From a virus: 48,283 bases of DNA. The translations under genes and the position numbers were made by a program. Below the pieces are notes generated by a model. That model ran no database searches. It was not told the origin of the DNA and was given only the letters and a program-made list of their open reading frames with translations. This document shows, in pieces, positions 1-48,283 of the stretch. How positions within the stretch are numbered: position 1 is the stretch's first letter; the number at the start of each line of letters is the position of its first letter. The stretch spans positions 1 to 48,283 of IMG/VR virus record IMGVR_UViG_3300036985_002899; one strand, 5' to 3'.

Positions 1-496
1 GTTGATTTTCAAAATCAATAGCATGAACTTTAGTTTCCCAAATAAATTGTACACCTTTAGATACTAAATAATCATACCAATTTTTAGCAATTTCAGATAG
101 ATAATCTGTACCTACGTGCCATACAGGAAATAAACGTAAACCGAAATATGGTTTAATAAAATCTGGTTCAGCAATTGGGTTTGAACATTGTACTTCTTCA
201 GGTTTAGGATGGAAACGTTTAAAGTTAGTAATAACTTGATCCATTAATTCCATTGCTTTTTCCTCGCCTGTATATTTAGCTAATTGACCACCAATAGCTG
301 TATGGTATGTTAATTTACCATCACTCCATCCTCCAGCACCTAACATTCCTGTCATTACCTCTTCAGGTAAGCGGTTATATGGATCTTTACCCATGTCAAT
401 GATAGTGATTAAACTACCATCATATCCATTATCTACTAATTTAGTTGCAGCATTAATGCCTGCTACTCCGGCTCCAACGATTACAATTTTCTTCAT
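1..496 (-). CDS. FAD/NAD(P)-dependent oxidoreductase, N-terminal part (cut by window edge)
   Basis: About 165 residues are visible, starting at an ATG at 496 and running off the left edge. The N-terminus KKIVIVGAGVAGINAA is a Rossmann dinucleotide-binding motif (GxGxxG) of FAD-dependent oxidoreductases. The following region, with LPEEVMTGMLGAGGWSDGKL, resembles the uncharacterised FAD-dependent dehydrogenases of the COG2509 type. Expected role is redox chemistry in the host cytoplasm, substrate unknown. It has its own TTTGGC-type promoter and is separated from the cargo operon by a strong hairpin, so it looks like an independent transcription unit. Family placement is moderately sure; the catalytic part lies outside the window. 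Confidence 0.8.
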   Translation of the reverse strand, partial: MKKIVIVGAGVAGINAATKLVDNGYDGSLITIIDMGKDPYNRLPEEVMTGMLGAGGWSDGKLTYHTAIGGQLAKYTGEEKAMELMDQVITNFKRFHPKPEEVQCSNPIAEPDFIKPYFGLRLFPVWHVGTDYLSEIAKNWYDYLVSKGVQFIWETKVHAIDFENQ

Positions 497-501
497 ATAT
501 T

Positions 502-533
502 TTAATATAATTAATTTTTAACTAAAGGCCAAA
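502..533 (-). promoter_or_regulatory. Bacteroidota-type promoter for the oxidoreductase gene
   Basis: TTTGGC, an 18-base spacer, then TATATTAA, six bases before the ATG at 496. Same geometry as the promoter array at 40949-48247. Confidence 0.7.
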
Positions 534-538
534 CTAAG

Positions 539-566
539 GTGGCCCACCTTTTTTAGGGTGGGCCAC
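539..566 (-). terminator. Perfect 10-bp hairpin at the end of the cargo operon
   Basis: GTGGCCCACC at 539-548 and GGTGGGCCAC at 557-566 are perfect inverted repeats with an 8-base loop. It is a GC-rich stem in AT-rich DNA and lies between the last cargo gene and the next promoter. A clear U-tract is absent on the minus strand, so it may stop transcription only partly or act as a 3'-end stabiliser. Confidence 0.6.
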
Positions 567-621
567 AGCTCCATAATATTTTATAAAATCAACAGGCTAT
601 GAATCTGTCTGTATATTATTT

Positions 622-1149
622 TTAAAATTTTGTTTTTTTAAGATTGTCAATATCATCTTTATATATACGACCTAAACGTGATTTATCTTTACTATTTAGA
701 TTATGCCAATTTTTAAGATCTTTAACTAAAAAATCAATTGTTTTATTAGTTTTAGCTAAATCTTCCATTTGTGATTTATTCATCTTATATAGTTCATAGG
801 CATCAAATGCCAATACCATCTCCTCAATTTCTTGTCTTTCTTCCGGAGTAACAGCAGATGTTTCTGTTTTAACAACATCAACAACATCTTTCTTTTGACT
901 ATCTGATAAATTGGCAGCACTAAGTAAAGCTGCTAATATACCTATAGTTATAGCACCTTTTTTAGCGTAACTTTTAAATTTATCTAACCAACTATCTCCT
1001 TCATTTAATGATTTAATAATATCATTATAAACATATAATTCAGTACCTTCTAATGGTTTTTTAGTACCTTCATTAATATATTCATTTTCAGTAATAATTC
1101 CTGCAAGTTTTTGCATTCTGCGGAATTGTTCGTTTAATGGTTGTTTCAT
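622..1149 (-). CDS. Putative head-packaged protein with targeting peptide and one membrane segment
   Basis: 175 residues. The N-terminus MKQPLNEQFRRMQKLAGI is nearly the same as in the genes at 1162 and 7733 and holds LNE (residue 7) and ITE (about 21), which fit the (L/I)-x-E rule of T4-type prohead proteases. A hydrophobic segment lies around residues 66-80 (GAITIGILAALLSAANL), followed by charged helix. The function of the mature protein is unknown. It is the last gene of the cargo operon, 12 bases after the gene at 1162. A packaged protein with a membrane segment could act at the host envelope on DNA entry, but that is inference. Confidence 0.7.
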   Translation of the reverse strand: MKQPLNEQFRRMQKLAGIITENEYINEGTKKPLEGTELYVYNDIIKSLNEGDSWLDKFKSYAKKGAITIGILAALLSAANLSDSQKKDVVDVVKTETSAVTPEERQEIEEMVLAFDAYELYKMNKSQMEDLAKTNKTIDFLVKDLKNWHNLNSKDKSRLGRIYKDDIDNLKKTKF

Positions 1150-1161
1150 TATTATCTAATT

Positions 1162-1959
1162 TTATAAGCCTAATTCTTTATAAAACCTACTAACAGCAGT
1201 TTTTAAATTTTTAAGATCAGCATCATCAGCTGTATTATCTTGAGCAAATTTACGGAATTTTTCTAAATAGCCCTTAATAACATTTTTTTGTCCTATATTT
1301 ATTTCGTTTTCAGGAAGACCTGCTTTTGGTGTAGCTAATGCTATATAATCTCCTTCTTCATTATCAAATAAGATGTCCCAAAGTTCAGGATATGTTTCCA
1401 TCATTATATCATACATTCTTTCTTTAGGAGAAGTATCTACACGCTGGATTGCTTTTGCTGCTTTAGCTAATTCATTATTTGATAAAAGTTCAACTATTTT
1501 TAAAAAATCAATTTTATCTCCTCTTGAACCACCAAATTTCTTTACAGCCATAGTAAATAATTTTAATTTATCAGGATCAAGTGTAATAGCTTCATTTACG
1601 TTTTCAGGAAGGCCTGCTTTTGGTGTAGCTAAGGCTATATAATCTCCTTCTTCATTATCAAATAACATGTCCCAAAGTTCAGGATATGTGTCCATCATTA
1701 TATCGTACATTAATTCTCTAGGAGAAGTATCTACACGCTTGATTGCGTTTGAGGCAGCGGCTAATTGATTACTTGATAAAAGTTCAACTATTTTTAAAAA
1801 ATCAATTTTATCTCCTCTTGAACCACCAAATTTCTTTACAGCCATAGTAAATGCTTTTAATTTATTAGGATCAAGTGTGATAGTTTCATTTTCGTTTTCA
1901 GTGATAATTCCAGCAATTTTTTGCATTCTGCGGAATTGTTCGTTTAATGATTGTTTCAT
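1162..1959 (-). CDS. Putative head-packaged protein with two tandem ~95-residue repeats
   Basis: 265 residues. It starts with the targeting peptide MKQSLNEQFRRMQKIAGI, then two near-identical copies of one domain (about residues 26-118 and 125-217), each running from ITLDPxKLKxFTMAVKKFGG to EEGDYIALATPKAGLPEN. A short C-terminal helical tail ends in FYKELGL. The domain itself is not recognised. The repeat is also obvious at DNA level, so the duplication is recent or kept alike by recombination. The stop codon overlaps the start of nothing downstream; the upstream gene at 1956 overlaps by 4 bases. Confidence 0.7.
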   Translation of the reverse strand: MKQSLNEQFRRMQKIAGIITENENETITLDPNKLKAFTMAVKKFGGSRGDKIDFLKIVELLSSNQLAAASNAIKRVDTSPRELMYDIMMDTYPELWDMLFDNEEGDYIALATPKAGLPENVNEAITLDPDKLKLFTMAVKKFGGSRGDKIDFLKIVELLSNNELAKAAKAIQRVDTSPKERMYDIMMETYPELWDILFDNEEGDYIALATPKAGLPENEINIGQKNVIKGYLEKFRKFAQDNTADDADLKNLKTAVSRFYKELGL

Positions 1960-2216
1960 TTTTTATATATTTTTAATTTTAAATTTCCTGTTCCTTTAAT
2001 GGCTCTATGCCATTCGTATCTTGGTATAAATATGGGCTGATTTATAGAAGTCGGCAATTGATTTTCAAGTTGTAATTTCCAATCTGTTTTACCCATCACT
2101 TCAACTGTTCTATCTTCATCATCACGGTGCCACATTAGTTCAATTGGGTCTATATTTTCGTTAAATTCGCGGATAATATATTCATCTGTAACTTCTATGT
2201 CAGTGTATGGTCTCAT
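1956..2216 (-). CDS. Small unknown protein in cargo operon
   Basis: 86 residues, with no (L/I)-x-E N-terminal peptide, unlike its neighbours. It is acidic and beta-rich, with RDDEDRTVEV and YEWHRAIKGTGNLKLKI, which faintly resembles the end of a cupin-like barrel. It overlaps both neighbours by 4 bases, so it is translated with them. No function is assigned. Confidence 0.6.
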   Translation of the reverse strand: MRPYTDIEVTDEYIIREFNENIDPIELMWHRDDEDRTVEVMGKTDWKLQLENQLPTSINQPIFIPRYEWHRAIKGTGNLKLKIYKK

Positions 2217-2452
2217 TTTCTTTTATCTACCCACCAAATACAAACATATTCTGTTGGATCAGCAGGAATTTTACCATTACCATGCCAGTCAATATAATAT
2301 TGACCTTCACATAATTGTGTTTCTTTATTCCATTTAGCACAATTAGCACACATCGCTCCACCTTGAGGAACACTTTTAGCAGGTTGAAACCCATTAGGAA
2401 ATTCTAATGGTTTATTTTTTGCTTCTGTTAATATGTCAACTAATTTAATCAT
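2213..2452 (-). CDS. Tagged small four-cysteine protein
   Basis: 79 residues. It starts with MIKLVDILTEAK, so the predicted protease cut is after E10. The mature part has CANC, a third Cys 11 residues later and a fourth in YVCIWW near the end. That four-cysteine pattern could bind zinc or an iron-sulphur cluster; the C-terminal VCIWW recalls high-potential iron-sulphur proteins, but the similarity is too weak to name it. Overlaps the downstream gene at 1956 by 4 bases. Confidence 0.65.
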   Translation of the reverse strand: MIKLVDILTEAKNKPLEFPNGFQPAKSVPQGGAMCANCAKWNKETQLCEGQYYIDWHGNGKIPADPTEYVCIWWVDKRK

Positions 2453-2454
2453 TA

Positions 2455-3165
2455 TTATTTTTTTATAGAATATTTAGAATTTATGTCTTTTAAAGAATCA
2501 AGATGTCCTTCTCCAGTAAAATAAACTCCATCTGGTGCTTTCATTAGCCACTTATCTCTTTCATAAACTGCTATTTTAGCCATTTCAAAAGCAGGACCTG
2601 AGCCTTTAGGCCATCCTTTCCACATATCATCTTCTATAGATGTTAAAAATTTTTGAATGTTTTCTTTTGTTCCTTCTTGTTTTACATCTTCTAAAGCAGT
2701 ACCACCTAATCCGTTTAAAAATGTATCTACTAAAGCTTTTCCGTCTTGATTTTTTATTACTTCATGAGCCCAGTTTTTATAAGTAGATAATATTTTTTCA
2801 TATATTGTCTTTCCTTTACCATTAAAAACTTGATCTACTCTATTATTTTCTTCCACATTACCGAATAAAGTATACACATAGGTGTAAGGTTTAGCTGCGC
2901 GAATTTTTTCATCCCAACTTCCACTAAAGTTAATATCACCAAATACTTGTTTTATTGCTGTTTTATCAGCTCCATTACCTTCAAACCAATATCCTTTACT
3001 ATCTCCTATAGCTTTAACTTTTTTAAATAATTCTGGTGACATCTTTGGAGGTGAATCATGAGTAACTCCTACAAATGCTTTATTTTTTCCATTAAAAATA
3101 ACTTTACCAGCATTATCTCCTTCACTTAATAATATTTCTTTTAATATGTTGATTAATTTAATCAT
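2455..3165 (-). CDS. Tagged unknown protein, putative head cargo
   Basis: 236 residues. The N-terminus MIKLINILKEILLSEGDN carries LKE10 and LSE15. The mature part is soluble, mixed alpha/beta, with WDEKIRAAKPYTYVYTLFGNVEENNR and a C-terminal KWLMKAPDGVYFTGEGHLDSLKD. No family recognised. It overlaps its upstream neighbour (3162) by 4 bases and is 2 bases from the downstream gene, so it is part of the same translated unit. Confidence 0.65.
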   Translation of the reverse strand: MIKLINILKEILLSEGDNAGKVIFNGKNKAFVGVTHDSPPKMSPELFKKVKAIGDSKGYWFEGNGADKTAIKQVFGDINFSGSWDEKIRAAKPYTYVYTLFGNVEENNRVDQVFNGKGKTIYEKILSTYKNWAHEVIKNQDGKALVDTFLNGLGGTALEDVKQEGTKENIQKFLTSIEDDMWKGWPKGSGPAFEMAKIAVYERDKWLMKAPDGVYFTGEGHLDSLKDINSKYSIKK

Positions 3166-3632
3166 TTTTTTATTTTTTTAAATGGAGCATATCCTGAACC
3201 ATATGGAGCTGATTTGCCAGATTGTGGGTCTGATGTTTCTTTTATTTTATTTAAATAAAAATCTTCAGGTTTTAGTCCTTTTTTTTCTATACCCCAAAGA
3301 ATTTGTCTATATTTTCCGTTATATATAATTTTATCTTGGTCTTTTTGGATATAAGGAATAGATTGAGGCATTGGAGATTTAATTGCTATTTTCATCCATG
3401 ATTCTGCTTTATCCATATTATATAAAGTAATTATACTAGCGCCTCCTTCCCAATTTGGTTCTTCTACTCCGCCTTTTCCATCTCCTGGTTTAGTTACAAA
3501 TATAATGCCTTTATCAACTAGTTTTTTAATATCAAATGGATTTTGTTTAGCTAAAGTGTATTTAATACCTTCTCCTTTGTCATTGTATTCACCCTCAGTT
3601 ATTTCTTTTAATAAATCAACTAACTTAATCAT
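3162..3632 (-). CDS. Tagged unknown protein, putative head cargo (start revised)
   Basis: The longest reading frame begins at 3647, but I choose the ATG at 3632 (156 residues). That start gives MIKLVDLLKEITEGE, matching the neighbours' targeting peptides with LKE10, and it forms a TAATG overlap with the stop of the gene at 3632-4000. The mature part is basic to neutral with SAPYGSGYAPFKKIKK at the end. No domain recognised. Confidence 0.65.
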   Translation of the reverse strand: MIKLVDLLKEITEGEYNDKGEGIKYTLAKQNPFDIKKLVDKGIIFVTKPGDGKGGVEEPNWEGGASIITLYNMDKAESWMKIAIKSPMPQSIPYIQKDQDKIIYNGKYRQILWGIEKKGLKPEDFYLNKIKETSDPQSGKSAPYGSGYAPFKKIKK

Positions 3633-4000
3633 TATGATATAGTCCAAGTTTTAACATCATGTGCTTTTTCTTTTAATTTAAAAGTAACAACACCACGAAT
3701 TTTTTTAATATCAGCTTCTACTTTAGTTACAATATTAGCTGTATCATTTGATTCTTTAGGGAATGGTGATGGGTCAATTTTAATATCTAAGTAAGCGTAT
3801 TCATATTGTGATGATGGGTTACCTGATTGATATTCTCTATTATTAACAATAGTTACACCTAATACGGCTCTAACATCAGATAAAATGTATTTCATTTTAG
3901 CAACTTTAGGGTTGATAACAATTACACCACCAATGGCTAATACCTTTTTTGATGATGCGTATTCTTCTTTAATTGCTTTTTTAATTTCTGATAGTTTCAT
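3632..4000 (-). CDS. Tagged unknown protein, putative head cargo
   Basis: 122 residues. The N-terminus MKLSEIKKAIKEEYASS fits a targeting peptide with IKE12. The rest predicts an alpha/beta fold: KVLAIGGVIVINPKVAKMKYILSDVRAVLGVTIVNN, then YEYAYLDIKIDPSPF. The pattern of strands with a central helix resembles small ferredoxin-like folds, but no family is recognised. One base separates it from the upstream gene at 4002. Confidence 0.6.
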   Translation of the reverse strand: MKLSEIKKAIKEEYASSKKVLAIGGVIVINPKVAKMKYILSDVRAVLGVTIVNNREYQSGNPSSQYEYAYLDIKIDPSPFPKESNDTANIVTKVEADIKKIRGVVTFKLKEKAHDVKTWTIS

Positions 4001-4001
4001 A

Positions 4002-4649
4002 TTACCAATATCCTGTAAATGTTGTTTTAAATCCTAATAATTTTGCGTAACGAGGTAATCTACATGACCAGTATTTAGCTTTAGTTTTATCTTTAGCTTG
4101 TGGACAATTCATTCTATCTGAAAATGCTTTACGTGCTTTAGGGTTGTTTAGTTTTGCTCTTAAAGCTCCACCAGCCATACCAAATGATACTTTTTTAACT
4201 TTATCACCATCTTTAACATAAACATAGAATTTTTTAGATCCACCACGTTTTGGTTTACCTAATGCTACTTCTTTACCATGATATTCAGCTTCAGTTAATA
4301 TTTCCATTAATGGTAAATCTAAAGGAACAAATTCACCTTCATATTTTGCCCATCTGCCAATATCTGTACGTTCAAATATTTTTTTATCTGTGCCTTGTAA
4401 TTCAATAATACCTTTAGACCATAACATTCTCGCTTCAGTCAATAATTTTTGATGAGCGAAACTGCCTGGGCGGTATATATTCTCGGTAAGCTGTATTTTA
4501 CTGTCTATATGGTAACGCATCGCCTCAGATATCGCCATATTGTACTGCTTAGATTCTACAAGTAAAGGCGGTGTATTGCAGTGTTTACATGAATCGGTTA
4601 CTTTGTAATTTTGCAAAGTTTCTGAGATAAGTTGTTTTAATTTATTCAT
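4002..4649 (-). CDS. Tagged polyprotein-like cargo with C-terminal Cys/Lys-rich domain
   Basis: 215 residues. MNKLKQLISETL gives an ISE10 site, and three further sites occur inside: QLTE near 56, LLTE near 72 and ILTE near 120. The last lies just before a compact basic domain (EYHGKEVALGKPKRGG to the end) with MNCPQAKDKTKAKYWSCRLPRYAKLLG. That C-terminal motif recurs in large phages as a small domain of unknown function. If the prohead protease cuts there, the domain would be freed inside the head. An early CKHCNTPP could bind metal. A candidate late promoter lies directly upstream (4653-4660). Confidence 0.65.
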   Translation of the reverse strand: MNKLKQLISETLQNYKVTDSCKHCNTPPLLVESKQYNMAISEAMRYHIDSKIQLTENIYRPGSFAHQKLLTEARMLWSKGIIELQGTDKKIFERTDIGRWAKYEGEFVPLDLPLMEILTEAEYHGKEVALGKPKRGGSKKFYVYVKDGDKVKKVSFGMAGGALRAKLNNPKARKAFSDRMNCPQAKDKTKAKYWSCRLPRYAKLLGFKTTFTGYW

Positions 4650-4652
4650 GAT

Positions 4653-4660
4653 TATAAATA
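4653..4660 (-). promoter_or_regulatory. Candidate late promoter element TATTTATA
   Basis: TATTTATA on the minus strand lies three bases before the start of the gene at 4002-4649. The same octamer occurs in most intergenic gaps of the late region. At this distance any transcript from it would start inside the gene, so this copy is the least convincing. Confidence 0.3.
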
Positions 4661-5869
4661 TTAATTTATATTTATCTTTATTGATGGTTTATCAATACCA
4701 CTACTGGTATTTCTAATATCAACATCAATATATCTAGCTCCTATTTCTGATTTTTCTAAAGAAATACGTACTGTGGTTTGTTTAGTATTTGATCCTGGGT
4801 ATTTAATTTTTACTTCTGATGGATTACCTATTAATGAAGCAGCAGTTTCTGGGGAATCTATATGGATTATTTTTACTACATTTGGACTTGTTTCTCTAAT
4901 ATAATAATATCCGTAATCTATACTTGATCCTAAAAGGTTTTTAATATCTTCTAAATTAGCATTAGCTGGCTCAAATTTAGAATCTTCACCAATATCATTT
5001 ATATAATCGTTTAAACCATCAACTATTTTTTGAGGATCTACTCCAAATGTTTTTAATAATTTACTAATAAATGCATTTGAGTCTAATGATGATTTATCAA
5101 ATATAATTTTTGATTTATCAGCATTAAAATTAATACCAGGTACTACTCCACCATTATATAATCCACTACCACTAACATTTTTAATAGATAAATAATATGG
5201 TTTATTATCATAAGTTATAATAACATCTGCAATTGTTCTTCCTCTATCTTTAGCTCCTTCAAAACTAATTGGACGTTTTGTATCTTTATTACCTGTTTGT
5301 TCTACATCATTAGGAGATAATGTTGATGGATCTATACCTAAAGTCTTATATATTTGTTTAGTGATAGGATCTTCTATATCATCTAATAATTTACCAGTAT
5401 TTGCTTGTAAATTAGCGAAAACACTATTTTCAAATTCATTTCCTTTATTACTACCTTGACCACCTGATAGTAAAAGTCTAACTAATCCATCAGGAGTATT
5501 AAATTCATACATGTTAAATCTAGAACTTCCATTTGGTTTAACATTAGGAGATATTCCTGGAGAAAAAACAGTGACATTAGTGCCATCAAATATTTGTTTT
5601 ATTAATTGAATAAATTCTTCAGGTGATATTTTTTGTAAATTAGATATTCTATTAGATTCAGATTGGCTATTAAATTTATCAGGATAAGCATCAATCAATG
5701 CTTTAACTGCTTTTTTATTAGCAGAACGTACTGGTGCTTCTTTTAAACTAATACCTAAATTATTTAATAATGATTCCATTAATAAAATATCCTGTTCATT
5801 TTTCATGTCAGGATATCCTTTAGAAAATTTATAAGAATATTGTTTTAAAAACTTATCAATTGGATCCAT
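4661..5869 (-). CDS. Possible PD-(D/E)xK-like nuclease, putative head cargo
   Basis: 402 residues. A helical N-terminus of about 43 residues ends in ISLKEAP (an LKE site). A region around residues 142-232 has the layout of a restriction-type nuclease core: GNEFENSVFANLQ (helix with Glu), then RTIADVIITYDNKPYYLSIKNVSG, where Asp and S-I-K could be the D and (D/E)xK-like catalytic elements. The C-terminal half is beta-rich and unknown. The nuclease reading is inference from spacing and strand pattern, and the second acidic residue is replaced by Ser, so it may be inactive or wrong. Position inside the tagged operon suggests packaging. Confidence 0.45.
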   Translation of the reverse strand: MDPIDKFLKQYSYKFSKGYPDMKNEQDILLMESLLNNLGISLKEAPVRSANKKAVKALIDAYPDKFNSQSESNRISNLQKISPEEFIQLIKQIFDGTNVTVFSPGISPNVKPNGSSRFNMYEFNTPDGLVRLLLSGGQGSNKGNEFENSVFANLQANTGKLLDDIEDPITKQIYKTLGIDPSTLSPNDVEQTGNKDTKRPISFEGAKDRGRTIADVIITYDNKPYYLSIKNVSGSGLYNGGVVPGINFNADKSKIIFDKSSLDSNAFISKLLKTFGVDPQKIVDGLNDYINDIGEDSKFEPANANLEDIKNLLGSSIDYGYYYIRETSPNVVKIIHIDSPETAASLIGNPSEVKIKYPGSNTKQTTVRISLEKSEIGARYIDVDIRNTSSGIDKPSIKININ

Positions 5870-5871
5870 AA

Positions 5872-6351
5872 TTATACAAGTGGTGTTTCAGCTGGAGGTT
5901 CAGTTGGTGCTTCTGTAGCAGCTTCGTTACCTGAGTCTTTAAATGATGCATTTGCATCTTTTGAAGCACCATATGATAATAATCTAGCTATAGATTCTGT
6001 GGCCCGGCCTTCGTCTTTTATATCGTTTAACCAATATTTTTTACCTTCTGATTTACAAATCCAAGTAATGTCATCGTACATTAAGTAAAAGAATTGATTA
6101 TTTGCTAATAATATTTTAAATGTTGTTGGTTTAGGTGCTACCCATTGTATTTCACTAACAAAATCTATATATTGAGTAGTTAGTAATTGTACAATAGCAT
6201 TACGTAATGTTGGGAATTTAGCTAAAATAGGGAACTTATCTAAATCTAAAGAAATATCTGTTTTAGGAACATCTAAATCTATTTTAGATTGGGCTTTGTA
6301 AACTTGTTTTACAATAGCACGTATTCTATTTTTAAAGTCTTCTTTTACCAT
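5872..6351 (-). CDS. Unknown protein in cargo operon
   Basis: 159 residues. The N-terminus MVKEDFKNRIRAIVKQV is an amphipathic helix but lacks a good (L/I)-x-E site. The middle is alpha/beta (FKILLANNQFFYLMYDDITWICKSEGKKYWL). The C-terminal 25 residues are low-complexity, rich in Ala, Glu, Thr and Pro. It overlaps the downstream gene by 1 base (stop/start sharing). Function unknown. Confidence 0.6.
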   Translation of the reverse strand: MVKEDFKNRIRAIVKQVYKAQSKIDLDVPKTDISLDLDKFPILAKFPTLRNAIVQLLTTQYIDFVSEIQWVAPKPTTFKILLANNQFFYLMYDDITWICKSEGKKYWLNDIKDEGRATESIARLLSYGASKDANASFKDSGNEAATEAPTEPPAETPLV

Positions 6352-7733
6352 TATTTTTTATTTTCTTTAATAGGTAATCTTCCATAATGTTGTTGCATCA
6401 TGTCTATCCATCCTTTAAATCCTAGATCATCTCTTATTTTATCTTTAATTGGACTTGATAAACTGTTAAATCCTGATGATTCATATTTTTTAACTTCTTC
6501 TTTATATTCATTATTATCTTTAGAATACTTATTTATAAAATAATAAATAGCTTCAAATGGATCTTCATGTTGTTTAAATGAATATTCTTTAACCATTGGT
6601 TTTTTAAGTTTAGCCATTATCTTTTCAGCTAATGTTGAGTTTGTTGAAGATTTAGCTTCATCCATGTTTTGAGCATTTACTGCGTTAAAAACTTCTTGAC
6701 CGTATTTTGACACTACTTCTTTTTCTGATTTTCCAGCATCAATCATTTTTTTAGCTGCTGCAATATCCTGTTTAAATTGTGTTGGTTTTGCTACTCTATA
6801 TTTTTCTTGTTCTGGAGTAATTTCATTCATTGGTTCATCCACTGCTGGGATAATATCTTCGTAATCTTGCATTGATAATGTTTCTTTACTTTTATTAATT
6901 TCAATAGCTTTTTCAGCTACATCATGTAAATCAACATCTGCTTTAGCATCTTCACGAGCAAATTCTAACATACGAATAAATAAAGGTACATCCATAGTAA
7001 CTGTATCTACTGCGTCTTTAGCTTCTGCTTCTTCTTCGTTAACTTCTTCTTTAACTAAACCACCTTTAAGGATAGTCATAATAGATGAGTAAGCATCATC
7101 AATACTATAATCATAATATTTAGCTACACCTTTAACAAATTGTTCTACTTTTTTTCTTAATTCAGGATTAATACTACCTCCGGTAGCAAACATTTGAGGT
7201 TTTTCTTCTTTTATATCAACACCTCTACCTTTAAGAATATCAGCTTTTGTTACTTTACCATCACCGGTTAAATCAGGAAATGATTTTTTCTCATTCATTG
7301 ACATCTCAGCTTCTTCACCACATAAGTAATCATATACTGATTGTAAGTAGTCTTGAGCTTTAGTTAGTTTAGCTTGAACCCAAGCATCTAACTGTTCGTT
7401 ATCGTCTATTTTAGATAATAATTTAGAAGTATTAGATTCGATAGAATGTAATTGTGACTTAGCCATATCACTTTCGTCATCACCTTGTTTCCAATCATCT
7501 TCTTTAATAGGACCCATAAGAGTCTTCTTAATCATTTCACGTACTTTATCTTTATTCATATTTTCTGCTGTTTTTTTAGCTATGTTAGTAGCACGTCCAT
7601 ACATTACTTTTTCAGCATCTTTACCATAGCGTTTAACTAATGATGATTTTGCTGTTTTAAGTTGTTTAATAACTTCCTCACGTTTTTTTAATTCATTAGG
7701 AGTTAATGTTTTTTCAGTGATACTTTGTTTCAT
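6351..7733 (-). CDS. Large acidic helical cargo or scaffold-like protein with EF-hand-like loop
   Basis: 460 residues, highly charged. It begins MKQSITEKTL (ITE7) and carries many internal sites such as GPIKE, VDIKE and LVKE. Around residues 155-166, FPDLTGDGKVTKADIL matches the calcium-binding loop of EF-hand/dockerin repeats (DxTGDGxVTxxD). Long helices and a low-hydrophobic profile would suit a prohead core protein that is digested during maturation, or an injected cargo. The neighbours at 7733 and 5872 overlap or abut it. No enzyme motif is seen. Confidence 0.6.
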   Translation of the reverse strand: MKQSITEKTLTPNELKKREEVIKQLKTAKSSLVKRYGKDAEKVMYGRATNIAKKTAENMNKDKVREMIKKTLMGPIKEDDWKQGDDESDMAKSQLHSIESNTSKLLSKIDDNEQLDAWVQAKLTKAQDYLQSVYDYLCGEEAEMSMNEKKSFPDLTGDGKVTKADILKGRGVDIKEEKPQMFATGGSINPELRKKVEQFVKGVAKYYDYSIDDAYSSIMTILKGGLVKEEVNEEEAEAKDAVDTVTMDVPLFIRMLEFAREDAKADVDLHDVAEKAIEINKSKETLSMQDYEDIIPAVDEPMNEITPEQEKYRVAKPTQFKQDIAAAKKMIDAGKSEKEVVSKYGQEVFNAVNAQNMDEAKSSTNSTLAEKIMAKLKKPMVKEYSFKQHEDPFEAIYYFINKYSKDNNEYKEEVKKYESSGFNSLSSPIKDKIRDDLGFKGWIDMMQQHYGRLPIKENKK

Positions 7734-9229
7734 TATCTTAAAATTCTTTTTAACATTGGAAACATATTCTCATTAATTTGATCTAATTTATTTTTAGCTT
7801 TTTTAGCTTCAGCCATGTCAGGATAACTATCATCATAAACATCCATATTATCATCATAATTATCATCATTATCATCACCTAGATCATTTCCACTATCATA
7901 TTGATTTAAAAAATCTTCTAATTTCATTGATGGGTTTTGTTGTATTGCTGTAAACATATCATTTATTATGTCTTCATTGTCCATATTTGATAAAATATCA
8001 TATATAGCATTATCATTAGTTATAGCTTCATTAACTGGAGCTGTATCTAAGATATGAGCTTTAGTAAAATAAGTAATTGTGTTAGCAATTTGAGTAATTA
8101 ATTTTTCATCACCTAATGCTTTTGCTTCAGCGTATGCTGATTGTAAATTAGATTGAATACCTGATACTTCAGTTGATTCACCAGCCATCATATCCGATGC
8201 AGGAGCGTCAACTACTTCAGTATCGTCTACTGTTACGTCTTCAACTTCTTCATCTTTTTTAGCTTCATTAAGGTTAGTTAATTTAGCTATTTCATCTTTA
8301 CCTAATAGATCTTCTAAGTCTATACGTTGGTCAGCAATAAGATCTACACCATCTTTAAATTTAGCAGAAGAAATATAACCGTCATCATATATATTACCTT
8401 CTACTGTAATTGAGCCAAGATCAACATCATTTATATCTAAAGGTTGTAATATACGCTCTAATTCAAATGCTGTTTGATAATCCATGAATGGATACCCTGG
8501 AGATTCTGGGTCACCCATAAAGTCTTCAATATCATATTCACGTCTATCATCAATTAAATCTTCTTCTTTAAACAATTCATAATAGTCTTCAGCAGTTTGT
8601 GGATCGTCTTTAGCTTCACCTAATGGAGAATACATATTGTTTAAAGCACCAGGTTCTTCAACATCTTCTGTAGAGTCTTCATTTAATTCAGCTAAAATCA
8701 TTTCTTTGATTTGTGCTTTTAATTTCTTTTTTGTCATTTTTTTCTTTTCGATTTTTTCACCTTTTTCAACGCCAGCGCCATAAACTTCTTCTTCGCTTTT
8801 ATTCTTAGCTGTTACACCTTTAGAGCCTTTATCTGCTCTTTGGAATTCATCATATCCTTCATTCATGTCATCTAAGAAAAAATCTTGACCTGGGAATAAA
8901 CTAGCTAAATCAGCTAATTTTAAATTAACTTGATAAATAGATGGAGCCATTTCTTGGTATACTTCTGAATTATATTTATCTGCTATAGTTTGGATCATGT
9001 TATCATCGTTTGATGCAATCATGACTTTATTTTTTGCTGGGTATACCCAGATGTCTAGTCCTTCCTCAGCTTTTTTACTTGGAGGTATCATTGCGTAGAT
9101 ATTATCATCTCCCATGATTCTTTTCCATGATGAAAAATCTAACATGTTAGTATTAGATCCTTGATTTTCTTTAATAATACCCGCAAGTTTTTGCATGCGA
9201 GCTAATTGTTCATTTAATGTTGGTTTCAT
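7733..9229 (-). CDS. Large acidic tagged protein, cargo or prohead core component
   Basis: 498 residues. The N-terminus MKPTLNEQLARMQKLAGI is the third copy of the peptide also found in the genes at 622 and 1162. The rest is very acidic with Asp/Glu runs (a DDNDDNYDDNMDVYDD stretch near the end) and a basic patch KKKMTKKKLKAQIKEM in the middle. Several (L/I)-x-E sites occur inside, for example ELNE, PLGE and NLNE. That composition fits a scaffold that is largely cleaved, as T4 gp22 is. It is preceded by a TATTTATA element at 9249-9256 and overlaps the downstream gene by 1 base. Confidence 0.6.
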   Translation of the reverse strand: MKPTLNEQLARMQKLAGIIKENQGSNTNMLDFSSWKRIMGDDNIYAMIPPSKKAEEGLDIWVYPAKNKVMIASNDDNMIQTIADKYNSEVYQEMAPSIYQVNLKLADLASLFPGQDFFLDDMNEGYDEFQRADKGSKGVTAKNKSEEEVYGAGVEKGEKIEKKKMTKKKLKAQIKEMILAELNEDSTEDVEEPGALNNMYSPLGEAKDDPQTAEDYYELFKEEDLIDDRREYDIEDFMGDPESPGYPFMDYQTAFELERILQPLDINDVDLGSITVEGNIYDDGYISSAKFKDGVDLIADQRIDLEDLLGKDEIAKLTNLNEAKKDEEVEDVTVDDTEVVDAPASDMMAGESTEVSGIQSNLQSAYAEAKALGDEKLITQIANTITYFTKAHILDTAPVNEAITNDNAIYDILSNMDNEDIINDMFTAIQQNPSMKLEDFLNQYDSGNDLGDDNDDNYDDNMDVYDDSYPDMAEAKKAKNKLDQINENMFPMLKRILR

Positions 9230-9248
9230 GTTTTATATAGTTATATAT

Positions 9249-9256
9249 TATAAATA
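9249..9256 (-). promoter_or_regulatory. Candidate late promoter element TATTTATA
   Basis: TATTTATA on the minus strand, about 20 bases upstream of the ATG at 9229, in one of the few gaps of the cargo operon. See the late-promoter finding for the pattern across gaps. Confidence 0.45.
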
Positions 9257-9260
9257 TGTG

Positions 9261-9533
9261 TTATTTGTTAAACTTAACTTTTGCTTTTTCTGTATTGGAT
9301 ACAAATTGTTTACCTTTTTTACTACCCTCAACTTTTTTGCGTGTTGTTGCAGCACGTTCTGCTTTAGTTAAGCGTTTTGCTTTAGCTAACGGTAAACAAC
9401 GTTGTGTTGCTTTACCTTTAGGCATTGTACCACAGTCACCTGCGATGTTACCTTGAGTATCTATACGGACCCATTTTTCTTTTTTAAACCAGTCATGTAA
9501 TGATTCTTGTACTAAGCGTTTTAAATTGTCCAT
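9261..9533 (-). CDS. Small basic tagged protein with Cys/Lys-rich C-terminal domain
   Basis: 90 residues, strongly basic. The N-terminus MDNLKRLVQESL resembles the ten-residue targeting peptides, although the residue three before the cut is Val. The mature part has GDCGTMPKGKATQRCLPLAKAKRLTKAERAATTRKK, a motif I associate with small phage and plasmid domains of unknown function that may bind nucleic acid. Overlaps the upstream gene at 9533 by 1 base. Packaging with DNA is plausible but inferred. Confidence 0.6.
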   Translation of the reverse strand: MDNLKRLVQESLHDWFKKEKWVRIDTQGNIAGDCGTMPKGKATQRCLPLAKAKRLTKAERAATTRKKVEGSKKGKQFVSNTEKAKVKFNK

Positions 9534-9892
9534 TATTTTTTCTTGCCTGACATTAAGCCTTTACAAACTTTGACAGCACGTCCTGATAAATAAGCTGAAG
9601 ATTTTTCGCCAGATGCAAGTCTACGTTGACGATATGCTTCGCCTTTAGGGCAAAGTTTTTCAGTTAATACTTCATTTAATATATTATCAATGCGTTCTTT
9701 TAATCTAGGTGTACCAAATATTTTATTGATAATAACAAAATCAGTCATTGGATCTAATTCGTCCACTGTTTTACCATTAGCATAAAGTTTTAAGAAATAT
9801 TTTACTGTAGATGTATTATAAGTATCAATTTTATCTTTGATAATTTCTAATTTTCTTTCAGCTTCTTTTTGAATTGCATCCATATTATTCAC
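9533..9892 (-). CDS. Two-part protein with internal LTE site and basic C-terminal Cys domain
   Basis: 119 residues. The first 75 are helical (IQKEAERKLEIIKDKIDTYNTST). Then NEVLTEKLCPKGEAYRQRR marks a likely protease site at the start of a 43-residue basic domain with LCPKG and SSAYLSGRAVKVCKG, a pattern known from small phage domains of unknown function. The arrangement suggests the C-terminal domain is released in the head. It overlaps the upstream gene (9885) by 8 bases. Confidence 0.6.
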   Translation of the reverse strand: MNNMDAIQKEAERKLEIIKDKIDTYNTSTVKYFLKLYANGKTVDELDPMTDFVIINKIFGTPRLKERIDNILNEVLTEKLCPKGEAYRQRRLASGEKSSAYLSGRAVKVCKGLMSGKKK

Positions 9893-10088
9893 TTAATAGA
9901 TCGTTAATTATGTAGTGGAATTGTGATGTACTAGTGTCTAGTAAGTCTGGATTGTCTTGTAATATTTTATGTAGTTTTTTACTAACATCAAATTTAATTA
10001 CAGGATTTAATATATCTTCTTCCATCATCTCATTGTTTTCAACTAAACGACGATTGTTAAAATATTTGTATACGTTAAAAGTACTCAT
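9885..10088 (-). CDS. Small unknown protein
   Basis: 67 residues, beginning MSTFNVYKYFNNRRLVENNE. It is helical and mildly acidic, with no recognised domain. Translational overlaps on both sides (8 bases downstream, 1 base upstream) tie it to the cargo operon. The N-terminus is amphipathic but the only nearby site, LVE, is a loose match. Confidence 0.55.
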   Translation of the reverse strand: MSTFNVYKYFNNRRLVENNEMMEEDILNPVIKFDVSKKLHKILQDNPDLLDTSTSQFHYIINDLLSE

Positions 10089-10693
10089 TATTTTTTATTT
10101 TTTAAATAATTACTTAGTAGTGTACCTATAGCACCTACCTTCTGTCTTATAAATATCCATTCTTCTAACGTTAATGTATGATTTTGATTAACATAATCAA
10201 TAACTAACACACCTATAAACTGGTCTTGTAAATCATATATAGCAAGAGCGTAAAATGATTTAGTACCACATGTTTTATCTACTGGAAATAAATTTTGAGC
10301 TTTATCAACATCATAATGAGGAAATGTAATTTCACCGTCTTTATATAATGTAGAAAATGCTTTACTAAATAATGAAGTTGGGATATTTTGGTATACTTCT
10401 TTAACAGATGCTATATCAACTCCTACACGCTCATATAATATTGAGAATTTTTGTAATGATTTACCTGTAGGATATAAATGTCCACCATTATGGAATTGTG
10501 ATATCCATATACGATCACAATTTAATTGATCAAATAAATTATCAACTTGATGGTCGATTAAAGCATTATGCTCAATAGCCTCGGCTAATGGGTCTTGCTT
10601 TTTTCTCTCTAATTTAGTTTTAACCCATGTCATTGCTATTGGTCCTATTACTGCTGTTATAAATGCAACTATCACTGCCGTTATTATATCCAT
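10088..10693 (-). CDS. Membrane-anchored GAF-like domain protein
   Basis: 201 residues. An N-terminal membrane segment (residues about 3-24, ITAVIVAFITAVIGPIAMTW) is followed by a charged linker and a domain that resembles GAF sensors: LNCDRIWISQFHNGGHLYPTG near 60, then CGTKSFYALAIYDLQDQFIGVLVIDYV near 150, ending in a helix (EEWIFIRQKVGAIGTLL). GAF domains bind small ligands or mediate contacts; no ligand can be read here. It lies inside the cargo operon but has a membrane anchor instead of a targeting peptide. It may be an inner-membrane protein of the infected cell. Confidence 0.6.
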   Translation of the reverse strand: MDIITAVIVAFITAVIGPIAMTWVKTKLERKKQDPLAEAIEHNALIDHQVDNLFDQLNCDRIWISQFHNGGHLYPTGKSLQKFSILYERVGVDIASVKEVYQNIPTSLFSKAFSTLYKDGEITFPHYDVDKAQNLFPVDKTCGTKSFYALAIYDLQDQFIGVLVIDYVNQNHTLTLEEWIFIRQKVGAIGTLLSNYLKNKK

Positions 10694-11262
10694 TACTTTT
10701 TTAAACTTTGTAGGTATTCTATTGTTTGTTCTTTATTCTTTAATAATTGTGCTTTATCTGAGCCATTCCATGATTCAACATCTCCTGCCTCTGTAATATA
10801 AGATTCCATTTTGGTATCTATTTTTTCATCAATCCAAATATTAAAATCTTTAATTATATTATCAATATCAGAATTTAATATATTTTTTTCATATTCAACC
10901 CATAATCCTTTTGCTTTTATTGTACCTTCAAATTCTATCTGGCAATTAAAGCATCTGTTATATTGAATATAAAACTGTTTATCATAACGATGTTTCATTA
11001 CTTGAGAACATTCAGGGCAAAACAATGGTAAATGGATTTGAGCTTTTGCTTTATCCAATTTTGTAATATTTTGTTTTATACCATTTTTAATGGTCCATTT
11101 ACGACCATCTTCTTCCCATATATCTCCTTCATTATGAAACTCTTGTTGTTTGGTGTAACCAATACTAGTACTAGTTTTTTCACCATATTTACCTTGAACT
11201 AAATTACGAAGACGTTGTACATCTTTTTCTTTAAATTCTTTTTTTAAAACTGATTCTGACAT
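10693..11262 (-). CDS. Zinc-ribbon protein
   Basis: 189 residues. CPEC near residue 84 and CFNC about 22 residues later form a typical zinc ribbon (IHLPLFCPECSQVMKHRYDKQFYIQYNRCFNCQIEFEG). The N-terminal part is helical and basic, the C-terminal part helical. In T4-like phages comparable proteins occur near structural genes without known function. It shares its first base with the end of the downstream gene and lies 3 bases from the next. Nucleic-acid binding is possible. Confidence 0.6.
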   Translation of the reverse strand: MSESVLKKEFKEKDVQRLRNLVQGKYGEKTSTSIGYTKQQEFHNEGDIWEEDGRKWTIKNGIKQNITKLDKAKAQIHLPLFCPECSQVMKHRYDKQFYIQYNRCFNCQIEFEGTIKAKGLWVEYEKNILNSDIDNIIKDFNIWIDEKIDTKMESYITEAGDVESWNGSDKAQLLKNKEQTIEYLQSLKK

Positions 11263-11265
11263 TTA

Positions 11266-12525
11266 TTATTTTATTAGACTTTTTATTTGTTCTTTAATGA
11301 CTTCTTTTAAATCTTTTTTAGTCATTTTAGTTTTCATATCTTTATTAACTTGATTTTTTAATTTAGTAGTCTTTTTTTTAAGATGTTCAATTTCTTCTTT
11401 TGTTACAAGATAGATAGGTAACGTTTTCTTCTTTTCAATTTTGATTGCTTTATATAATCTATTAAGACCGTCAGCTACTGATAAGTTGTTTCCTTTTTCA
11501 ATAACGACTAAAAGTGGATATGATGTGTCTGAGTTCATCATTCTTTCTTTATGTTTTTTATTTTTAATGTCGTAATTTTTTTCCCACCATTCTAAATTAT
11601 GTTTTATTTTTGAAATAGGAAATTCTGGATAAAAATATTTCTCTTTATTTTTTTTTACAAAATTATAAATCTTTTCAACTGAAAATTCGTTTCCAAGTTC
11701 GTCACCAAAATGACTTCCTTTAAAATAATTTTTAGCTTCATTAACTTGATTTTTTAATTGATCAATTCTTTGTTTTAATTGTTCAATTTTAGCATCTGCT
11801 CCTTTACTTCCATATTGATTAGAAAAACGTATAAGTCTACGTAATTCATCTTCTAAATCAGATATATTATTATAATCAGGTCCTTCATCTTCCATATCAA
11901 ACTCATCATATCCTTCACTCATTGATGATTTTTTAGTCATTTTAATTTTTATATATTCTGCTTTAGGATTTTTAGGTAATTCTTTAATTTTACCTGCTTT
12001 AACTTGTTGCATAAAATATATTTTTGCTTCTTGATCTAATTTATTTGCTGATTCATCAACTGCTTCTTTATCTGCTACTGAATAATCAATTTTAGCACTT
12101 TTCATTACTACATCAATAATTTTTTTAGTTAAGTCTTTAACTGGATTTCCTGATTTAGGGAAAACAATAGTATCATCTTTAACTTTATATTTTAATAATG
12201 TAGGTTTAGAAGTATGTGATTTAACAAAATCATCAATTGATGTTTTAGTTTTAACAGGAAAAAGAAAACCTTGATCTCTTTCCATTTTCTTGCGTTTAGC
12301 TGGGATAACAGGACCAAAATGATCTTCTATAGCTTTTTGTATAGATGATTTATTACGCATATTAGAAACATACATTCCGTAGTTATCTAATGTTTCTAAA
12401 GCTTTAACTGTGTCTTCCACAGAAACACCTTTAGGTGTTACTACAACATCGTAATTTACTTGTTCACGATTTGAAGGTGAAACTTCTGCTCCCTCTTCTT
12501 CTCTTAATTTATATTTATAAGCCAT
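11266..12525 (-). CDS. ParB/sulfiredoxin-like domain protein, putative cargo
   Basis: 419 residues. The start MAYKYKLREEE offers an LRE9 site. Residues up to about 200 are alpha/beta of unknown type; then a coiled coil (DLEDELRRLIRFSNQYG). A C-terminal domain around 275-385 has PLLVVIEKGNNLSVADGLNRLYKAI and TLPIYLVTKEEIE, which match the core of ParB-like proteins (target strand, DGxxRLxA helix, IPv-v strand). That fold occurs in ParB CTPases, nucleases and sulfiredoxin. The fold call is inference at moderate confidence; activity is unknown. Overlaps the upstream HAD gene by 11 bases. Confidence 0.55.
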   Translation of the reverse strand: MAYKYKLREEEGAEVSPSNREQVNYDVVVTPKGVSVEDTVKALETLDNYGMYVSNMRNKSSIQKAIEDHFGPVIPAKRKKMERDQGFLFPVKTKTSIDDFVKSHTSKPTLLKYKVKDDTIVFPKSGNPVKDLTKKIIDVVMKSAKIDYSVADKEAVDESANKLDQEAKIYFMQQVKAGKIKELPKNPKAEYIKIKMTKKSSMSEGYDEFDMEDEGPDYNNISDLEDELRRLIRFSNQYGSKGADAKIEQLKQRIDQLKNQVNEAKNYFKGSHFGDELGNEFSVEKIYNFVKKNKEKYFYPEFPISKIKHNLEWWEKNYDIKNKKHKERMMNSDTSYPLLVVIEKGNNLSVADGLNRLYKAIKIEKKKTLPIYLVTKEEIEHLKKKTTKLKNQVNKDMKTKMTKKDLKEVIKEQIKSLIK

Positions 12526-13045
12526 ATTGTTTTAATTCGTCTATTACTTGATTTGTTGATTTAAATAAAATACCTATTCCTCCCTTTGATTTCCATTGTT
12601 CAATATTATCTTCTCTATCGTCAATCAAAATTTTGTTTTTACCTGAGTAATTTTGTTTAGCTGTAGCGTTTGCTAACACTAATTTAGTTCCTGGTACATT
12701 GTTTTTAACCCATAAACGTTTACCTAAACGTGATTCGTTTTGACGTGATGGAGCTGATAATAAAGTTGGGTTATGTGGTTTAATGTAATCCCATAGTTTT
12801 TGTCCTTCAGGCATCCATTCCATTCCAACCCAAAATCTTACTCCTATTTGTCTGTCAATTAAATCCCAAAATTTTTCTTTACCATACTTACTTTCATAAG
12901 CACGAGGATCCATATTACCAAAATATCTAAAACGAGCATCAAAATCAGTTAATACACCATCCATATCACAGTAGATTTGGTATGGTGATTTATTTGATTC
13001 TTCTTCTTCTTTTAATTGTTTATATAAGTCTGTTAATTTATACAT
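12515..13045 (-). CDS. Tagged HAD-family phosphatase, 5'(3')-deoxyribonucleotidase-like
   Basis: 176 residues. After the peptide MYKLTDLYKQLKEEE (LKE13), the HAD core begins: IYCDMDGVLTDFD (D27 nucleophile, D29 acid/base), LLSAPS near 96 (motif II) and ILIDDREDNIEQW near 141 (motif IV acids). Length and motif spacing fit the NT5C/5'-nucleotidase branch, which dephosphorylates nucleotides. With the kinase and nucleotidylyltransferase nearby it suggests a packaged nucleotide- or RNA-end-processing set. It overlaps both neighbours by 8-11 bases. Confidence 0.75.
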   Translation of the reverse strand: MYKLTDLYKQLKEEEESNKSPYQIYCDMDGVLTDFDARFRYFGNMDPRAYESKYGKEKFWDLIDRQIGVRFWVGMEWMPEGQKLWDYIKPHNPTLLSAPSRQNESRLGKRLWVKNNVPGTKLVLANATAKQNYSGKNKILIDDREDNIEQWKSKGGIGILFKSTNQVIDELKQYGL

Positions 13046-14561
13046 TTTTAATACTATCTTCCCAATTTCTAAACATCATATTACCTTTTTCATAAGCTTC
13101 TCTTTCAATTTCAGGTAAATCTCCGTCCTCGTTTGTATTTGTTGTACCTATATTATTTAATCTACTATCTAAATTTTGTTCATGATGTATCATTTCATGA
13201 GCAAATGAACGTAAAACATCTTTAGGGTGTCTATTCATAGTAAATAAAGTAATTGATTTTTCTTCTGGATTATAAAATGCCGTTTTGCCAAATACATTTT
13301 CTGCATTTGTTTTATCATCTGTAATGAATTTAACAGCTGGTAATGGTTTAATATTCATACCTTGATTAACCATATATTTAGTTAATTCAGGAATATATTT
13401 TTTATAATTATTATTTTCTTTACCTTCTTTTAAATCTTCTACTTTATCAACAGCTAAGATATAATTTTTTATGTTATCAATTCCATCTTCAGGACCTTTA
13501 AAAGATATTCTTTCTTCTTGTTCATCGTAATCACCAGTATTATTAAAGAAATCTCTCACTACACTTTCAGGTTCATTTTCTAACCAATCATATTCCCAAT
13601 TGTCTTCATAGTTCCATCCCGGTCTGTAGGCAAAAGGTGTTATTTTATATCTGTTTGAAAGTTTATCTCCATCTAAAGCAATTCTATATTCTGTTTTTAC
13701 TCCGAACTTAGATCCTTTATTATAAAAATTTTTATTACGAGTAAATGAAATATAATATAAATCATTACCTAAGTAATATTCTTCAGAAGTATTTATTCTA
13801 TTAGACTGAAGGATACTTTTTAATCCAGCAGCTGATGTATAATGATATAAAGTGCCTACTTGTTTACCTTCATTTAAAGCAGGATTATTATCATGTCCAC
13901 ATTTATGACAAATGTATAAATCTTTACCACCATCTTTTTTATCCCATTCCCAACCACAATTATCACAAATAACTTCTGTAGCTGTTACTATTTCTTGAAT
14001 AACAGTAGATAAAATGTTAAATATTTCTGTTTTTTCTTTTACTTTTTCAGGAATAAAAGGTAAAAACGCTTCTTGTCCTTTTTTTAATGCTTGACGAGCG
14101 TCTGTGCCACTAGTATCTAATTGAGTAACTATAGGAGCTAACTCAACATTTTCATACTTACCTATACCTTTTGTTCTTGAAGCTATATCTATAAAATCAT
14201 CATCTTTACCTTCTCTAGCTCCAATAACCCATATTACATTTTCATCTTGATGATTTTTAATATAATCATAGATAGCTGTAATTGGTGAGTTAGTTGGCTC
14301 TATTTTTACTTTTAAAGGTAAGTATTTTTTATAGATATCCCAAGTTAAAAGTGATTCAGCTTGAGTAATTCCGTCTCTTGTTCCAGAACCAACATAAATA
14401 ATGAATTCATCTATTTGTGGGTATTTTTCTAATGCTGTTTCAACAACTTCAAAGTGACCCTTGTGAGGCGGTTTAAAACCACCTCCATAAATAGCCACTG
14501 TTTTCTTTTGTTCTTCTACTTCTAGAAGAGAATCAGCTAAGAATTTACCTAATGAACTCAT
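13038..14561 (-). CDS. Multidomain cargo polyprotein: nucleotidylyltransferase, zinc ribbon, ART-like domain, metallopeptidase-like domain
   Basis: 507 residues with four parts. Residues 1-14 are a targeting peptide ending SLLE. Residues 20-175 are a cytidylyl/adenylyltransferase-type domain: YGGGFKPPHKGH (HxGH at 33-36) and SGTDAR at 151-156. Residues 199-221 form a zinc ribbon (CDNC, CHKC). Residues 238-370 begin LYHYTSAAGLKSIL and continue DLYYISFTRN, which resembles ADP-ribosyltransferase-like toxins. Residues 455-459 are HEMIH, an HExxH zinc-peptidase motif. (L/I)-x-E sites fall at the linkers: IQE190, LNE231, LKE379. T4 packages Alt, an ADP-ribosyltransferase, in a similar way. The transferase domain is sure, the ART-like call is not. 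Confidence 0.7.
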   Translation of the reverse strand: MSSLGKFLADSLLEVEEQKKTVAIYGGGFKPPHKGHFEVVETALEKYPQIDEFIIYVGSGTRDGITQAESLLTWDIYKKYLPLKVKIEPTNSPITAIYDYIKNHQDENVIWVIGAREGKDDDFIDIASRTKGIGKYENVELAPIVTQLDTSGTDARQALKKGQEAFLPFIPEKVKEKTEIFNILSTVIQEIVTATEVICDNCGWEWDKKDGGKDLYICHKCGHDNNPALNEGKQVGTLYHYTSAAGLKSILQSNRINTSEEYYLGNDLYYISFTRNKNFYNKGSKFGVKTEYRIALDGDKLSNRYKITPFAYRPGWNYEDNWEYDWLENEPESVVRDFFNNTGDYDEQEERISFKGPEDGIDNIKNYILAVDKVEDLKEGKENNNYKKYIPELTKYMVNQGMNIKPLPAVKFITDDKTNAENVFGKTAFYNPEEKSITLFTMNRHPKDVLRSFAHEMIHHEQNLDSRLNNIGTTNTNEDGDLPEIEREAYEKGNMMFRNWEDSIKNV

Positions 14562-14564
14562 TAA

Positions 14565-14960
14565 TTATTGTTTCAATCTTTTAATTAATTCTTGGGCTTT
14601 ATTTTTCTTTTCGTCAATACCTTTTTTAGCTTCTCTAAAGTCATCCATTGATGATTTTAATTCATCAATTCGGATATCACGTTCTTTTAAAGCTTCAGTT
14701 GCTGTTCTACTAGCGTCTGACTTATTTTTGTACATACCCATAATGTTTTCGTATGTTAAGCCGTTTTTAATTCTTTCAGCTAATGAAAAAGGATCAGCTT
14801 CAAATAATATTTCTTCTTTTTTAGATTTAGTACCAGGTTTAGATACTACAAAGAATTTACCTACTTCATCAACTACCTCGTAGTTTTTAGTGATAATTTC
14901 TTTTATTTCCATTGTTTCTTCTTCTAAATTTTCTCTTAAAAGGTCAATTAGTTTTTTCAT
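14565..14960 (-). CDS. Tagged coiled-coil protein
   Basis: 131 residues. MKKLIDLLRENLEEE gives LRE10. The middle (IITKNYEVVDEVGKFFVVSKPG) looks like a short beta hairpin region, and residues 85-131 are a charged coiled coil (ALKERDIRIDELKSSMDDFREAKKG). No enzyme motif. Three bases from the polyprotein gene downstream and one base from the kinase gene upstream. Likely a structural or DNA-associated head protein; function unknown. Confidence 0.65.
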   Translation of the reverse strand: MKKLIDLLRENLEEETMEIKEIITKNYEVVDEVGKFFVVSKPGTKSKKEEILFEADPFSLAERIKNGLTYENIMGMYKNKSDASRTATEALKERDIRIDELKSSMDDFREAKKGIDEKKNKAQELIKRLKQ

Positions 14961-14961
14961 G

Positions 14962-15717
14962 TTATATGAATTGGTTTATTTTTTGTTTTGCTTGATCTAA
15001 TGTATCAAAACTACGATCTACAGAAAGTAAATCTTTTATATCTTGGTTTAATTGTTCTTTTTCTCTAACTGATTTAGCTATTTCTTCTGGTGATTTAGGT
15101 TTGCCTACTGATTTAGTAGTATCAAAGAAACGTTTTTTAATTTCTTCAGGATTGTAATCCTTTTCAGCGTCTTTAGGATCGTTATTAATTAATATAAAAT
15201 CATCACCAAATGCTGCTTTATATTCCTCTATATTTTTAGTATAATCACGCCATGTTCTTACTACAATAGATGGTAACAAGTTTCTATCACGTTGTAAATT
15301 GCGTTCTAATGAAGTAATAGGCGAAACATATAATGCTAACATTAATGTATCATATCCTAATGCTTCTAGTTCTGCTTTTTTCTTAAGTAATGGTTTACTT
15401 GCACCTCCTGTACCATCAACTACTACATCTTTTAGATCTTTAGTTAACTCAGCATATTTTTCTTTAGTAATTTTTTGTGCTTGTCCCATTAATTTAGCAG
15501 CCTGAGATAATTCTTCAGGACCAAAATCTTTTTGAGACATGCCCATACCTGATGCTTTTAATAATTCTTCATAAGAATCATCGATATTAATAATATTAAA
15601 TGAAGGAGGTATTAATTGTTTAGATATATATGACTTACCAGAGCCAGCGGGACCTGCTAAAAATATAGCTTTAGGTGCAGATGATGCTTCTGTTAATAAT
15701 TGAACTAGAGAAATCAT
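14962..15717 (-). CDS. Tagged P-loop kinase, zeta-toxin/polynucleotide-kinase-like
   Basis: 251 residues. The first ten residues, MISLVQLLTE, form the targeting peptide with a cut before ASS. A P-loop GPAGSGKS follows at 22-29, then IINIDDSYEELL (Asp at the phosphate-acceptor position), VVVDGTGG (Walker-B-like strand) and LQRDRNLLPSIVVRTWRDY, a lid with two Arg as in zeta-toxin and polynucleotide kinase families. Expected to phosphorylate a nucleotide, sugar nucleotide or RNA end. It is the first gene of the cargo operon, with TATTTATA at 15732-15739 upstream. The exact substrate cannot be read from sequence. Confidence 0.75.
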   Translation of the reverse strand: MISLVQLLTEASSAPKAIFLAGPAGSGKSYISKQLIPPSFNIINIDDSYEELLKASGMGMSQKDFGPEELSQAAKLMGQAQKITKEKYAELTKDLKDVVVDGTGGASKPLLKKKAELEALGYDTLMLALYVSPITSLERNLQRDRNLLPSIVVRTWRDYTKNIEEYKAAFGDDFILINNDPKDAEKDYNPEEIKKRFFDTTKSVGKPKSPEEIAKSVREKEQLNQDIKDLLSVDRSFDTLDQAKQKINQFI

Positions 15718-15731
15718 AAATATACGTTTGA

Positions 15732-15739
15732 TATAAATA
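15732..15739 (-). promoter_or_regulatory. Candidate late promoter element TATTTATA
   Basis: TATTTATA on the minus strand, 14 bases before the ATG at 15717. It would drive the cargo operon from its first gene. Confidence 0.5.
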
Positions 15740-16513
15740 TTACAGCTCTCTCTTTACTGTAGTCTTAAATTCAGTAAATACAGGAGCATCATTAGGATGC
15801 TCAAGATCAAATAAACGGCGCACAGTTCTGAATATATCTAGATTTTCTTCTTGTGTACGAGTTGGTAATACCATTTCCCAATTTTTACCTTGCATTTTAT
15901 CTTTAGCTGGTTTACGTTTAGATGATTTTAACCATAATATACCAAAGTTATCAACTTCTTTACCATAACATTCTTTATAGCATTGACCATAAACTGCTGT
16001 TTGTAATTCATAAGTAGTTTGAACATGGTTAGATGTTTTATAATCAATTAACCATAGTTTACCTTCAATCTCACATAACATATCGCAAGTACCTGCTACT
16101 TTTAATTCATCTGAAAATAAATGTACTTCAGATTCAATTAATTTAGGATTATAAGTTTCCCAAAAGTCAACAAAACGTAAAAACATTTGCCATACATCAG
16201 GATTATATTGTGGGTAACCAGCAGGACTAAGAAAATTCATTTCTTTACCTTCTAAGTACTCTTCAATCATTTCATGTGTTTGTGTACCTTCTTCAGCAGC
16301 TTTTTTAACAATGTACTCAGAAGCATAACCTACTTTTTTTAACCAATCTTCAAAAAATTTACCTTTTGGATACATACTTAAAACATATGTAACTGATGGG
16401 TAATAATTGGCATTGCGTCTATAATATCTGGAGTCGGGTAATGTAATCTGTTTGTGGTCATCAGAAATTTCTAGAATTCTGTTGTAAGAATGCTTGATGT
16501 TTTTATTTATCAT
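15740..16513 (-). CDS. RecB/Cas4-like PD-(D/E)xK exonuclease
   Basis: 257 residues. Typical order of motifs: YYPSVTYVLSMYP near 40, GTQTHEMIEEYLEG (His of motif I) near 93, AGTCDMLCEIEGKLWLIDYKTS near 165-188 (catalytic D, then D-x-K) and YELQTAVYGQCY (QxxxY helix). These are hallmarks of RecB-family nucleases, which degrade or resect DNA ends, in phages usually for replication-linked recombination. The gene overlaps the primase gene by 4 bases, so the two are translated together and belong to DNA metabolism rather than to the cargo set. Confidence 0.85.
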   Translation of the reverse strand: MINKNIKHSYNRILEISDDHKQITLPDSRYYRRNANYYPSVTYVLSMYPKGKFFEDWLKKVGYASEYIVKKAAEEGTQTHEMIEEYLEGKEMNFLSPAGYPQYNPDVWQMFLRFVDFWETYNPKLIESEVHLFSDELKVAGTCDMLCEIEGKLWLIDYKTSNHVQTTYELQTAVYGQCYKECYGKEVDNFGILWLKSSKRKPAKDKMQGKNWEMVLPTRTQEENLDIFRTVRRLFDLEHPNDAPVFTEFKTTVKREL

Positions 16514-17442
16514 AATAGATATAGTTTTTTCTCAAGTAAACTTGAGAAAGTTAAGGGATAGGTGTTCTGTATCAATTCAGTAAAATGTCTAAATCCTAAT
16601 TCGCTTGGATCTTTACCATCTAAATCTACTAAATATACTTCTTTGCCTTCATTTATTAATTGTTCACAAAATTGCAACGCTTCTTTTAATGCGTCTCTGT
16701 CTAATGCTACGTAAATTTTCTTAACGGCTGATGTCACTAGCTTTAACATCAACGTAGACTGTATATTCTTGCCTAATAACGGTATAACATTTCGTTTAAT
16801 AGCAATGGCGTCAAACATTCCTTCGCACAGTATAATCGGTGTATTCCAGTTTATAAACAGCTCAAATGGTATAACGTTACGTGATACATCTGGATTCTTA
16901 TATTTAAGGCTTGATGTTTTATCAAAGTTACGAGCGGTAAAGTAATTTAATTTACCTGTAGCATCATATGATGGTAAAATAATCATTTTATTAAATTTAC
17001 CACCTTCACAATAACCTATATTATATTTTAAAATATCGTCTTCTGTTATACCTCGTTTTTTAATATAATTTAAAGCGTGTTTACCTATAATATTACTATC
17101 AGATATATTAACTAATGATTTAAATTCTTGAGGTAATTTTAAAATAGTTGTAGTTTGTACTATTTTTTCGCCTGATGTGTATTTAACTAATGGTCTTAAC
17201 TCATTAATTTTATCAGGGTCAGCATGTATTGCTTTAAACAGATTAATTAAGGACTTACCTTTTTTATTGCAAGTCCAACAATGCCATGGGTTGTCACCTT
17301 TATCGGATTCAGTGAAATTGATTTCTAACTTAGGTTTATGGTGATTACAAAACGGACAGTGGTAGGCGTGATTACCTTTTGACGTTTGTTTACCAATACC
17401 TAATACAGAATTTACTACATTTATAAGGAGTTGATTTACCAT
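16510..17442 (-). CDS. DnaG-type DNA primase
   Basis: 310 residues. An N-terminal zinc finger has C29, C32, C55 and C58 (CPFC and CWTC) with the aromatic spacing of CHC2 primases. The Toprim catalytic fold follows: CEGMFDAIA (E207) and VALDRDA (D248, D250). It makes RNA primers for lagging-strand DNA synthesis. It is shorter than cellular DnaG and has no helicase domain, as in T4 gp61. It has a promoter of the early type directly upstream with almost no leader, so it is probably expressed before the surrounding late genes. Confidence 0.88.
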   Translation of the reverse strand: MVNQLLINVVNSVLGIGKQTSKGNHAYHCPFCNHHKPKLEINFTESDKGDNPWHCWTCNKKGKSLINLFKAIHADPDKINELRPLVKYTSGEKIVQTTTILKLPQEFKSLVNISDSNIIGKHALNYIKKRGITEDDILKYNIGYCEGGKFNKMIILPSYDATGKLNYFTARNFDKTSSLKYKNPDVSRNVIPFELFINWNTPIILCEGMFDAIAIKRNVIPLLGKNIQSTLMLKLVTSAVKKIYVALDRDALKEALQFCEQLINEGKEVYLVDLDGKDPSELGFRHFTELIQNTYPLTFSSLLEKKLYLL

Positions 17443-17447
17443 ACCTC

Positions 17448-17479
17448 ATATTATACGTAAGATAGGTTAAAAAGCCAAA
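17448..17479 (-). promoter_or_regulatory. Bacteroidota-type promoter for primase
   Basis: TTTGGC, exactly 18 bases, then TATAATAT, ending five bases before the primase ATG. The transcript would start at or next to the start codon, so it could be leaderless. It is the only such promoter between 534 and 36126. Confidence 0.65.
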
Positions 17480-17938
17480 CTATAATGTGAAGTCTTTAGT
17501 AAAGAACTTGCCTAATATGTTGTCATTATAGAATGATTCTGGGTGTTCTAATACTTTATAGGTGAATAAGGCTTGTGTTTCGTAGTAGGTTAGTAATTTT
17601 TTGTTAGGTGCTAATTTAATTATAGTACGAGTAAACAAATCTTGTTTACCATCTTTAATTAATTGCATCACTTCTTTATTAGAACCGTAATACGTTTCCC
17701 AATCTGATTCTTTGGTTACTATTTTAGTAGTTGGTTTACGGCCAACACCAGTTAGTTCGGCTACTTCTTTTTTACCTAATTTTACTTTTTTATTATGGTA
17801 TAATACTTTTTTACCTATATAAGATTTATTAGTATCGTTATTTTTAACAATATAAATAAATCCAAATGTGTCTTTAGGAAAATCATTGAGGTTAGTGATG
17901 GGCTTACTATTGTAAACCCAAGTTGGTAATGTTAACAT
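17480..17938 (-). CDS. GIY-YIG family endonuclease
   Basis: 152 residues. FGFIYIVKNNDTNKSYIGKK (residues 25-44) is the GIY-YIG core with both Tyr-containing strands, and TYYETQALFTY near 118 supplies the metal-binding Glu. The fold cuts DNA through a single metal. Between the strands and the Glu there is a basic insert (KVKLGKKEVAELTGVGRKP). It could be a recombination, debranching or homing-type nuclease; its location at the end of the tail operon, sharing a base with the next gene, favours a conserved phage function. Confidence 0.75.
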   Translation of the reverse strand: MLTLPTWVYNSKPITNLNDFPKDTFGFIYIVKNNDTNKSYIGKKVLYHNKKVKLGKKEVAELTGVGRKPTTKIVTKESDWETYYGSNKEVMQLIKDGKQDLFTRTIIKLAPNKKLLTYYETQALFTYKVLEHPESFYNDNILGKFFTKDFTL

Positions 17939-18942
17939 TATCTGTCTAAATTAATTAATATTGTTGTATCTGTAGTAGGTGATACAGGTAAGGGTTGGGA
18001 TAGTTTTCCTACTGCTAATAAGTTTTGATTTTCATCATATAAACCTACTGTTGTTACATAAGGTGAAAAATAAGAACCTGTTACATTATCTGTTAAATAT
18101 TGTCCTGGAGTAAAGAAAGTACCCATTGAACTTGATATTAATGTACTACCTGAAGATAAGCTTGGGTTTTGAGAAAAATTAAATTCATTTTCTCTCATTG
18201 TACATTTATATTGTGTTTCATGTATTTTATATGAACTAGAGAATGAACAAGTTATATTAGATGCTGTTATATAATTTAATATAGAATCATTATCACCTGC
18301 TGCACCACCATAAATAGCAGCGCCATAAGTTACAAATCCATAACCTGCTGCTTGTTCTGATACTATTGTGATTAAACCATGATAGTAAAATATATTTCCT
18401 ACAATATCATTTGTTTCGTCTAATATATTACCATTACCATCATCTCTTAAACTACCACTAGGAGCAATAAATATAAATGAATTTGGTTGAATATAATCTC
18501 CATATAAACGAGATGGAATAGATATAACACCAATAATATCTTCAGACGCTGTAGGGAAATATTTTGGGTAAGATAAAGTAGTTTGTAAATAGTTAAAGTA
18601 ATTTGGAGTTCGAGTAATACCTACATATCTATCTCCAGCGGTATCAGCTCCAGGAATTAAACTAGCTGTAGCTACATTATCACCATAGCTTGAACTTAAG
18701 TAATTTGAATAATACAATTCTTGAATTGAATTATAAATTAAACGTTGATATTGAGTTGATATTTGTCCTGTAGTTGGGTCTGTAGTTGGATTAAAAGCTC
18801 CAGTTACATTTGTACCTAAAAATCTATCAATATCAACACCAGAAGCAGTTAAAGCGGATGCTCCCTTGAAGTAGAATGCTTTATTTACTTCGAAGGGAGT
18901 TACTACGATATCAGATGCTAAAAATTGTTTGTAAGCGCCCAT
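17938..18942 (-). CDS. Virion structural protein, paralogue of the next gene
   Basis: 334 residues, rich in Ser, Thr, Tyr and Gly, with no charged helices, typical of tail or baseplate proteins. The last 80 residues (FNFSQNPSLSSGS then YVTTVGLYDENQNLLAVGKLSQPL) match the end of the neighbour at 18946, so the pair arose by duplication. Position after the wedge genes suggests a baseplate or fibre-attachment role. Specific T4 counterpart not identifiable. Confidence 0.7.
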   Translation of the reverse strand: MGAYKQFLASDIVVTPFEVNKAFYFKGASALTASGVDIDRFLGTNVTGAFNPTTDPTTGQISTQYQRLIYNSIQELYYSNYLSSSYGDNVATASLIPGADTAGDRYVGITRTPNYFNYLQTTLSYPKYFPTASEDIIGVISIPSRLYGDYIQPNSFIFIAPSGSLRDDGNGNILDETNDIVGNIFYYHGLITIVSEQAAGYGFVTYGAAIYGGAAGDNDSILNYITASNITCSFSSSYKIHETQYKCTMRENEFNFSQNPSLSSGSTLISSSMGTFFTPGQYLTDNVTGSYFSPYVTTVGLYDENQNLLAVGKLSQPLPVSPTTDTTILINLDR

Positions 18943-18945
18943 TCA

Positions 18946-19980
18946 TTAGAAATCTAATTTTACTCTAATAAGAGCTTCTTTTGTAAAGTCTTTTAATAAT
19001 GGTCTAGATAATTTTGCTACCGCTAATAATTCGTTAGTATCGTTATATAAACCTACTGTTGTGATGTAAGTTTGAGGATTGTTAATGAATGAAGGATATA
19101 ATACTTCACCTGTTGAACCTGAAATAAATGATGGATTTTCTGAGTAATTAAATTCTGCACTTCTAGGTCTTACAAATATAAAATCTGAAGTAATTGTTTC
19201 TTGAGAATTAATTGAAAATACTGCTGCTGTTGAACCACTTATAGCTCGGTATAATTTTTGATTATTATTTCCATTCGCATTTGATACTACACTATAATTT
19301 AATCCAATACCACCACCTGCTAATGAGCTACTTAAAGCTAAAGGATTTAATAAAATAGTTCCAATATCTGGCAATAGCCAGCCGTATGAACCTGAGTTTA
19401 AACTAAATCCGTCTGTAGTTGTAGATGCTGATGTTGTTTTAATACCAGCTGAACCTGAAATTAATTGAAATACTCTACCAGCTTCATTAAATGTTTGAGA
19501 AGCTACATAGTTACTATTATCAGTTAATGAAATAACTCCTAAACTACCTGATAACTCTAATGTTAAAGAACCAGGAAATAATGATTGTTTATATCTTGCT
19601 CTTTCAAATGATATAGCCCAAAATTGTGAAGCAGTAACTGCTCCAAATACAAAATTTGTATTTTCATCTCCTAATACTATATTTTGGTATTGACCATAAA
19701 TAGTTGAAGTAGGTGATAATCCTGCTACCGCTGAATTATATAATGCGCTTCCACTTCCAGATGCGTCACCATAAGCTACAGCAAATTGAATAGATGCAGT
19801 AGATGATGTCTGAGGATCAGATTGAAAAACGTTTAAATAATAATCACCACTTGAACCAGCTGCTTGAACTGATGAGGTAAAAAATGTAGTTAATGTAGGT
19901 AAAGCTCCAGACCATAACGTTGCTGTTATTGAGTCTGAACTTACTACAAAATCTGATGGATCTAATCTATTAAAAGACAT
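18946..19980 (-). CDS. Virion structural protein, paralogue of the gene at 17938
   Basis: 344 residues, low-charge and Ser/Thr-rich. The C-terminus (FNYSENPSFISGS then YITTVGLYNDTNELLAVAKLSRPL) is homologous to that of the adjacent gene, while the first 200 residues diverge. Such a shared attachment end with variable front would suit proteins docking at the same baseplate site. Three bases separate the two genes. Confidence 0.7.
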   Translation of the reverse strand: MSFNRLDPSDFVVSSDSITATLWSGALPTLTTFFTSSVQAAGSSGDYYLNVFQSDPQTSSTASIQFAVAYGDASGSGSALYNSAVAGLSPTSTIYGQYQNIVLGDENTNFVFGAVTASQFWAISFERARYKQSLFPGSLTLELSGSLGVISLTDNSNYVASQTFNEAGRVFQLISGSAGIKTTSASTTTDGFSLNSGSYGWLLPDIGTILLNPLALSSSLAGGGIGLNYSVVSNANGNNNQKLYRAISGSTAAVFSINSQETITSDFIFVRPRSAEFNYSENPSFISGSTGEVLYPSFINNPQTYITTVGLYNDTNELLAVAKLSRPLLKDFTKEALIRVKLDF

Positions 19981-19990
19981 ATGTTATATA

Positions 19991-20650
19991 TTAAGCTGTT
20001 TTTGTTACTGTGACTGGGATTGTTTGTCTTGCTCCACTATCTCTACCTACTATTGTTAATGTAGCTTGTAATTGAGTATAAGTTTGGAACAATGTGTTTA
20101 CTGTTGTAGCTCTTAAATTAATTACTGTTCCTACTACTGTTTGAGATACTGTTGTACCTAATGTTGTGGTTGAATTAGATACATTTAATGCTGTCACCGC
20201 TGGTGTATTAACTCCTACACCTTCAAATGTACTCATTAATCTAACATCTGAAATTGTAAATGTATAACCTGAAGGTTCTACTGTATTAGCTCCTAAATAA
20301 TTTAATGTTTGAGGTGAAATTACTTGTGAAGCTCCTTGTGGTAAACTAATTGAAGGAGGAACTGATAATATAGGTAATCTAGCTGTGCCACGAGGTAAAG
20401 TTACTAACTTATATTTCATAGTTTGATTTGTTTCAGCAAATGCCTCTAATAAAGGCATATTTTCAATCGCTTGACCATAGTAAGCTGAACCTGATGGGTT
20501 GCTTGGATTATATAATGTATAATCAATTTCATCATCAGCTAAAGCAAATTGTGTGATTCTAAACGTTCCGTCGTTTTGAGCTAGTAACTGACGACCTGTT
20601 GTTGTTAATATCGCGTCAACTGTTACTATAGTATTATTTAAATATCCCAT
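19991..20650 (-). CDS. Virion structural protein, tail or baseplate
   Basis: 219 residues. The N-terminal 55 residues (VDAILTTTGRQLLAQNDGTFRITQFALADDEIDY) form a motif I associate with structural proteins of large phages. The rest consists of Thr/Val-rich beta strands ending in an immunoglobulin-like pattern (LQATLTIVGRDSGARQTIPVTVT). A decoration or fibre-linker role is likely but not shown. A TATTTATA element lies in the gap upstream. Confidence 0.65.
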   Translation of the reverse strand: MGYLNNTIVTVDAILTTTGRQLLAQNDGTFRITQFALADDEIDYTLYNPSNPSGSAYYGQAIENMPLLEAFAETNQTMKYKLVTLPRGTARLPILSVPPSISLPQGASQVISPQTLNYLGANTVEPSGYTFTISDVRLMSTFEGVGVNTPAVTALNVSNSTTTLGTTVSQTVVGTVINLRATTVNTLFQTYTQLQATLTIVGRDSGARQTIPVTVTKTA

Positions 20651-20666
20651 TGGTTATTATTTTTGT

Positions 20667-20674
20667 TATAAATA
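20667..20674 (-). promoter_or_regulatory. Candidate late promoter element TATTTATA
   Basis: TATTTATA on the minus strand about 16 bases before the ATG at 20650, within the 39-base gap after the 797-residue protein gene. Confidence 0.45.
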
Positions 20675-20689
20675 TATACAATTTTAATT

Positions 20690-23083
20690 TTATATTAAAC
20701 TTTGAGTTAATGAATTTTGAATTATTGTGTCTACTTCTTTAGTAACATATTGTGGTTTTAAAATACCATTGCCTGTACTATTAGAACTACCACTTTTATC
20801 TGGTATTGGATAGTTTACATTAAGTAAAATACTTGATGGATCATCTATATATCGTCTTAATAAGAAATAATCTAAATTAACACCATTTGGTATTTCTTGA
20901 TCTAAATTAATTATCATTTGTTTATTATTTGATTCAGTAACATTAGTAATAGTAAATGATAATTGTTCTAATCCTTGAAATCTAATTTCATCATATGCTT
21001 GAGGTTCAAAATCTAAGTTAATAGGTTTAAATCCACTATTTTCTATATCTTTTTGTTTATTTGTTCTATAGTTATTTAAACCATATGCTGATTGTGTACT
21101 AGCTAATAATATATTAGCTGATGAACCTGTTGTCCAAAATGGTGCTCTGCAATCACCTACTCCTGGATTTGGGTATTGAGATACATTAAAATATGATTTA
21201 TTATTTAAATATACTGGTGGTGCATATACAAGTGCTGCATTAACATTTAATCTTAATCCATTTCCTGAATAATAACTTGATGCAATAGCAGTAGCTGCTA
21301 CTCTATATAATGAAGAAGTTGTTGCGTTACGTTCGTTATAATATATATTAGTTTGAGTCTGGTTACTATAATCAGTTTGAGTTGTTACTAAATCACTCCA
21401 ACTAGATCCTCCATTTGTTGATTTTTGTAAAGCATATTCAATTACTGTAGGTACATTATTATCAGCATTTAGATATATTTGAAATGTTAAAATATATCCT
21501 TCTGTTTTTAAATCACCTAAAGATCCTGTAGGATTATAAATACTACCTGAAAAAGGAATTAAAAGATTATCACGAAGACTAGCTGAGTATAATGTAGTTG
21601 TAGAGGTAAAATGAAGACCAGCAGGTAATGCGCCTTGACTAATAATATCATTTGTATTAGCCGCGAACATCATATAATTATTTTTATTATTATTAGAATT
21701 TTGTTCTCCTAGAACAAATGACATTGTATTAAAATATCCAAATCCTATTATATTACCATTAGTATCATAACTAGCAGTTTGAGTGTAAAGAATAGGTTCA
21801 ATTCTATAACCACTTTTATAAAGAGGCCATTGACCATTTAATGTTGATAAATCATAACCAGATACTTCAACATTATTTAAGAAAATAGTAGCATTAGATT
21901 GATTATGTATTCTATCATTTATTGAAGGTATTGATTCTGGAAATGTTTGGCGAACTGTATTTAAATTTATATTGTCCGTATCATTAATAGGTTTTGTAAG
22001 ATTATTATTATTATCAATAATATATTCAATATTAACTTGAGTTAAATCAACATTGTTATTACCCCATTGAGGAGAAGTACCTGTTAAACTTTTAAATGAT
22101 ACAAAATTTACTTCAGGATTACTTACATTAGGTGTTTTACCATAAGATATATCATTAACTGTCCATTCATTAAGTTTAGCGGAAGATAATTCTTTACCAA
22201 TATATCTTGGACTAATATGCGCAAATGTTGTATAATTTGAATCTTGTACTGCTGCTCTAGTAGCTGTACCAGCTAGAATTGATGCTGAGTTTACAGCTTG
22301 GATAGTATTAGTAGAATAATCTACATCCATATAAAGTTCACTATAACGAGGTATAACAGCATTTCCTGCTAATACATTATATTCACTAACATAAAAATTT
22401 TCATCAATATATGGTTGTAAAACAACTAAATTAGAAACAGAAGCAGTAGGAGGTACTGATTGAGTAACAAAAAAACTAGCTGTAGCACTTATAGGACCAG
22501 TTGTAGTCATTATAAGATAAAATGATTCTCCAGATGTTGGAACTGTAGTATATGATGCTGATGTCGCTACAGTAGTATTATTAGGATTAAAAAATGCACT
22601 TTGTGCTACAGTTCCGTATAAATTTGAAAAAATAAGAAGTTGACCTATTTGTGATGTTGTTGCAAATACAGACGCTGATGATACTATAGTTATAGGAATA
22701 TTAGGTTGATTACCTAAAACATATTGACCAGATGAAGTATTAAAATAATCTAAATTATCATAACTTACTGAACCTGATAAATTATAAGCTGATAATATTG
22801 TTGAAACATTAGTAAGACTTCCTGTCCATCCTGCTTTAAATTTATAATCTAATACTTCATTATCTGTTGATGAAGTAATATTAGTTGTTGCAACTCCAAA
22901 TAAGAAATAATCATCATATTTAGCAATTGAAACAATAGGATATTCTATAATATCAGTATCACTATAGTCAATTCTAATACTATTTAATTCTTGTAATGAT
23001 AAAGTATTATCTTTACCTTGCTCATCTAAACGAGCAATTTTAATAAATTTAACACCTTGTGAAAAAACGGGAGTATACGCCAT
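20690..23083 (-). CDS. Large tail/baseplate protein
   Basis: 797 residues, almost free of Cys and rich in Ser, Thr, Asn and Tyr. Repeated short strands with Gly/Ser turns (for example FKAGWTGSLTNVSTILSAYNLSGSV) indicate a long beta-rich virion protein. It sits directly after the 1440-residue protein (2-base gap) and in the place where T4 has gp8-gp10. Tail fibre or outer wedge component is the best guess. No enzymatic motif. Confidence 0.65.
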   Translation of the reverse strand: MAYTPVFSQGVKFIKIARLDEQGKDNTLSLQELNSIRIDYSDTDIIEYPIVSIAKYDDYFLFGVATTNITSSTDNEVLDYKFKAGWTGSLTNVSTILSAYNLSGSVSYDNLDYFNTSSGQYVLGNQPNIPITIVSSASVFATTSQIGQLLIFSNLYGTVAQSAFFNPNNTTVATSASYTTVPTSGESFYLIMTTTGPISATASFFVTQSVPPTASVSNLVVLQPYIDENFYVSEYNVLAGNAVIPRYSELYMDVDYSTNTIQAVNSASILAGTATRAAVQDSNYTTFAHISPRYIGKELSSAKLNEWTVNDISYGKTPNVSNPEVNFVSFKSLTGTSPQWGNNNVDLTQVNIEYIIDNNNNLTKPINDTDNINLNTVRQTFPESIPSINDRIHNQSNATIFLNNVEVSGYDLSTLNGQWPLYKSGYRIEPILYTQTASYDTNGNIIGFGYFNTMSFVLGEQNSNNNKNNYMMFAANTNDIISQGALPAGLHFTSTTTLYSASLRDNLLIPFSGSIYNPTGSLGDLKTEGYILTFQIYLNADNNVPTVIEYALQKSTNGGSSWSDLVTTQTDYSNQTQTNIYYNERNATTSSLYRVAATAIASSYYSGNGLRLNVNAALVYAPPVYLNNKSYFNVSQYPNPGVGDCRAPFWTTGSSANILLASTQSAYGLNNYRTNKQKDIENSGFKPINLDFEPQAYDEIRFQGLEQLSFTITNVTESNNKQMIINLDQEIPNGVNLDYFLLRRYIDDPSSILLNVNYPIPDKSGSSNSTGNGILKPQYVTKEVDTIIQNSLTQSLI

Positions 23084-23085
23084 TG

Positions 23086-26000
23086 TTAGTCTGCTGGGAA
23101 TAAAATAGAACCGGTATCATAAAATAAATATATTTCACCTTGTCCTGGTATTGTTGTATTTAATAAAAATGTTCCTACTGACACTGTATTTGAATTATAA
23201 AGTGTAGAAGCGTAATTAGTAGGTGTTTTAGGGTATTGTAAAAATGTATTATTACCATTTAAATTACCATCTGTTACTTCTAAATTTGTTCCTTCTAATT
23301 CACCATTATAATCAAATTCATTAGTTACTAATTGTTCAAAATCACCTACTGGTGTTACATTTATTGTATAATAATCTGGTTCAGAGTATATTACAAAATT
23401 TGAAAATGTAATATTAGCATTATCACTATCATTTTCTATAGTTAAATACCCACTTGTTATATTAAATGTTTCGTTTAATGTATAATTAAGAGGTAATGAT
23501 GATGTTGTGTATATTAATTCACTTGATATATTAATACCATTATAAAAATTTATAATAGCTGAAGATATTGATTCTTGTGATGATGATATATTACTAATGA
23601 TACGAATAGGACCTGTTAACCCCAAGTTAAAAGTTAGAGTATTTGTAGATGCTATAGTAAATATAGATGATGTTGTAGGAGAAGCAGATTGTGTTACTTT
23701 AAGTTGAAAATCAAGTAAAGAATCTACATTAGGACTAAAAGTAAGATAAAATGTTTGGTTTTGTATGGGTGTTGTTGTGTATGAAAAATTTAATGTAGCA
23801 TTAGTAATCATTGAGCTAGGAGATAATAAACTAGAAGTACCAACTGCTACTAAAGTATTTCCTGCTCCTGCATTTGAATATAAATTAATATAATCATATC
23901 CTGTAAATCCTCCAGAACCTGTAATTGAGGCTGAAATTATAAAAGTAATAGGTACTTCAAATTCGCTTCCTGCTGTATATATTCCTGTAGTAGGATTAAA
24001 ATATCCTAAAGCATCTGAAAATTCAGTGTAAGTAGTATCTAAATTATATTCTGTTCCTGCATTGAATACATTTTCATTACTATAAGAAGCAGAAACAAAA
24101 TAATTTAATACTCTATTAGAAGGATATATTAATGTTTCAGAGTTACGAATTGAACCACCTTCACCTCCTTCAATATAACCCATCTGAACTGATGAACCAG
24201 TGACTAAAATATTTTCGGTTAAATAAGGTATATTAGTTGAACCACTACCTACAAATGCAATTGATGAAGTAATATTAGCTTGAGGTAATGGATATTTGTT
24301 ACGTTCTAAAACATGTTGTTTTACAACAATACCAGCGGCTAAACTTGTTCTAGCCGGAACCCAATCTTGTAACATTTTAAATAATGAGTTATCAAAGAAC
24401 TTAATAAGTCTTATATAATCCCATTCGTTATAGTTACTAGTATATTTTTCAAAATAAGCGTCTCTTAAATCATTTAAAGGAGGATATGATTCTTCTCTAG
24501 TTGGTATTAATCTTGGATCACCAATATATTCTCCAATATTAAAATAACCTAATTGATCGTAAATATCAATATTAATTTCATCTTGAGGTGAAAATGCTAC
24601 TTCAACATAATCAATATCTCTAGTATAACTTTGTGATACTGGAGGATTTTGTTGTATTGAAATATAAGGAGATAAAGTACTACCTGTTGGCATTATCATA
24701 CTTACCGCTTTAATCTTATCAGTGATAGGATTTTGAATACCTACTGCTGGTTGATTGTAATAAGCATATTCTGTATTAGAAGCATAAATAGTTCCTGAGC
24801 TAGTGTAAAAATTACTATTTGAAGCAAATGAAGATGTTAATATCCAAGAACCAGTTACTTTAGGATGTATTGAAATTGATGATGTATATAATTCTCCTCC
24901 TAAAGTAGCTCTAAAAGCTAAAGTATCTGGAGCTGTATTAGTTCCATTAGCATCAATAGATTGAGGATTCATTACATAATTATTAAATGCACTTTCACTT
25001 AATGGACTAGTGTAATATCTAATTTCTTGAAATGAGCCTGTAAATATTTTTCCTGATAAAGATGAAGATATACCAAAATATGATGTTGTACTAGTATTCC
25101 AAGAAGTAGCAGCTGATGTTATTGATGAAGACGATTCAAAACCAATAGTATTACCTTCAAATCCTTGGTAAATATTATTAGTAGCGTATAAAGTATAATT
25201 ATTTCCTACTTTATTAACTAATACAGACCACCATCCACCATCATAGAATGGTAAATAAACACTAGCTGAAGTGCTAGGAGCGGCTTGGTTAGGAATAAAA
25301 TCTAATAAAGCATATTGATTATAAGGATTAACAGGATCAGCACTACTAGAAATTAAAGATGAAGTAGTATATCCTGAACCTGTATATCTTAATTTAATAT
25401 TAACTCCATCATTAGTTGACCATAATGGAACAGAAGCAATACTAGCTGTGTTGTAAGGAAGAGTTATACTGCTACCTGATATAGTAGCATATGTTGGATT
25501 TTTAAACCTAAATTCTATACTTGATGGATGGTTATTTGTAGCATTCCAATTACTATTTAAAGTAAAAGATGAACTAACATAAGATGAGCCACTAGTATAA
25601 AGAGCGTAATTATATATTTGTTTAAAGTAATCCCAAGTATTAGGATTTTTATCTTTACCACCATATTCACTTATACTTAAAATAGTCTCAGGAATACCGT
25701 AAGTGGTAATTAATGCTCTTAAACCTTCATATGAACCTTTTTTCTTTAATAAGAATGGTAAATTGTGGTAAATACGCTTATAAGTTTCTTTATTAACATC
25801 ATCTGTACCTACTAGAGACGCTGTGTTAGAGGCGGTTACTATAAGGTTAATATACTCTAAACCAGTTGGAGCTGGTAATGTACTTGTAATATTAGGTATG
25901 TTATATAAACTTCCTGAGTTAGTTAAACCTAAGAAAGCAGTATATAAATTGTTTACTGAAAAATTATTTTGATAAATTTTAACACCTAAATCTCTTAATA

Positions 26001-27408
26001 TTTGAGCTACTAAGTCTTTAGATACTCCATAATTTAACCTATTATCAGCATTATATTTATTAGTAACATCTTTAATATAAACCCAAATATCATCAAAGTA
26101 TTGACCTATCATCTCAATGAATAATTCATATTGAGCATTTGCTGGGTCATCTAATAGATAGCTAGGGATACTATAAATTAAGTTATTACTATTTTCTAAA
26201 TCATATTCTTCTGCTTCTATTAATTTAGTATTTAACCAAATATAAGCTTCTGATGCTGTATTATTAGTAGTAGGTAAATTATTATAAGGAGGTGTTGAGT
26301 TGTATTTAGGCCAAGAATTACTTCCAGAGTCAAAATATAAAAAATATTCATAACCATCAAAATTAGTTATAATATCATTTATTTTATTATCCCAAATAGT
26401 TTGACTACCTGATGTATAATAACTTAATGAACCTGTTGTATTACTGTAGCTACTACTAACACTATATTGTTCAATTAATACTAATTTATAGTAAAAATTC
26501 TCTAAACGAGTTTGTGCTGATGAAAAATTACAAAAATTATTAAATTTATTATAATCTATATTAATTTGAATTCCTTTTTCAGCAAGTAAACTATTTAATT
26601 GATATTTTAAACTTGAGGAATTATTTACAGATGTTGTAGCTTTTAATGAAGAATAATTAACATAATCAGTTGAATTGTTAATTTGATCTTTAACATTTAA
26701 ATTAGTATTAGGACCACGTAATTGGATAAACTCATCTAATGGTTGAAATACTTGAGTTATTTCAATTTGATAAGCTAAAGGTGTTGCTATTGTTTCTACT
26801 ACCCAACATTGCGATTGTAAACTAAAATCTAAAGGAAGTGGATCATATAATTTAATTAATACTGTAGGATCATTTAGGTTACTATTATCTAATAATACGT
26901 TATTAGCAATAATAAGTTGATTTGATCCAAAATCTAAATAAAAATCTTTATAACCTCCAAAAGATTGACTAATTTGAGTTTGTAAATCTAAAGAAGAAGA
27001 AACAACATCAATATTAGGTATTTGAGTAGTGTTTAATCTAATTTCAGTTCTGTCTGAACTAATTTGATCAATGTAGTAACGATTAAGAACACTAGAGGAT
27101 AATAATGGATTTAAAAAATTATAAACTGTATAATATTGACCTTCTGTATATCCTTGAGTTTCTAAATCAATTTGAGGATCAATAGTTAATGTATTATTTC
27201 CTTGAAATGAGTATCCAGCATATCCGATTTCATTACTATATAAAATAGTATTATTTAAATCATAAATAAAATACTCTATATAACTAGAAGAAAAATTAAA
27301 ATTATTAGTGACTTCAAAACTAGTTATCAAAGATTCATCCTGAGGTGAATATGTTTGATATTCAAAATTTATAGGATTAATTGGTTGTATATTAACTATT
27401 TTACTCAT
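23086..27408 (-). CDS. Giant baseplate/tail protein with a LamG-like insert (gp7 position)
   Basis: 1440 residues, the largest gene here. Residues about 395-590 are helical and include YKRIYHNLPFLLKKKGSYEGLRALITTYGIPETILSISEYGG, a segment typical of phage tail proteins at the baseplate edge. Residues about 615-835 look like a concanavalin/LamG jelly roll (SIEFRFKNPTYA, then FTGSFQEIRYYTSPLSESAFNNYVMNP), which may bind glycans. The C-terminal 400 residues are beta-rich. In T4, gp7 follows gp6 and is the large wedge protein; position and size fit, sequence identity is not claimed. Confidence 0.65.
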   Translation of the reverse strand: MSKIVNIQPINPINFEYQTYSPQDESLITSFEVTNNFNFSSSYIEYFIYDLNNTILYSNEIGYAGYSFQGNNTLTIDPQIDLETQGYTEGQYYTVYNFLNPLLSSSVLNRYYIDQISSDRTEIRLNTTQIPNIDVVSSSLDLQTQISQSFGGYKDFYLDFGSNQLIIANNVLLDNSNLNDPTVLIKLYDPLPLDFSLQSQCWVVETIATPLAYQIEITQVFQPLDEFIQLRGPNTNLNVKDQINNSTDYVNYSSLKATTSVNNSSSLKYQLNSLLAEKGIQINIDYNKFNNFCNFSSAQTRLENFYYKLVLIEQYSVSSSYSNTTGSLSYYTSGSQTIWDNKINDIITNFDGYEYFLYFDSGSNSWPKYNSTPPYNNLPTTNNTASEAYIWLNTKLIEAEEYDLENSNNLIYSIPSYLLDDPANAQYELFIEMIGQYFDDIWVYIKDVTNKYNADNRLNYGVSKDLVAQILRDLGVKIYQNNFSVNNLYTAFLGLTNSGSLYNIPNITSTLPAPTGLEYINLIVTASNTASLVGTDDVNKETYKRIYHNLPFLLKKKGSYEGLRALITTYGIPETILSISEYGGKDKNPNTWDYFKQIYNYALYTSGSSYVSSSFTLNSNWNATNNHPSSIEFRFKNPTYATISGSSITLPYNTASIASVPLWSTNDGVNIKLRYTGSGYTTSSLISSSADPVNPYNQYALLDFIPNQAAPSTSASVYLPFYDGGWWSVLVNKVGNNYTLYATNNIYQGFEGNTIGFESSSSITSAATSWNTSTTSYFGISSSLSGKIFTGSFQEIRYYTSPLSESAFNNYVMNPQSIDANGTNTAPDTLAFRATLGGELYTSSISIHPKVTGSWILTSSFASNSNFYTSSGTIYASNTEYAYYNQPAVGIQNPITDKIKAVSMIMPTGSTLSPYISIQQNPPVSQSYTRDIDYVEVAFSPQDEINIDIYDQLGYFNIGEYIGDPRLIPTREESYPPLNDLRDAYFEKYTSNYNEWDYIRLIKFFDNSLFKMLQDWVPARTSLAAGIVVKQHVLERNKYPLPQANITSSIAFVGSGSTNIPYLTENILVTGSSVQMGYIEGGEGGSIRNSETLIYPSNRVLNYFVSASYSNENVFNAGTEYNLDTTYTEFSDALGYFNPTTGIYTAGSEFEVPITFIISASITGSGGFTGYDYINLYSNAGAGNTLVAVGTSSLLSPSSMITNATLNFSYTTTPIQNQTFYLTFSPNVDSLLDFQLKVTQSASPTTSSIFTIASTNTLTFNLGLTGPIRIISNISSSQESISSAIINFYNGINISSELIYTTSSLPLNYTLNETFNITSGYLTIENDSDNANITFSNFVIYSEPDYYTINVTPVGDFEQLVTNEFDYNGELEGTNLEVTDGNLNGNNTFLQYPKTPTNYASTLYNSNTVSVGTFLLNTTIPGQGEIYLFYDTGSILFPAD

Positions 27409-27761
27409 TATTGATTAATGCTAGTTGTAGCGGTATTTAATATTTGTTGTTGTAAAGTTAAATTTTCTTGTCTTAATGATGTTACTTCTTCAGTTAATGC
27501 TTGAATAGTATCATCATTATTAAAATCACCAGCATAAGCTTGACTTGTTTTAATCAAATATTCATGAGAATTTGTAGCACCATATTTAGGTATTTCAAAA
27601 AATAATGTTTGGTAATTTGTAAAAAATTCAGCTACTGATATAGATGGAGGAACAACTAAACTAGTTGCAGCTGGTTGTACTAGTTGAGTAAATGAAGTGT
27701 CAATAACTTTTTCATATTGATCCTTTGCAAAAACATTTTTATTTAAATTTACTTGTTCCAT
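27408..27761 (-). CDS. Small baseplate-region protein with C-terminal coiled coil
   Basis: 117 residues. The front half is neutral (QLVQPAATSLVVPPSISVAEFF), and the end EEVTSLRQENLTLQQQILN is a clear coiled coil, probably trimeric. It shares single bases with the genes on each side, so it is translated with gp7-position and DNRLRE-like proteins. Likely a connector. Confidence 0.6.
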   Translation of the reverse strand: MEQVNLNKNVFAKDQYEKVIDTSFTQLVQPAATSLVVPPSISVAEFFTNYQTLFFEIPKYGATNSHEYLIKTSQAYAGDFNNDDTIQALTEEVTSLRQENLTLQQQILNTATTSINQ

Positions 27762-28867
27762 TATCCATTAACTACTTTAAAGTAATAATTATCATTAAAA
27801 ATAAGTACTGAACCACTAAAAATAGTTTTGATTAATATCTGATAATTTCTTTCTGGTTCTAAACCATTCATATACATTGTAAAGAAACTACCTGAGATGT
27901 CAGTGCTTAATTTTGTATATGGTTCACTATAATCTATAATTACTTCATTTGTAGATAAATCTTTTAATGACCAATATGATTCAGTAGGTAAATAATAATT
28001 TTCAAGATAAATTGATGCTGTTTGAAATACTACAGGTGGATATGTTGGTCTACAATTTACTCTAAATTTATTAATACTACCATTATAAAAGGTACCTGGA
28101 TTTTCTCCTAGTACAACAGTCATTTGATCTGTATTAATAGTAGTAACATTTGTTGAACCAGTGTAACTAGATGTATCATTCCATCTAAACTCTAATTGAG
28201 GAGGATAGATAGTATTAGTATCAATTGAGAAAAATTTAAATTCTACTTGAACATTAGGATTATCTATAAATTCATCATTATTTGCTTGTTTAACTATAAA
28301 TCCATTATTTGGAATACTTGAACTATACCAAGCACTTACCATGCTTTTTACATTAACATTTAAATCAATATTATCTGAATATTGAAATATTTGAGAAGCT
28401 GAATAAGCGGTTAACCATACTCCTCCACCAGGAGTTGTATTGTATGAGCCTGTAGAACCAGCGTTATAAGAAGCTGTAGTCCAAGGAGATGAACCAGAAT
28501 ATTTAGCCCAAACCCAAGAAACTCCATCTGTAGTTACTGGTTGATCTAAATATTTTCCTGTACCATTATTCCAACTTTGAGATACTGGGAATATAGACAT
28601 TGTAGTAGGTTCATTTAAACCAGTTACAACAGCGGCATAACATTGTAAGTAAGCATCCCATTGTCTTGTTCCTATTCTAGTATTAATAATACTATTCATT
28701 TCATTTGAGTCGAATTGAATTAAAAATCTACTAACTTCAGGATTTGGAACAAAGGGACCAAATGTTGTTGTTGTTGCTTCTATGATCTCATCAATACCTG
28801 TATTCATCTGTGGGAACATAGAATACATAGTTGCATCTTGAGTAGGAAATATTTTATATACTGCCAT
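27761..28867 (-). CDS. Structural protein with DNRLRE-like fold
   Basis: 368 residues. The layout MAVYKIFPTQDATMYSM, then SRFLIQFD, then LQCYAAVVTGLNEPTTMSIFPVSQSWNNGTG and LNVNVKSMVSAWYSSSIPNNGFIVK is the pattern of DNRLRE-type beta domains on surface and phage structural proteins. A C-terminal Ig-like region follows. It lies between the wedge protein gp6 and the small coiled-coil protein. A receptor-facing or wedge-accessory role is inferred. Confidence 0.6.
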   Translation of the reverse strand: MAVYKIFPTQDATMYSMFPQMNTGIDEIIEATTTTFGPFVPNPEVSRFLIQFDSNEMNSIINTRIGTRQWDAYLQCYAAVVTGLNEPTTMSIFPVSQSWNNGTGKYLDQPVTTDGVSWVWAKYSGSSPWTTASYNAGSTGSYNTTPGGGVWLTAYSASQIFQYSDNIDLNVNVKSMVSAWYSSSIPNNGFIVKQANNDEFIDNPNVQVEFKFFSIDTNTIYPPQLEFRWNDTSSYTGSTNVTTINTDQMTVVLGENPGTFYNGSINKFRVNCRPTYPPVVFQTASIYLENYYLPTESYWSLKDLSTNEVIIDYSEPYTKLSTDISGSFFTMYMNGLEPERNYQILIKTIFSGSVLIFNDNYYFKVVNG

Positions 28868-28877
28868 TATTTAATTA

Positions 28878-30734
28878 TTATAAAGGTACTACTTTACCTT
28901 GAATGTCTGTGTTTAAGTATTTTACTTCAAATATAGATGGATCTAAACTAGGATAAATAACATTATTTGCTGTTGCTCCTGTAATATCATAAGCGTAAGG
29001 TGAATATCCTAAGTTAGTACCTACTTTATTTACAATATTTACTGTTTTTACTGTTTGAACTCCTTCAATTTTATCTAAAAGTATATATAAATTACGTAAT
29101 AAGATAGGTTGATTAATTTGCCATTTATCAATTGTGAAATAATCTTGTAATGCTAATATACAAGTTGTTAATACTTGATTATTATTATAATTAGGTAAAA
29201 TTATAATTTCAAAATTTACTCCAATATTAATAATAAATCCATCTTTAATATTGATAGAATCATTAACCATTCTATATTGTGATAGATAAGTAATTATATT
29301 TTGTTTTAAAGCTAAAGAACCTGTAGTTAATTGACCTTGAGCATTATTACTTAAAATATATAAATCTAATATTGAATTAGACTCACCAGCTGAAATTGTT
29401 TGTGCTTTAGTAGGTTCAATATATGCTTTAGCTACTGTACCATATTTAGCGGGCATAGCTAATGTTCTAACTAAATAATCATCTTGAGTAACATTACGTT
29501 GTTGTGAGGCATAATTAGCTGATGAATTTTGTCTAATTTCTTCTTCTGTATCTCCACTACCTCCTCCACTTGCTGCAAATGGGTTTGAAACAGCTAAAGA
29601 AGCAAATATAGAATTAGCTGTACTTATATCTAAATTACTATTTAAAAATTTAGTAGTTGAAGTTAACTGAGTTAAGTCGTTAGATGGCACATTCGCTGAA
29701 ACACCTCCTCCAGTTAAGTATCTGAAGGTTAATGTGGTAGTAGACGGAGCTATACCATATGTACGAGTAAAAGTAAAGTTATTAGGTGAATATGCTACTG
29801 TTAATCTATCTTTTTCAAACGGTAAACCTAAACCAACATTATCTGGATTAGGAATAATATATTCATCAGAGTCAGTAGCTGTACCGGCTCCAAATTGGAT
29901 TTGCATTGAACCTGAGTTTAAGAAACGAGTAACAAATCTTCTTTGTACTTGTTCTAACTGTAATAAATAAGGTGTATCTCCTTGATATTGTGATAAATAA
30001 GGATCATTAGTATTTGTATTTTTAATTGATTTATAAACTGTATCTTGGGCTAGATAATCAACTTCGTACCATTGGTTTTCATTAGTATCAAAACAATCTA
30101 ATATACCAATAATATTTTGATCTGCTAATTCTACTGTTGCAAATTGAACAGGTGCATCAAAGGTATATTGTTTTTGGTTTATATTAGCTGATACTGCTTT
30201 ACGAGTTTTTTTTAATAAAAATGATTGTGGTATTGAATTTGCTATTTGATATATAGTTACTTCTGTTGGATCTCCTGAACTTGAAACTGAAAAATCAATT
30301 GGATCTCCAACTAAAAATGAAATATTTGAATTAAGATTAGATGTTACTGTAGCGTTTGGTTCAATATATAAAGAATAATTAAAATCAGGTATATAAGATG
30401 AACCTGAAGATATAGCTGGTACTTGTTGATAAAAATTAATATCAACTAATGCTACACCTGTTACATTTGGTTTGTAACCAAACATATAAGCTAATTCATA
30501 TAAGTTATTTGTTTGACGAGCATATTGTAAAAATGTTTCTTGGAATTGATTATCTAAATAGAATGACAAAACATCACCTACATAAGCTGCCATTTCCATA
30601 AACATCATACCTGGTGATGCTGGGGTAAAATCATTATACGTAGTTGGAAAATACGTTTTAGCGTAATTAACTAAACTAGATCTTAACTCTGTAAAATCTT
30701 TATTTAGGTATTTTATATCTTTAATTGTTGCCAT
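28878..30734 (-). CDS. Baseplate wedge protein, gp6-like (baseplate J family)
   Basis: 618 residues. The N-terminus DFTELRSSLVNYAKTYFPTTYNDFTPASPGMMFMEMAAYVGDVLSFYLDNQFQE is characteristic of the gp6/J family, and residues near 400 (TEEEIRQNSSANYASQQRNVTQDDYLVRTLAMPAKYG) match the family's central domain. gp6 dimers form the baseplate ring that tightens or opens during sheath contraction. It follows gp25 with a one-base overlap, the same order as in T4-like tails. Confidence 0.88.
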   Translation of the reverse strand: MATIKDIKYLNKDFTELRSSLVNYAKTYFPTTYNDFTPASPGMMFMEMAAYVGDVLSFYLDNQFQETFLQYARQTNNLYELAYMFGYKPNVTGVALVDINFYQQVPAISSGSSYIPDFNYSLYIEPNATVTSNLNSNISFLVGDPIDFSVSSSGDPTEVTIYQIANSIPQSFLLKKTRKAVSANINQKQYTFDAPVQFATVELADQNIIGILDCFDTNENQWYEVDYLAQDTVYKSIKNTNTNDPYLSQYQGDTPYLLQLEQVQRRFVTRFLNSGSMQIQFGAGTATDSDEYIIPNPDNVGLGLPFEKDRLTVAYSPNNFTFTRTYGIAPSTTTLTFRYLTGGGVSANVPSNDLTQLTSTTKFLNSNLDISTANSIFASLAVSNPFAASGGGSGDTEEEIRQNSSANYASQQRNVTQDDYLVRTLAMPAKYGTVAKAYIEPTKAQTISAGESNSILDLYILSNNAQGQLTTGSLALKQNIITYLSQYRMVNDSINIKDGFIINIGVNFEIIILPNYNNNQVLTTCILALQDYFTIDKWQINQPILLRNLYILLDKIEGVQTVKTVNIVNKVGTNLGYSPYAYDITGATANNVIYPSLDPSIFEVKYLNTDIQGKVVPL

Positions 30735-31141
30735 TAATTGAATGCTATATCTAATTGATCACTTATATTAGTGTCTGCTATTGTGTATTTTAATGTTACT
30801 ACTACTTGATTTATATCTGAATATTCAATAACATCTAATCGTGCTACTATAACACTAGGAAAATATAAACCTATTTGATTTTGAATATCTTGTTTTAAAA
30901 AATCAAGATTATTTGCTGTTATTTGTTCAAATATAAAATTTCTTAAATTACCACCAAACGTTGGATTTAAATAACGTTCTGGTTGATTAGTTAAGAAAAA
31001 ATTTATTAAATTATTTTTAATAGCATCTTTAGTTAAATAAGTAGACTCAAATACTCCAGGATTACTAAAGTTTAAACTAACACCAATAGCGGTGCCTGGT
31101 TTAGTATCAATAGGAAATATTTTTTGCGCACCAAATGCCAT
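30734..31141 (-). CDS. Baseplate wedge protein, gp25-like
   Basis: 135 residues, the usual length. The motif PERYLNPTFGGNLRNFIFEQ near 65-84 is the conserved core of the gp25/GPW family, which sits between the hub and the wedge gp6 and nucleates the sheath. Adjacent gp6 and nearby gp5-like gene support the call. Confidence 0.88.
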   Translation of the reverse strand: MAFGAQKIFPIDTKPGTAIGVSLNFSNPGVFESTYLTKDAIKNNLINFFLTNQPERYLNPTFGGNLRNFIFEQITANNLDFLKQDIQNQIGLYFPSVIVARLDVIEYSDINQVVVTLKYTIADTNISDQLDIAFN

Positions 31142-31143
31142 TG

Positions 31144-31497
31144 TTATTTATTTAATAAACCCATAATTTGATCTAATCCAACGTTACCATCAGGTAAAGA
31201 TCCATTAATCGCATCTCCACCTCTAGGTACAAATGTGTTAGCTGTAAGAGCTTCTGTTGTCATTGTTCTACCAGATGCCATATCACCTAAAATATTAGCC
31301 ATAACTGCTTTTCTAGCATTTGGATCTAATGGTTTAGAATTAATTGGTTTTACTGATTCTGTAACAGTTCCATAACCACCTTGACCTACTGAGGCTTTAG
31401 GTACTTTAACCGCTTCTAAAAGTATTTCTTTCATTTCTTCAACGAATACTTCACGAACGGCTTCTTTAATGATTTTTTTAAATTCTTCTGATTTCAT
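31144..31497 (-). CDS. Small helical protein in baseplate cluster with targeting-like N-terminus
   Basis: 117 residues. The N-terminal 30 residues form a strongly amphipathic helix (MKSEEFKKIIKEAVREVF) with IKE12 and later ILLEA27, the same pattern as the cargo proteins although it lies 15 kb away in the baseplate operon. The rest is Gly/Ala/Pro-rich and probably flexible. It could be a stray head protein or a baseplate adaptor. A TATTTATA element lies directly upstream. Confidence 0.55.
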   Translation of the reverse strand: MKSEEFKKIIKEAVREVFVEEMKEILLEAVKVPKASVGQGGYGTVTESVKPINSKPLDPNARKAVMANILGDMASGRTMTTEALTANTFVPRGGDAINGSLPDGNVGLDQIMGLLNK

Positions 31498-31502
31498 CGT
31501 GT

Positions 31503-31510
31503 TATAAATA
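31503..31510 (-). promoter_or_regulatory. Candidate late promoter element TATTTATA
   Basis: TATTTATA on the minus strand in the 18-base gap before the ATG at 31497; it could drive the gp25-gp6 operon. Confidence 0.45.
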
Positions 31511-31515
31511 TTAAG

Positions 31516-32466
31516 TTAATAAGCTTTTAAATTATCTCTATCAATAATTAGTTTTAATTCATCAATTAATGTTTGATCATCAGTTGTAAATGATAATTCG
31601 GTTTGAATTAATATAATTCCATCTTGATTTTTACCAATAGCACGTCTACGAGTTGTAGTAGAACTATATGGTACTAATTCAATTTCAATAATAAAGCCTC
31701 TATATGTTGTTTGATTTTGTGTTGTTGTTGCTTGAGCTTGAACATCTGCTATATCTTGTGCTTCTTTAGATATAGGAACTAATTCATTTGCTAGGTCTGG
31801 AGCGCATTTTTTTAAGAAAATATCAATAGAACTTAATAATCCTATAGCTATTAATACAAATCCTCCAATAATGGATGATACTAATGCTGCTCCTCCAATT
31901 ATTGCTTTATATTTAGCTATTTGAGCATTACCTTCTCCGTCTGTTTGTAGTTTTATTTTAGCTAAATCTAATTTTTGTATCACATTAGGTAAAGCAGGTA
32001 CTAATGCAGGAAATGCAGCAGCTGCATAATATGCTGCTATTTTAGCTAAATCAATACCTTTAATAGCTAATTTTAAAAGATCAAAAAATGTAATTACAGC
32101 TGTTAATGATATTGTAATAATAGCTAAAGTTCTAACAATTTTATTTAATTGATTAACTATTAAATTTCGTTGTTGAATTATTTTATCTATGGTAGCTTGA
32201 TCAGCACAAATACCAGCATCTATATATTTTTGTATATAAGTTACAATTAGAGCTATTAAAGCTGGTTCTATAATTTGTTTAATTTGATTACCTATCACTA
32301 ATAATAATGATGGTAATTTAGCAATACCTTGTGCTTTTAAATCAGATGGAGTAGCATTTTCAATTTCAGTAGCGTTTAAAGCAGTAGTATTAGATAGAGC
32401 TAATGATACCTGTTCATCAGATGCTTTTTGTAATCTAATCTGTTCTATTTCTTCTGGTGTCGCCAT
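31516..32466 (-). CDS. Hydrophobic tail/baseplate-associated protein
   Basis: 316 residues. Strong hydrophobic stretches occur near 105-125 (LAIITISLTAVITFFDLL), near 145-160 and near 190-212 (LVSSIIGGFVLIAIGLLSS). Flanks are helical with many Gln. Lying between the hub/spike and gp25 genes, it could be a hub-associated protein that inserts in the host membrane, or a tape-related component. No family recognised. One-base overlap with the hub gene. Confidence 0.6.
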   Translation of the reverse strand: MATPEEIEQIRLQKASDEQVSLALSNTTALNATEIENATPSDLKAQGIAKLPSLLLVIGNQIKQIIEPALIALIVTYIQKYIDAGICADQATIDKIIQQRNLIVNQLNKIVRTLAIITISLTAVITFFDLLKLAIKGIDLAKIAAYYAAAAFPALVPALPNVIQKLDLAKIKLQTDGEGNAQIAKYKAIIGGAALVSSIIGGFVLIAIGLLSSIDIFLKKCAPDLANELVPISKEAQDIADVQAQATTTQNQTTYRGFIIEIELVPYSSTTTRRRAIGKNQDGIILIQTELSFTTDDQTLIDELKLIIDRDNLKAY

Positions 32467-33728
32467 TATACAGTTTTAACAGTGTTAGATTTTAATTTTT
32501 CAAGATTACCTTTAATAGCATTTAATTTAATTGATAAGAAAAATGCAGGTGTTGATAATGCAACTAGTGGTGTTCCAGCACCTGTGGACATTATTCCTTT
32601 TAAAGAATCTAAAAATTCTACCATATTATCAAGTATTGATGCTAAAGTAGTAATAGTACTATCACCTAATAAAACAGGTTCGGTAGCATTTTTAGAACCT
32701 AATAATACTTTATTTGACTGGATTATAGTTGTAGGTGTATCAATATTGACAGATTCTATAGCGTTTAAATTTACTGATTTAATAGAACTTAAAAGTAAAT
32801 GATCTTGATTTGTATTTAATACTATACGTCCTGAGTTATATATTAATTGAGGACCACTAAATTTATTTATATCTTGAGGTGGATTATTAGGGTAGCTAAA
32901 ATAACTAACACTAGATGCATTTAATGGTATAGTTTGTGTACTAGTTAAATAAATAGAACTTAAATCCTCATTAATATTTTCTACTATTTGAAGATAACCA
33001 GCAGTTTTATTTTCTTTTGGTGATTGTCCATTTCTAATAATAGTGATAGGATCTCCAGATGTACTTGGACCTTGAGACCAATTATTTAATCCTATTGAAG
33101 GTAATACTTTAGTTTTAATGGTTGAACCAAAACGAATACTATTACCCCATCTTCCTTCATAAATTATATCACCTTCATAAGGTACTAATGAATGAATATA
33201 ACCACGTTCTTGAAAAGTATTACCAAGATCAAGTTTAGTATATTGACTAGTTACAGTTCTTAAACTTCCTAACTCAGTCATTGTATATGTCTTTTGTTGT
33301 GAAGGAGGTGGTATATTAGAATTAATTGGATAAGCATTATGGTTTACTGTATTCCATAATCCTACAGTATTAATATAATAACTATTAATACTATTTGTTA
33401 CTTTTCCTATTCCTGTATCAGGAGCAGTAATTATATAAACAATTTCTCCTATTAATGGATATGATTTATTATTAGATAATATAGGTCTAGCTAATGGTAA
33501 ATTAAGTGAATCCTGACCACTTGGATTTATTACAGAATCATAAGCTATAGTACCTATACCTTGCCATTCTCCAGCATCTGTAAAAAGTTTATGATTAGCA
33601 TCTAATACTATATCTATAACACGATAAGCTGATGTTATATTACCAAAGAATAAAGGGTTACCACTAACGTAAGCTCCATTAACGATTTCAACAAAAGCTC
33701 CTTGTCCTTCTTTTCCTTTAACTGACAT
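32466..33728 (-). CDS. Baseplate hub/spike protein, gp5-like
   Basis: 420 residues. The first 130 residues look like an OB-type hub domain (PLIGEIVYIITAPDTG). Residues near 175-205 contain GDIIYEGRWGNSIRFGSTI, a hallmark of phage spike/hub proteins. From about 290 repeated short strands (GRIVLNTNQDHLLLSS, VNLNAIESVNIDTPTTIIQS) suggest a beta-helical needle. It would form the membrane-piercing tip. No lysozyme catalytic motif is visible, unlike T4 gp5. Confidence 0.78.
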   Translation of the reverse strand: MSVKGKEGQGAFVEIVNGAYVSGNPLFFGNITSAYRVIDIVLDANHKLFTDAGEWQGIGTIAYDSVINPSGQDSLNLPLARPILSNNKSYPLIGEIVYIITAPDTGIGKVTNSINSYYINTVGLWNTVNHNAYPINSNIPPPSQQKTYTMTELGSLRTVTSQYTKLDLGNTFQERGYIHSLVPYEGDIIYEGRWGNSIRFGSTIKTKVLPSIGLNNWSQGPSTSGDPITIIRNGQSPKENKTAGYLQIVENINEDLSSIYLTSTQTIPLNASSVSYFSYPNNPPQDINKFSGPQLIYNSGRIVLNTNQDHLLLSSIKSVNLNAIESVNIDTPTTIIQSNKVLLGSKNATEPVLLGDSTITTLASILDNMVEFLDSLKGIMSTGAGTPLVALSTPAFFLSIKLNAIKGNLEKLKSNTVKTV

Positions 33729-34059
33729 CTTTACTTATTTTATCTATTTCGGCTAACAGTTGTGTTTTTTCTTCATCAGATAAATCAAATCCATTACCTG
33801 CTTCTGCTGAGTTAGATAAAGCACGTTGAATAATAGTTGCCATTTTAATTAATTGTTCATCATTTTTAACACTTATTTCTAAGTATTCTTTAATTAAAGG
33901 TACAATTAATGTAGCGTCACCAATATCATTAATTAATGGTTTTAATTCACCAATTAATGTTGATATTTGTTTTTCTTTTTTCTTTTGATTATCGTATATC
34001 TCGCTTAAGATATCAGAGAATTTCTTGTTTCCAAAAACAACTGATTCTAAATTACTCAT
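33718..34059 (-). CDS. Small helical protein upstream of hub gene
   Basis: 113 residues, all-helical with a coiled-coil stretch (SEIYDNQKKKEKQISTLIGEL). It overlaps the hub gene by 11 bases, so its translation is linked to it. Possibly an assembly chaperone or hub partner; not recognised. Confidence 0.6.
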   Translation of the reverse strand: MSNLESVVFGNKKFSDILSEIYDNQKKKEKQISTLIGELKPLINDIGDATLIVPLIKEYLEISVKNDEQLIKMATIIQRALSNSAEAGNGFDLSDEEKTQLLAEIDKISKDVS

Positions 34060-34069
34060 GATTTTTATT

Positions 34070-34077
34070 TATAAATA
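34070..34077 (-). promoter_or_regulatory. Candidate late promoter element TATTTATA
   Basis: TATTTATA on the minus strand, ten bases before the ATG at 34059, in the gap between the sigma-factor gene and the tail operon; it would start the whole tail transcript. Confidence 0.5.
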
Positions 34078-34083
34078 TGATAC

Positions 34084-34806
34084 TTAGAAATTTGTATATC
34101 CGTTTTCAATATAAAATAAGTAATGTTCTTTAAATATATCGCCTAGTCTATTAGCTATTTTAGTAATTTTAGGTGTTTTTACATCAATTATTTCACGGAT
34201 GTATATATAAAGTGCTTTTTTATTAAATATATCTAATACCTCACGTTTACGAAATAACTCAAGAATTGCATCAGCTATTTTAGCATCACTATCTTTAGGA
34301 AATAACGTTTTTAAGTTATTAGAACAATATTCAGTATATAGTGTTAAGAACTCATTTAGGCGTTCATTAGGTGGGATATCATCAATTTCATACGAATGTT
34401 TTTCGTCTTGTTCTAAATCCTCAATTGGTGCTTTATCAATACGTTTTTTATAATTTTTAGTATTAGATATAATTAAATATCGTTTTACAATAGTACCAAA
34501 GTAAGAATATGCTTTAGCACCTTTACTTGGATCAAATAAATGAATTTTACTTAATAGAAATGTTATAATTTCATGTTGTAAATCTTCAATATTATCTACC
34601 TCGGTATAATAAAATTTAAACGTATGTATAATATTCTCTGTTAGCTTAAAAAAAGCATAATGAATTCTTCTATTATAAATTTTATCACGTTCATCAAAGT
34701 CTAAAGACTTATTATAAGCAACGATAGCATCTTCTGTGTCTTGAGTAAAGTACCTAGTAGAACTTGGGTTCTTAGGTAAATTACTAGCGTTTATTATTGA
34801 ACTCAT
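34084..34806 (-). CDS. Late-transcription sigma factor, gp55-like
   Basis: 240 residues. Residues 73-115 (DNIEDLQHEIITFLLSKIHLFDPSKGAKAYSYFGTIVKRYLI) match sigma-70 region 2, the part that binds core polymerase and melts the -10 box. The C-terminal part (TPKITKIANRLGDIFKEHYLFY) looks like a short helix-turn-helix. In T4, gp55 directs host polymerase to late promoters with only a -10-like element. Its gene lies directly before the tail operon and overlaps the small membrane protein by 23 bases. Confidence 0.75.
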   Translation of the reverse strand: MSSIINASNLPKNPSSTRYFTQDTEDAIVAYNKSLDFDERDKIYNRRIHYAFFKLTENIIHTFKFYYTEVDNIEDLQHEIITFLLSKIHLFDPSKGAKAYSYFGTIVKRYLIISNTKNYKKRIDKAPIEDLEQDEKHSYEIDDIPPNERLNEFLTLYTEYCSNNLKTLFPKDSDAKIADAILELFRKREVLDIFNKKALYIYIREIIDVKTPKITKIANRLGDIFKEHYLFYIENGYTNF

Positions 34807-35050
34807 TCAGTGTTGCTTGTATATTTTTTACTTCTTTAAAAAAGAATCCTATTTCATCATCTGATTCAAATGAACCTTTATGATCGATTTGTTTTAATTT
34901 GGCGTCAGCTTTATTAACTGTGTCCATAAATTTAGATATAAATGTATCTTGAGACATAATTATATCTTCTGCTTGTTCATTTTTCATTAGAAGGTTAAAG
35001 GTCGTGAACCCTAGGATCACAACCAATATACTTAATATTATTAATATCAT
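34784..35050 (-). CDS. Small membrane-anchored protein
   Basis: 88 residues. The N-terminal 20 residues are a membrane segment (MILIILSILVVILGFTTFNLL); the rest is a charged cytoplasmic helix ending TLNEFNNKR. It overlaps the sigma-factor gene by 23 bases and follows the HD gene by 2 bases. Function unknown. Confidence 0.6.
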   Translation of the reverse strand: MILIILSILVVILGFTTFNLLMKNEQAEDIIMSQDTFISKFMDTVNKADAKLKQIDHKGSFESDDEIGFFFKEVKNIQATLNEFNNKR

Positions 35051-35052
35051 TT

Positions 35053-35853
35053 TTATTCGTCGAAGAAATTAGACATCACATTTTTTAAACCTTCACTTTT
35101 AACACTACTTAGTGCTTTAGATTTAACTGGTGTCTTCTTATCTTCTTTTTTTAAATTAAAATTTGATTTATTTTCTGATTTAGGACCTAATAATTTAGGT
35201 AACCATTCTCTTTCGAATTCAATTCTTGCAGCCATTAAGTCAGCTTGATGTACTATATAAATTAATGAAGTACGAGGTCTAGTTTCTGGCATCCATGACA
35301 TTAGATAAGGCTTATTAGCTTCATCATATAGGCCATCATGTAATTTAATAGTTAATAACTCGTTTTTAGTAACTGTAATTCCTAGCTGAGATAATATATA
35401 TAAACCGCGATCAGGAACAGACATAAACTCTAAACGATCATTAAACATATAAGGTTCATTTAATTTCTCACGTCTCCATTGGTCTGTTTGAGGTAGATAT
35501 GCTTCTTCTTCAAATGTTCCAAATTTACCTAAATCATGATTCATAGCTGAAAATACTAATTCTTCAGTAGAATAAGTATCTACTACTCCCATTTCTCTCC
35601 ATACACTATCTATTTTTAATGCACCTTCAATTACTCTATTAACATGGTCTATATATCCACCTGGAAAGCAATTATGATATTGAGGTTTATGAGCTGCCGG
35701 CATCATTAAAAATCTATCATCATATTTTAAATAAAATGCTTTTAATTTAACACCACGGTCTCCTGTAATGTATGTATCAATATAACGTAAGAAATCTTCC
35801 CAATTACTTAATATTTGTTCTGGTTGTAACATATTAGTACTTATTAATTTCAT
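35053..35853 (-). CDS. HD-domain phosphohydrolase
   Basis: 266 residues. Metal ligands in order: HNCFPGGYIDHVNRV near 60-75, MNHDLGKFG near 107 (the HD pair) and a further LHDG near 164 with VHQADLMAAR near 195. These mark the HD superfamily, with spacing close to YhaM-type 3'-5' exoribonucleases and nucleotide phosphohydrolases. Likely acts on nucleotides or RNA in the infected cell. The C-terminal 40 residues are Lys/Ser-rich linker. Overlaps its upstream neighbour by 20 bases. Confidence 0.75.
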   Translation of the reverse strand: MKLISTNMLQPEQILSNWEDFLRYIDTYITGDRGVKLKAFYLKYDDRFLMMPAAHKPQYHNCFPGGYIDHVNRVIEGALKIDSVWREMGVVDTYSTEELVFSAMNHDLGKFGTFEEEAYLPQTDQWRREKLNEPYMFNDRLEFMSVPDRGLYILSQLGITVTKNELLTIKLHDGLYDEANKPYLMSWMPETRPRTSLIYIVHQADLMAARIEFEREWLPKLLGPKSENKSNFNLKKEDKKTPVKSKALSSVKSEGLKNVMSNFFDE

Positions 35854-36049
35854 TAGGTGTAACAGGTTCCATATTAATATACGATTTCATTTGTTCAATT
35901 AAATCTCTACAAGATGTAATCATATCATCATAATCATCTTTAGTTCCTTGGCGTCTTAATAAGTAAGACATTTTAGTTAAATTAGACTCTAAATTCTCTA
36001 ATTTCCTATTAAAAATTTCTCTATTTCTCATATGTTTATTTATAACCAC
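35834..36049 (-). CDS. Small coiled-coil protein
   Basis: 71 residues, helical and charged (MRNREIFNRKLENLESNLTKMSYLLRRQG). Twenty-base overlap with the HD gene. A TTTGGC-type promoter lies upstream (36127-36158), so this gene opens the unit that includes the HD hydrolase and the late sigma factor. Function unknown. Confidence 0.6.
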   Translation of the reverse strand: MVINKHMRNREIFNRKLENLESNLTKMSYLLRRQGTKDDYDDMITSCRDLIEQMKSYINMEPVTPNEINKY

Positions 36050-36126
36050 CCATTTTATTCTTTAGGTGTTTTTGTTCTTGTTTCGTTCTTATTCCCTATC
36101 TCTCTTAATCCTTAAAACCCGTATTC

Positions 36127-36158
36127 AAAATATAACGTTATTTACTTGGGGAGCCAAA
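36127..36158 (-). promoter_or_regulatory. Bacteroidota-type promoter for the HD hydrolase and sigma-factor unit
   Basis: TTTGGC, 18 bases, TATATTTT. It overlaps the last codons of the gene at 36138-36578. It would let host polymerase make the late sigma factor before late transcription begins. Confidence 0.65.
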
Positions 36159-36578
36159 CTTTAGGAGGATTTTGTTTACTTCTGTTTCAATTGATTTTAG
36201 ATATGCACAATCTTCATATCTCTCTATTGATTCAAAGTAGTATAAACAACGTTTAACACTAGTCAACAGCATATCGTCAGTTGCTAAGGTAATGTAATAT
36301 ACATGGGATAAATCGGTAATATCAAGTCTTTTAATGTACGAGTATGCTATAGAATAAGTTAAGTATTCAACTGTGTCTTTTACTTTATCTTTATCTATGT
36401 CATGTTCATCTTCTAGTGAGTCTAAAAGATTTTTCATGAAGTATTGATAACCGTTATTATAATTGTGTATTAGTTTTTTAAACATACCAATCCAATAAGA
36501 AGGAGTGTCCCTGAGGTCATTAATTGCCTCTTGAAACTCTCCATCATTAAATGAATTAAATACTTTATCTATGTCCAT
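36138..36578 (-). CDS. Unknown helical protein
   Basis: 146 residues, all-helical (VFNSFNDGEFQEAINDLRD, YLTYSIAYSYIKRLDITDL). No recognised domain; weak resemblance to TPR-like helical repeats. It has its own promoter immediately before the start codon, and AGGAGT directly precedes the ATG. With the -7 box ending six bases before the ATG, the message may be leaderless. Confidence 0.6.
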   Translation of the reverse strand: MDIDKVFNSFNDGEFQEAINDLRDTPSYWIGMFKKLIHNYNNGYQYFMKNLLDSLEDEHDIDKDKVKDTVEYLTYSIAYSYIKRLDITDLSHVYYITLATDDMLLTSVKRCLYYFESIERYEDCAYLKSIETEVNKILLKFGSPSK

Positions 36579-36584
36579 ACTCCT

Positions 36585-36616
36585 GATATATAATAAAGAG
36601 TGGTCATAATGCCAAG
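36585..36616 (-). promoter_or_regulatory. Bacteroidota-type promoter
   Basis: CTTGGC, 18 bases, TATATATC, for the gene at 36138-36578. The -7 box differs from the array consensus at the end. Confidence 0.55.
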
Positions 36617-36627
36617 CTGTAAATGAA

Positions 36628-37098
36628 TTACTTATAAGGTGTGTAAACTGGTTTACCGTTTACTCTAGTACAACGTAATACTTGCTTTCTTTGTTTACCT
36701 GTGGATTCCCAACTAACATGAACCCAATCAGGGTTAGCATCAGTTCCGTACTCGTAAATTAATTGATCAAATGTTAAGTGGTCTTTAATATAATCAAATA
36801 CCATTTTATTAGTTACACCTGTACCTCTACCGTCTTGATCTAAGTCAGCAGCTTCACCTGTACAATGTTGTGATGTAGCACTAGAACCTGGAGTAACTTC
36901 GTTTAACGCTTTAGAACGGTAACCTGAAGAAACCCAAATTGGTTTTCCAAAATGTTCTCTTACTTTGTCTAATACGTTAACTGATAATCCTTTTAAGCAC
37001 TCTAAATGTGCAGGAGTTGGATCATTTTTAATACCTAAACGTTTTGCTGTTCCTGAAGGAGTTAATTCAGCTAATGTAAAATACTTTGATAATTGCAT
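36628..37098 (-). CDS. Peptidase M15 endolysin
   Basis: 156 residues, the usual size for M15 domains. Zinc ligands are seen in SSATSQHCTGEAADLD (H and D, near 80-92) and WVHVSW (final His, near 128); SSGYRSKALN near 58 is the conserved substrate-side motif. It cleaves peptide cross-links in the cell wall. No signal peptide, so release depends on the holin-like protein. Start of the lysis cluster, 6 bases from the spanin-like gene. Confidence 0.85.
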   Translation of the reverse strand: MQLSKYFTLAELTPSGTAKRLGIKNDPTPAHLECLKGLSVNVLDKVREHFGKPIWVSSGYRSKALNEVTPGSSATSQHCTGEAADLDQDGRGTGVTNKMVFDYIKDHLTFDQLIYEYGTDANPDWVHVSWESTGKQRKQVLRCTRVNGKPVYTPYK

Positions 37099-37104
37099 AA
37101 TTTG

Positions 37105-37551
37105 TTATATTAATATGATAAATAAAGTGATTATAGAAAAGAATCCTATAGTAGTGATTATTGCTTCTCTCTTAATTGCTTCAGCATCCTCAGTTTCTTT
37201 AGCAGTTACAATAGAGTTAGGATCTAATTCATACCTATTTTCTTTTTCATTAAAATTATATAGTAAATAATTACCATTAGGTATTAAAATAGAACCACGT
37301 TTATAAATAGTATCTCTAACTACAGTAGGTTTAATTTTAGTAATAGAATCAATTTCTATCTTAAGTTTATCAATCTGTGTTTTAGTATTTTTAAATACAA
37401 TATTGATATTCTCTGCTTGTTTTTTGGTCATTACAACAACAGTATCCTTACCCTCAATTCGTTGAGTCGGATACGATTGGCTCAAGGCTGAATGGGATAG
37501 ACTTATCAGGAGAGTTATACTCAACAATAGCCTTAGTTTCTTGTAGTTCAT
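37105..37551 (-). CDS. Spanin-like envelope protein
   Basis: 148 residues. N-terminal signal peptide (MNYKKLRLLLSITLLISLSHSALSQ), a coiled coil (NINIVFKNTKTQIDKLKIEIDSI) and a C-terminal membrane segment (AIITTIGFFSIITLFIILI). Signal at one end and membrane anchor at the other recalls unimolecular spanins, but there is no lipobox Cys. Its first 98 bases lie inside the neighbouring gene in another frame, as in Rz/Rz1 pairs. Confidence 0.6.
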   Translation of the reverse strand: MNYKKLRLLLSITLLISLSHSALSQSYPTQRIEGKDTVVVMTKKQAENINIVFKNTKTQIDKLKIEIDSITKIKPTVVRDTIYKRGSILIPNGNYLLYNFNEKENRYELDPNSIVTAKETEDAEAIKREAIITTIGFFSIITLFIILI

Positions 37552-37780
37552 TTTTTAATTGTGTTTTTTCTTCTTGTAATGTTTCTATACTTTCCTTCAT
37601 CCCATTTACCTTGCTTGAAGACATTTTATCAATTTGCTTTGTGAGCACATTAATCTTCTTTAACCTGTTTTGAGATTTTGACATAAGAGCATCTAACTCT
37701 TTTTCCTTAGGATCTACTACTTTTGGAGATTGAGCCAAAACAGCAGTCATTAAAAGTATAAATATAATAGCTATTCTCAT
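37454..37780 (-). CDS. Spanin-like (Rz-type) coiled-coil protein
   Basis: 108 residues. A signal peptide or anchor (MRIAIIFILLMTAVLAQS) leads into a long charged coiled coil (LDALMSKSQNRLKKINVLTKQIDKM, ETLQEEKTQLKNELQET). It overlaps the gene at 37105 by 98 bases out of frame and the upstream gene by 4 bases. Expected to bridge the envelope in the last step of lysis together with its neighbour. Confidence 0.6.
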   Translation of the reverse strand: MRIAIIFILLMTAVLAQSPKVVDPKEKELDALMSKSQNRLKKINVLTKQIDKMSSSKVNGMKESIETLQEEKTQLKNELQETKAIVEYNSPDKSIPFSLEPIVSDSTN

Positions 37781-38064
37781 TTTAATATTTGTAACATTTC
37801 AACCTTTGAAATCATATATCCTAAAGTTGAATCACTTTTTCTAATATGTTCAGTTAATTTATCAACTTTTTGATTTAACATAATTACTTCTGTATTATAT
37901 TTATCTATTTGTTGAGTATAATTCATCTTACCATCTACATATAAATAACCAATCGCTACTAATACAATAAACAATAAACCTTTTACAGGATCTTTACTGA
38001 ATTGTTCAAAAGATACAGGCATTGCTGATGGAACTTTGATTTCTGTTTTTTTAGGTGCTACCAT
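37777..38064 (-). CDS. Single-span membrane protein with periplasmic coiled coil
   Basis: 95 residues. A membrane segment at about 31-44 (GLLFIVLVAIGYLYV) precedes a coiled coil (QQIDKYNTEVIMLNQKVDKLTEHIRKSD). Topology N-in fits an Rz-type inner spanin subunit or a holin partner. One base overlap with the holin-like gene and 4 with the next. Confidence 0.6.
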   Translation of the reverse strand: MVAPKKTEIKVPSAMPVSFEQFSKDPVKGLLFIVLVAIGYLYVDGKMNYTQQIDKYNTEVIMLNQKVDKLTEHIRKSDSTLGYMISKVEMLQILK

Positions 38065-38312
38065 TATTCTTCTCCTTCTCTTTTCTTACCCCAAATTTTA
38101 TCTACAGATGCAAGACCTAAACATCCAAATGCAAGTAATGCTACAGCATCAACAAGCTCCTTAGAAGGTGCAAAATGAGCCTCTGTAAATGAATTAGAGT
38201 ACATAGTAATACATAGTGTTATTGCGCATAAGATTCCTACGAATCTCTTAGAAGATGGTGTGCCTTTTTCATCTTTGAAAAGACCACTTAACCAGGTTTT
38301 AATATTATTCAT
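38064..38312 (-). CDS. Holin-like protein
   Basis: 82 residues with two membrane segments (RFVGILCAITLCITMYS and VDAVALLAFGCLGLASV) and charged ends (GLFKDEKGTPSSKR, KKREGEE). Size, topology and position at the head of the lysis cluster fit a class II holin that opens the inner membrane for the M15 endolysin. Confidence 0.65.
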   Translation of the reverse strand: MNNIKTWLSGLFKDEKGTPSSKRFVGILCAITLCITMYSNSFTEAHFAPSKELVDAVALLAFGCLGLASVDKIWGKKREGEE

Positions 38313-38378
38313 TATCGTTTTAATTATTTAAAGATAAATACAACTAATTGACGACAACCTATTTTATGATAAATATTG

Positions 38379-38450
38379 TACTCGGTAGGGGAATCGAACC
38401 CCTGTTTGAAGAATGAAAATCTCCTGTCCTAACCCCTAGACGAACCGAGC
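38379..38450 (-). tRNA. tRNA-Glu (anticodon TTC)
   Basis: 72 bases. Acceptor GCTCGGT pairs with ACCGAGT (first pair G-U), the anticodon loop reads TTTCA around TTC, the T arm is GGGGTTCGATTCCCC, and the discriminator is A. CCA is not encoded. Confidence 0.93.
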
Positions 38451-38479
38451 GTTCTTAATATATTGGTAGTGGGTTTAAT

Positions 38480-38764
38480 TTATTTACTTGTTAATTTAGT
38501 TTCCAATTTATCTAATCGAGAATCTAATTGGGAAAAGATTTCTCGTTCTGTATTATCAATTCTACGATGTAATGAGTCATTTGTATGACTTATATTATCG
38601 TGAATATTTTTTGTTCTGTTTTCAAACTCAACGGTAAAGTTTTGTTTGTATTCGTTAAATTGTTTTTCAACACTTCTAACCTTAAAAAATCCAACAATAG
38701 CAACTACCGCAATTGCGATAACCACTACCAAGGACATTCCTAAAATAAATGATAATGTTTCCAT
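38480..38764 (-). CDS. Small membrane protein with coiled coil
   Basis: 94 residues. N-terminal membrane segment (LGMSLVVVIAIAVVAIVGFF) and a charged coiled coil to the end (IDNTEREIFSQLDSRLDKLETKL). It lies between two tRNA genes. An AAGGAG lies about ten bases before the ATG, unusual in this window. Function unknown; an envelope role, such as superinfection blocking, is only a guess. Confidence 0.6.
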   Translation of the reverse strand: METLSFILGMSLVVVIAIAVVAIVGFFKVRSVEKQFNEYKQNFTVEFENRTKNIHDNISHTNDSLHRRIDNTEREIFSQLDSRLDKLETKLTSK

Positions 38765-38811
38765 TTGTTTGTCTCCTTATAATTTTATACTACCAATATA
38801 TCAAAGAACAG

Positions 38812-38882
38812 TTACCCCTCAAGGACTCGAACCTCGATTAATTGGACCAAAACCAATTGTCCTGCCATTAGACGAAAGGGTA
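38812..38882 (-). tRNA. tRNA-Gln (anticodon TTG)
   Basis: 71 bases. Acceptor TACCCTT/AGGGGTA, anticodon stem ATTGG/CCAAT with loop TTTTGGT, T arm CGAGG-TTCGAGT-CCTTG, discriminator A. CCA is not encoded. Confidence 0.9.
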
Positions 38883-38887
38883 ATATG

Positions 38888-38973
38888 CGGAAGATGTAGG
38901 ATTCGAACCTACGGTACCTTGCAGTACAACAGTTTTCAAGACTGTCGCGATAGACCAACTCTGCCAATCTTCC
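38888..38973 (-). tRNA. tRNA-Ser (anticodon TGA)
   Basis: 86 bases with the long variable arm of tRNA-Ser. Acceptor GGAAGAT/ATCTTCC, anticodon stem ACAGT/ACTGT with loop CTTGAAA, T arm GTAGG-TTCGAAT-CCTAC, discriminator G. Confidence 0.93.
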
Positions 38974-39211
38974 AAAAACCCTAGCAGTTTCTGTTGATCA
39001 GATAGTCTTACTAGGGGTTATTACTAGTTATACCCTAAAGCTTTCCTAGTAACTCGAAGACCATCGGGCAGATCTTACGGGATGCTGGATGGTACATTTG
39101 TTTTTTCTCCTTAGCTCACTCCTGTTCTATGAACATACCGTGACGGGTTGTTTATCCATATATTTCTACCTAAGGAGCAATTGGTTTGTGCTCGATCTAT
39201 ATGAATCCGGG
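38974..39211 (-). ncRNA. Structured non-coding segment with attenuator-like 3' end
   Basis: 238 bases between the Leu-like tRNA and tRNA-Ser. Inverted repeats: 39107-39114 with 39170-39177 (8 bp), TGTTC/GAACA and CCGT/ACGG inside that loop, 39060-39065 with 39088-39093 (6 bp), and 39008-39015 with 39045-39052 (8 bp). The strand CCTAGTAA can pair instead with a downstream CTAGGG followed by TTTTT, which looks like an intrinsic terminator. A 20-codon frame (39035-39097) with AAGGAG nine bases upstream lies inside, and its AAGGAG is in the first stem. Function unknown; a regulatory RNA or leader is inferred. Confidence 0.45.
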
Positions 39212-39338
39212 TAGTCAGGACAGGATTCGAACCTGTATGATAACTTATGAGCTTTACTTATGGGTCTTTCAAGGTTACTCTGCGTTATCTTTACTATTAA
39301 CCTTTATTCATAGCGTCTACTAATTCCGCCACCTGACT
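39212..39338 (-). tRNA. Oversized Leu-like tRNA or tRNA-like element (anticodon not assigned)
   Basis: 127 bases, about 40 longer than a normal tRNA-Leu. Acceptor AGTCAGG/CCTGACT, Leu-type D arm GCGGAATTAGTAGACGC and T arm ACAGG-TTCGAAT-CCTGT are intact. Between them lies an enlarged centre with an internal hairpin (AAGGTTA/TAACCTT). I cannot place a proper anticodon stem, so it may carry an insertion in the anticodon or variable arm, or be non-functional. Confidence 0.55.
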
Positions 39339-39346
39339 AGTGTTAA

Positions 39347-39496
39347 TTACTTAACTGAATCAACAGCTAATGAATCTACTACTACTGTTGAATCAACAGC
39401 AGTTGAATCAGTTGTTGTAGTTTCTGTTGTTGAATTTGATTGACATGCAGTCAATACGATTGCAGCTAAAGCTACGATTGCGATTAGATTTTTCAT
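39347..39496 (-). CDS. Small lipoprotein, Thr/Ser/Asp-rich
   Basis: 49 residues. MKNLIAIVALAAIVLTAC is a lipoprotein signal with lipobox LTAC (Cys18). The mature 32 residues are low-complexity: Thr-run, then repeated VDS units (TAVDSTVVVDSLAVDSV). It may be an outer-membrane spanin subunit or a surface-exclusion lipoprotein. Its promoter overlaps the end of the next gene. Start chosen because it gives the full signal sequence. Confidence 0.7.
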   Translation of the reverse strand: MKNLIAIVALAAIVLTACQSNSTTETTTTDSTAVDSTVVVDSLAVDSVK

Positions 39497-39539
39497 CTTC
39501 TTTTTTTATTGGTTTTTATTTGTTTAATTTATCGTATTA

Positions 39540-39571
39540 TAAATATACTAACTCCTATACGCGGAGCCAAG
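39540..39571 (-). promoter_or_regulatory. Bacteroidota-type promoter for the lipoprotein gene
   Basis: CTTGGC, 18 bases, TATATTTA. The box continues into TAA, so it also contains the TATTTATA octamer of the late region (39538-39545). It overlaps the last codons of the gene at 39548. Confidence 0.65.
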
Positions 39572-40039
39572 CTTTCTTATAGTTTCTTTTGCCTCATTTA
39601 AAGATATTTCAAAAAATTCTTTATTTGATGAATATCTAAACGAGTCTAACGCTCTGTGAACTTCTGCTTCTAATCTATCAGAATCAAAACAGTCAAACGC
39701 CCATTCAACTTCAAACGGAATTGGTACACCAGTTGATCGTGAAATTTCTTTTGCCCGCTCATCAGGATGTTTTGTTGTGTGACCAATTTTATAAAGGCCA
39801 GGCATTGTTTTATTAGATAAAATATAAATCCAACTATTATGTTTACCTTGTCTCCAAGTTTGAGTATTTCGATTAGTATAATAATTTATTTCATCCCAAC
39901 CATTACCCATAGGAACCATTGTGTAAAAATAAGCATTTTCTAACTCATCAGAATTTTCCATACTAACCGGAATAAAGGCTTGGGCTTCTTCAACAGTTAA
40001 TTTTTTTAATACTTGTTTATTGGTTTTATAACTTCCCAT
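39548..40039 (-). CDS. T5orf172/MUG113-type GIY-YIG domain protein
   Basis: 163 residues. The C-terminal 90 residues hold WIYILSNKTMPGLYKIGHT (both GIY-YIG strands), R..EISRSTGVPIPFEVEW and RLEAEVHRALDSFR with KEFFEIS, the pattern of the T5orf172 family in phages and mobile DNA. It may be a nuclease with a modified core, since KIGHT replaces YIG. The N-terminal 70 residues are unknown. Probably co-transcribed with the DUF932 gene. Confidence 0.75.
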   Translation of the reverse strand: MGSYKTNKQVLKKLTVEEAQAFIPVSMENSDELENAYFYTMVPMGNGWDEINYYTNRNTQTWRQGKHNSWIYILSNKTMPGLYKIGHTTKHPDERAKEISRSTGVPIPFEVEWAFDCFDSDRLEAEVHRALDSFRYSSNKEFFEISLNEAKETIRKLGSAYRS

Positions 40040-40101
40040 AGCTCTCGCGCGTTATTTTTGTGTATACCTATCTACCAATATACATATATACGAACTCGCC
40101 A

Positions 40102-40902
40102 TTAATTGACGAATTCGTTTGCTAATTGATATAACTTATTGTTTAACTCCATGTCCTTATTGAAATTCTTAATTTTACGTGCCTTACGATTTTTAGAACC
40201 GTAAGCATAATTAAATAACCCGTGTGTTAACTTTTCTTGAACTGTATTGAACACTGACCACATGTCATTACCCTTATCTTCCTCACGTGACGGAGTTAAT
40301 AAGTCATTTAAATCAATGGTGATATGCTCTAATTCACTATCAGTGAACCTGGAATTTAATGCGCGTTTAGCAAAATCAAGCATTTGGTTTGAATTCAAAA
40401 CCGTGGTTTTAAAGCGGTTCATTGATTCAACAGTTAACGGTAACTTTTCTACCATTGCATTAATGGTTTTTTCTAGTTCCTCAAAATCGTATCCGTAGTG
40501 TCTAATTTTTAAGTTTTCAAATTCTTGGTTACAAACCACTAACCCATTCTCACAAATCATTCTAAATAAACCGGCTGTGAATGTAAATGCATTTTTACCG
40601 TCATGTGAATTAGTAAGTAATATTTGAGGGAAAACTGTGTCACCGTCTGCTCCATCAATTACAATTTCTGAATTTCTAAACACAACTAAGTGTTTTTGGA
40701 ATCCTACACTCTTACGAGCCTTAACTTGTTTTGCATCAACTACACCCCATCCTAATAACTCCATATCATCGATAATTTTTTCGGTTGAGATGTGAGCGTA
40801 CTTATCTGAAGTACTAGGTGAACCGGTAGTTGTGAAAATTGAATTTGCTCTGTTTTTGATTTCCGACTTATCGATGAAATCCATGTTTTTAATATCTAAC
40901 AT
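40102..40902 (-). CDS. DUF932-type phage/plasmid protein
   Basis: 266 residues. FPQILLTNSHDGKNAFTFTAGLFRMICENGLVVCN (about 88-122) is the signature block of the DUF932 family, whose members are common in phages and plasmids and have no settled function. Flanking helices and a Lys/Arg-rich end (YGSKNRKARKIKNFNKD) suggest contact with nucleic acid. Its own TTTGGC promoter and leader lie upstream at 40903-40980. Confidence 0.75.
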   Translation of the reverse strand: MLDIKNMDFIDKSEIKNRANSIFTTTGSPSTSDKYAHISTEKIIDDMELLGWGVVDAKQVKARKSVGFQKHLVVFRNSEIVIDGADGDTVFPQILLTNSHDGKNAFTFTAGLFRMICENGLVVCNQEFENLKIRHYGYDFEELEKTINAMVEKLPLTVESMNRFKTTVLNSNQMLDFAKRALNSRFTDSELEHITIDLNDLLTPSREEDKGNDMWSVFNTVQEKLTHGLFNYAYGSKNRKARKIKNFNKDMELNNKLYQLANEFVN

Positions 40903-40948
40903 AACTTTTATTTTTTAAATTGTTTAACTTATATCTTTTTTAACATCT

Positions 40949-40980
40949 TAAATATAACATCCTTATCCTGGTGAGCCAAA
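40949..40980 (-). promoter_or_regulatory. Bacteroidota-type promoter for the DUF932 gene
   Basis: TTTGGC, 18 bases, TATATTTA, followed by the shared leader element AAGTTAAACA and an A-rich stretch before the ATG at 40902. Confidence 0.75.
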
Positions 40981-41411
40981 CTTAAGGTATATAGGTATAT
41001 ACTTGCATCGATGTGAAAAATTTGTACTTCTAAGTTTTTCCGGCCTTTAGCCGGTTATACCAAAGGGGCTATATGGAATTGCGCATTATGCATTTTACGA
41101 TCGTCCGTCGTTTATAGCCGGGATATGGGCGGAATATAGCGGTGTTAATGCGTGTTAGTGGTATGGTAGGTAGTTGTCGTATATCAATATATACGCTCCG
41201 CGCGCAGTATACGTTTACTTGCTATTTTTACGTCACCTTCTTTCTTCCATACCACGTACGCATCGATGGATAACAACGCACGCATTTCCCACGCACTACC
41301 TCCGTACATATACCGTATATATACCGCAAACAGATAGGGGATGTAACCCACACAAAAAAAGAAAAGGGGGATCGAGATTATCGACCCACCCGTAAGATAT
41401 GATATGAAATA
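40981..41411. other. Non-coding G+C- and CpG-rich stretch, possible origin or regulatory region
   Basis: No convincing gene in about 430 bases. Composition changes sharply: many CpG steps, CCGCGCGC-like runs, and inverted repeats such as CCGGC-cttta-GCCGG at 41040-41054 and CGTATAT-CAAT-ATATACG near 41178-41195, plus repeated ATATACCG near 41310-41335. At 41337-41375 it has GGGGATG and GGGGGATC, the reverse of the ATCCCC repeats at the right end. It separates the structural/tRNA part from the small-gene part. Origin function is inference. Confidence 0.4.
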
Positions 41412-41522
41412 CTATTTAACCCGTTTATATTGTTTATAACGGTCAATTAATTCTGTTCCAACGACCAATACTACCATAGTGAGTATTAACGTGATACTGA
41501 AGTCGATTCCGATGTCTGACAT
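41412..41522 (-). CDS. Tiny single-span membrane protein
   Basis: 36 residues: MSDIGIDFSITLILTMVVLVVGTELIDRYKQYKRVK. One membrane segment (residues 9-22) and a basic tail. It pairs with another tiny membrane peptide just upstream. The reading is supported by the hydrophobic pattern and gene-like spacing; function unknown. Confidence 0.5.
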   Translation of the reverse strand: MSDIGIDFSITLILTMVVLVVGTELIDRYKQYKRVK

Positions 41523-41541
41523 TGTATTGCGGTTTTATTGT

Positions 41542-41619
41542 TTATTTTTTAAATTTTTCGAGTGTGTTTTGAATTGCAACTAAATACAATACAACTACTA
41601 TTAATAAAAATGTTATCAT
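41542..41619 (-). CDS. Tiny membrane peptide
   Basis: 25 residues: MITFLLIVVVLYLVAIQNTLEKFKK. A single hydrophobic helix with a basic end. It lies between the tRNA cluster and the other tiny membrane protein. Short length leaves doubt whether it is expressed. Confidence 0.4.
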   Translation of the reverse strand: MITFLLIVVVLYLVAIQNTLEKFKK

Positions 41620-41640
41620 GTTATTTAATGTTTTAATTTG

Positions 41641-41723
41641 TAGTCAGGACAGGAATCGAACCTATGACATTGTAACCATTAAGGATATGATAGACCATCT
41701 TTCATATTACACAATACCTGACT
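41641..41723 (-). tRNA. tRNA-like element (anticodon not assigned)
   Basis: 83 bases. Acceptor AGTCAGG/CCTGACT is identical to that of the Leu-like element at 39212, and the T arm (ATAGG-TTCGATT-CCTGT) is intact. The centre folds instead into ATATGA/TCATAT with a D-loop-like AAGATGGTCTA and an outer ATTGT/ACAAT pairing. No clean anticodon stem; GGT (Thr) is a weak possibility. May be degenerate or unusual. Confidence 0.45.
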
Positions 41724-41733
41724 ATATTATTTG

Positions 41734-41807
41734 GGTATTTATTGAGATTCGAACTCAACCTATCAGCACCACAAACTGACGTGCTAACCGCTAACACTAT
41801 AAATACC
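41734..41807 (-). tRNA. tRNA-His (anticodon GTG)
   Basis: 74 bases including the extra 5' G that pairs with discriminator C, a hallmark of tRNA-His. Anticodon stem TCAGT/GCTGA with loop TTGTGGT; T arm TTGAG-TTCGAAT-CTCAA. Confidence 0.92.
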
Positions 41808-41859
41808 ATATAAATGCACTTCCTAGTTCCACTCTGCTGTATAGTGCTAACCATCTCCG

Positions 41860-41912
41860 TAGTTAGGACAGGACTCGAACCTGTATGGGAGCACATATCC
41901 CTCCACCTAACT
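41860..41912 (-). other. 53-base mini tRNA-like element
   Basis: Acceptor AGTTAGG/CCTAACT and T arm ACAGG-TTCGAGT-CCTGT are perfect, but the whole space between holds only 21 bases, with a short hairpin (GGAG/CTCC or GGGA/TCCC). There is no room for both D and anticodon arms. It could be a deleted tRNA, a tRNA-like processing signal or a decoy. It starts three bases after the gene at 41916 and is probably cut from the same transcript. Confidence 0.45.
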
Positions 41913-41915
41913 ATA

Positions 41916-42080
41916 TTATTTACTATGATCGTTTATAAACTCAATTACTGTATTAATAGTACCTTTTAAGTAACCGAATTTAAATGCATCTGAGTTATTA
42001 TCATCTACTATTACATCAGATTCTAATACTGTAATTAATGTGTTTTTAATAATTTCTAATTTTGTTTTTTCGATGTTCAT
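41916..42080 (-). CDS. Small unknown protein
   Basis: 54 residues (MNIEKTKLEIIKNTLITVL to FINDHSK), helical and mildly acidic. Preceded by AAAGATATG-type start context and its own promoter. The tRNA-like and tRNA-His genes lie directly downstream. No recognised family. Confidence 0.6.
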   Translation of the reverse strand: MNIEKTKLEIIKNTLITVLESDVIVDDNNSDAFKFGYLKGTINTVIEFINDHSK

Positions 42081-42102
42081 ATCTTTATTTTCTTATTATA
42101 AT

Positions 42103-42134
42103 TAAATATAATAAACTAATTGTGGTGAGCCAAA
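42103..42134 (-). promoter_or_regulatory. Bacteroidota-type promoter
   Basis: TTTGGC, 18 bases, TATATTTA, upstream of the 54-residue gene and the tRNA cluster. It overlaps the end of the gene at 42116. Confidence 0.7.
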
Positions 42135-42265
42135 CCTGTTTTTACTACCTCATAATCAATACCTTCAAAATCAAGTATACATGTGTACATGTTTAATTGA
42201 CCTTGTGAGTAACAAGTATAATCAAGTTGACCGTTTACAAAAATTTCAAATTTATATGGTGGCAT
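42116..42265 (-). CDS. Small unknown protein
   Basis: 49 residues: starts MPPYKFEIFVNGQLDYTCYS and ends IDYEVVKTGLAHHN. Beta-rich pattern with two Cys. It overlaps the upstream gene by 14 bases. No family recognised. Confidence 0.55.
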   Translation of the reverse strand: MPPYKFEIFVNGQLDYTCYSQGQLNMYTCILDFEGIDYEVVKTGLAHHN

Positions 42266-42401
42266 ATGTTTCCTCTATTTGTAGTGCGTGTCGTCTAAAT
42301 TCTAATAACTCATTCCAGTTCTCAACTGTTCTATTATTCATGTATTGGACAGTTAGCTGATATTCCTTATCATATAACTCTTTTAACTCTTCTTCCATCA
42401 T
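42252..42401 (-). CDS. Small acidic helical protein
   Basis: 49 residues from the first of two adjacent ATGs (MMEEELKELYDKEYQLTVQY...). Charged helix with WNELLEFRRHALQIEE. Translation is coupled to the next gene through a 14-base overlap. Function unknown. Confidence 0.55.
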   Translation of the reverse strand: MMEEELKELYDKEYQLTVQYMNNRTVENWNELLEFRRHALQIEETYATI

Positions 42402-42404
42402 TGG

Positions 42405-42539
42405 TTAATTATTTAATTTGTCTACTCCGTACTTACTAATAAACTCTTGCATCGGTATTAACTCGATTTCATTATCATCGATCCATAACACTTCTACTAA
42501 TTCGTTACCTGGTATATCTAAAATGTTTAATATTTTCAT
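42405..42539 (-). CDS. Small acidic protein
   Basis: 44 residues: MKILNILDIPGNELVEVLWI then DDNEIELIPMQEFISKYGVD. First gene of a three-gene unit behind the promoter at 42559. Not recognised. Confidence 0.55.
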   Translation of the reverse strand: MKILNILDIPGNELVEVLWIDDNEIELIPMQEFISKYGVDKLNN

Positions 42540-42558
42540 ATCCGTTTCTTATTATATC

Positions 42559-42590
42559 TAAATATAACATCAATTGTTCGGGAGGCCAAG
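42559..42590 (-). promoter_or_regulatory. Bacteroidota-type promoter
   Basis: CTTGGC, 18 bases, TATATTTA, driving the three small genes at 42116-42539. Confidence 0.7.
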
Positions 42591-42600
42591 CAAGAGGTTA

Positions 42601-42630
42601 GCCCTGAGCGGATATGAAACGCGTCAGGGC
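42601..42630 (-). terminator. Hairpin after the RadA-like gene
   Basis: GCCCTGA (42601-42607) and TCAGGGC (42624-42630) pair, extended by GCG/CGC inside. It lies just upstream of the promoter at 42559-42590. There is no strong U-tract, so termination efficiency is uncertain. Confidence 0.5.
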
Positions 42631-42645
42631 CAGTTGCCTCAGATA

Positions 42646-43530
42646 TTAAGAAAAAATAATGTTCTGGTACTCCGGGTTAGTTATTTCTAGTTCCAATTCC
42701 TCATCAGAGCCATCAGAGTCAATTTCAATTGTGCCGTAATATATTTGTGTGCCGGTTAATTGAAAACTCATTCTCATTCCGGCCTCACCGTTTCTATTCT
42801 TAGTAAATGTTAAATATGTACCACCACCATTTCTATCCGACTCACGTCTCATTTCTAACATTGCGTCTGTTAAGTGTTTCAGCTTATTCGAACCCACAAA
42901 CACACCCGCTTTAGTAACTTGTTGAATCAGTAGAAACGATGTGTACTTATTTGTCTTATTATCACCTTTATTATTGTTAACACAGACATCTACTAACCAT
43001 GACTCGGCAATTTTTCTGTCCCAATTGTTATCATCCCTAACACCATCAATAATTTCAGCGATAGAGTCAATTAAAACTAAATCATATCCAATATTAAGCG
43101 CTTGTTCAATTACATCCTTGGTGTTATGGTTCATGTAATCACTCATAAATAAAGTGTCTACTATACCAAACTGTGGAAATCGTTGTGTGTATTTAAACAT
43201 TTGTTTACGGCCCATTTCACCTGAGATGAATAAACATTTACGATTTTTATTCTGTACCGCGGCTAATAGATCAAGTAACAATGTTGTTTTACCCACACCT
43301 GGATCACCTATAATCATCATATTTGAAGCACTCGGCACTCCGCCTTCATAACTTACAAAGTGATCTAAGGCTAGACCTGATTTCATTGTCTCCATCATCT
43401 TAGGATCGACATTTAAGTTATTTAACTTAGTTATAGCCGAGAAATCAATTAGCGATGGTGTGTATGTGACGTTTTGTGCTACCTTCTTTTTAGACGGTCT
43501 ACCGCGTCTTTTAATTTGTGTCTGGTTCAT
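42646..43530 (-). CDS. RadA/Sms-like RecA-fold ATPase with N-terminal AT-hook
   Basis: 294 residues. Residues 7-15 (KRRGRPSKK) form an AT-hook for minor-groove binding. The RecA core has Walker A GDPGVGKT (75-82), Walker B LVLID (151-155), QQVTKAGVFVGSNKLKHLTDAML (203-225) and KNRNG (244-248), close to the RadA KNRFG motif. The zinc finger and Lon-like domain of cellular RadA are absent. Likely role: branch migration or recombination-dependent replication. A DnaB-like helicase is the alternative. Own promoter upstream. Confidence 0.75.
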   Translation of the reverse strand: MNQTQIKRRGRPSKKKVAQNVTYTPSLIDFSAITKLNNLNVDPKMMETMKSGLALDHFVSYEGGVPSASNMMIIGDPGVGKTTLLLDLLAAVQNKNRKCLFISGEMGRKQMFKYTQRFPQFGIVDTLFMSDYMNHNTKDVIEQALNIGYDLVLIDSIAEIIDGVRDDNNWDRKIAESWLVDVCVNNNKGDNKTNKYTSFLLIQQVTKAGVFVGSNKLKHLTDAMLEMRRESDRNGGGTYLTFTKNRNGEAGMRMSFQLTGTQIYYGTIEIDSDGSDEELELEITNPEYQNIIFS

Positions 43531-43550
43531 ATCTTTTTTTCTTATTTAAC

Positions 43551-43582
43551 TAAATATAACAATTAATATTGGTGAGGCCAAA
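43551..43582 (-). promoter_or_regulatory. Bacteroidota-type promoter for the RadA-like gene
   Basis: TTTGGC, 18 bases, TATATTTA, with a 20-base leader ending in AAAAGATATG. Confidence 0.75.
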
Positions 43583-43587
43583 TATAT

Positions 43588-43764
43588 TTAACCTAAATGT
43601 TCCTCAATAATATCAATTAAATATTGTTTAATATCACTTTCCTCAAAACCCTCTTCAATCAAATCATCACTAATTAATTCTAAATTATGAGTGAAATTTA
43701 CAAGTGCAATTTGATCAATTAAATTATCTATTTTTGATTTAGTAATAAAGTCTAATTTTTTCAT
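43588..43764 (-). CDS. Small acidic helical protein
   Basis: 58 residues (MKKLDFITKSKIDNLIDQIA ... IIEEHLG). Mostly helical, acidic at the end. AAAGATATG start context. No family recognised. Confidence 0.6.
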   Translation of the reverse strand: MKKLDFITKSKIDNLIDQIALVNFTHNLELISDDLIEEGFEESDIKQYLIDIIEEHLG

Positions 43765-43790
43765 ATCTTTTTCTTTAATTTCTTAATACT

Positions 43791-43822
43791 TAAATATAAC
43801 ATCCTTACCCCGGAGGGCCAAA
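43791..43822 (-). promoter_or_regulatory. Bacteroidota-type promoter
   Basis: TTTGGC, 18 bases, TATATTTA, for the 58-residue gene. Its TTTGGC box is in the loop and stem of a GGAGGG/CCCTCC hairpin (43812-43837) that spans the stop codon of the upstream gene. Confidence 0.7.
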
Positions 43823-43827
43823 CCTGT

Positions 43828-44076
43828 TTAACCCTCCATCAAATCTTCTTTTTTATCAATCCAATATTGATGTTCCATTAACTCATTATACTCTTCACTA
43901 CACTTTACACAACCGGCCACTTTAATTCCATTAAACTTGGCATGGTTAGTTGCGAGTGCTGGTGTACCACATAAGTTACCAGTTCCTGATTTGTAAATGT
44001 GTGATGTGTTTTCCCACACATTACCTTTGTTACCATAAATGAAGTAACCTGATTTTAATTCTGTTTCGTGTATCAT
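43828..44076 (-). CDS. Small Cys/His protein, possible zinc binder
   Basis: 82 residues. CGTPALATNHAKFNG followed by VAGCVKCSEEYNEL gives one Cys, one His and a CxxC pair, enough for a zinc site. The C-terminal tail is acidic helix. Function unknown. Confidence 0.6.
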   Translation of the reverse strand: MIHETELKSGYFIYGNKGNVWENTSHIYKSGTGNLCGTPALATNHAKFNGIKVAGCVKCSEEYNELMEHQYWIDKKEDLMEG

Positions 44077-44098
44077 ATCTTTATTTTTTTCTTATACC

Positions 44099-44130
44099 TA
44101 AATATAACATCAATTATTGGCGAGGCCAAG
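44099..44130 (-). promoter_or_regulatory. Bacteroidota-type promoter
   Basis: CTTGGC, 18 bases, TATATTTA, for the Cys/His protein gene. TTGGC-CTC-GCCAA makes a small hairpin over the upstream box. Confidence 0.7.
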
Positions 44131-44322
44131 TCTTTGATCATCTATTTCGACTTTTTCAAGTAATAAATCCATTATATCAGATTGTGGGTATCTCATCACC
44201 AACTGACGTAACATTTGGTTAGTCATTGCAACCTTTTCTAAAATATATTCCATTGTTTCGCCATCAATATCGATGTCTTTACATAATTCAATAATAGTTG
44301 ATATTTTTTCGTCTCTGTTCAT
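44110..44322 (-). CDS. Small acidic helical protein
   Basis: 70 residues (MNRDEKISTIIELCKDIDID ... DDQRLGLANN), all-helical. Its end overlaps the next promoter. Seven bases separate it from the upstream 46-residue gene, so the two share a promoter. Not recognised. Confidence 0.6.
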   Translation of the reverse strand: MNRDEKISTIIELCKDIDIDGETMEYILEKVAMTNQMLRQLVMRYPQSDIMDLLLEKVEIDDQRLGLANN

Positions 44323-44329
44323 ATCTTAT

Positions 44330-44470
44330 TTAATTATTATATAAAACTATACAATTCTCTTTTTCTTTAATCCTATGATTTATCCACTCTTTAGTATCAC
44401 CTATAAGCATTACCTCTTTTGTTTTATCCTCAATTTTAGATAATTTTTCAATTAATTCTTCTACTGTCAT
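44330..44470 (-). CDS. Small protein, N-terminus like that of the gene at 46896
   Basis: 46 residues: MTVEELIEKLSKIEDKTKEV then MLIGDTKEWINHRIKEKENC. The first 12 residues match MTVKELIEELSK in the gene at 46896, suggesting a shared small domain. AAAGATATG start context. Confidence 0.55.
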   Translation of the reverse strand: MTVEELIEKLSKIEDKTKEVMLIGDTKEWINHRIKEKENCIVLYNN

Positions 44471-44486
44471 ATCTTTCTTATTTAAC

Positions 44487-44518
44487 TAAATATAATAAAG
44501 AATGGCCTGAAGGCCAAA
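44487..44518 (-). promoter_or_regulatory. Bacteroidota-type promoter
   Basis: TTTGGC, 18 bases, TATATTTA, for the genes at 44110-44470. The upstream box lies in TGGCC-TTCA-GGCCA, a hairpin with a four-base loop. Confidence 0.75.
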
Positions 44519-44522
44519 CTTA

Positions 44523-44708
44523 TTAATCAATTTCTACTAAATCAATATAAAACCAAGTATCTTCTTTACCATCATCCATTACTTTAACACTTGGTAAACC
44601 ACCATCATATCCTTCTTCAATATATTCAACTATATTGACATTATCAACATGAACTAATTCTTCAAATGTTCCTTCAAAATCTGAAACTGCAAATACTGTA
44701 CTTCCCAT
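44523..44708 (-). CDS. Small acidic protein
   Basis: 61 residues (MGSTVFAVSDFEGTFEELVH ... WFYIDLVEID). Beta-rich and acidic; SH3-like small barrels have this look, but no family is recognised. Full shared leader upstream with AAGTTAAACA. Confidence 0.6.
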   Translation of the reverse strand: MGSTVFAVSDFEGTFEELVHVDNVNIVEYIEEGYDGGLPSVKVMDDGKEDTWFYIDLVEID

Positions 44709-44750
44709 ATCTTTTTTTTTCTTAAATGTTTAACTTATTTTCTTTATACC

Positions 44751-44782
44751 TAAATATAACATCCTATTTAACCGAAGCCAAA
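44751..44782 (-). promoter_or_regulatory. Bacteroidota-type promoter
   Basis: TTTGGC, 18 bases, TATATTTA, for the 61-residue gene. It overlaps the end of the gene at 44764. The upstream box forms TTGGC-TTCG-GTTAA, a possible UUCG-loop hairpin with wobble pairs. Confidence 0.75.
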
Positions 44783-44937
44783 TATTCTTTAACCTTAACT
44801 AATACAAATTTATCAATATCGTATTTATCAAATCCTTCTTTATCTAATTCTATACATATAGAATGTATAACTCTTTCTAAAGTTTCATCGTCTTGAGTTA
44901 ATATTAACCCCTCCATAAATTGTTTTCTTATATTCAT
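44764..44937 (-). CDS. Small acidic protein
   Basis: 57 residues (MNIRKQFMEGLILTQDDETL ... VLVKVKEYLASVK). Helical, weakly similar in feel to the 58-residue gene at 43588 but not clearly homologous. AAAGATATG start context. Confidence 0.6.
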   Translation of the reverse strand: MNIRKQFMEGLILTQDDETLERVIHSICIELDKEGFDKYDIDKFVLVKVKEYLASVK

Positions 44938-44956
44938 ATCTTTTTTTTCTTATACC

Positions 44957-44988
44957 TAAATATAATAAAGATTGGCCCGAAGGCCAAA
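44957..44988 (-). promoter_or_regulatory. Bacteroidota-type promoter with UUCG hairpin over the upstream box
   Basis: TTTGGC, 18 bases, TATATTTA, for the 57-residue gene. TTGGCC-TTCG-GGCCAA at 44972-44987 is a perfect 6-bp stem with a UUCG loop. Confidence 0.75.
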
Positions 44989-44991
44989 CAT

Positions 44992-45237
44992 TTATATTAA
45001 ACTAATTTCCATTTCCTCCAACACACTCATAAACTCACTTACTAAAATCTCATCATCCTCACTTAACTCCTCATTATAAACATCCTTACCCACAATATCA
45101 CTTAACACATCCATCCATTCCTCACTCCCTCCCTCAATCTCTTTATTATCTAAACCATCCATTTCCTCAAAATACTCATCATCAATTCCATTATTAAACA
45201 AAATCTCTAATACATTCTCATGTGTAAATTTTTTCAT
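44992..45237 (-). CDS. Very acidic small protein
   Basis: 81 residues with very many Glu and Asp (EVMDVLSDIVG region, EDDEILVSEFMSVLEEMEIS). Such acidity could mimic DNA or serve as a protein decoy, as many phage anti-defence proteins do, but this is inference. Single-gene unit. Confidence 0.6.
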   Translation of the reverse strand: MKKFTHENVLEILFNNGIDDEYFEEMDGLDNKEIEGGSEEWMDVLSDIVGKDVYNEELSEDDEILVSEFMSVLEEMEISLI

Positions 45238-45261
45238 ATCTTTTTTTTTTTTTTATTTAAT

Positions 45262-45293
45262 TAAATATAATAAAGAATAATCTAAAAGCCAAA
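45262..45293 (-). promoter_or_regulatory. Bacteroidota-type promoter
   Basis: TTTGGC, 18 bases, TATATTTA, for the acidic 81-residue gene; the short leader ends in a long A-run before GATATG. Confidence 0.75.
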
Positions 45294-45298
45294 CTTAT

Positions 45299-45502
45299 TT
45301 AACTCCAAACCTCATCAAAATCATCTTCTAACTCACCTAAATTATTAAACTCATAATCTTCAATCATTTCCTTACACAATTCTAATAAATTCTTCTTAGC
45401 CATTTTTTCTTCAAATGACAAATCTTTATCATTTAAATTATTAGAACAATCAATTAAATCTAAATAGGTATTTCTAAACCTACAATAACTCATATTTGCC
45501 AT
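45299..45502 (-). CDS. Small acidic protein
   Basis: 67 residues (MANMSYCRFRNTYLDLIDCS ... GELEDDFDEVWS). The N-terminal MSYCRFxNT motif followed by DL..C recurs in small proteins of phages, as far as I recall; function unknown. Acidic C-terminus. Full shared leader. Confidence 0.6.
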   Translation of the reverse strand: MANMSYCRFRNTYLDLIDCSNNLNDKDLSFEEKMAKKNLLELCKEMIEDYEFNNLGELEDDFDEVWS

Positions 45503-45543
45503 ATCTTTTGTTTTTAAAGTGTTTAACTTATTTTCTTAATATC

Positions 45544-45575
45544 TAAATATAATAAAGAATAATAAGAGAGCCAAA
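45544..45575 (-). promoter_or_regulatory. Bacteroidota-type promoter overlapping a terminator-like hairpin
   Basis: TTTGGC, 18 bases, TATATTTA, for the 67-residue gene. The upstream box is one arm of the hairpin at 45566-45591. Confidence 0.75.
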
Positions 45576-45591
45576 CAAATGTTTGACTCTC
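45566..45591 (-). terminator. Terminator-like hairpin merged with a promoter box
   Basis: GAGAGCCAAAC (45566-45576) pairs with GTTTGACTCTC (45581-45591) with one mismatch; on the minus strand it is followed by TTATTATTCTTTATT. It lies just after the stop of the gene at 45601. Confidence 0.55.
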
Positions 45592-45600
45592 CTTTAATAA

Positions 45601-46017
45601 TTAACTTTTAAATTTATCTACTAAATTATTTATTAAACTATCAATATCATTTCCTTTTAAACTATTAATAATAATTTCATTATTAATTTTACTTCTTAAA
45701 CCACTACCCATCACCGCATAATAATTCTTACTTTCATTAATCATTACCATATCTTCAACATCACTATAACAATCATCATTATAAACATTAATACCATTCC
45801 AATTTTTATCTTCTACTTCTTTTTCAATTTCCTCCATTTTTTTACAAATTTTATCACTCCACTTTTTCTTTTCATTTAAAAGTTTTTTTAACTCTTCATT
45901 CCATTCTTTAACTTTTTCACCACACTCTTTTTCCAATTTTTCTCTTTCAATTTCCCTTACCTTATTCTCTATCACATCTACTAAACAATCTACTTCAAAT
46001 CTATTTAATCTTTTCAT
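45601..46017 (-). CDS. Coiled-coil protein, paralogue of the gene at 46114
   Basis: 138 residues. MKRLNRFEVDCLVDVIENKV opens a long charged coiled coil (WNEELKKLLNEKKKWSDKICKKMEEIEKEVED), then a short beta part and a conserved end, LKGNDIDSLINNLVDKFKS. The neighbour has the same start and end, so the two arose by tandem duplication. Function unknown. Confidence 0.65.
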   Translation of the reverse strand: MKRLNRFEVDCLVDVIENKVREIEREKLEKECGEKVKEWNEELKKLLNEKKKWSDKICKKMEEIEKEVEDKNWNGINVYNDDCYSDVEDMVMINESKNYYAVMGSGLRSKINNEIIINSLKGNDIDSLINNLVDKFKS

Positions 46018-46058
46018 ATCTTTTTTTTTAAATTATTTAACTTATTTTCTTATTTAAC

Positions 46059-46090
46059 TAAATATAATAAAGGTTAATGGGAGGGCCAAA
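46059..46090 (-). promoter_or_regulatory. Bacteroidota-type promoter
   Basis: TTTGGC, 18 bases, TATATTTA, for the gene at 45601. The upstream box lies in the hairpin at 46079-46106. Confidence 0.75.
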
Positions 46091-46106
46091 CATATTTAAC
46101 CCTCCC
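46079..46106 (-). terminator. Terminator-like hairpin merged with a promoter box
   Basis: GGGAGGG (46079-46085) and CCCTCCC (46100-46106) pair perfectly, 8 bases after the stop of the gene at 46114. TTTGG of the next promoter is in the loop. Confidence 0.55.
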
Positions 46107-46113
46107 TTAATAA

Positions 46114-46509
46114 TTAACTTTTAAACTTATTTACTAAACTTTCTATTAAACTATCAATATCATTCTCTTTTAAATTACTAATAACAATTTCATCATTAAT
46201 TTTATTTTTTACATTCCAATCAACTAAATCATTATTAATCCTAATCCTTCCACCACCTACTTCATAACCCACATTAACATAAATACCTTTCCATCCATTC
46301 TCTTTTATCATTTTACTAATTTCCCTACCTCTTTCACTAATCTTTTCATTAATAATTTTTCTTTCAACATCTAATTTTTCTAACTCTTCATTCCACTCCT
46401 TAATAAATCCAACACACTCTTTTTCAATTTTTTCACTTTCAATTACATTTAATTTACTCACTACTACATTTACTAAACTTTCTACTTCAAATTTACTTAA
46501 TCTTTTCAT
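46114..46509 (-). CDS. Coiled-coil protein, paralogue of the gene at 45601
   Basis: 131 residues. MKRLSKFEVESLVNVVVSKL, the central WNEELEKLDVERKIINEKI coiled coil and the end LKENDIDSLIESLVNKFKS align with the neighbour; the middle has diverged (WKGIYVNVGYEVGGG against WNGINVYNDDCYSD). Single-gene unit with its own promoter. Confidence 0.65.
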   Translation of the reverse strand: MKRLSKFEVESLVNVVVSKLNVIESEKIEKECVGFIKEWNEELEKLDVERKIINEKISERGREISKMIKENGWKGIYVNVGYEVGGGRIRINNDLVDWNVKNKINDEIVISNLKENDIDSLIESLVNKFKS

Positions 46510-46554
46510 ATCTTTTTTTTTAAAGGGTTTAATTTATTTATTTTCTTAACATTT

Positions 46555-46586
46555 TAAATATAATAAAAATTATTTAACTTTCCAAA
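46555..46586 (-). promoter_or_regulatory. Bacteroidota-type promoter, variant
   Basis: TTTGGA (last base changed), 18 bases, TATATTTA, for the gene at 46114. Confidence 0.65.
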
Positions 46587-46590
46587 CCTA

Positions 46591-46812
46591 TTATTTATCT
46601 AAATAAACCACTAATCTTTCAAAATTATTAAAATAATTTCTTACATCATAACCTTTATCTTTCAAAATATTATACACTTTTTCCCTATCCTCATCACTTA
46701 ACCAACTAAATTTTAATCTCCTTTTACCACTTCTATACTTATCATTATACCAAGAAAATTTATTACCAATAATTTCCTTTACATCACTTCTTAAAATTTC
46801 ATAATTTTTCAT
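46591..46812 (-). CDS. Small basic protein
   Basis: 73 residues (MKNYEILRSDVKEIIGNKFS, then RSGKRRLKFSWLSDEDREKVYNILKDKGYDV). Basic and aromatic with an alpha/beta pattern; possible nucleic-acid contact. Not recognised. Confidence 0.6.
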   Translation of the reverse strand: MKNYEILRSDVKEIIGNKFSWYNDKYRSGKRRLKFSWLSDEDREKVYNILKDKGYDVRNYFNNFERLVVYLDK

Positions 46813-46857
46813 ATCTTTTTTCTTTTTAAATTATTTAACTTATTTTTTCTTATTACT

Positions 46858-46889
46858 TAAATATAATAAAAATTATTTAAAAAGCCAAA
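46858..46889 (-). promoter_or_regulatory. Bacteroidota-type promoter
   Basis: TTTGGC, 18 bases, TATATTTA, for the 73-residue gene. A GGGG/CCCC hairpin lies just upstream of it. Confidence 0.75.
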
Positions 46890-46895
46890 TAGGGG

Positions 46896-47144
46896 TTAAA
46901 ACATACCCCCATTAATTATTACTACTTTCTTTGATTCTTTTAACCTATCATAATCAGGCTCTCCATCTTCACCTAATTCATAATCCTCATCATCATACTC
47001 TTCTAAATCATCATCACCTTCACCTAAATAAATTCCTTCAATTTCATTTACATATCTCCAATCTGTTGGATCTATACCTTCAATTCTTACTTCAGTTTCT
47101 AAATTGAACTTACTTAATTCTTCGATTAATTCTTTTACAGTCAT
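46896..47144 (-). CDS. Small acidic protein
   Basis: 82 residues. MTVKELIEELSKFNLETEVR is followed by IEGIYLGEGDDDLEEYDDEDYELGEDGEPDY, a highly acidic centre, and ends KKVVIINGGMF. The front resembles the 46-residue gene at 44330. The fold, with a strand before and after an acidic loop, is common in small phage proteins of unknown function. Confidence 0.6.
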   Translation of the reverse strand: MTVKELIEELSKFNLETEVRIEGIDPTDWRYVNEIEGIYLGEGDDDLEEYDDEDYELGEDGEPDYDRLKESKKVVIINGGMF

Positions 47145-47187
47145 ATCTTTTGTTTTTAAATGGTTTAACTTATTTTTTCTTTATATC

Positions 47188-47219
47188 TGAATATAATAAA
47201 CAATTATACAGAAGCCAAA
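47188..47219 (-). promoter_or_regulatory. Bacteroidota-type promoter, variant -7 box
   Basis: TTTGGC, 18 bases, TATATTCA, for the 82-residue gene. Confidence 0.7.
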
Positions 47220-47407
47220 CAAGTTATTCTATCTTCTCTTAAGTCAGGAATATTAAATCCTAATCTCCAAACATATAAATTTTCTAATAACTCATCATTT
47301 AATGAATTCATGAATTTTATCTTCTCATCCTTAGATAATAAATTTATCCATTCTTTTACTCGTTCATCTAATTTCCAATCAAAATTTTTCTTAGGTGCTA
47401 TTATCAT
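47204..47407 (-). CDS. Small helical protein
   Basis: 67 residues (MIIAPKKNFDWKLDERVKEW, then LLSKDEKIKFMNSLNDELLENL). Helical; the final residues overlap the next promoter. Not recognised. Confidence 0.6.
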   Translation of the reverse strand: MIIAPKKNFDWKLDERVKEWINLLSKDEKIKFMNSLNDELLENLYVWRLGFNIPDLREDRITCLASV

Positions 47408-47428
47408 ATCTTTTTTTTCTTATTTAAT

Positions 47429-47460
47429 TAAATATAATAAAGATATTGTGGGGAGCCAAA
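47429..47460 (-). promoter_or_regulatory. Bacteroidota-type promoter
   Basis: TTTGGC, 18 bases, TATATTTA, for the 67-residue gene at 47204. Upstream of it lies the ATCCCC repeat cluster. Confidence 0.75.
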
Positions 47461-47628
47461 AAGGTGGTTGAGTTGGGTTGAGTCTCCCTAGAGCGGTTGA
47501 TCCCCCTAGGACGGTAATCCCCCTTTCACATATAAGCGGCGATCCCCCTTCCTACATCCCCCGTTAGGGACAGAAAAAGACACCCCCTTGCGGTGGTGCC
47601 TTAAAACATGGATCAAAAAAATTGCTAA
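47461..47628. repeat. Non-coding stretch with ATCCCCC repeats
   Basis: Four copies of ATCCCCC (GGGGGAT on the minus strand) between 47499 and 47562 in a G+C-rich spacer, with differing bases between them. CTACATCCCCC recurs at 47943. No gene seen. Confidence 0.6.
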
Positions 47629-47841
47629 TTAATAAGCAAATTCTTCATTCTTCAATCTACGGTACGTCATGCGATACATCGCATTAGCCAATAATTGAGG
47701 AATTCTACGTCTGTAATTTAATACATTCGAGATGTGAGACTCTGAATAGCCAGTTACTTCTGCTAATCTTACTTGATCCCCTTTGCGTTGACGGTGCTTA
47801 AAGAACATTACTTTAGCACCACGGTTTAATCTTCTACTCAT
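47629..47841 (-). CDS. Small HTH DNA-binding protein
   Basis: 70 residues, basic. GDQVRLAEVTGYSESHISNVLNYRRRIPQ (about 21-49) is an XRE/Cro-type helix-turn-helix, with the recognition helix around ESHISNVLN. It may repress or activate neighbouring genes; the ATCCCCC repeats directly downstream are possible but untested targets. Own promoter upstream. Confidence 0.75.
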   Translation of the reverse strand: MSRRLNRGAKVMFFKHRQRKGDQVRLAEVTGYSESHISNVLNYRRRIPQLLANAMYRMTYRRLKNEEFAY

Positions 47842-47874
47842 AACTTGTTTTTATATTTAATTAATTATTATACT

Positions 47875-47906
47875 ATAATATAAGTAAATTGACTTATGAG
47901 GCCAAA
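47875..47906 (-). promoter_or_regulatory. Bacteroidota-type promoter for the HTH gene
   Basis: TTTGGC, 18 bases, TATATTAT, 33 bases before the ATG at 47841. Confidence 0.7.
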
Positions 47907-48010
47907 TTTAAGTTGGAGGTGGGAGGCGTTTTAAGCCCCCCTTCCTACATCCCCCATTTTACATCCCCGTTACCGGGCCGGGGTTTAATCCCCCTAATGC
48001 AATCCCCTAA
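47907..48010. repeat. Second ATCCCC repeat cluster
   Basis: ATCCCC occurs four times between 47945 and 48008 (ACATCCCCC, ACATCCCC, TAATCCCCC, CAATCCCC), in a G+C-rich spacer between the AT-hook and HTH genes. No gene seen. Confidence 0.55.
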
Positions 48011-48172
48011 TTACGCTTGGGGTGCTGATTTTTTAGTCCCCGTTGGGCGACCACGTTTAACTGACCCACCAGCCGCTACACGCTCCGCGCGTGCCGCTAA
48101 TGTTGCCTGACGTTTTGAACCTGCCACTACTGGACGACCTTTTTTACTTGATACTGTTACTGAATTCTCCAT
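48011..48172 (-). CDS. Small basic AT-hook protein
   Basis: 53 residues. Two AT-hook cores, KKGRPVVAGSKR (10-21) and KRGRPTGTKK (39-48), are joined by an Ala/Arg-rich helix (QATLAARAERVAAGG). Such proteins bind the minor groove of AT-rich DNA, so it could compact or mark phage DNA. G+C content is higher than in the neighbouring genes. Own promoter upstream. Confidence 0.7.
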   Translation of the reverse strand: MENSVTVSSKKGRPVVAGSKRQATLAARAERVAAGGSVKRGRPTGTKKSAPQA

Positions 48173-48215
48173 AACCTTAATTTGTTTTTTATGTGTTTAA
48201 CTTATTTATTATACT

Positions 48216-48247
48216 TAAATATAACATCAGTTCCCCGCGAGGCCAAA
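48216..48247 (-). promoter_or_regulatory. Bacteroidota-type promoter for the AT-hook gene
   Basis: TTTGGC, 18 bases, TATATTTA, then the AAGTTAAACA leader. Another ATCCCC copy follows at 48270. Confidence 0.75.
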
Positions 48248-48283
48248 CCTAGGTACACCCCCCTTTACATCCCCGTGGGCAAT

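Follow-up and report, generated by a model that had tools for sequence, protein, structure and literature searches.

Fixed-spacing promoter elements with overlapping hairpins before small genes of an uncultured virus, a probable composite of promoter and terminator

Short elements in which a promoter is combined with a stem-loop, called promoter-early stem-loops (PeSLs), have been described in T4-type phages that infect enterobacteria and vibrios, according to what PMC4503421 and PMC5931544 relay of Arbiol 2010 and Comeau 2014. In the T4-type phage RB49, the present analysis located hairpins 15-17 bases upstream of the -35 box and others nested in the -35/-10 spacer (promoter-hairpin sites at 45322, 34481, 47732; 43031, 33335, 25338). 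T4 early promoters are read by the host polymerase, and their consensus is both longer and stricter than that of host promoters (PMC2988021). The consensus of the Bacteroidota primary sigma factor, for its part, is TTTG at -33 and TAnnTTTG at -7 (PMC7366714, PMC9723704).

The window, which is the whole stretch of DNA analysed (48,283 nucleotides, IMG/VR virus record IMGVR_UViG_3300036985_002899), contains 21 sites that match TTTGGC-N18-TATATTTA with at most 2 mismatches, all of them on the minus strand and 13 of them perfect, whereas shuffling the window gave 2.45 on average and 7 at most, and the reversed pattern had no match in the window. The region 40949-48247 holds 18 elements, every one on the minus strand, and not the 19 copies of the preliminary description; a scan of this region relaxed to at most 3 mismatches added none. 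Outside it, three further elements match well (39540, 36127 and 502). Of the four outlying copies proposed previously (502, 17448, 36127 and 36585), 502 and 36127 stand, while 17448 and 36585 are weaker matches that nevertheless keep the 18-base spacer. The elements and their main hairpins are the following.

48216..48247, minus: TTTGGC-N18-TATATTTA element before ORF 48011-48172 (motif scan)
47875..47906, minus: variant element (TATATTAT) before ORF 47629-47841; separate G+C-rich hairpin upstream
47429..47460, minus: element before ORF 47204-47407 (motif scan)
47188..47219, minus: element (TATATTCA) before ORF 46896-47144 (motif scan)
46858..46889, minus: element before ORF 46591-46812; immediately upstream a hairpin (46913-46888) with TTTGGCTTTTT as T-rich tail
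46555..46586, minus: TTTGGA-variant element before ORF 46114-46509; weak stem TTTGG-AAAG-TTAAA
46059..46090, minus: element before ORF 45601-46017 (motif scan, folding)
46079..46106, minus: 12-bp hairpin GGGAGGGTTAAA-tatg-TTTGGCCCTCCC, with the -35 box and spacer start as 3' arm (dG -21.7 for a 64-base stretch, z -4.0)
45544..45575, minus: element before ORF 45299-45502 (motif scan)
45564..45593, minus: 13-bp terminator-like hairpin over the -35 box and spacer, z -5.4, tail ATTATTCTTT
45262..45293, minus: element before ORF 44992-45237; G-U-rich stem GGAGTTAAA..TTTGGCTTTT
44957..44988, minus: element before ORF 44764-44937; hairpin TTGGCC-TTCG-GGCCAA (44987-44972) within the -35 box and spacer, tail TCTTTATTAT
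44751..44782, minus: element before ORF 44523-44708; the spacer contains the stop of the upstream ORF (TTT GGC TTC GGT TAA)
44487..44518, minus: element before ORF 44330-44470; hairpin TGGCC-TTCA-GGCCA (44516-44503), tail TTCTTTATTA
44099..44130, minus: element (CTTGGC) before ORF 43828-44076; stem TTGGC-CTC-GCCAA, upstream ORF ending in the spacer
43791..43822, minus: element before ORF 43588-43764; 11-bp stem GGAGGGTTAAA..TTTGGCCCTCC (43837-43812), tail not T-rich
43551..43582, minus: element before the RecA-fold ATPase ORF 42646-43530; TAA of the upstream ORF within the upstream arm GGTTAAA
42559..42590, minus: element (CTTGGC) before ORF 42405-42539 (motif scan)
42103..42134, minus: element before ORF 41916-42080; upstream ORF ending within the spacer
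40949..40980, minus: element before the DUF932 ORF 40102-40902, which all five closest relatives conserve
39540..39571, minus: element (CTTGGC) before ORF 39347-39496; stem GGCTCC..GGAGTT
36127..36158, minus: element (TATATTTT) before ORF 35834-36049; stem TTTGG-CTCC-CCAAG
36585..36616, minus: weak element (CTTGGC, TATATATC) before ORF 36138-36578 (relaxed motif match)
17448..17479, minus: weak element (TATAATAT) before ORF 16510-17442 (relaxed motif match)
502..533, minus: element (TATATTAA) before ORF 2-496; strong separate terminator-like hairpin (564-541) 7 bases upstream

The invariant spacer noticed at the outset was also found in related viral contigs (the family), where TTTG-N20-TATATTTA occurs 167 times and most other spacings 0-2 times (N24, 12). 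Among viral contigs across IMG/VR, 192 sites have N18 and 0-3 each other spacing, a count that includes 120 loci retrieved by the N18 spacing itself, 29 of which hold extra copies. The repeated leaders were likewise recovered, AAGTTAAA.. and ..AAAGATATG being present in many copies. Concerning other genomes, the exact-motif scan of bacterial genomes showed lone scattered matches across many phyla and no arrays, Mel-JY01 and LR756508 have zero copies although their baseplate proteins are related, the nucleotide search found no named close phage, and Rfam reported only tRNAs in the region.

The TTTG and TAnnTTT boxes, with a similar separation, agree with the Bacteroidota primary-sigma consensus, as first proposed. 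The elements differ from it in the final A instead of G (the box is TATATTTA, with A in 96% of family sites), in the separation of exactly 20 bases against a loose 18-20, in the extra C and in the AT(G)T before the box. They are also tighter than host promoters, as had been suspected; two flavobacterial genomes showed only a weak preference, for N19 and final G. Compared with T4 early promoters as the available text of PMC2988021 presents them, the sigma factor and the sequence are different, and that text describes no nested hairpin.

In relation to PeSLs, a host-type promoter and a stem-loop share one short intergenic element, with strong stems in about a quarter of copies. As in the PeSLs of the sources cited above, these composites precede small variable genes, are dense in gene-shuffling regions and coincide with breakpoints. 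In contrast to what those sources report, the boxes are of Bacteroidota type and not TTGACA/TATAAT, a constant 20 bases separate them, one arm of the stem is often formed by the -35 box itself, and the sequences show no relationship: no homology to the enterobacterial and vibrio PeSLs with their sigma-70 boxes was found, and both the -35/-10 boxes and the spacing differ.

The same layout occurs in an isolated phage, Flavobacterium phage vB_FspM_immuto_2-6A (NC_055915), a T4-like relative with a 46% identical baseplate wedge. In 33 cases its TTG precedes the box by exactly 20 bases, versus 1-5 cases at any other spacing, and these TTG-N20-TATATTTA promoters precede small genes and carry textbook terminators of 10 to 11 bp nested in the -35 box and spacer. 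Its -35 box, however, is GTTG[CG] and not TTTGGC, of which a single site exists (20704). The annotated record NC_055915 contains no description of these elements.

Three features are absent from the preliminary description, namely the strand, the overlap with the stop codons of upstream genes and the hairpins. Of 15 such stop codons in the window, 12 are located between -20 and +26 relative to the start of the -35 box. Gene blocks are permuted between the window and L001, and among close relatives 213 of 424 synteny breakpoints (50%) lie in elements versus 17% expected, counts that are non-independent and include alignment ends drifting into repeated sequence; shuffling at the elements thus resembles that of PeSLs.

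The arms of RNA-type hairpins often coincide with the TTTGG(C) box and the spacer. The pairing partner of the box is located either further upstream, as at 45575 (GGAGAGTCAAAC-loop-GTTTGGCTCTC), or in the spacer, as at 44988 (TTGGCC-TTCG-GGCCAA). A 5-bp TTTGG:spacer stem is present in 65% of 110 family sites versus 11% after spacer shuffling, a frequency much of which is positional consensus because column permutation lowers it to 53% only (0.53 versus 0.655 observed); mean stem energy was -2.93 versus -1.88 +- 0.11 under that permutation. When halves were exchanged between sites, own partners paired far better in the family (z -6.2), in unrelated viral contigs (z -9.0) and in immuto (-5.56 vs -3.20 +- 0.32), with controls at z +0.4 to +2.2 for leader regions and at z -1.1 and -4.0 for upstream regions. 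This swap test was positive on the opposite strand too, as inverted repeats would give, so by itself it does not prove an RNA role. G-U wobble pairs were considered as such proof and are suggestive, down-weighted because transitions give the same changes and for the same opposite-strand result. An upstream arm in all copies is not claimed, since swapping the whole upstream region was barely above chance at short lengths (upstream-arm stems, 20 vs 17 at at least 6 bp; 6 vs 1.6 at at least 9 bp).

Regarding these data, the elements could be plain early promoters, the hairpins, found in a minority of copies, being ordinary terminators that happen to abut the next promoter because the genome is crowded, and the weak repeats a DNA-shape or consensus effect. 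Many elements have a weak or no hairpin, much of the TTTGG/YYRRR pairing survives column permutation, and in some copies the hairpin is wholly upstream (533, 47906). This is nonetheless unlikely, since own halves outpair swapped ones in two independent site sets and immuto, the elements before orthologous genes differ in their arm sequences yet still pair, and terminator-like hairpins concentrate inside the elements (31 ending there versus ~3.4 expected in eight sequences).

In the family, 85% of sites conserve the C after TTTGG, and its conservation is as high where no hairpin forms (31/38), so the hairpin does not account for this base and a sequence-specific reader of it is possible. The preliminary description had suggested a dedicated regulator; TTTGGC would then be read by a phage regulator or polymerase-binding factor, as MotA reads the box that takes the place of the -35 box in T4 middle promoters. 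Such a reader would suit the spacing of 20 and the terminal A, where the host favours N19 and G, and the array contains two small, possibly DNA-binding ORFs (47629-47841 and 48011-48172). However, as the main explanation it is quite unlikely: neither ORF matched Pfam, the host itself uses TTTG at -33, in immuto the TTG mostly precedes C instead of GC at identical spacing, so the box is lineage-specific, and a tight, extended consensus is normal in T4-type early promoters (PMC2988021). An operator for a repressor switching off early genes, formed by the TTTGG-N4-CCAAA inverted repeat, is very improbable, for despite the near-palindrome over the -35 box in many copies and the pairing signal on the opposite strand, the second arm varies freely (CCAAA, CCAGG, TTAAA, TTGAG, GGCC..), the loop length shifts or the arm lies upstream of the box, which a sequence-specific dimer would not tolerate.

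The elements are therefore best regarded as probable early host-polymerase promoters combined with terminators of the preceding gene, PeSL-like, with the -35 box often within the stem. From sequence we infer that the host polymerase would be used, that expression would be early and that termination would actually take place. Each copy would be two signals sharing ~32 bases. At the DNA level, it would be a strong early promoter for host RNA polymerase with the Bacteroidota primary sigma factor, with TTTG at ~-36 to -33, exactly 20 bases, TATATTTA at ~-12 to -5 and a start ~5 bases past the box. At the RNA level, TTTGG(C) and the spacer in transcripts from the upstream gene would fold into a stem-loop which, with a U-rich stretch partly provided by the -10 box, would end or weaken read-through. 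Each small gene could thus be transcribed as a separate unit while needing hardly any intergenic DNA, and the shared element and leader would supply homology for shuffling whole cassettes. Three features count against this composite because they deviate from the host consensus, namely the invariant C, the A at the end of the box and the separation of 20 bases; a dedicated regulator is not required, although these differences leave room for one.

Since the box and spacer often fold into a hairpin, part of the constraint on the element also suits a second function. A folding energy of -8 kcal/mol or better is reached by only ~25% of family elements, per-site folding z-scores are strong at few sites of the window, and the sequence is consistent with an effective terminator in a subset of elements only. 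Many stems consist of 5 bp that include G-U pairs, and where the spacer is of the common GATGT kind no U-run follows the stem directly; judging from their sequence, such copies may be poor terminators or none. The overlap could also be a functional coupling, in which the polymerase released at the hairpin, already on the next -10 box, restarts and is handed from gene to gene. Diffusion and restart of bacterial RNA polymerase at nearby promoters after termination are known in vitro (PMC6978380); such coupling is unlikely here.

In this T4-like virus, a relative of a Flavobacterium phage, nearly all small genes begin with the same rigid promoter. They are probably self-contained, swappable cassettes in which, in many copies, the hairpin would end the transcription of the preceding gene. 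These results provide a rule for early genes in uncultured phages (TTG, exactly 20 bases, TATATTTA, hairpin inside) and make the direct hand-over of polymerase from terminator to promoter testable. They also suggest that phages of Bacteroidota evolved or retained composite promoter-terminator cassettes built on other sigma boxes.

The promoter array was confirmed to be real, and the minus strand carries every one of its elements (-35 box TTTGGC, 18 bases, -10 box TATATTTA; equivalently TTTG-N20-TATATTTA). The window holds 13 perfect copies, and 21 sites have at most two mismatches to TTTGGC-N18-TATATTTA, against a shuffle mean of 2.45. The preliminary description counted 19 copies at 40949-48247; 18 were counted here, and a scan allowing up to three mismatches found none beyond these in that interval. 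Regarding its four outlying copies, those at 502 and 36127 are good and those at 17448 and 36585 are weaker, and a further outlier, absent from its list, lies at 39540.

T4-like baseplate genes are present in the window, an IMG/VR record of 48 kb. The nearest isolate found is Flavobacterium phage vB_FspM_immuto_2-6A (immuto), a 160-kb T4-like myovirus whose baseplate wedge is 46% identical. A near-identical ATPase gene is present in five IMG/VR contigs, and a 66-72% version in 22 more. One relative of 154,840 bases carries the element at its two ends, and on this basis the window probably covers roughly one third of a genome. A baseplate protein of Microcystis phage Mel-JY01 (PP395634) is 45% identical to that of the window phage, none of whose promoters were found in Mel-JY01; it may be worth checking whether the cyanobacterial host given for Mel-JY01 is right.

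Concerning the spacing, TTTG-N20-TATATTTA occurs 167 times in the related viral contigs (the family), and other spacings 0-2 times each, except N24 (12). In 110 non-redundant family sites, TTTG is followed by G and then by C in 85%, the final -10 base is A in 96%, and AT(G)T stands just before the -10 box. Viral contigs from all of IMG/VR, chosen by motif alone, follow the same rule. The Bacteroidota consensus has TTTG at -33 and TAnnTTTG at -7 (PMC7366714, PMC9723704), and TTTG-N-TATATTTG showed only a mild peak, at N19, in the genomes of a Polaribacter and an Aquimarina, the TATATTTA version having no clear excess over control there. Therefore, the phage element is host-like yet tighter, as first proposed, and slightly shifted. 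Early promoters of T4 also have an extended, tight consensus, though host polymerase reads them (PMC2988021). A very large phage contig (412 kb) carries a set of related promoters, TTTGGT-N18-TATATTTA, in which CG frequently stands directly 5' of the -10 box.

Many copies contain a stem-loop that uses TTTGG(C) as an arm, with the partner upstream (elements 45575, 46090 and 43822, named by start coordinate) or inside the spacer (44988 and 44518); element 46889 has a hairpin directly upstream, with TTTGGCTTTTT as tail. Relatives carry quite different stems in the same slot, such as GGGGTTTGG-CTAT-CCAAATCCCC, GGAGCCCC-GAAA-GGGGCTCC, GGCTCCC-ATA-GGGAGCC and GGCTTCC-TTA-GGAAGCC. A 5-bp TTTGG:spacer stem is present in 65% of family sites versus 11% with spacers shuffled; column permutation still gave 53%, so this excess is partly shared consensus. 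Swapping element halves among sites worsened the mean energy (z of -6.2 for family sites and -9.0 for the other viral contigs), with no effect in leader-region controls and a smaller one in upstream-region controls (z -1.1 and -4.0). The test was positive on the opposite strand too, as expected of any inverted repeat, and thus shows structure, not strand. Terminator-like hairpins with T-rich tails ending inside elements numbered 31 versus about 3.4 expected in eight sequences, which include close relatives, so that some of the counts are interdependent. Strong hairpins form a minority, with 25% of family elements folding at -8 kcal/mol or better.

Among the 15 cases that could be measured, the stop codon of the upstream ORF sits between -20 and +26 relative to the start of the -35 box in 12, sometimes in the element's stem or spacer. 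Comparison of the window with its closest relatives shows deletion and transposition of gene blocks; for instance, the window's blocks 3035-3339 and 2726-3054 (coding-strand numbering) are in reversed order in the close relative L001. Block ends lie in elements in 213 of 424 cases versus 17% expected (counts not independent). Before orthologous genes, the arms differ and the pairing is kept.

The favoured reading, drawn from sequence, is that each element would be an early promoter for host polymerase and also the terminator of the preceding gene; weak copies may serve as promoters only. Pairing fails to explain the conserved C of TTTGGC, so a dedicated regulator is possible. Released polymerase restarting on the overlapping promoter seems improbable, even with an in vitro precedent for restarting at nearby promoters (PMC6978380).

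Such combined promoter-terminators recall the promoter-early stem-loops (PeSLs) of T4-type phages, promoter plus stem-loop cassettes credited with gene shuffling (PMC4503421; title of Comeau 2014 as cited in PMC5931544). In the first 50 kb of RB49, early promoters have hairpins 15-17 bases 5' of the -35 box (45322, 34481, 47732) or nested between -35 and -10 (43031, 33335, 25338). The window elements are PeSL-like in anatomy and apparent shuffling, but are not sequence relatives; they are a variation in which the -35 box doubles as a stem arm and the 20-base spacing is invariant.

Other features were observed in the window. Strand composition is extreme at 44000-48000; at 44-46 kb the coding strand has about 5% C and 21% G (GC skew -0.62 on the + strand), so C is scarce in transcripts there. 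Small ORFs include:
45601-46017 and 46114-46509, minus strand, adjacent ORFs, paralogue-like in appearance, the second with a weak DUF7307 (Pam3 gp33-like) match
47629-47841, minus strand, 70-aa ORF, by eye small helix-turn-helix-like (..RLAEVTGYSESHISNVL..), no match in Pfam or among named phages
48011-48172, minus strand, 53-aa ORF, KRGRPKGTKK resembling an AT-hook, candidate DNA-binding early protein
The TTTGGC element is missing from structural genes, which have ATATTTATAA directly 5' of the start (upstream of 9229, 20650 and 34059, minus strand), possibly a late promoter without -35, comparable to the T4 late TATAAATA. ARAGORN did not call the tRNA-like stretches at 41640-41920 and 39212-39338; Rfam assigned the latter, which has a long insert, to tRNA at 35.7 bits. 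Within the former, 41861-41915 resembles a damaged tRNA.

In immuto, TTTGGC is almost absent, and upstream of its small genes stands GTTG[CG].., followed at exactly 20 bases by TATATTTA; TTG stands at 20 bases 33 times versus 1-5 at any other spacing. Textbook terminators are nested there, e.g. AAAAGAGTTGC-TTAACC-GCAGCTCTTTT and, 5' of TATATTTA, GTTGCCTC-TTCG-GAGGCAAT-TTCC, and the half-swap test gave -5.56 versus -3.20 +- 0.32. Since immuto shares the architecture of the window phage with a different -35 context, the comparison argues that the conserved feature is the layout rather than the TTTGGC word.
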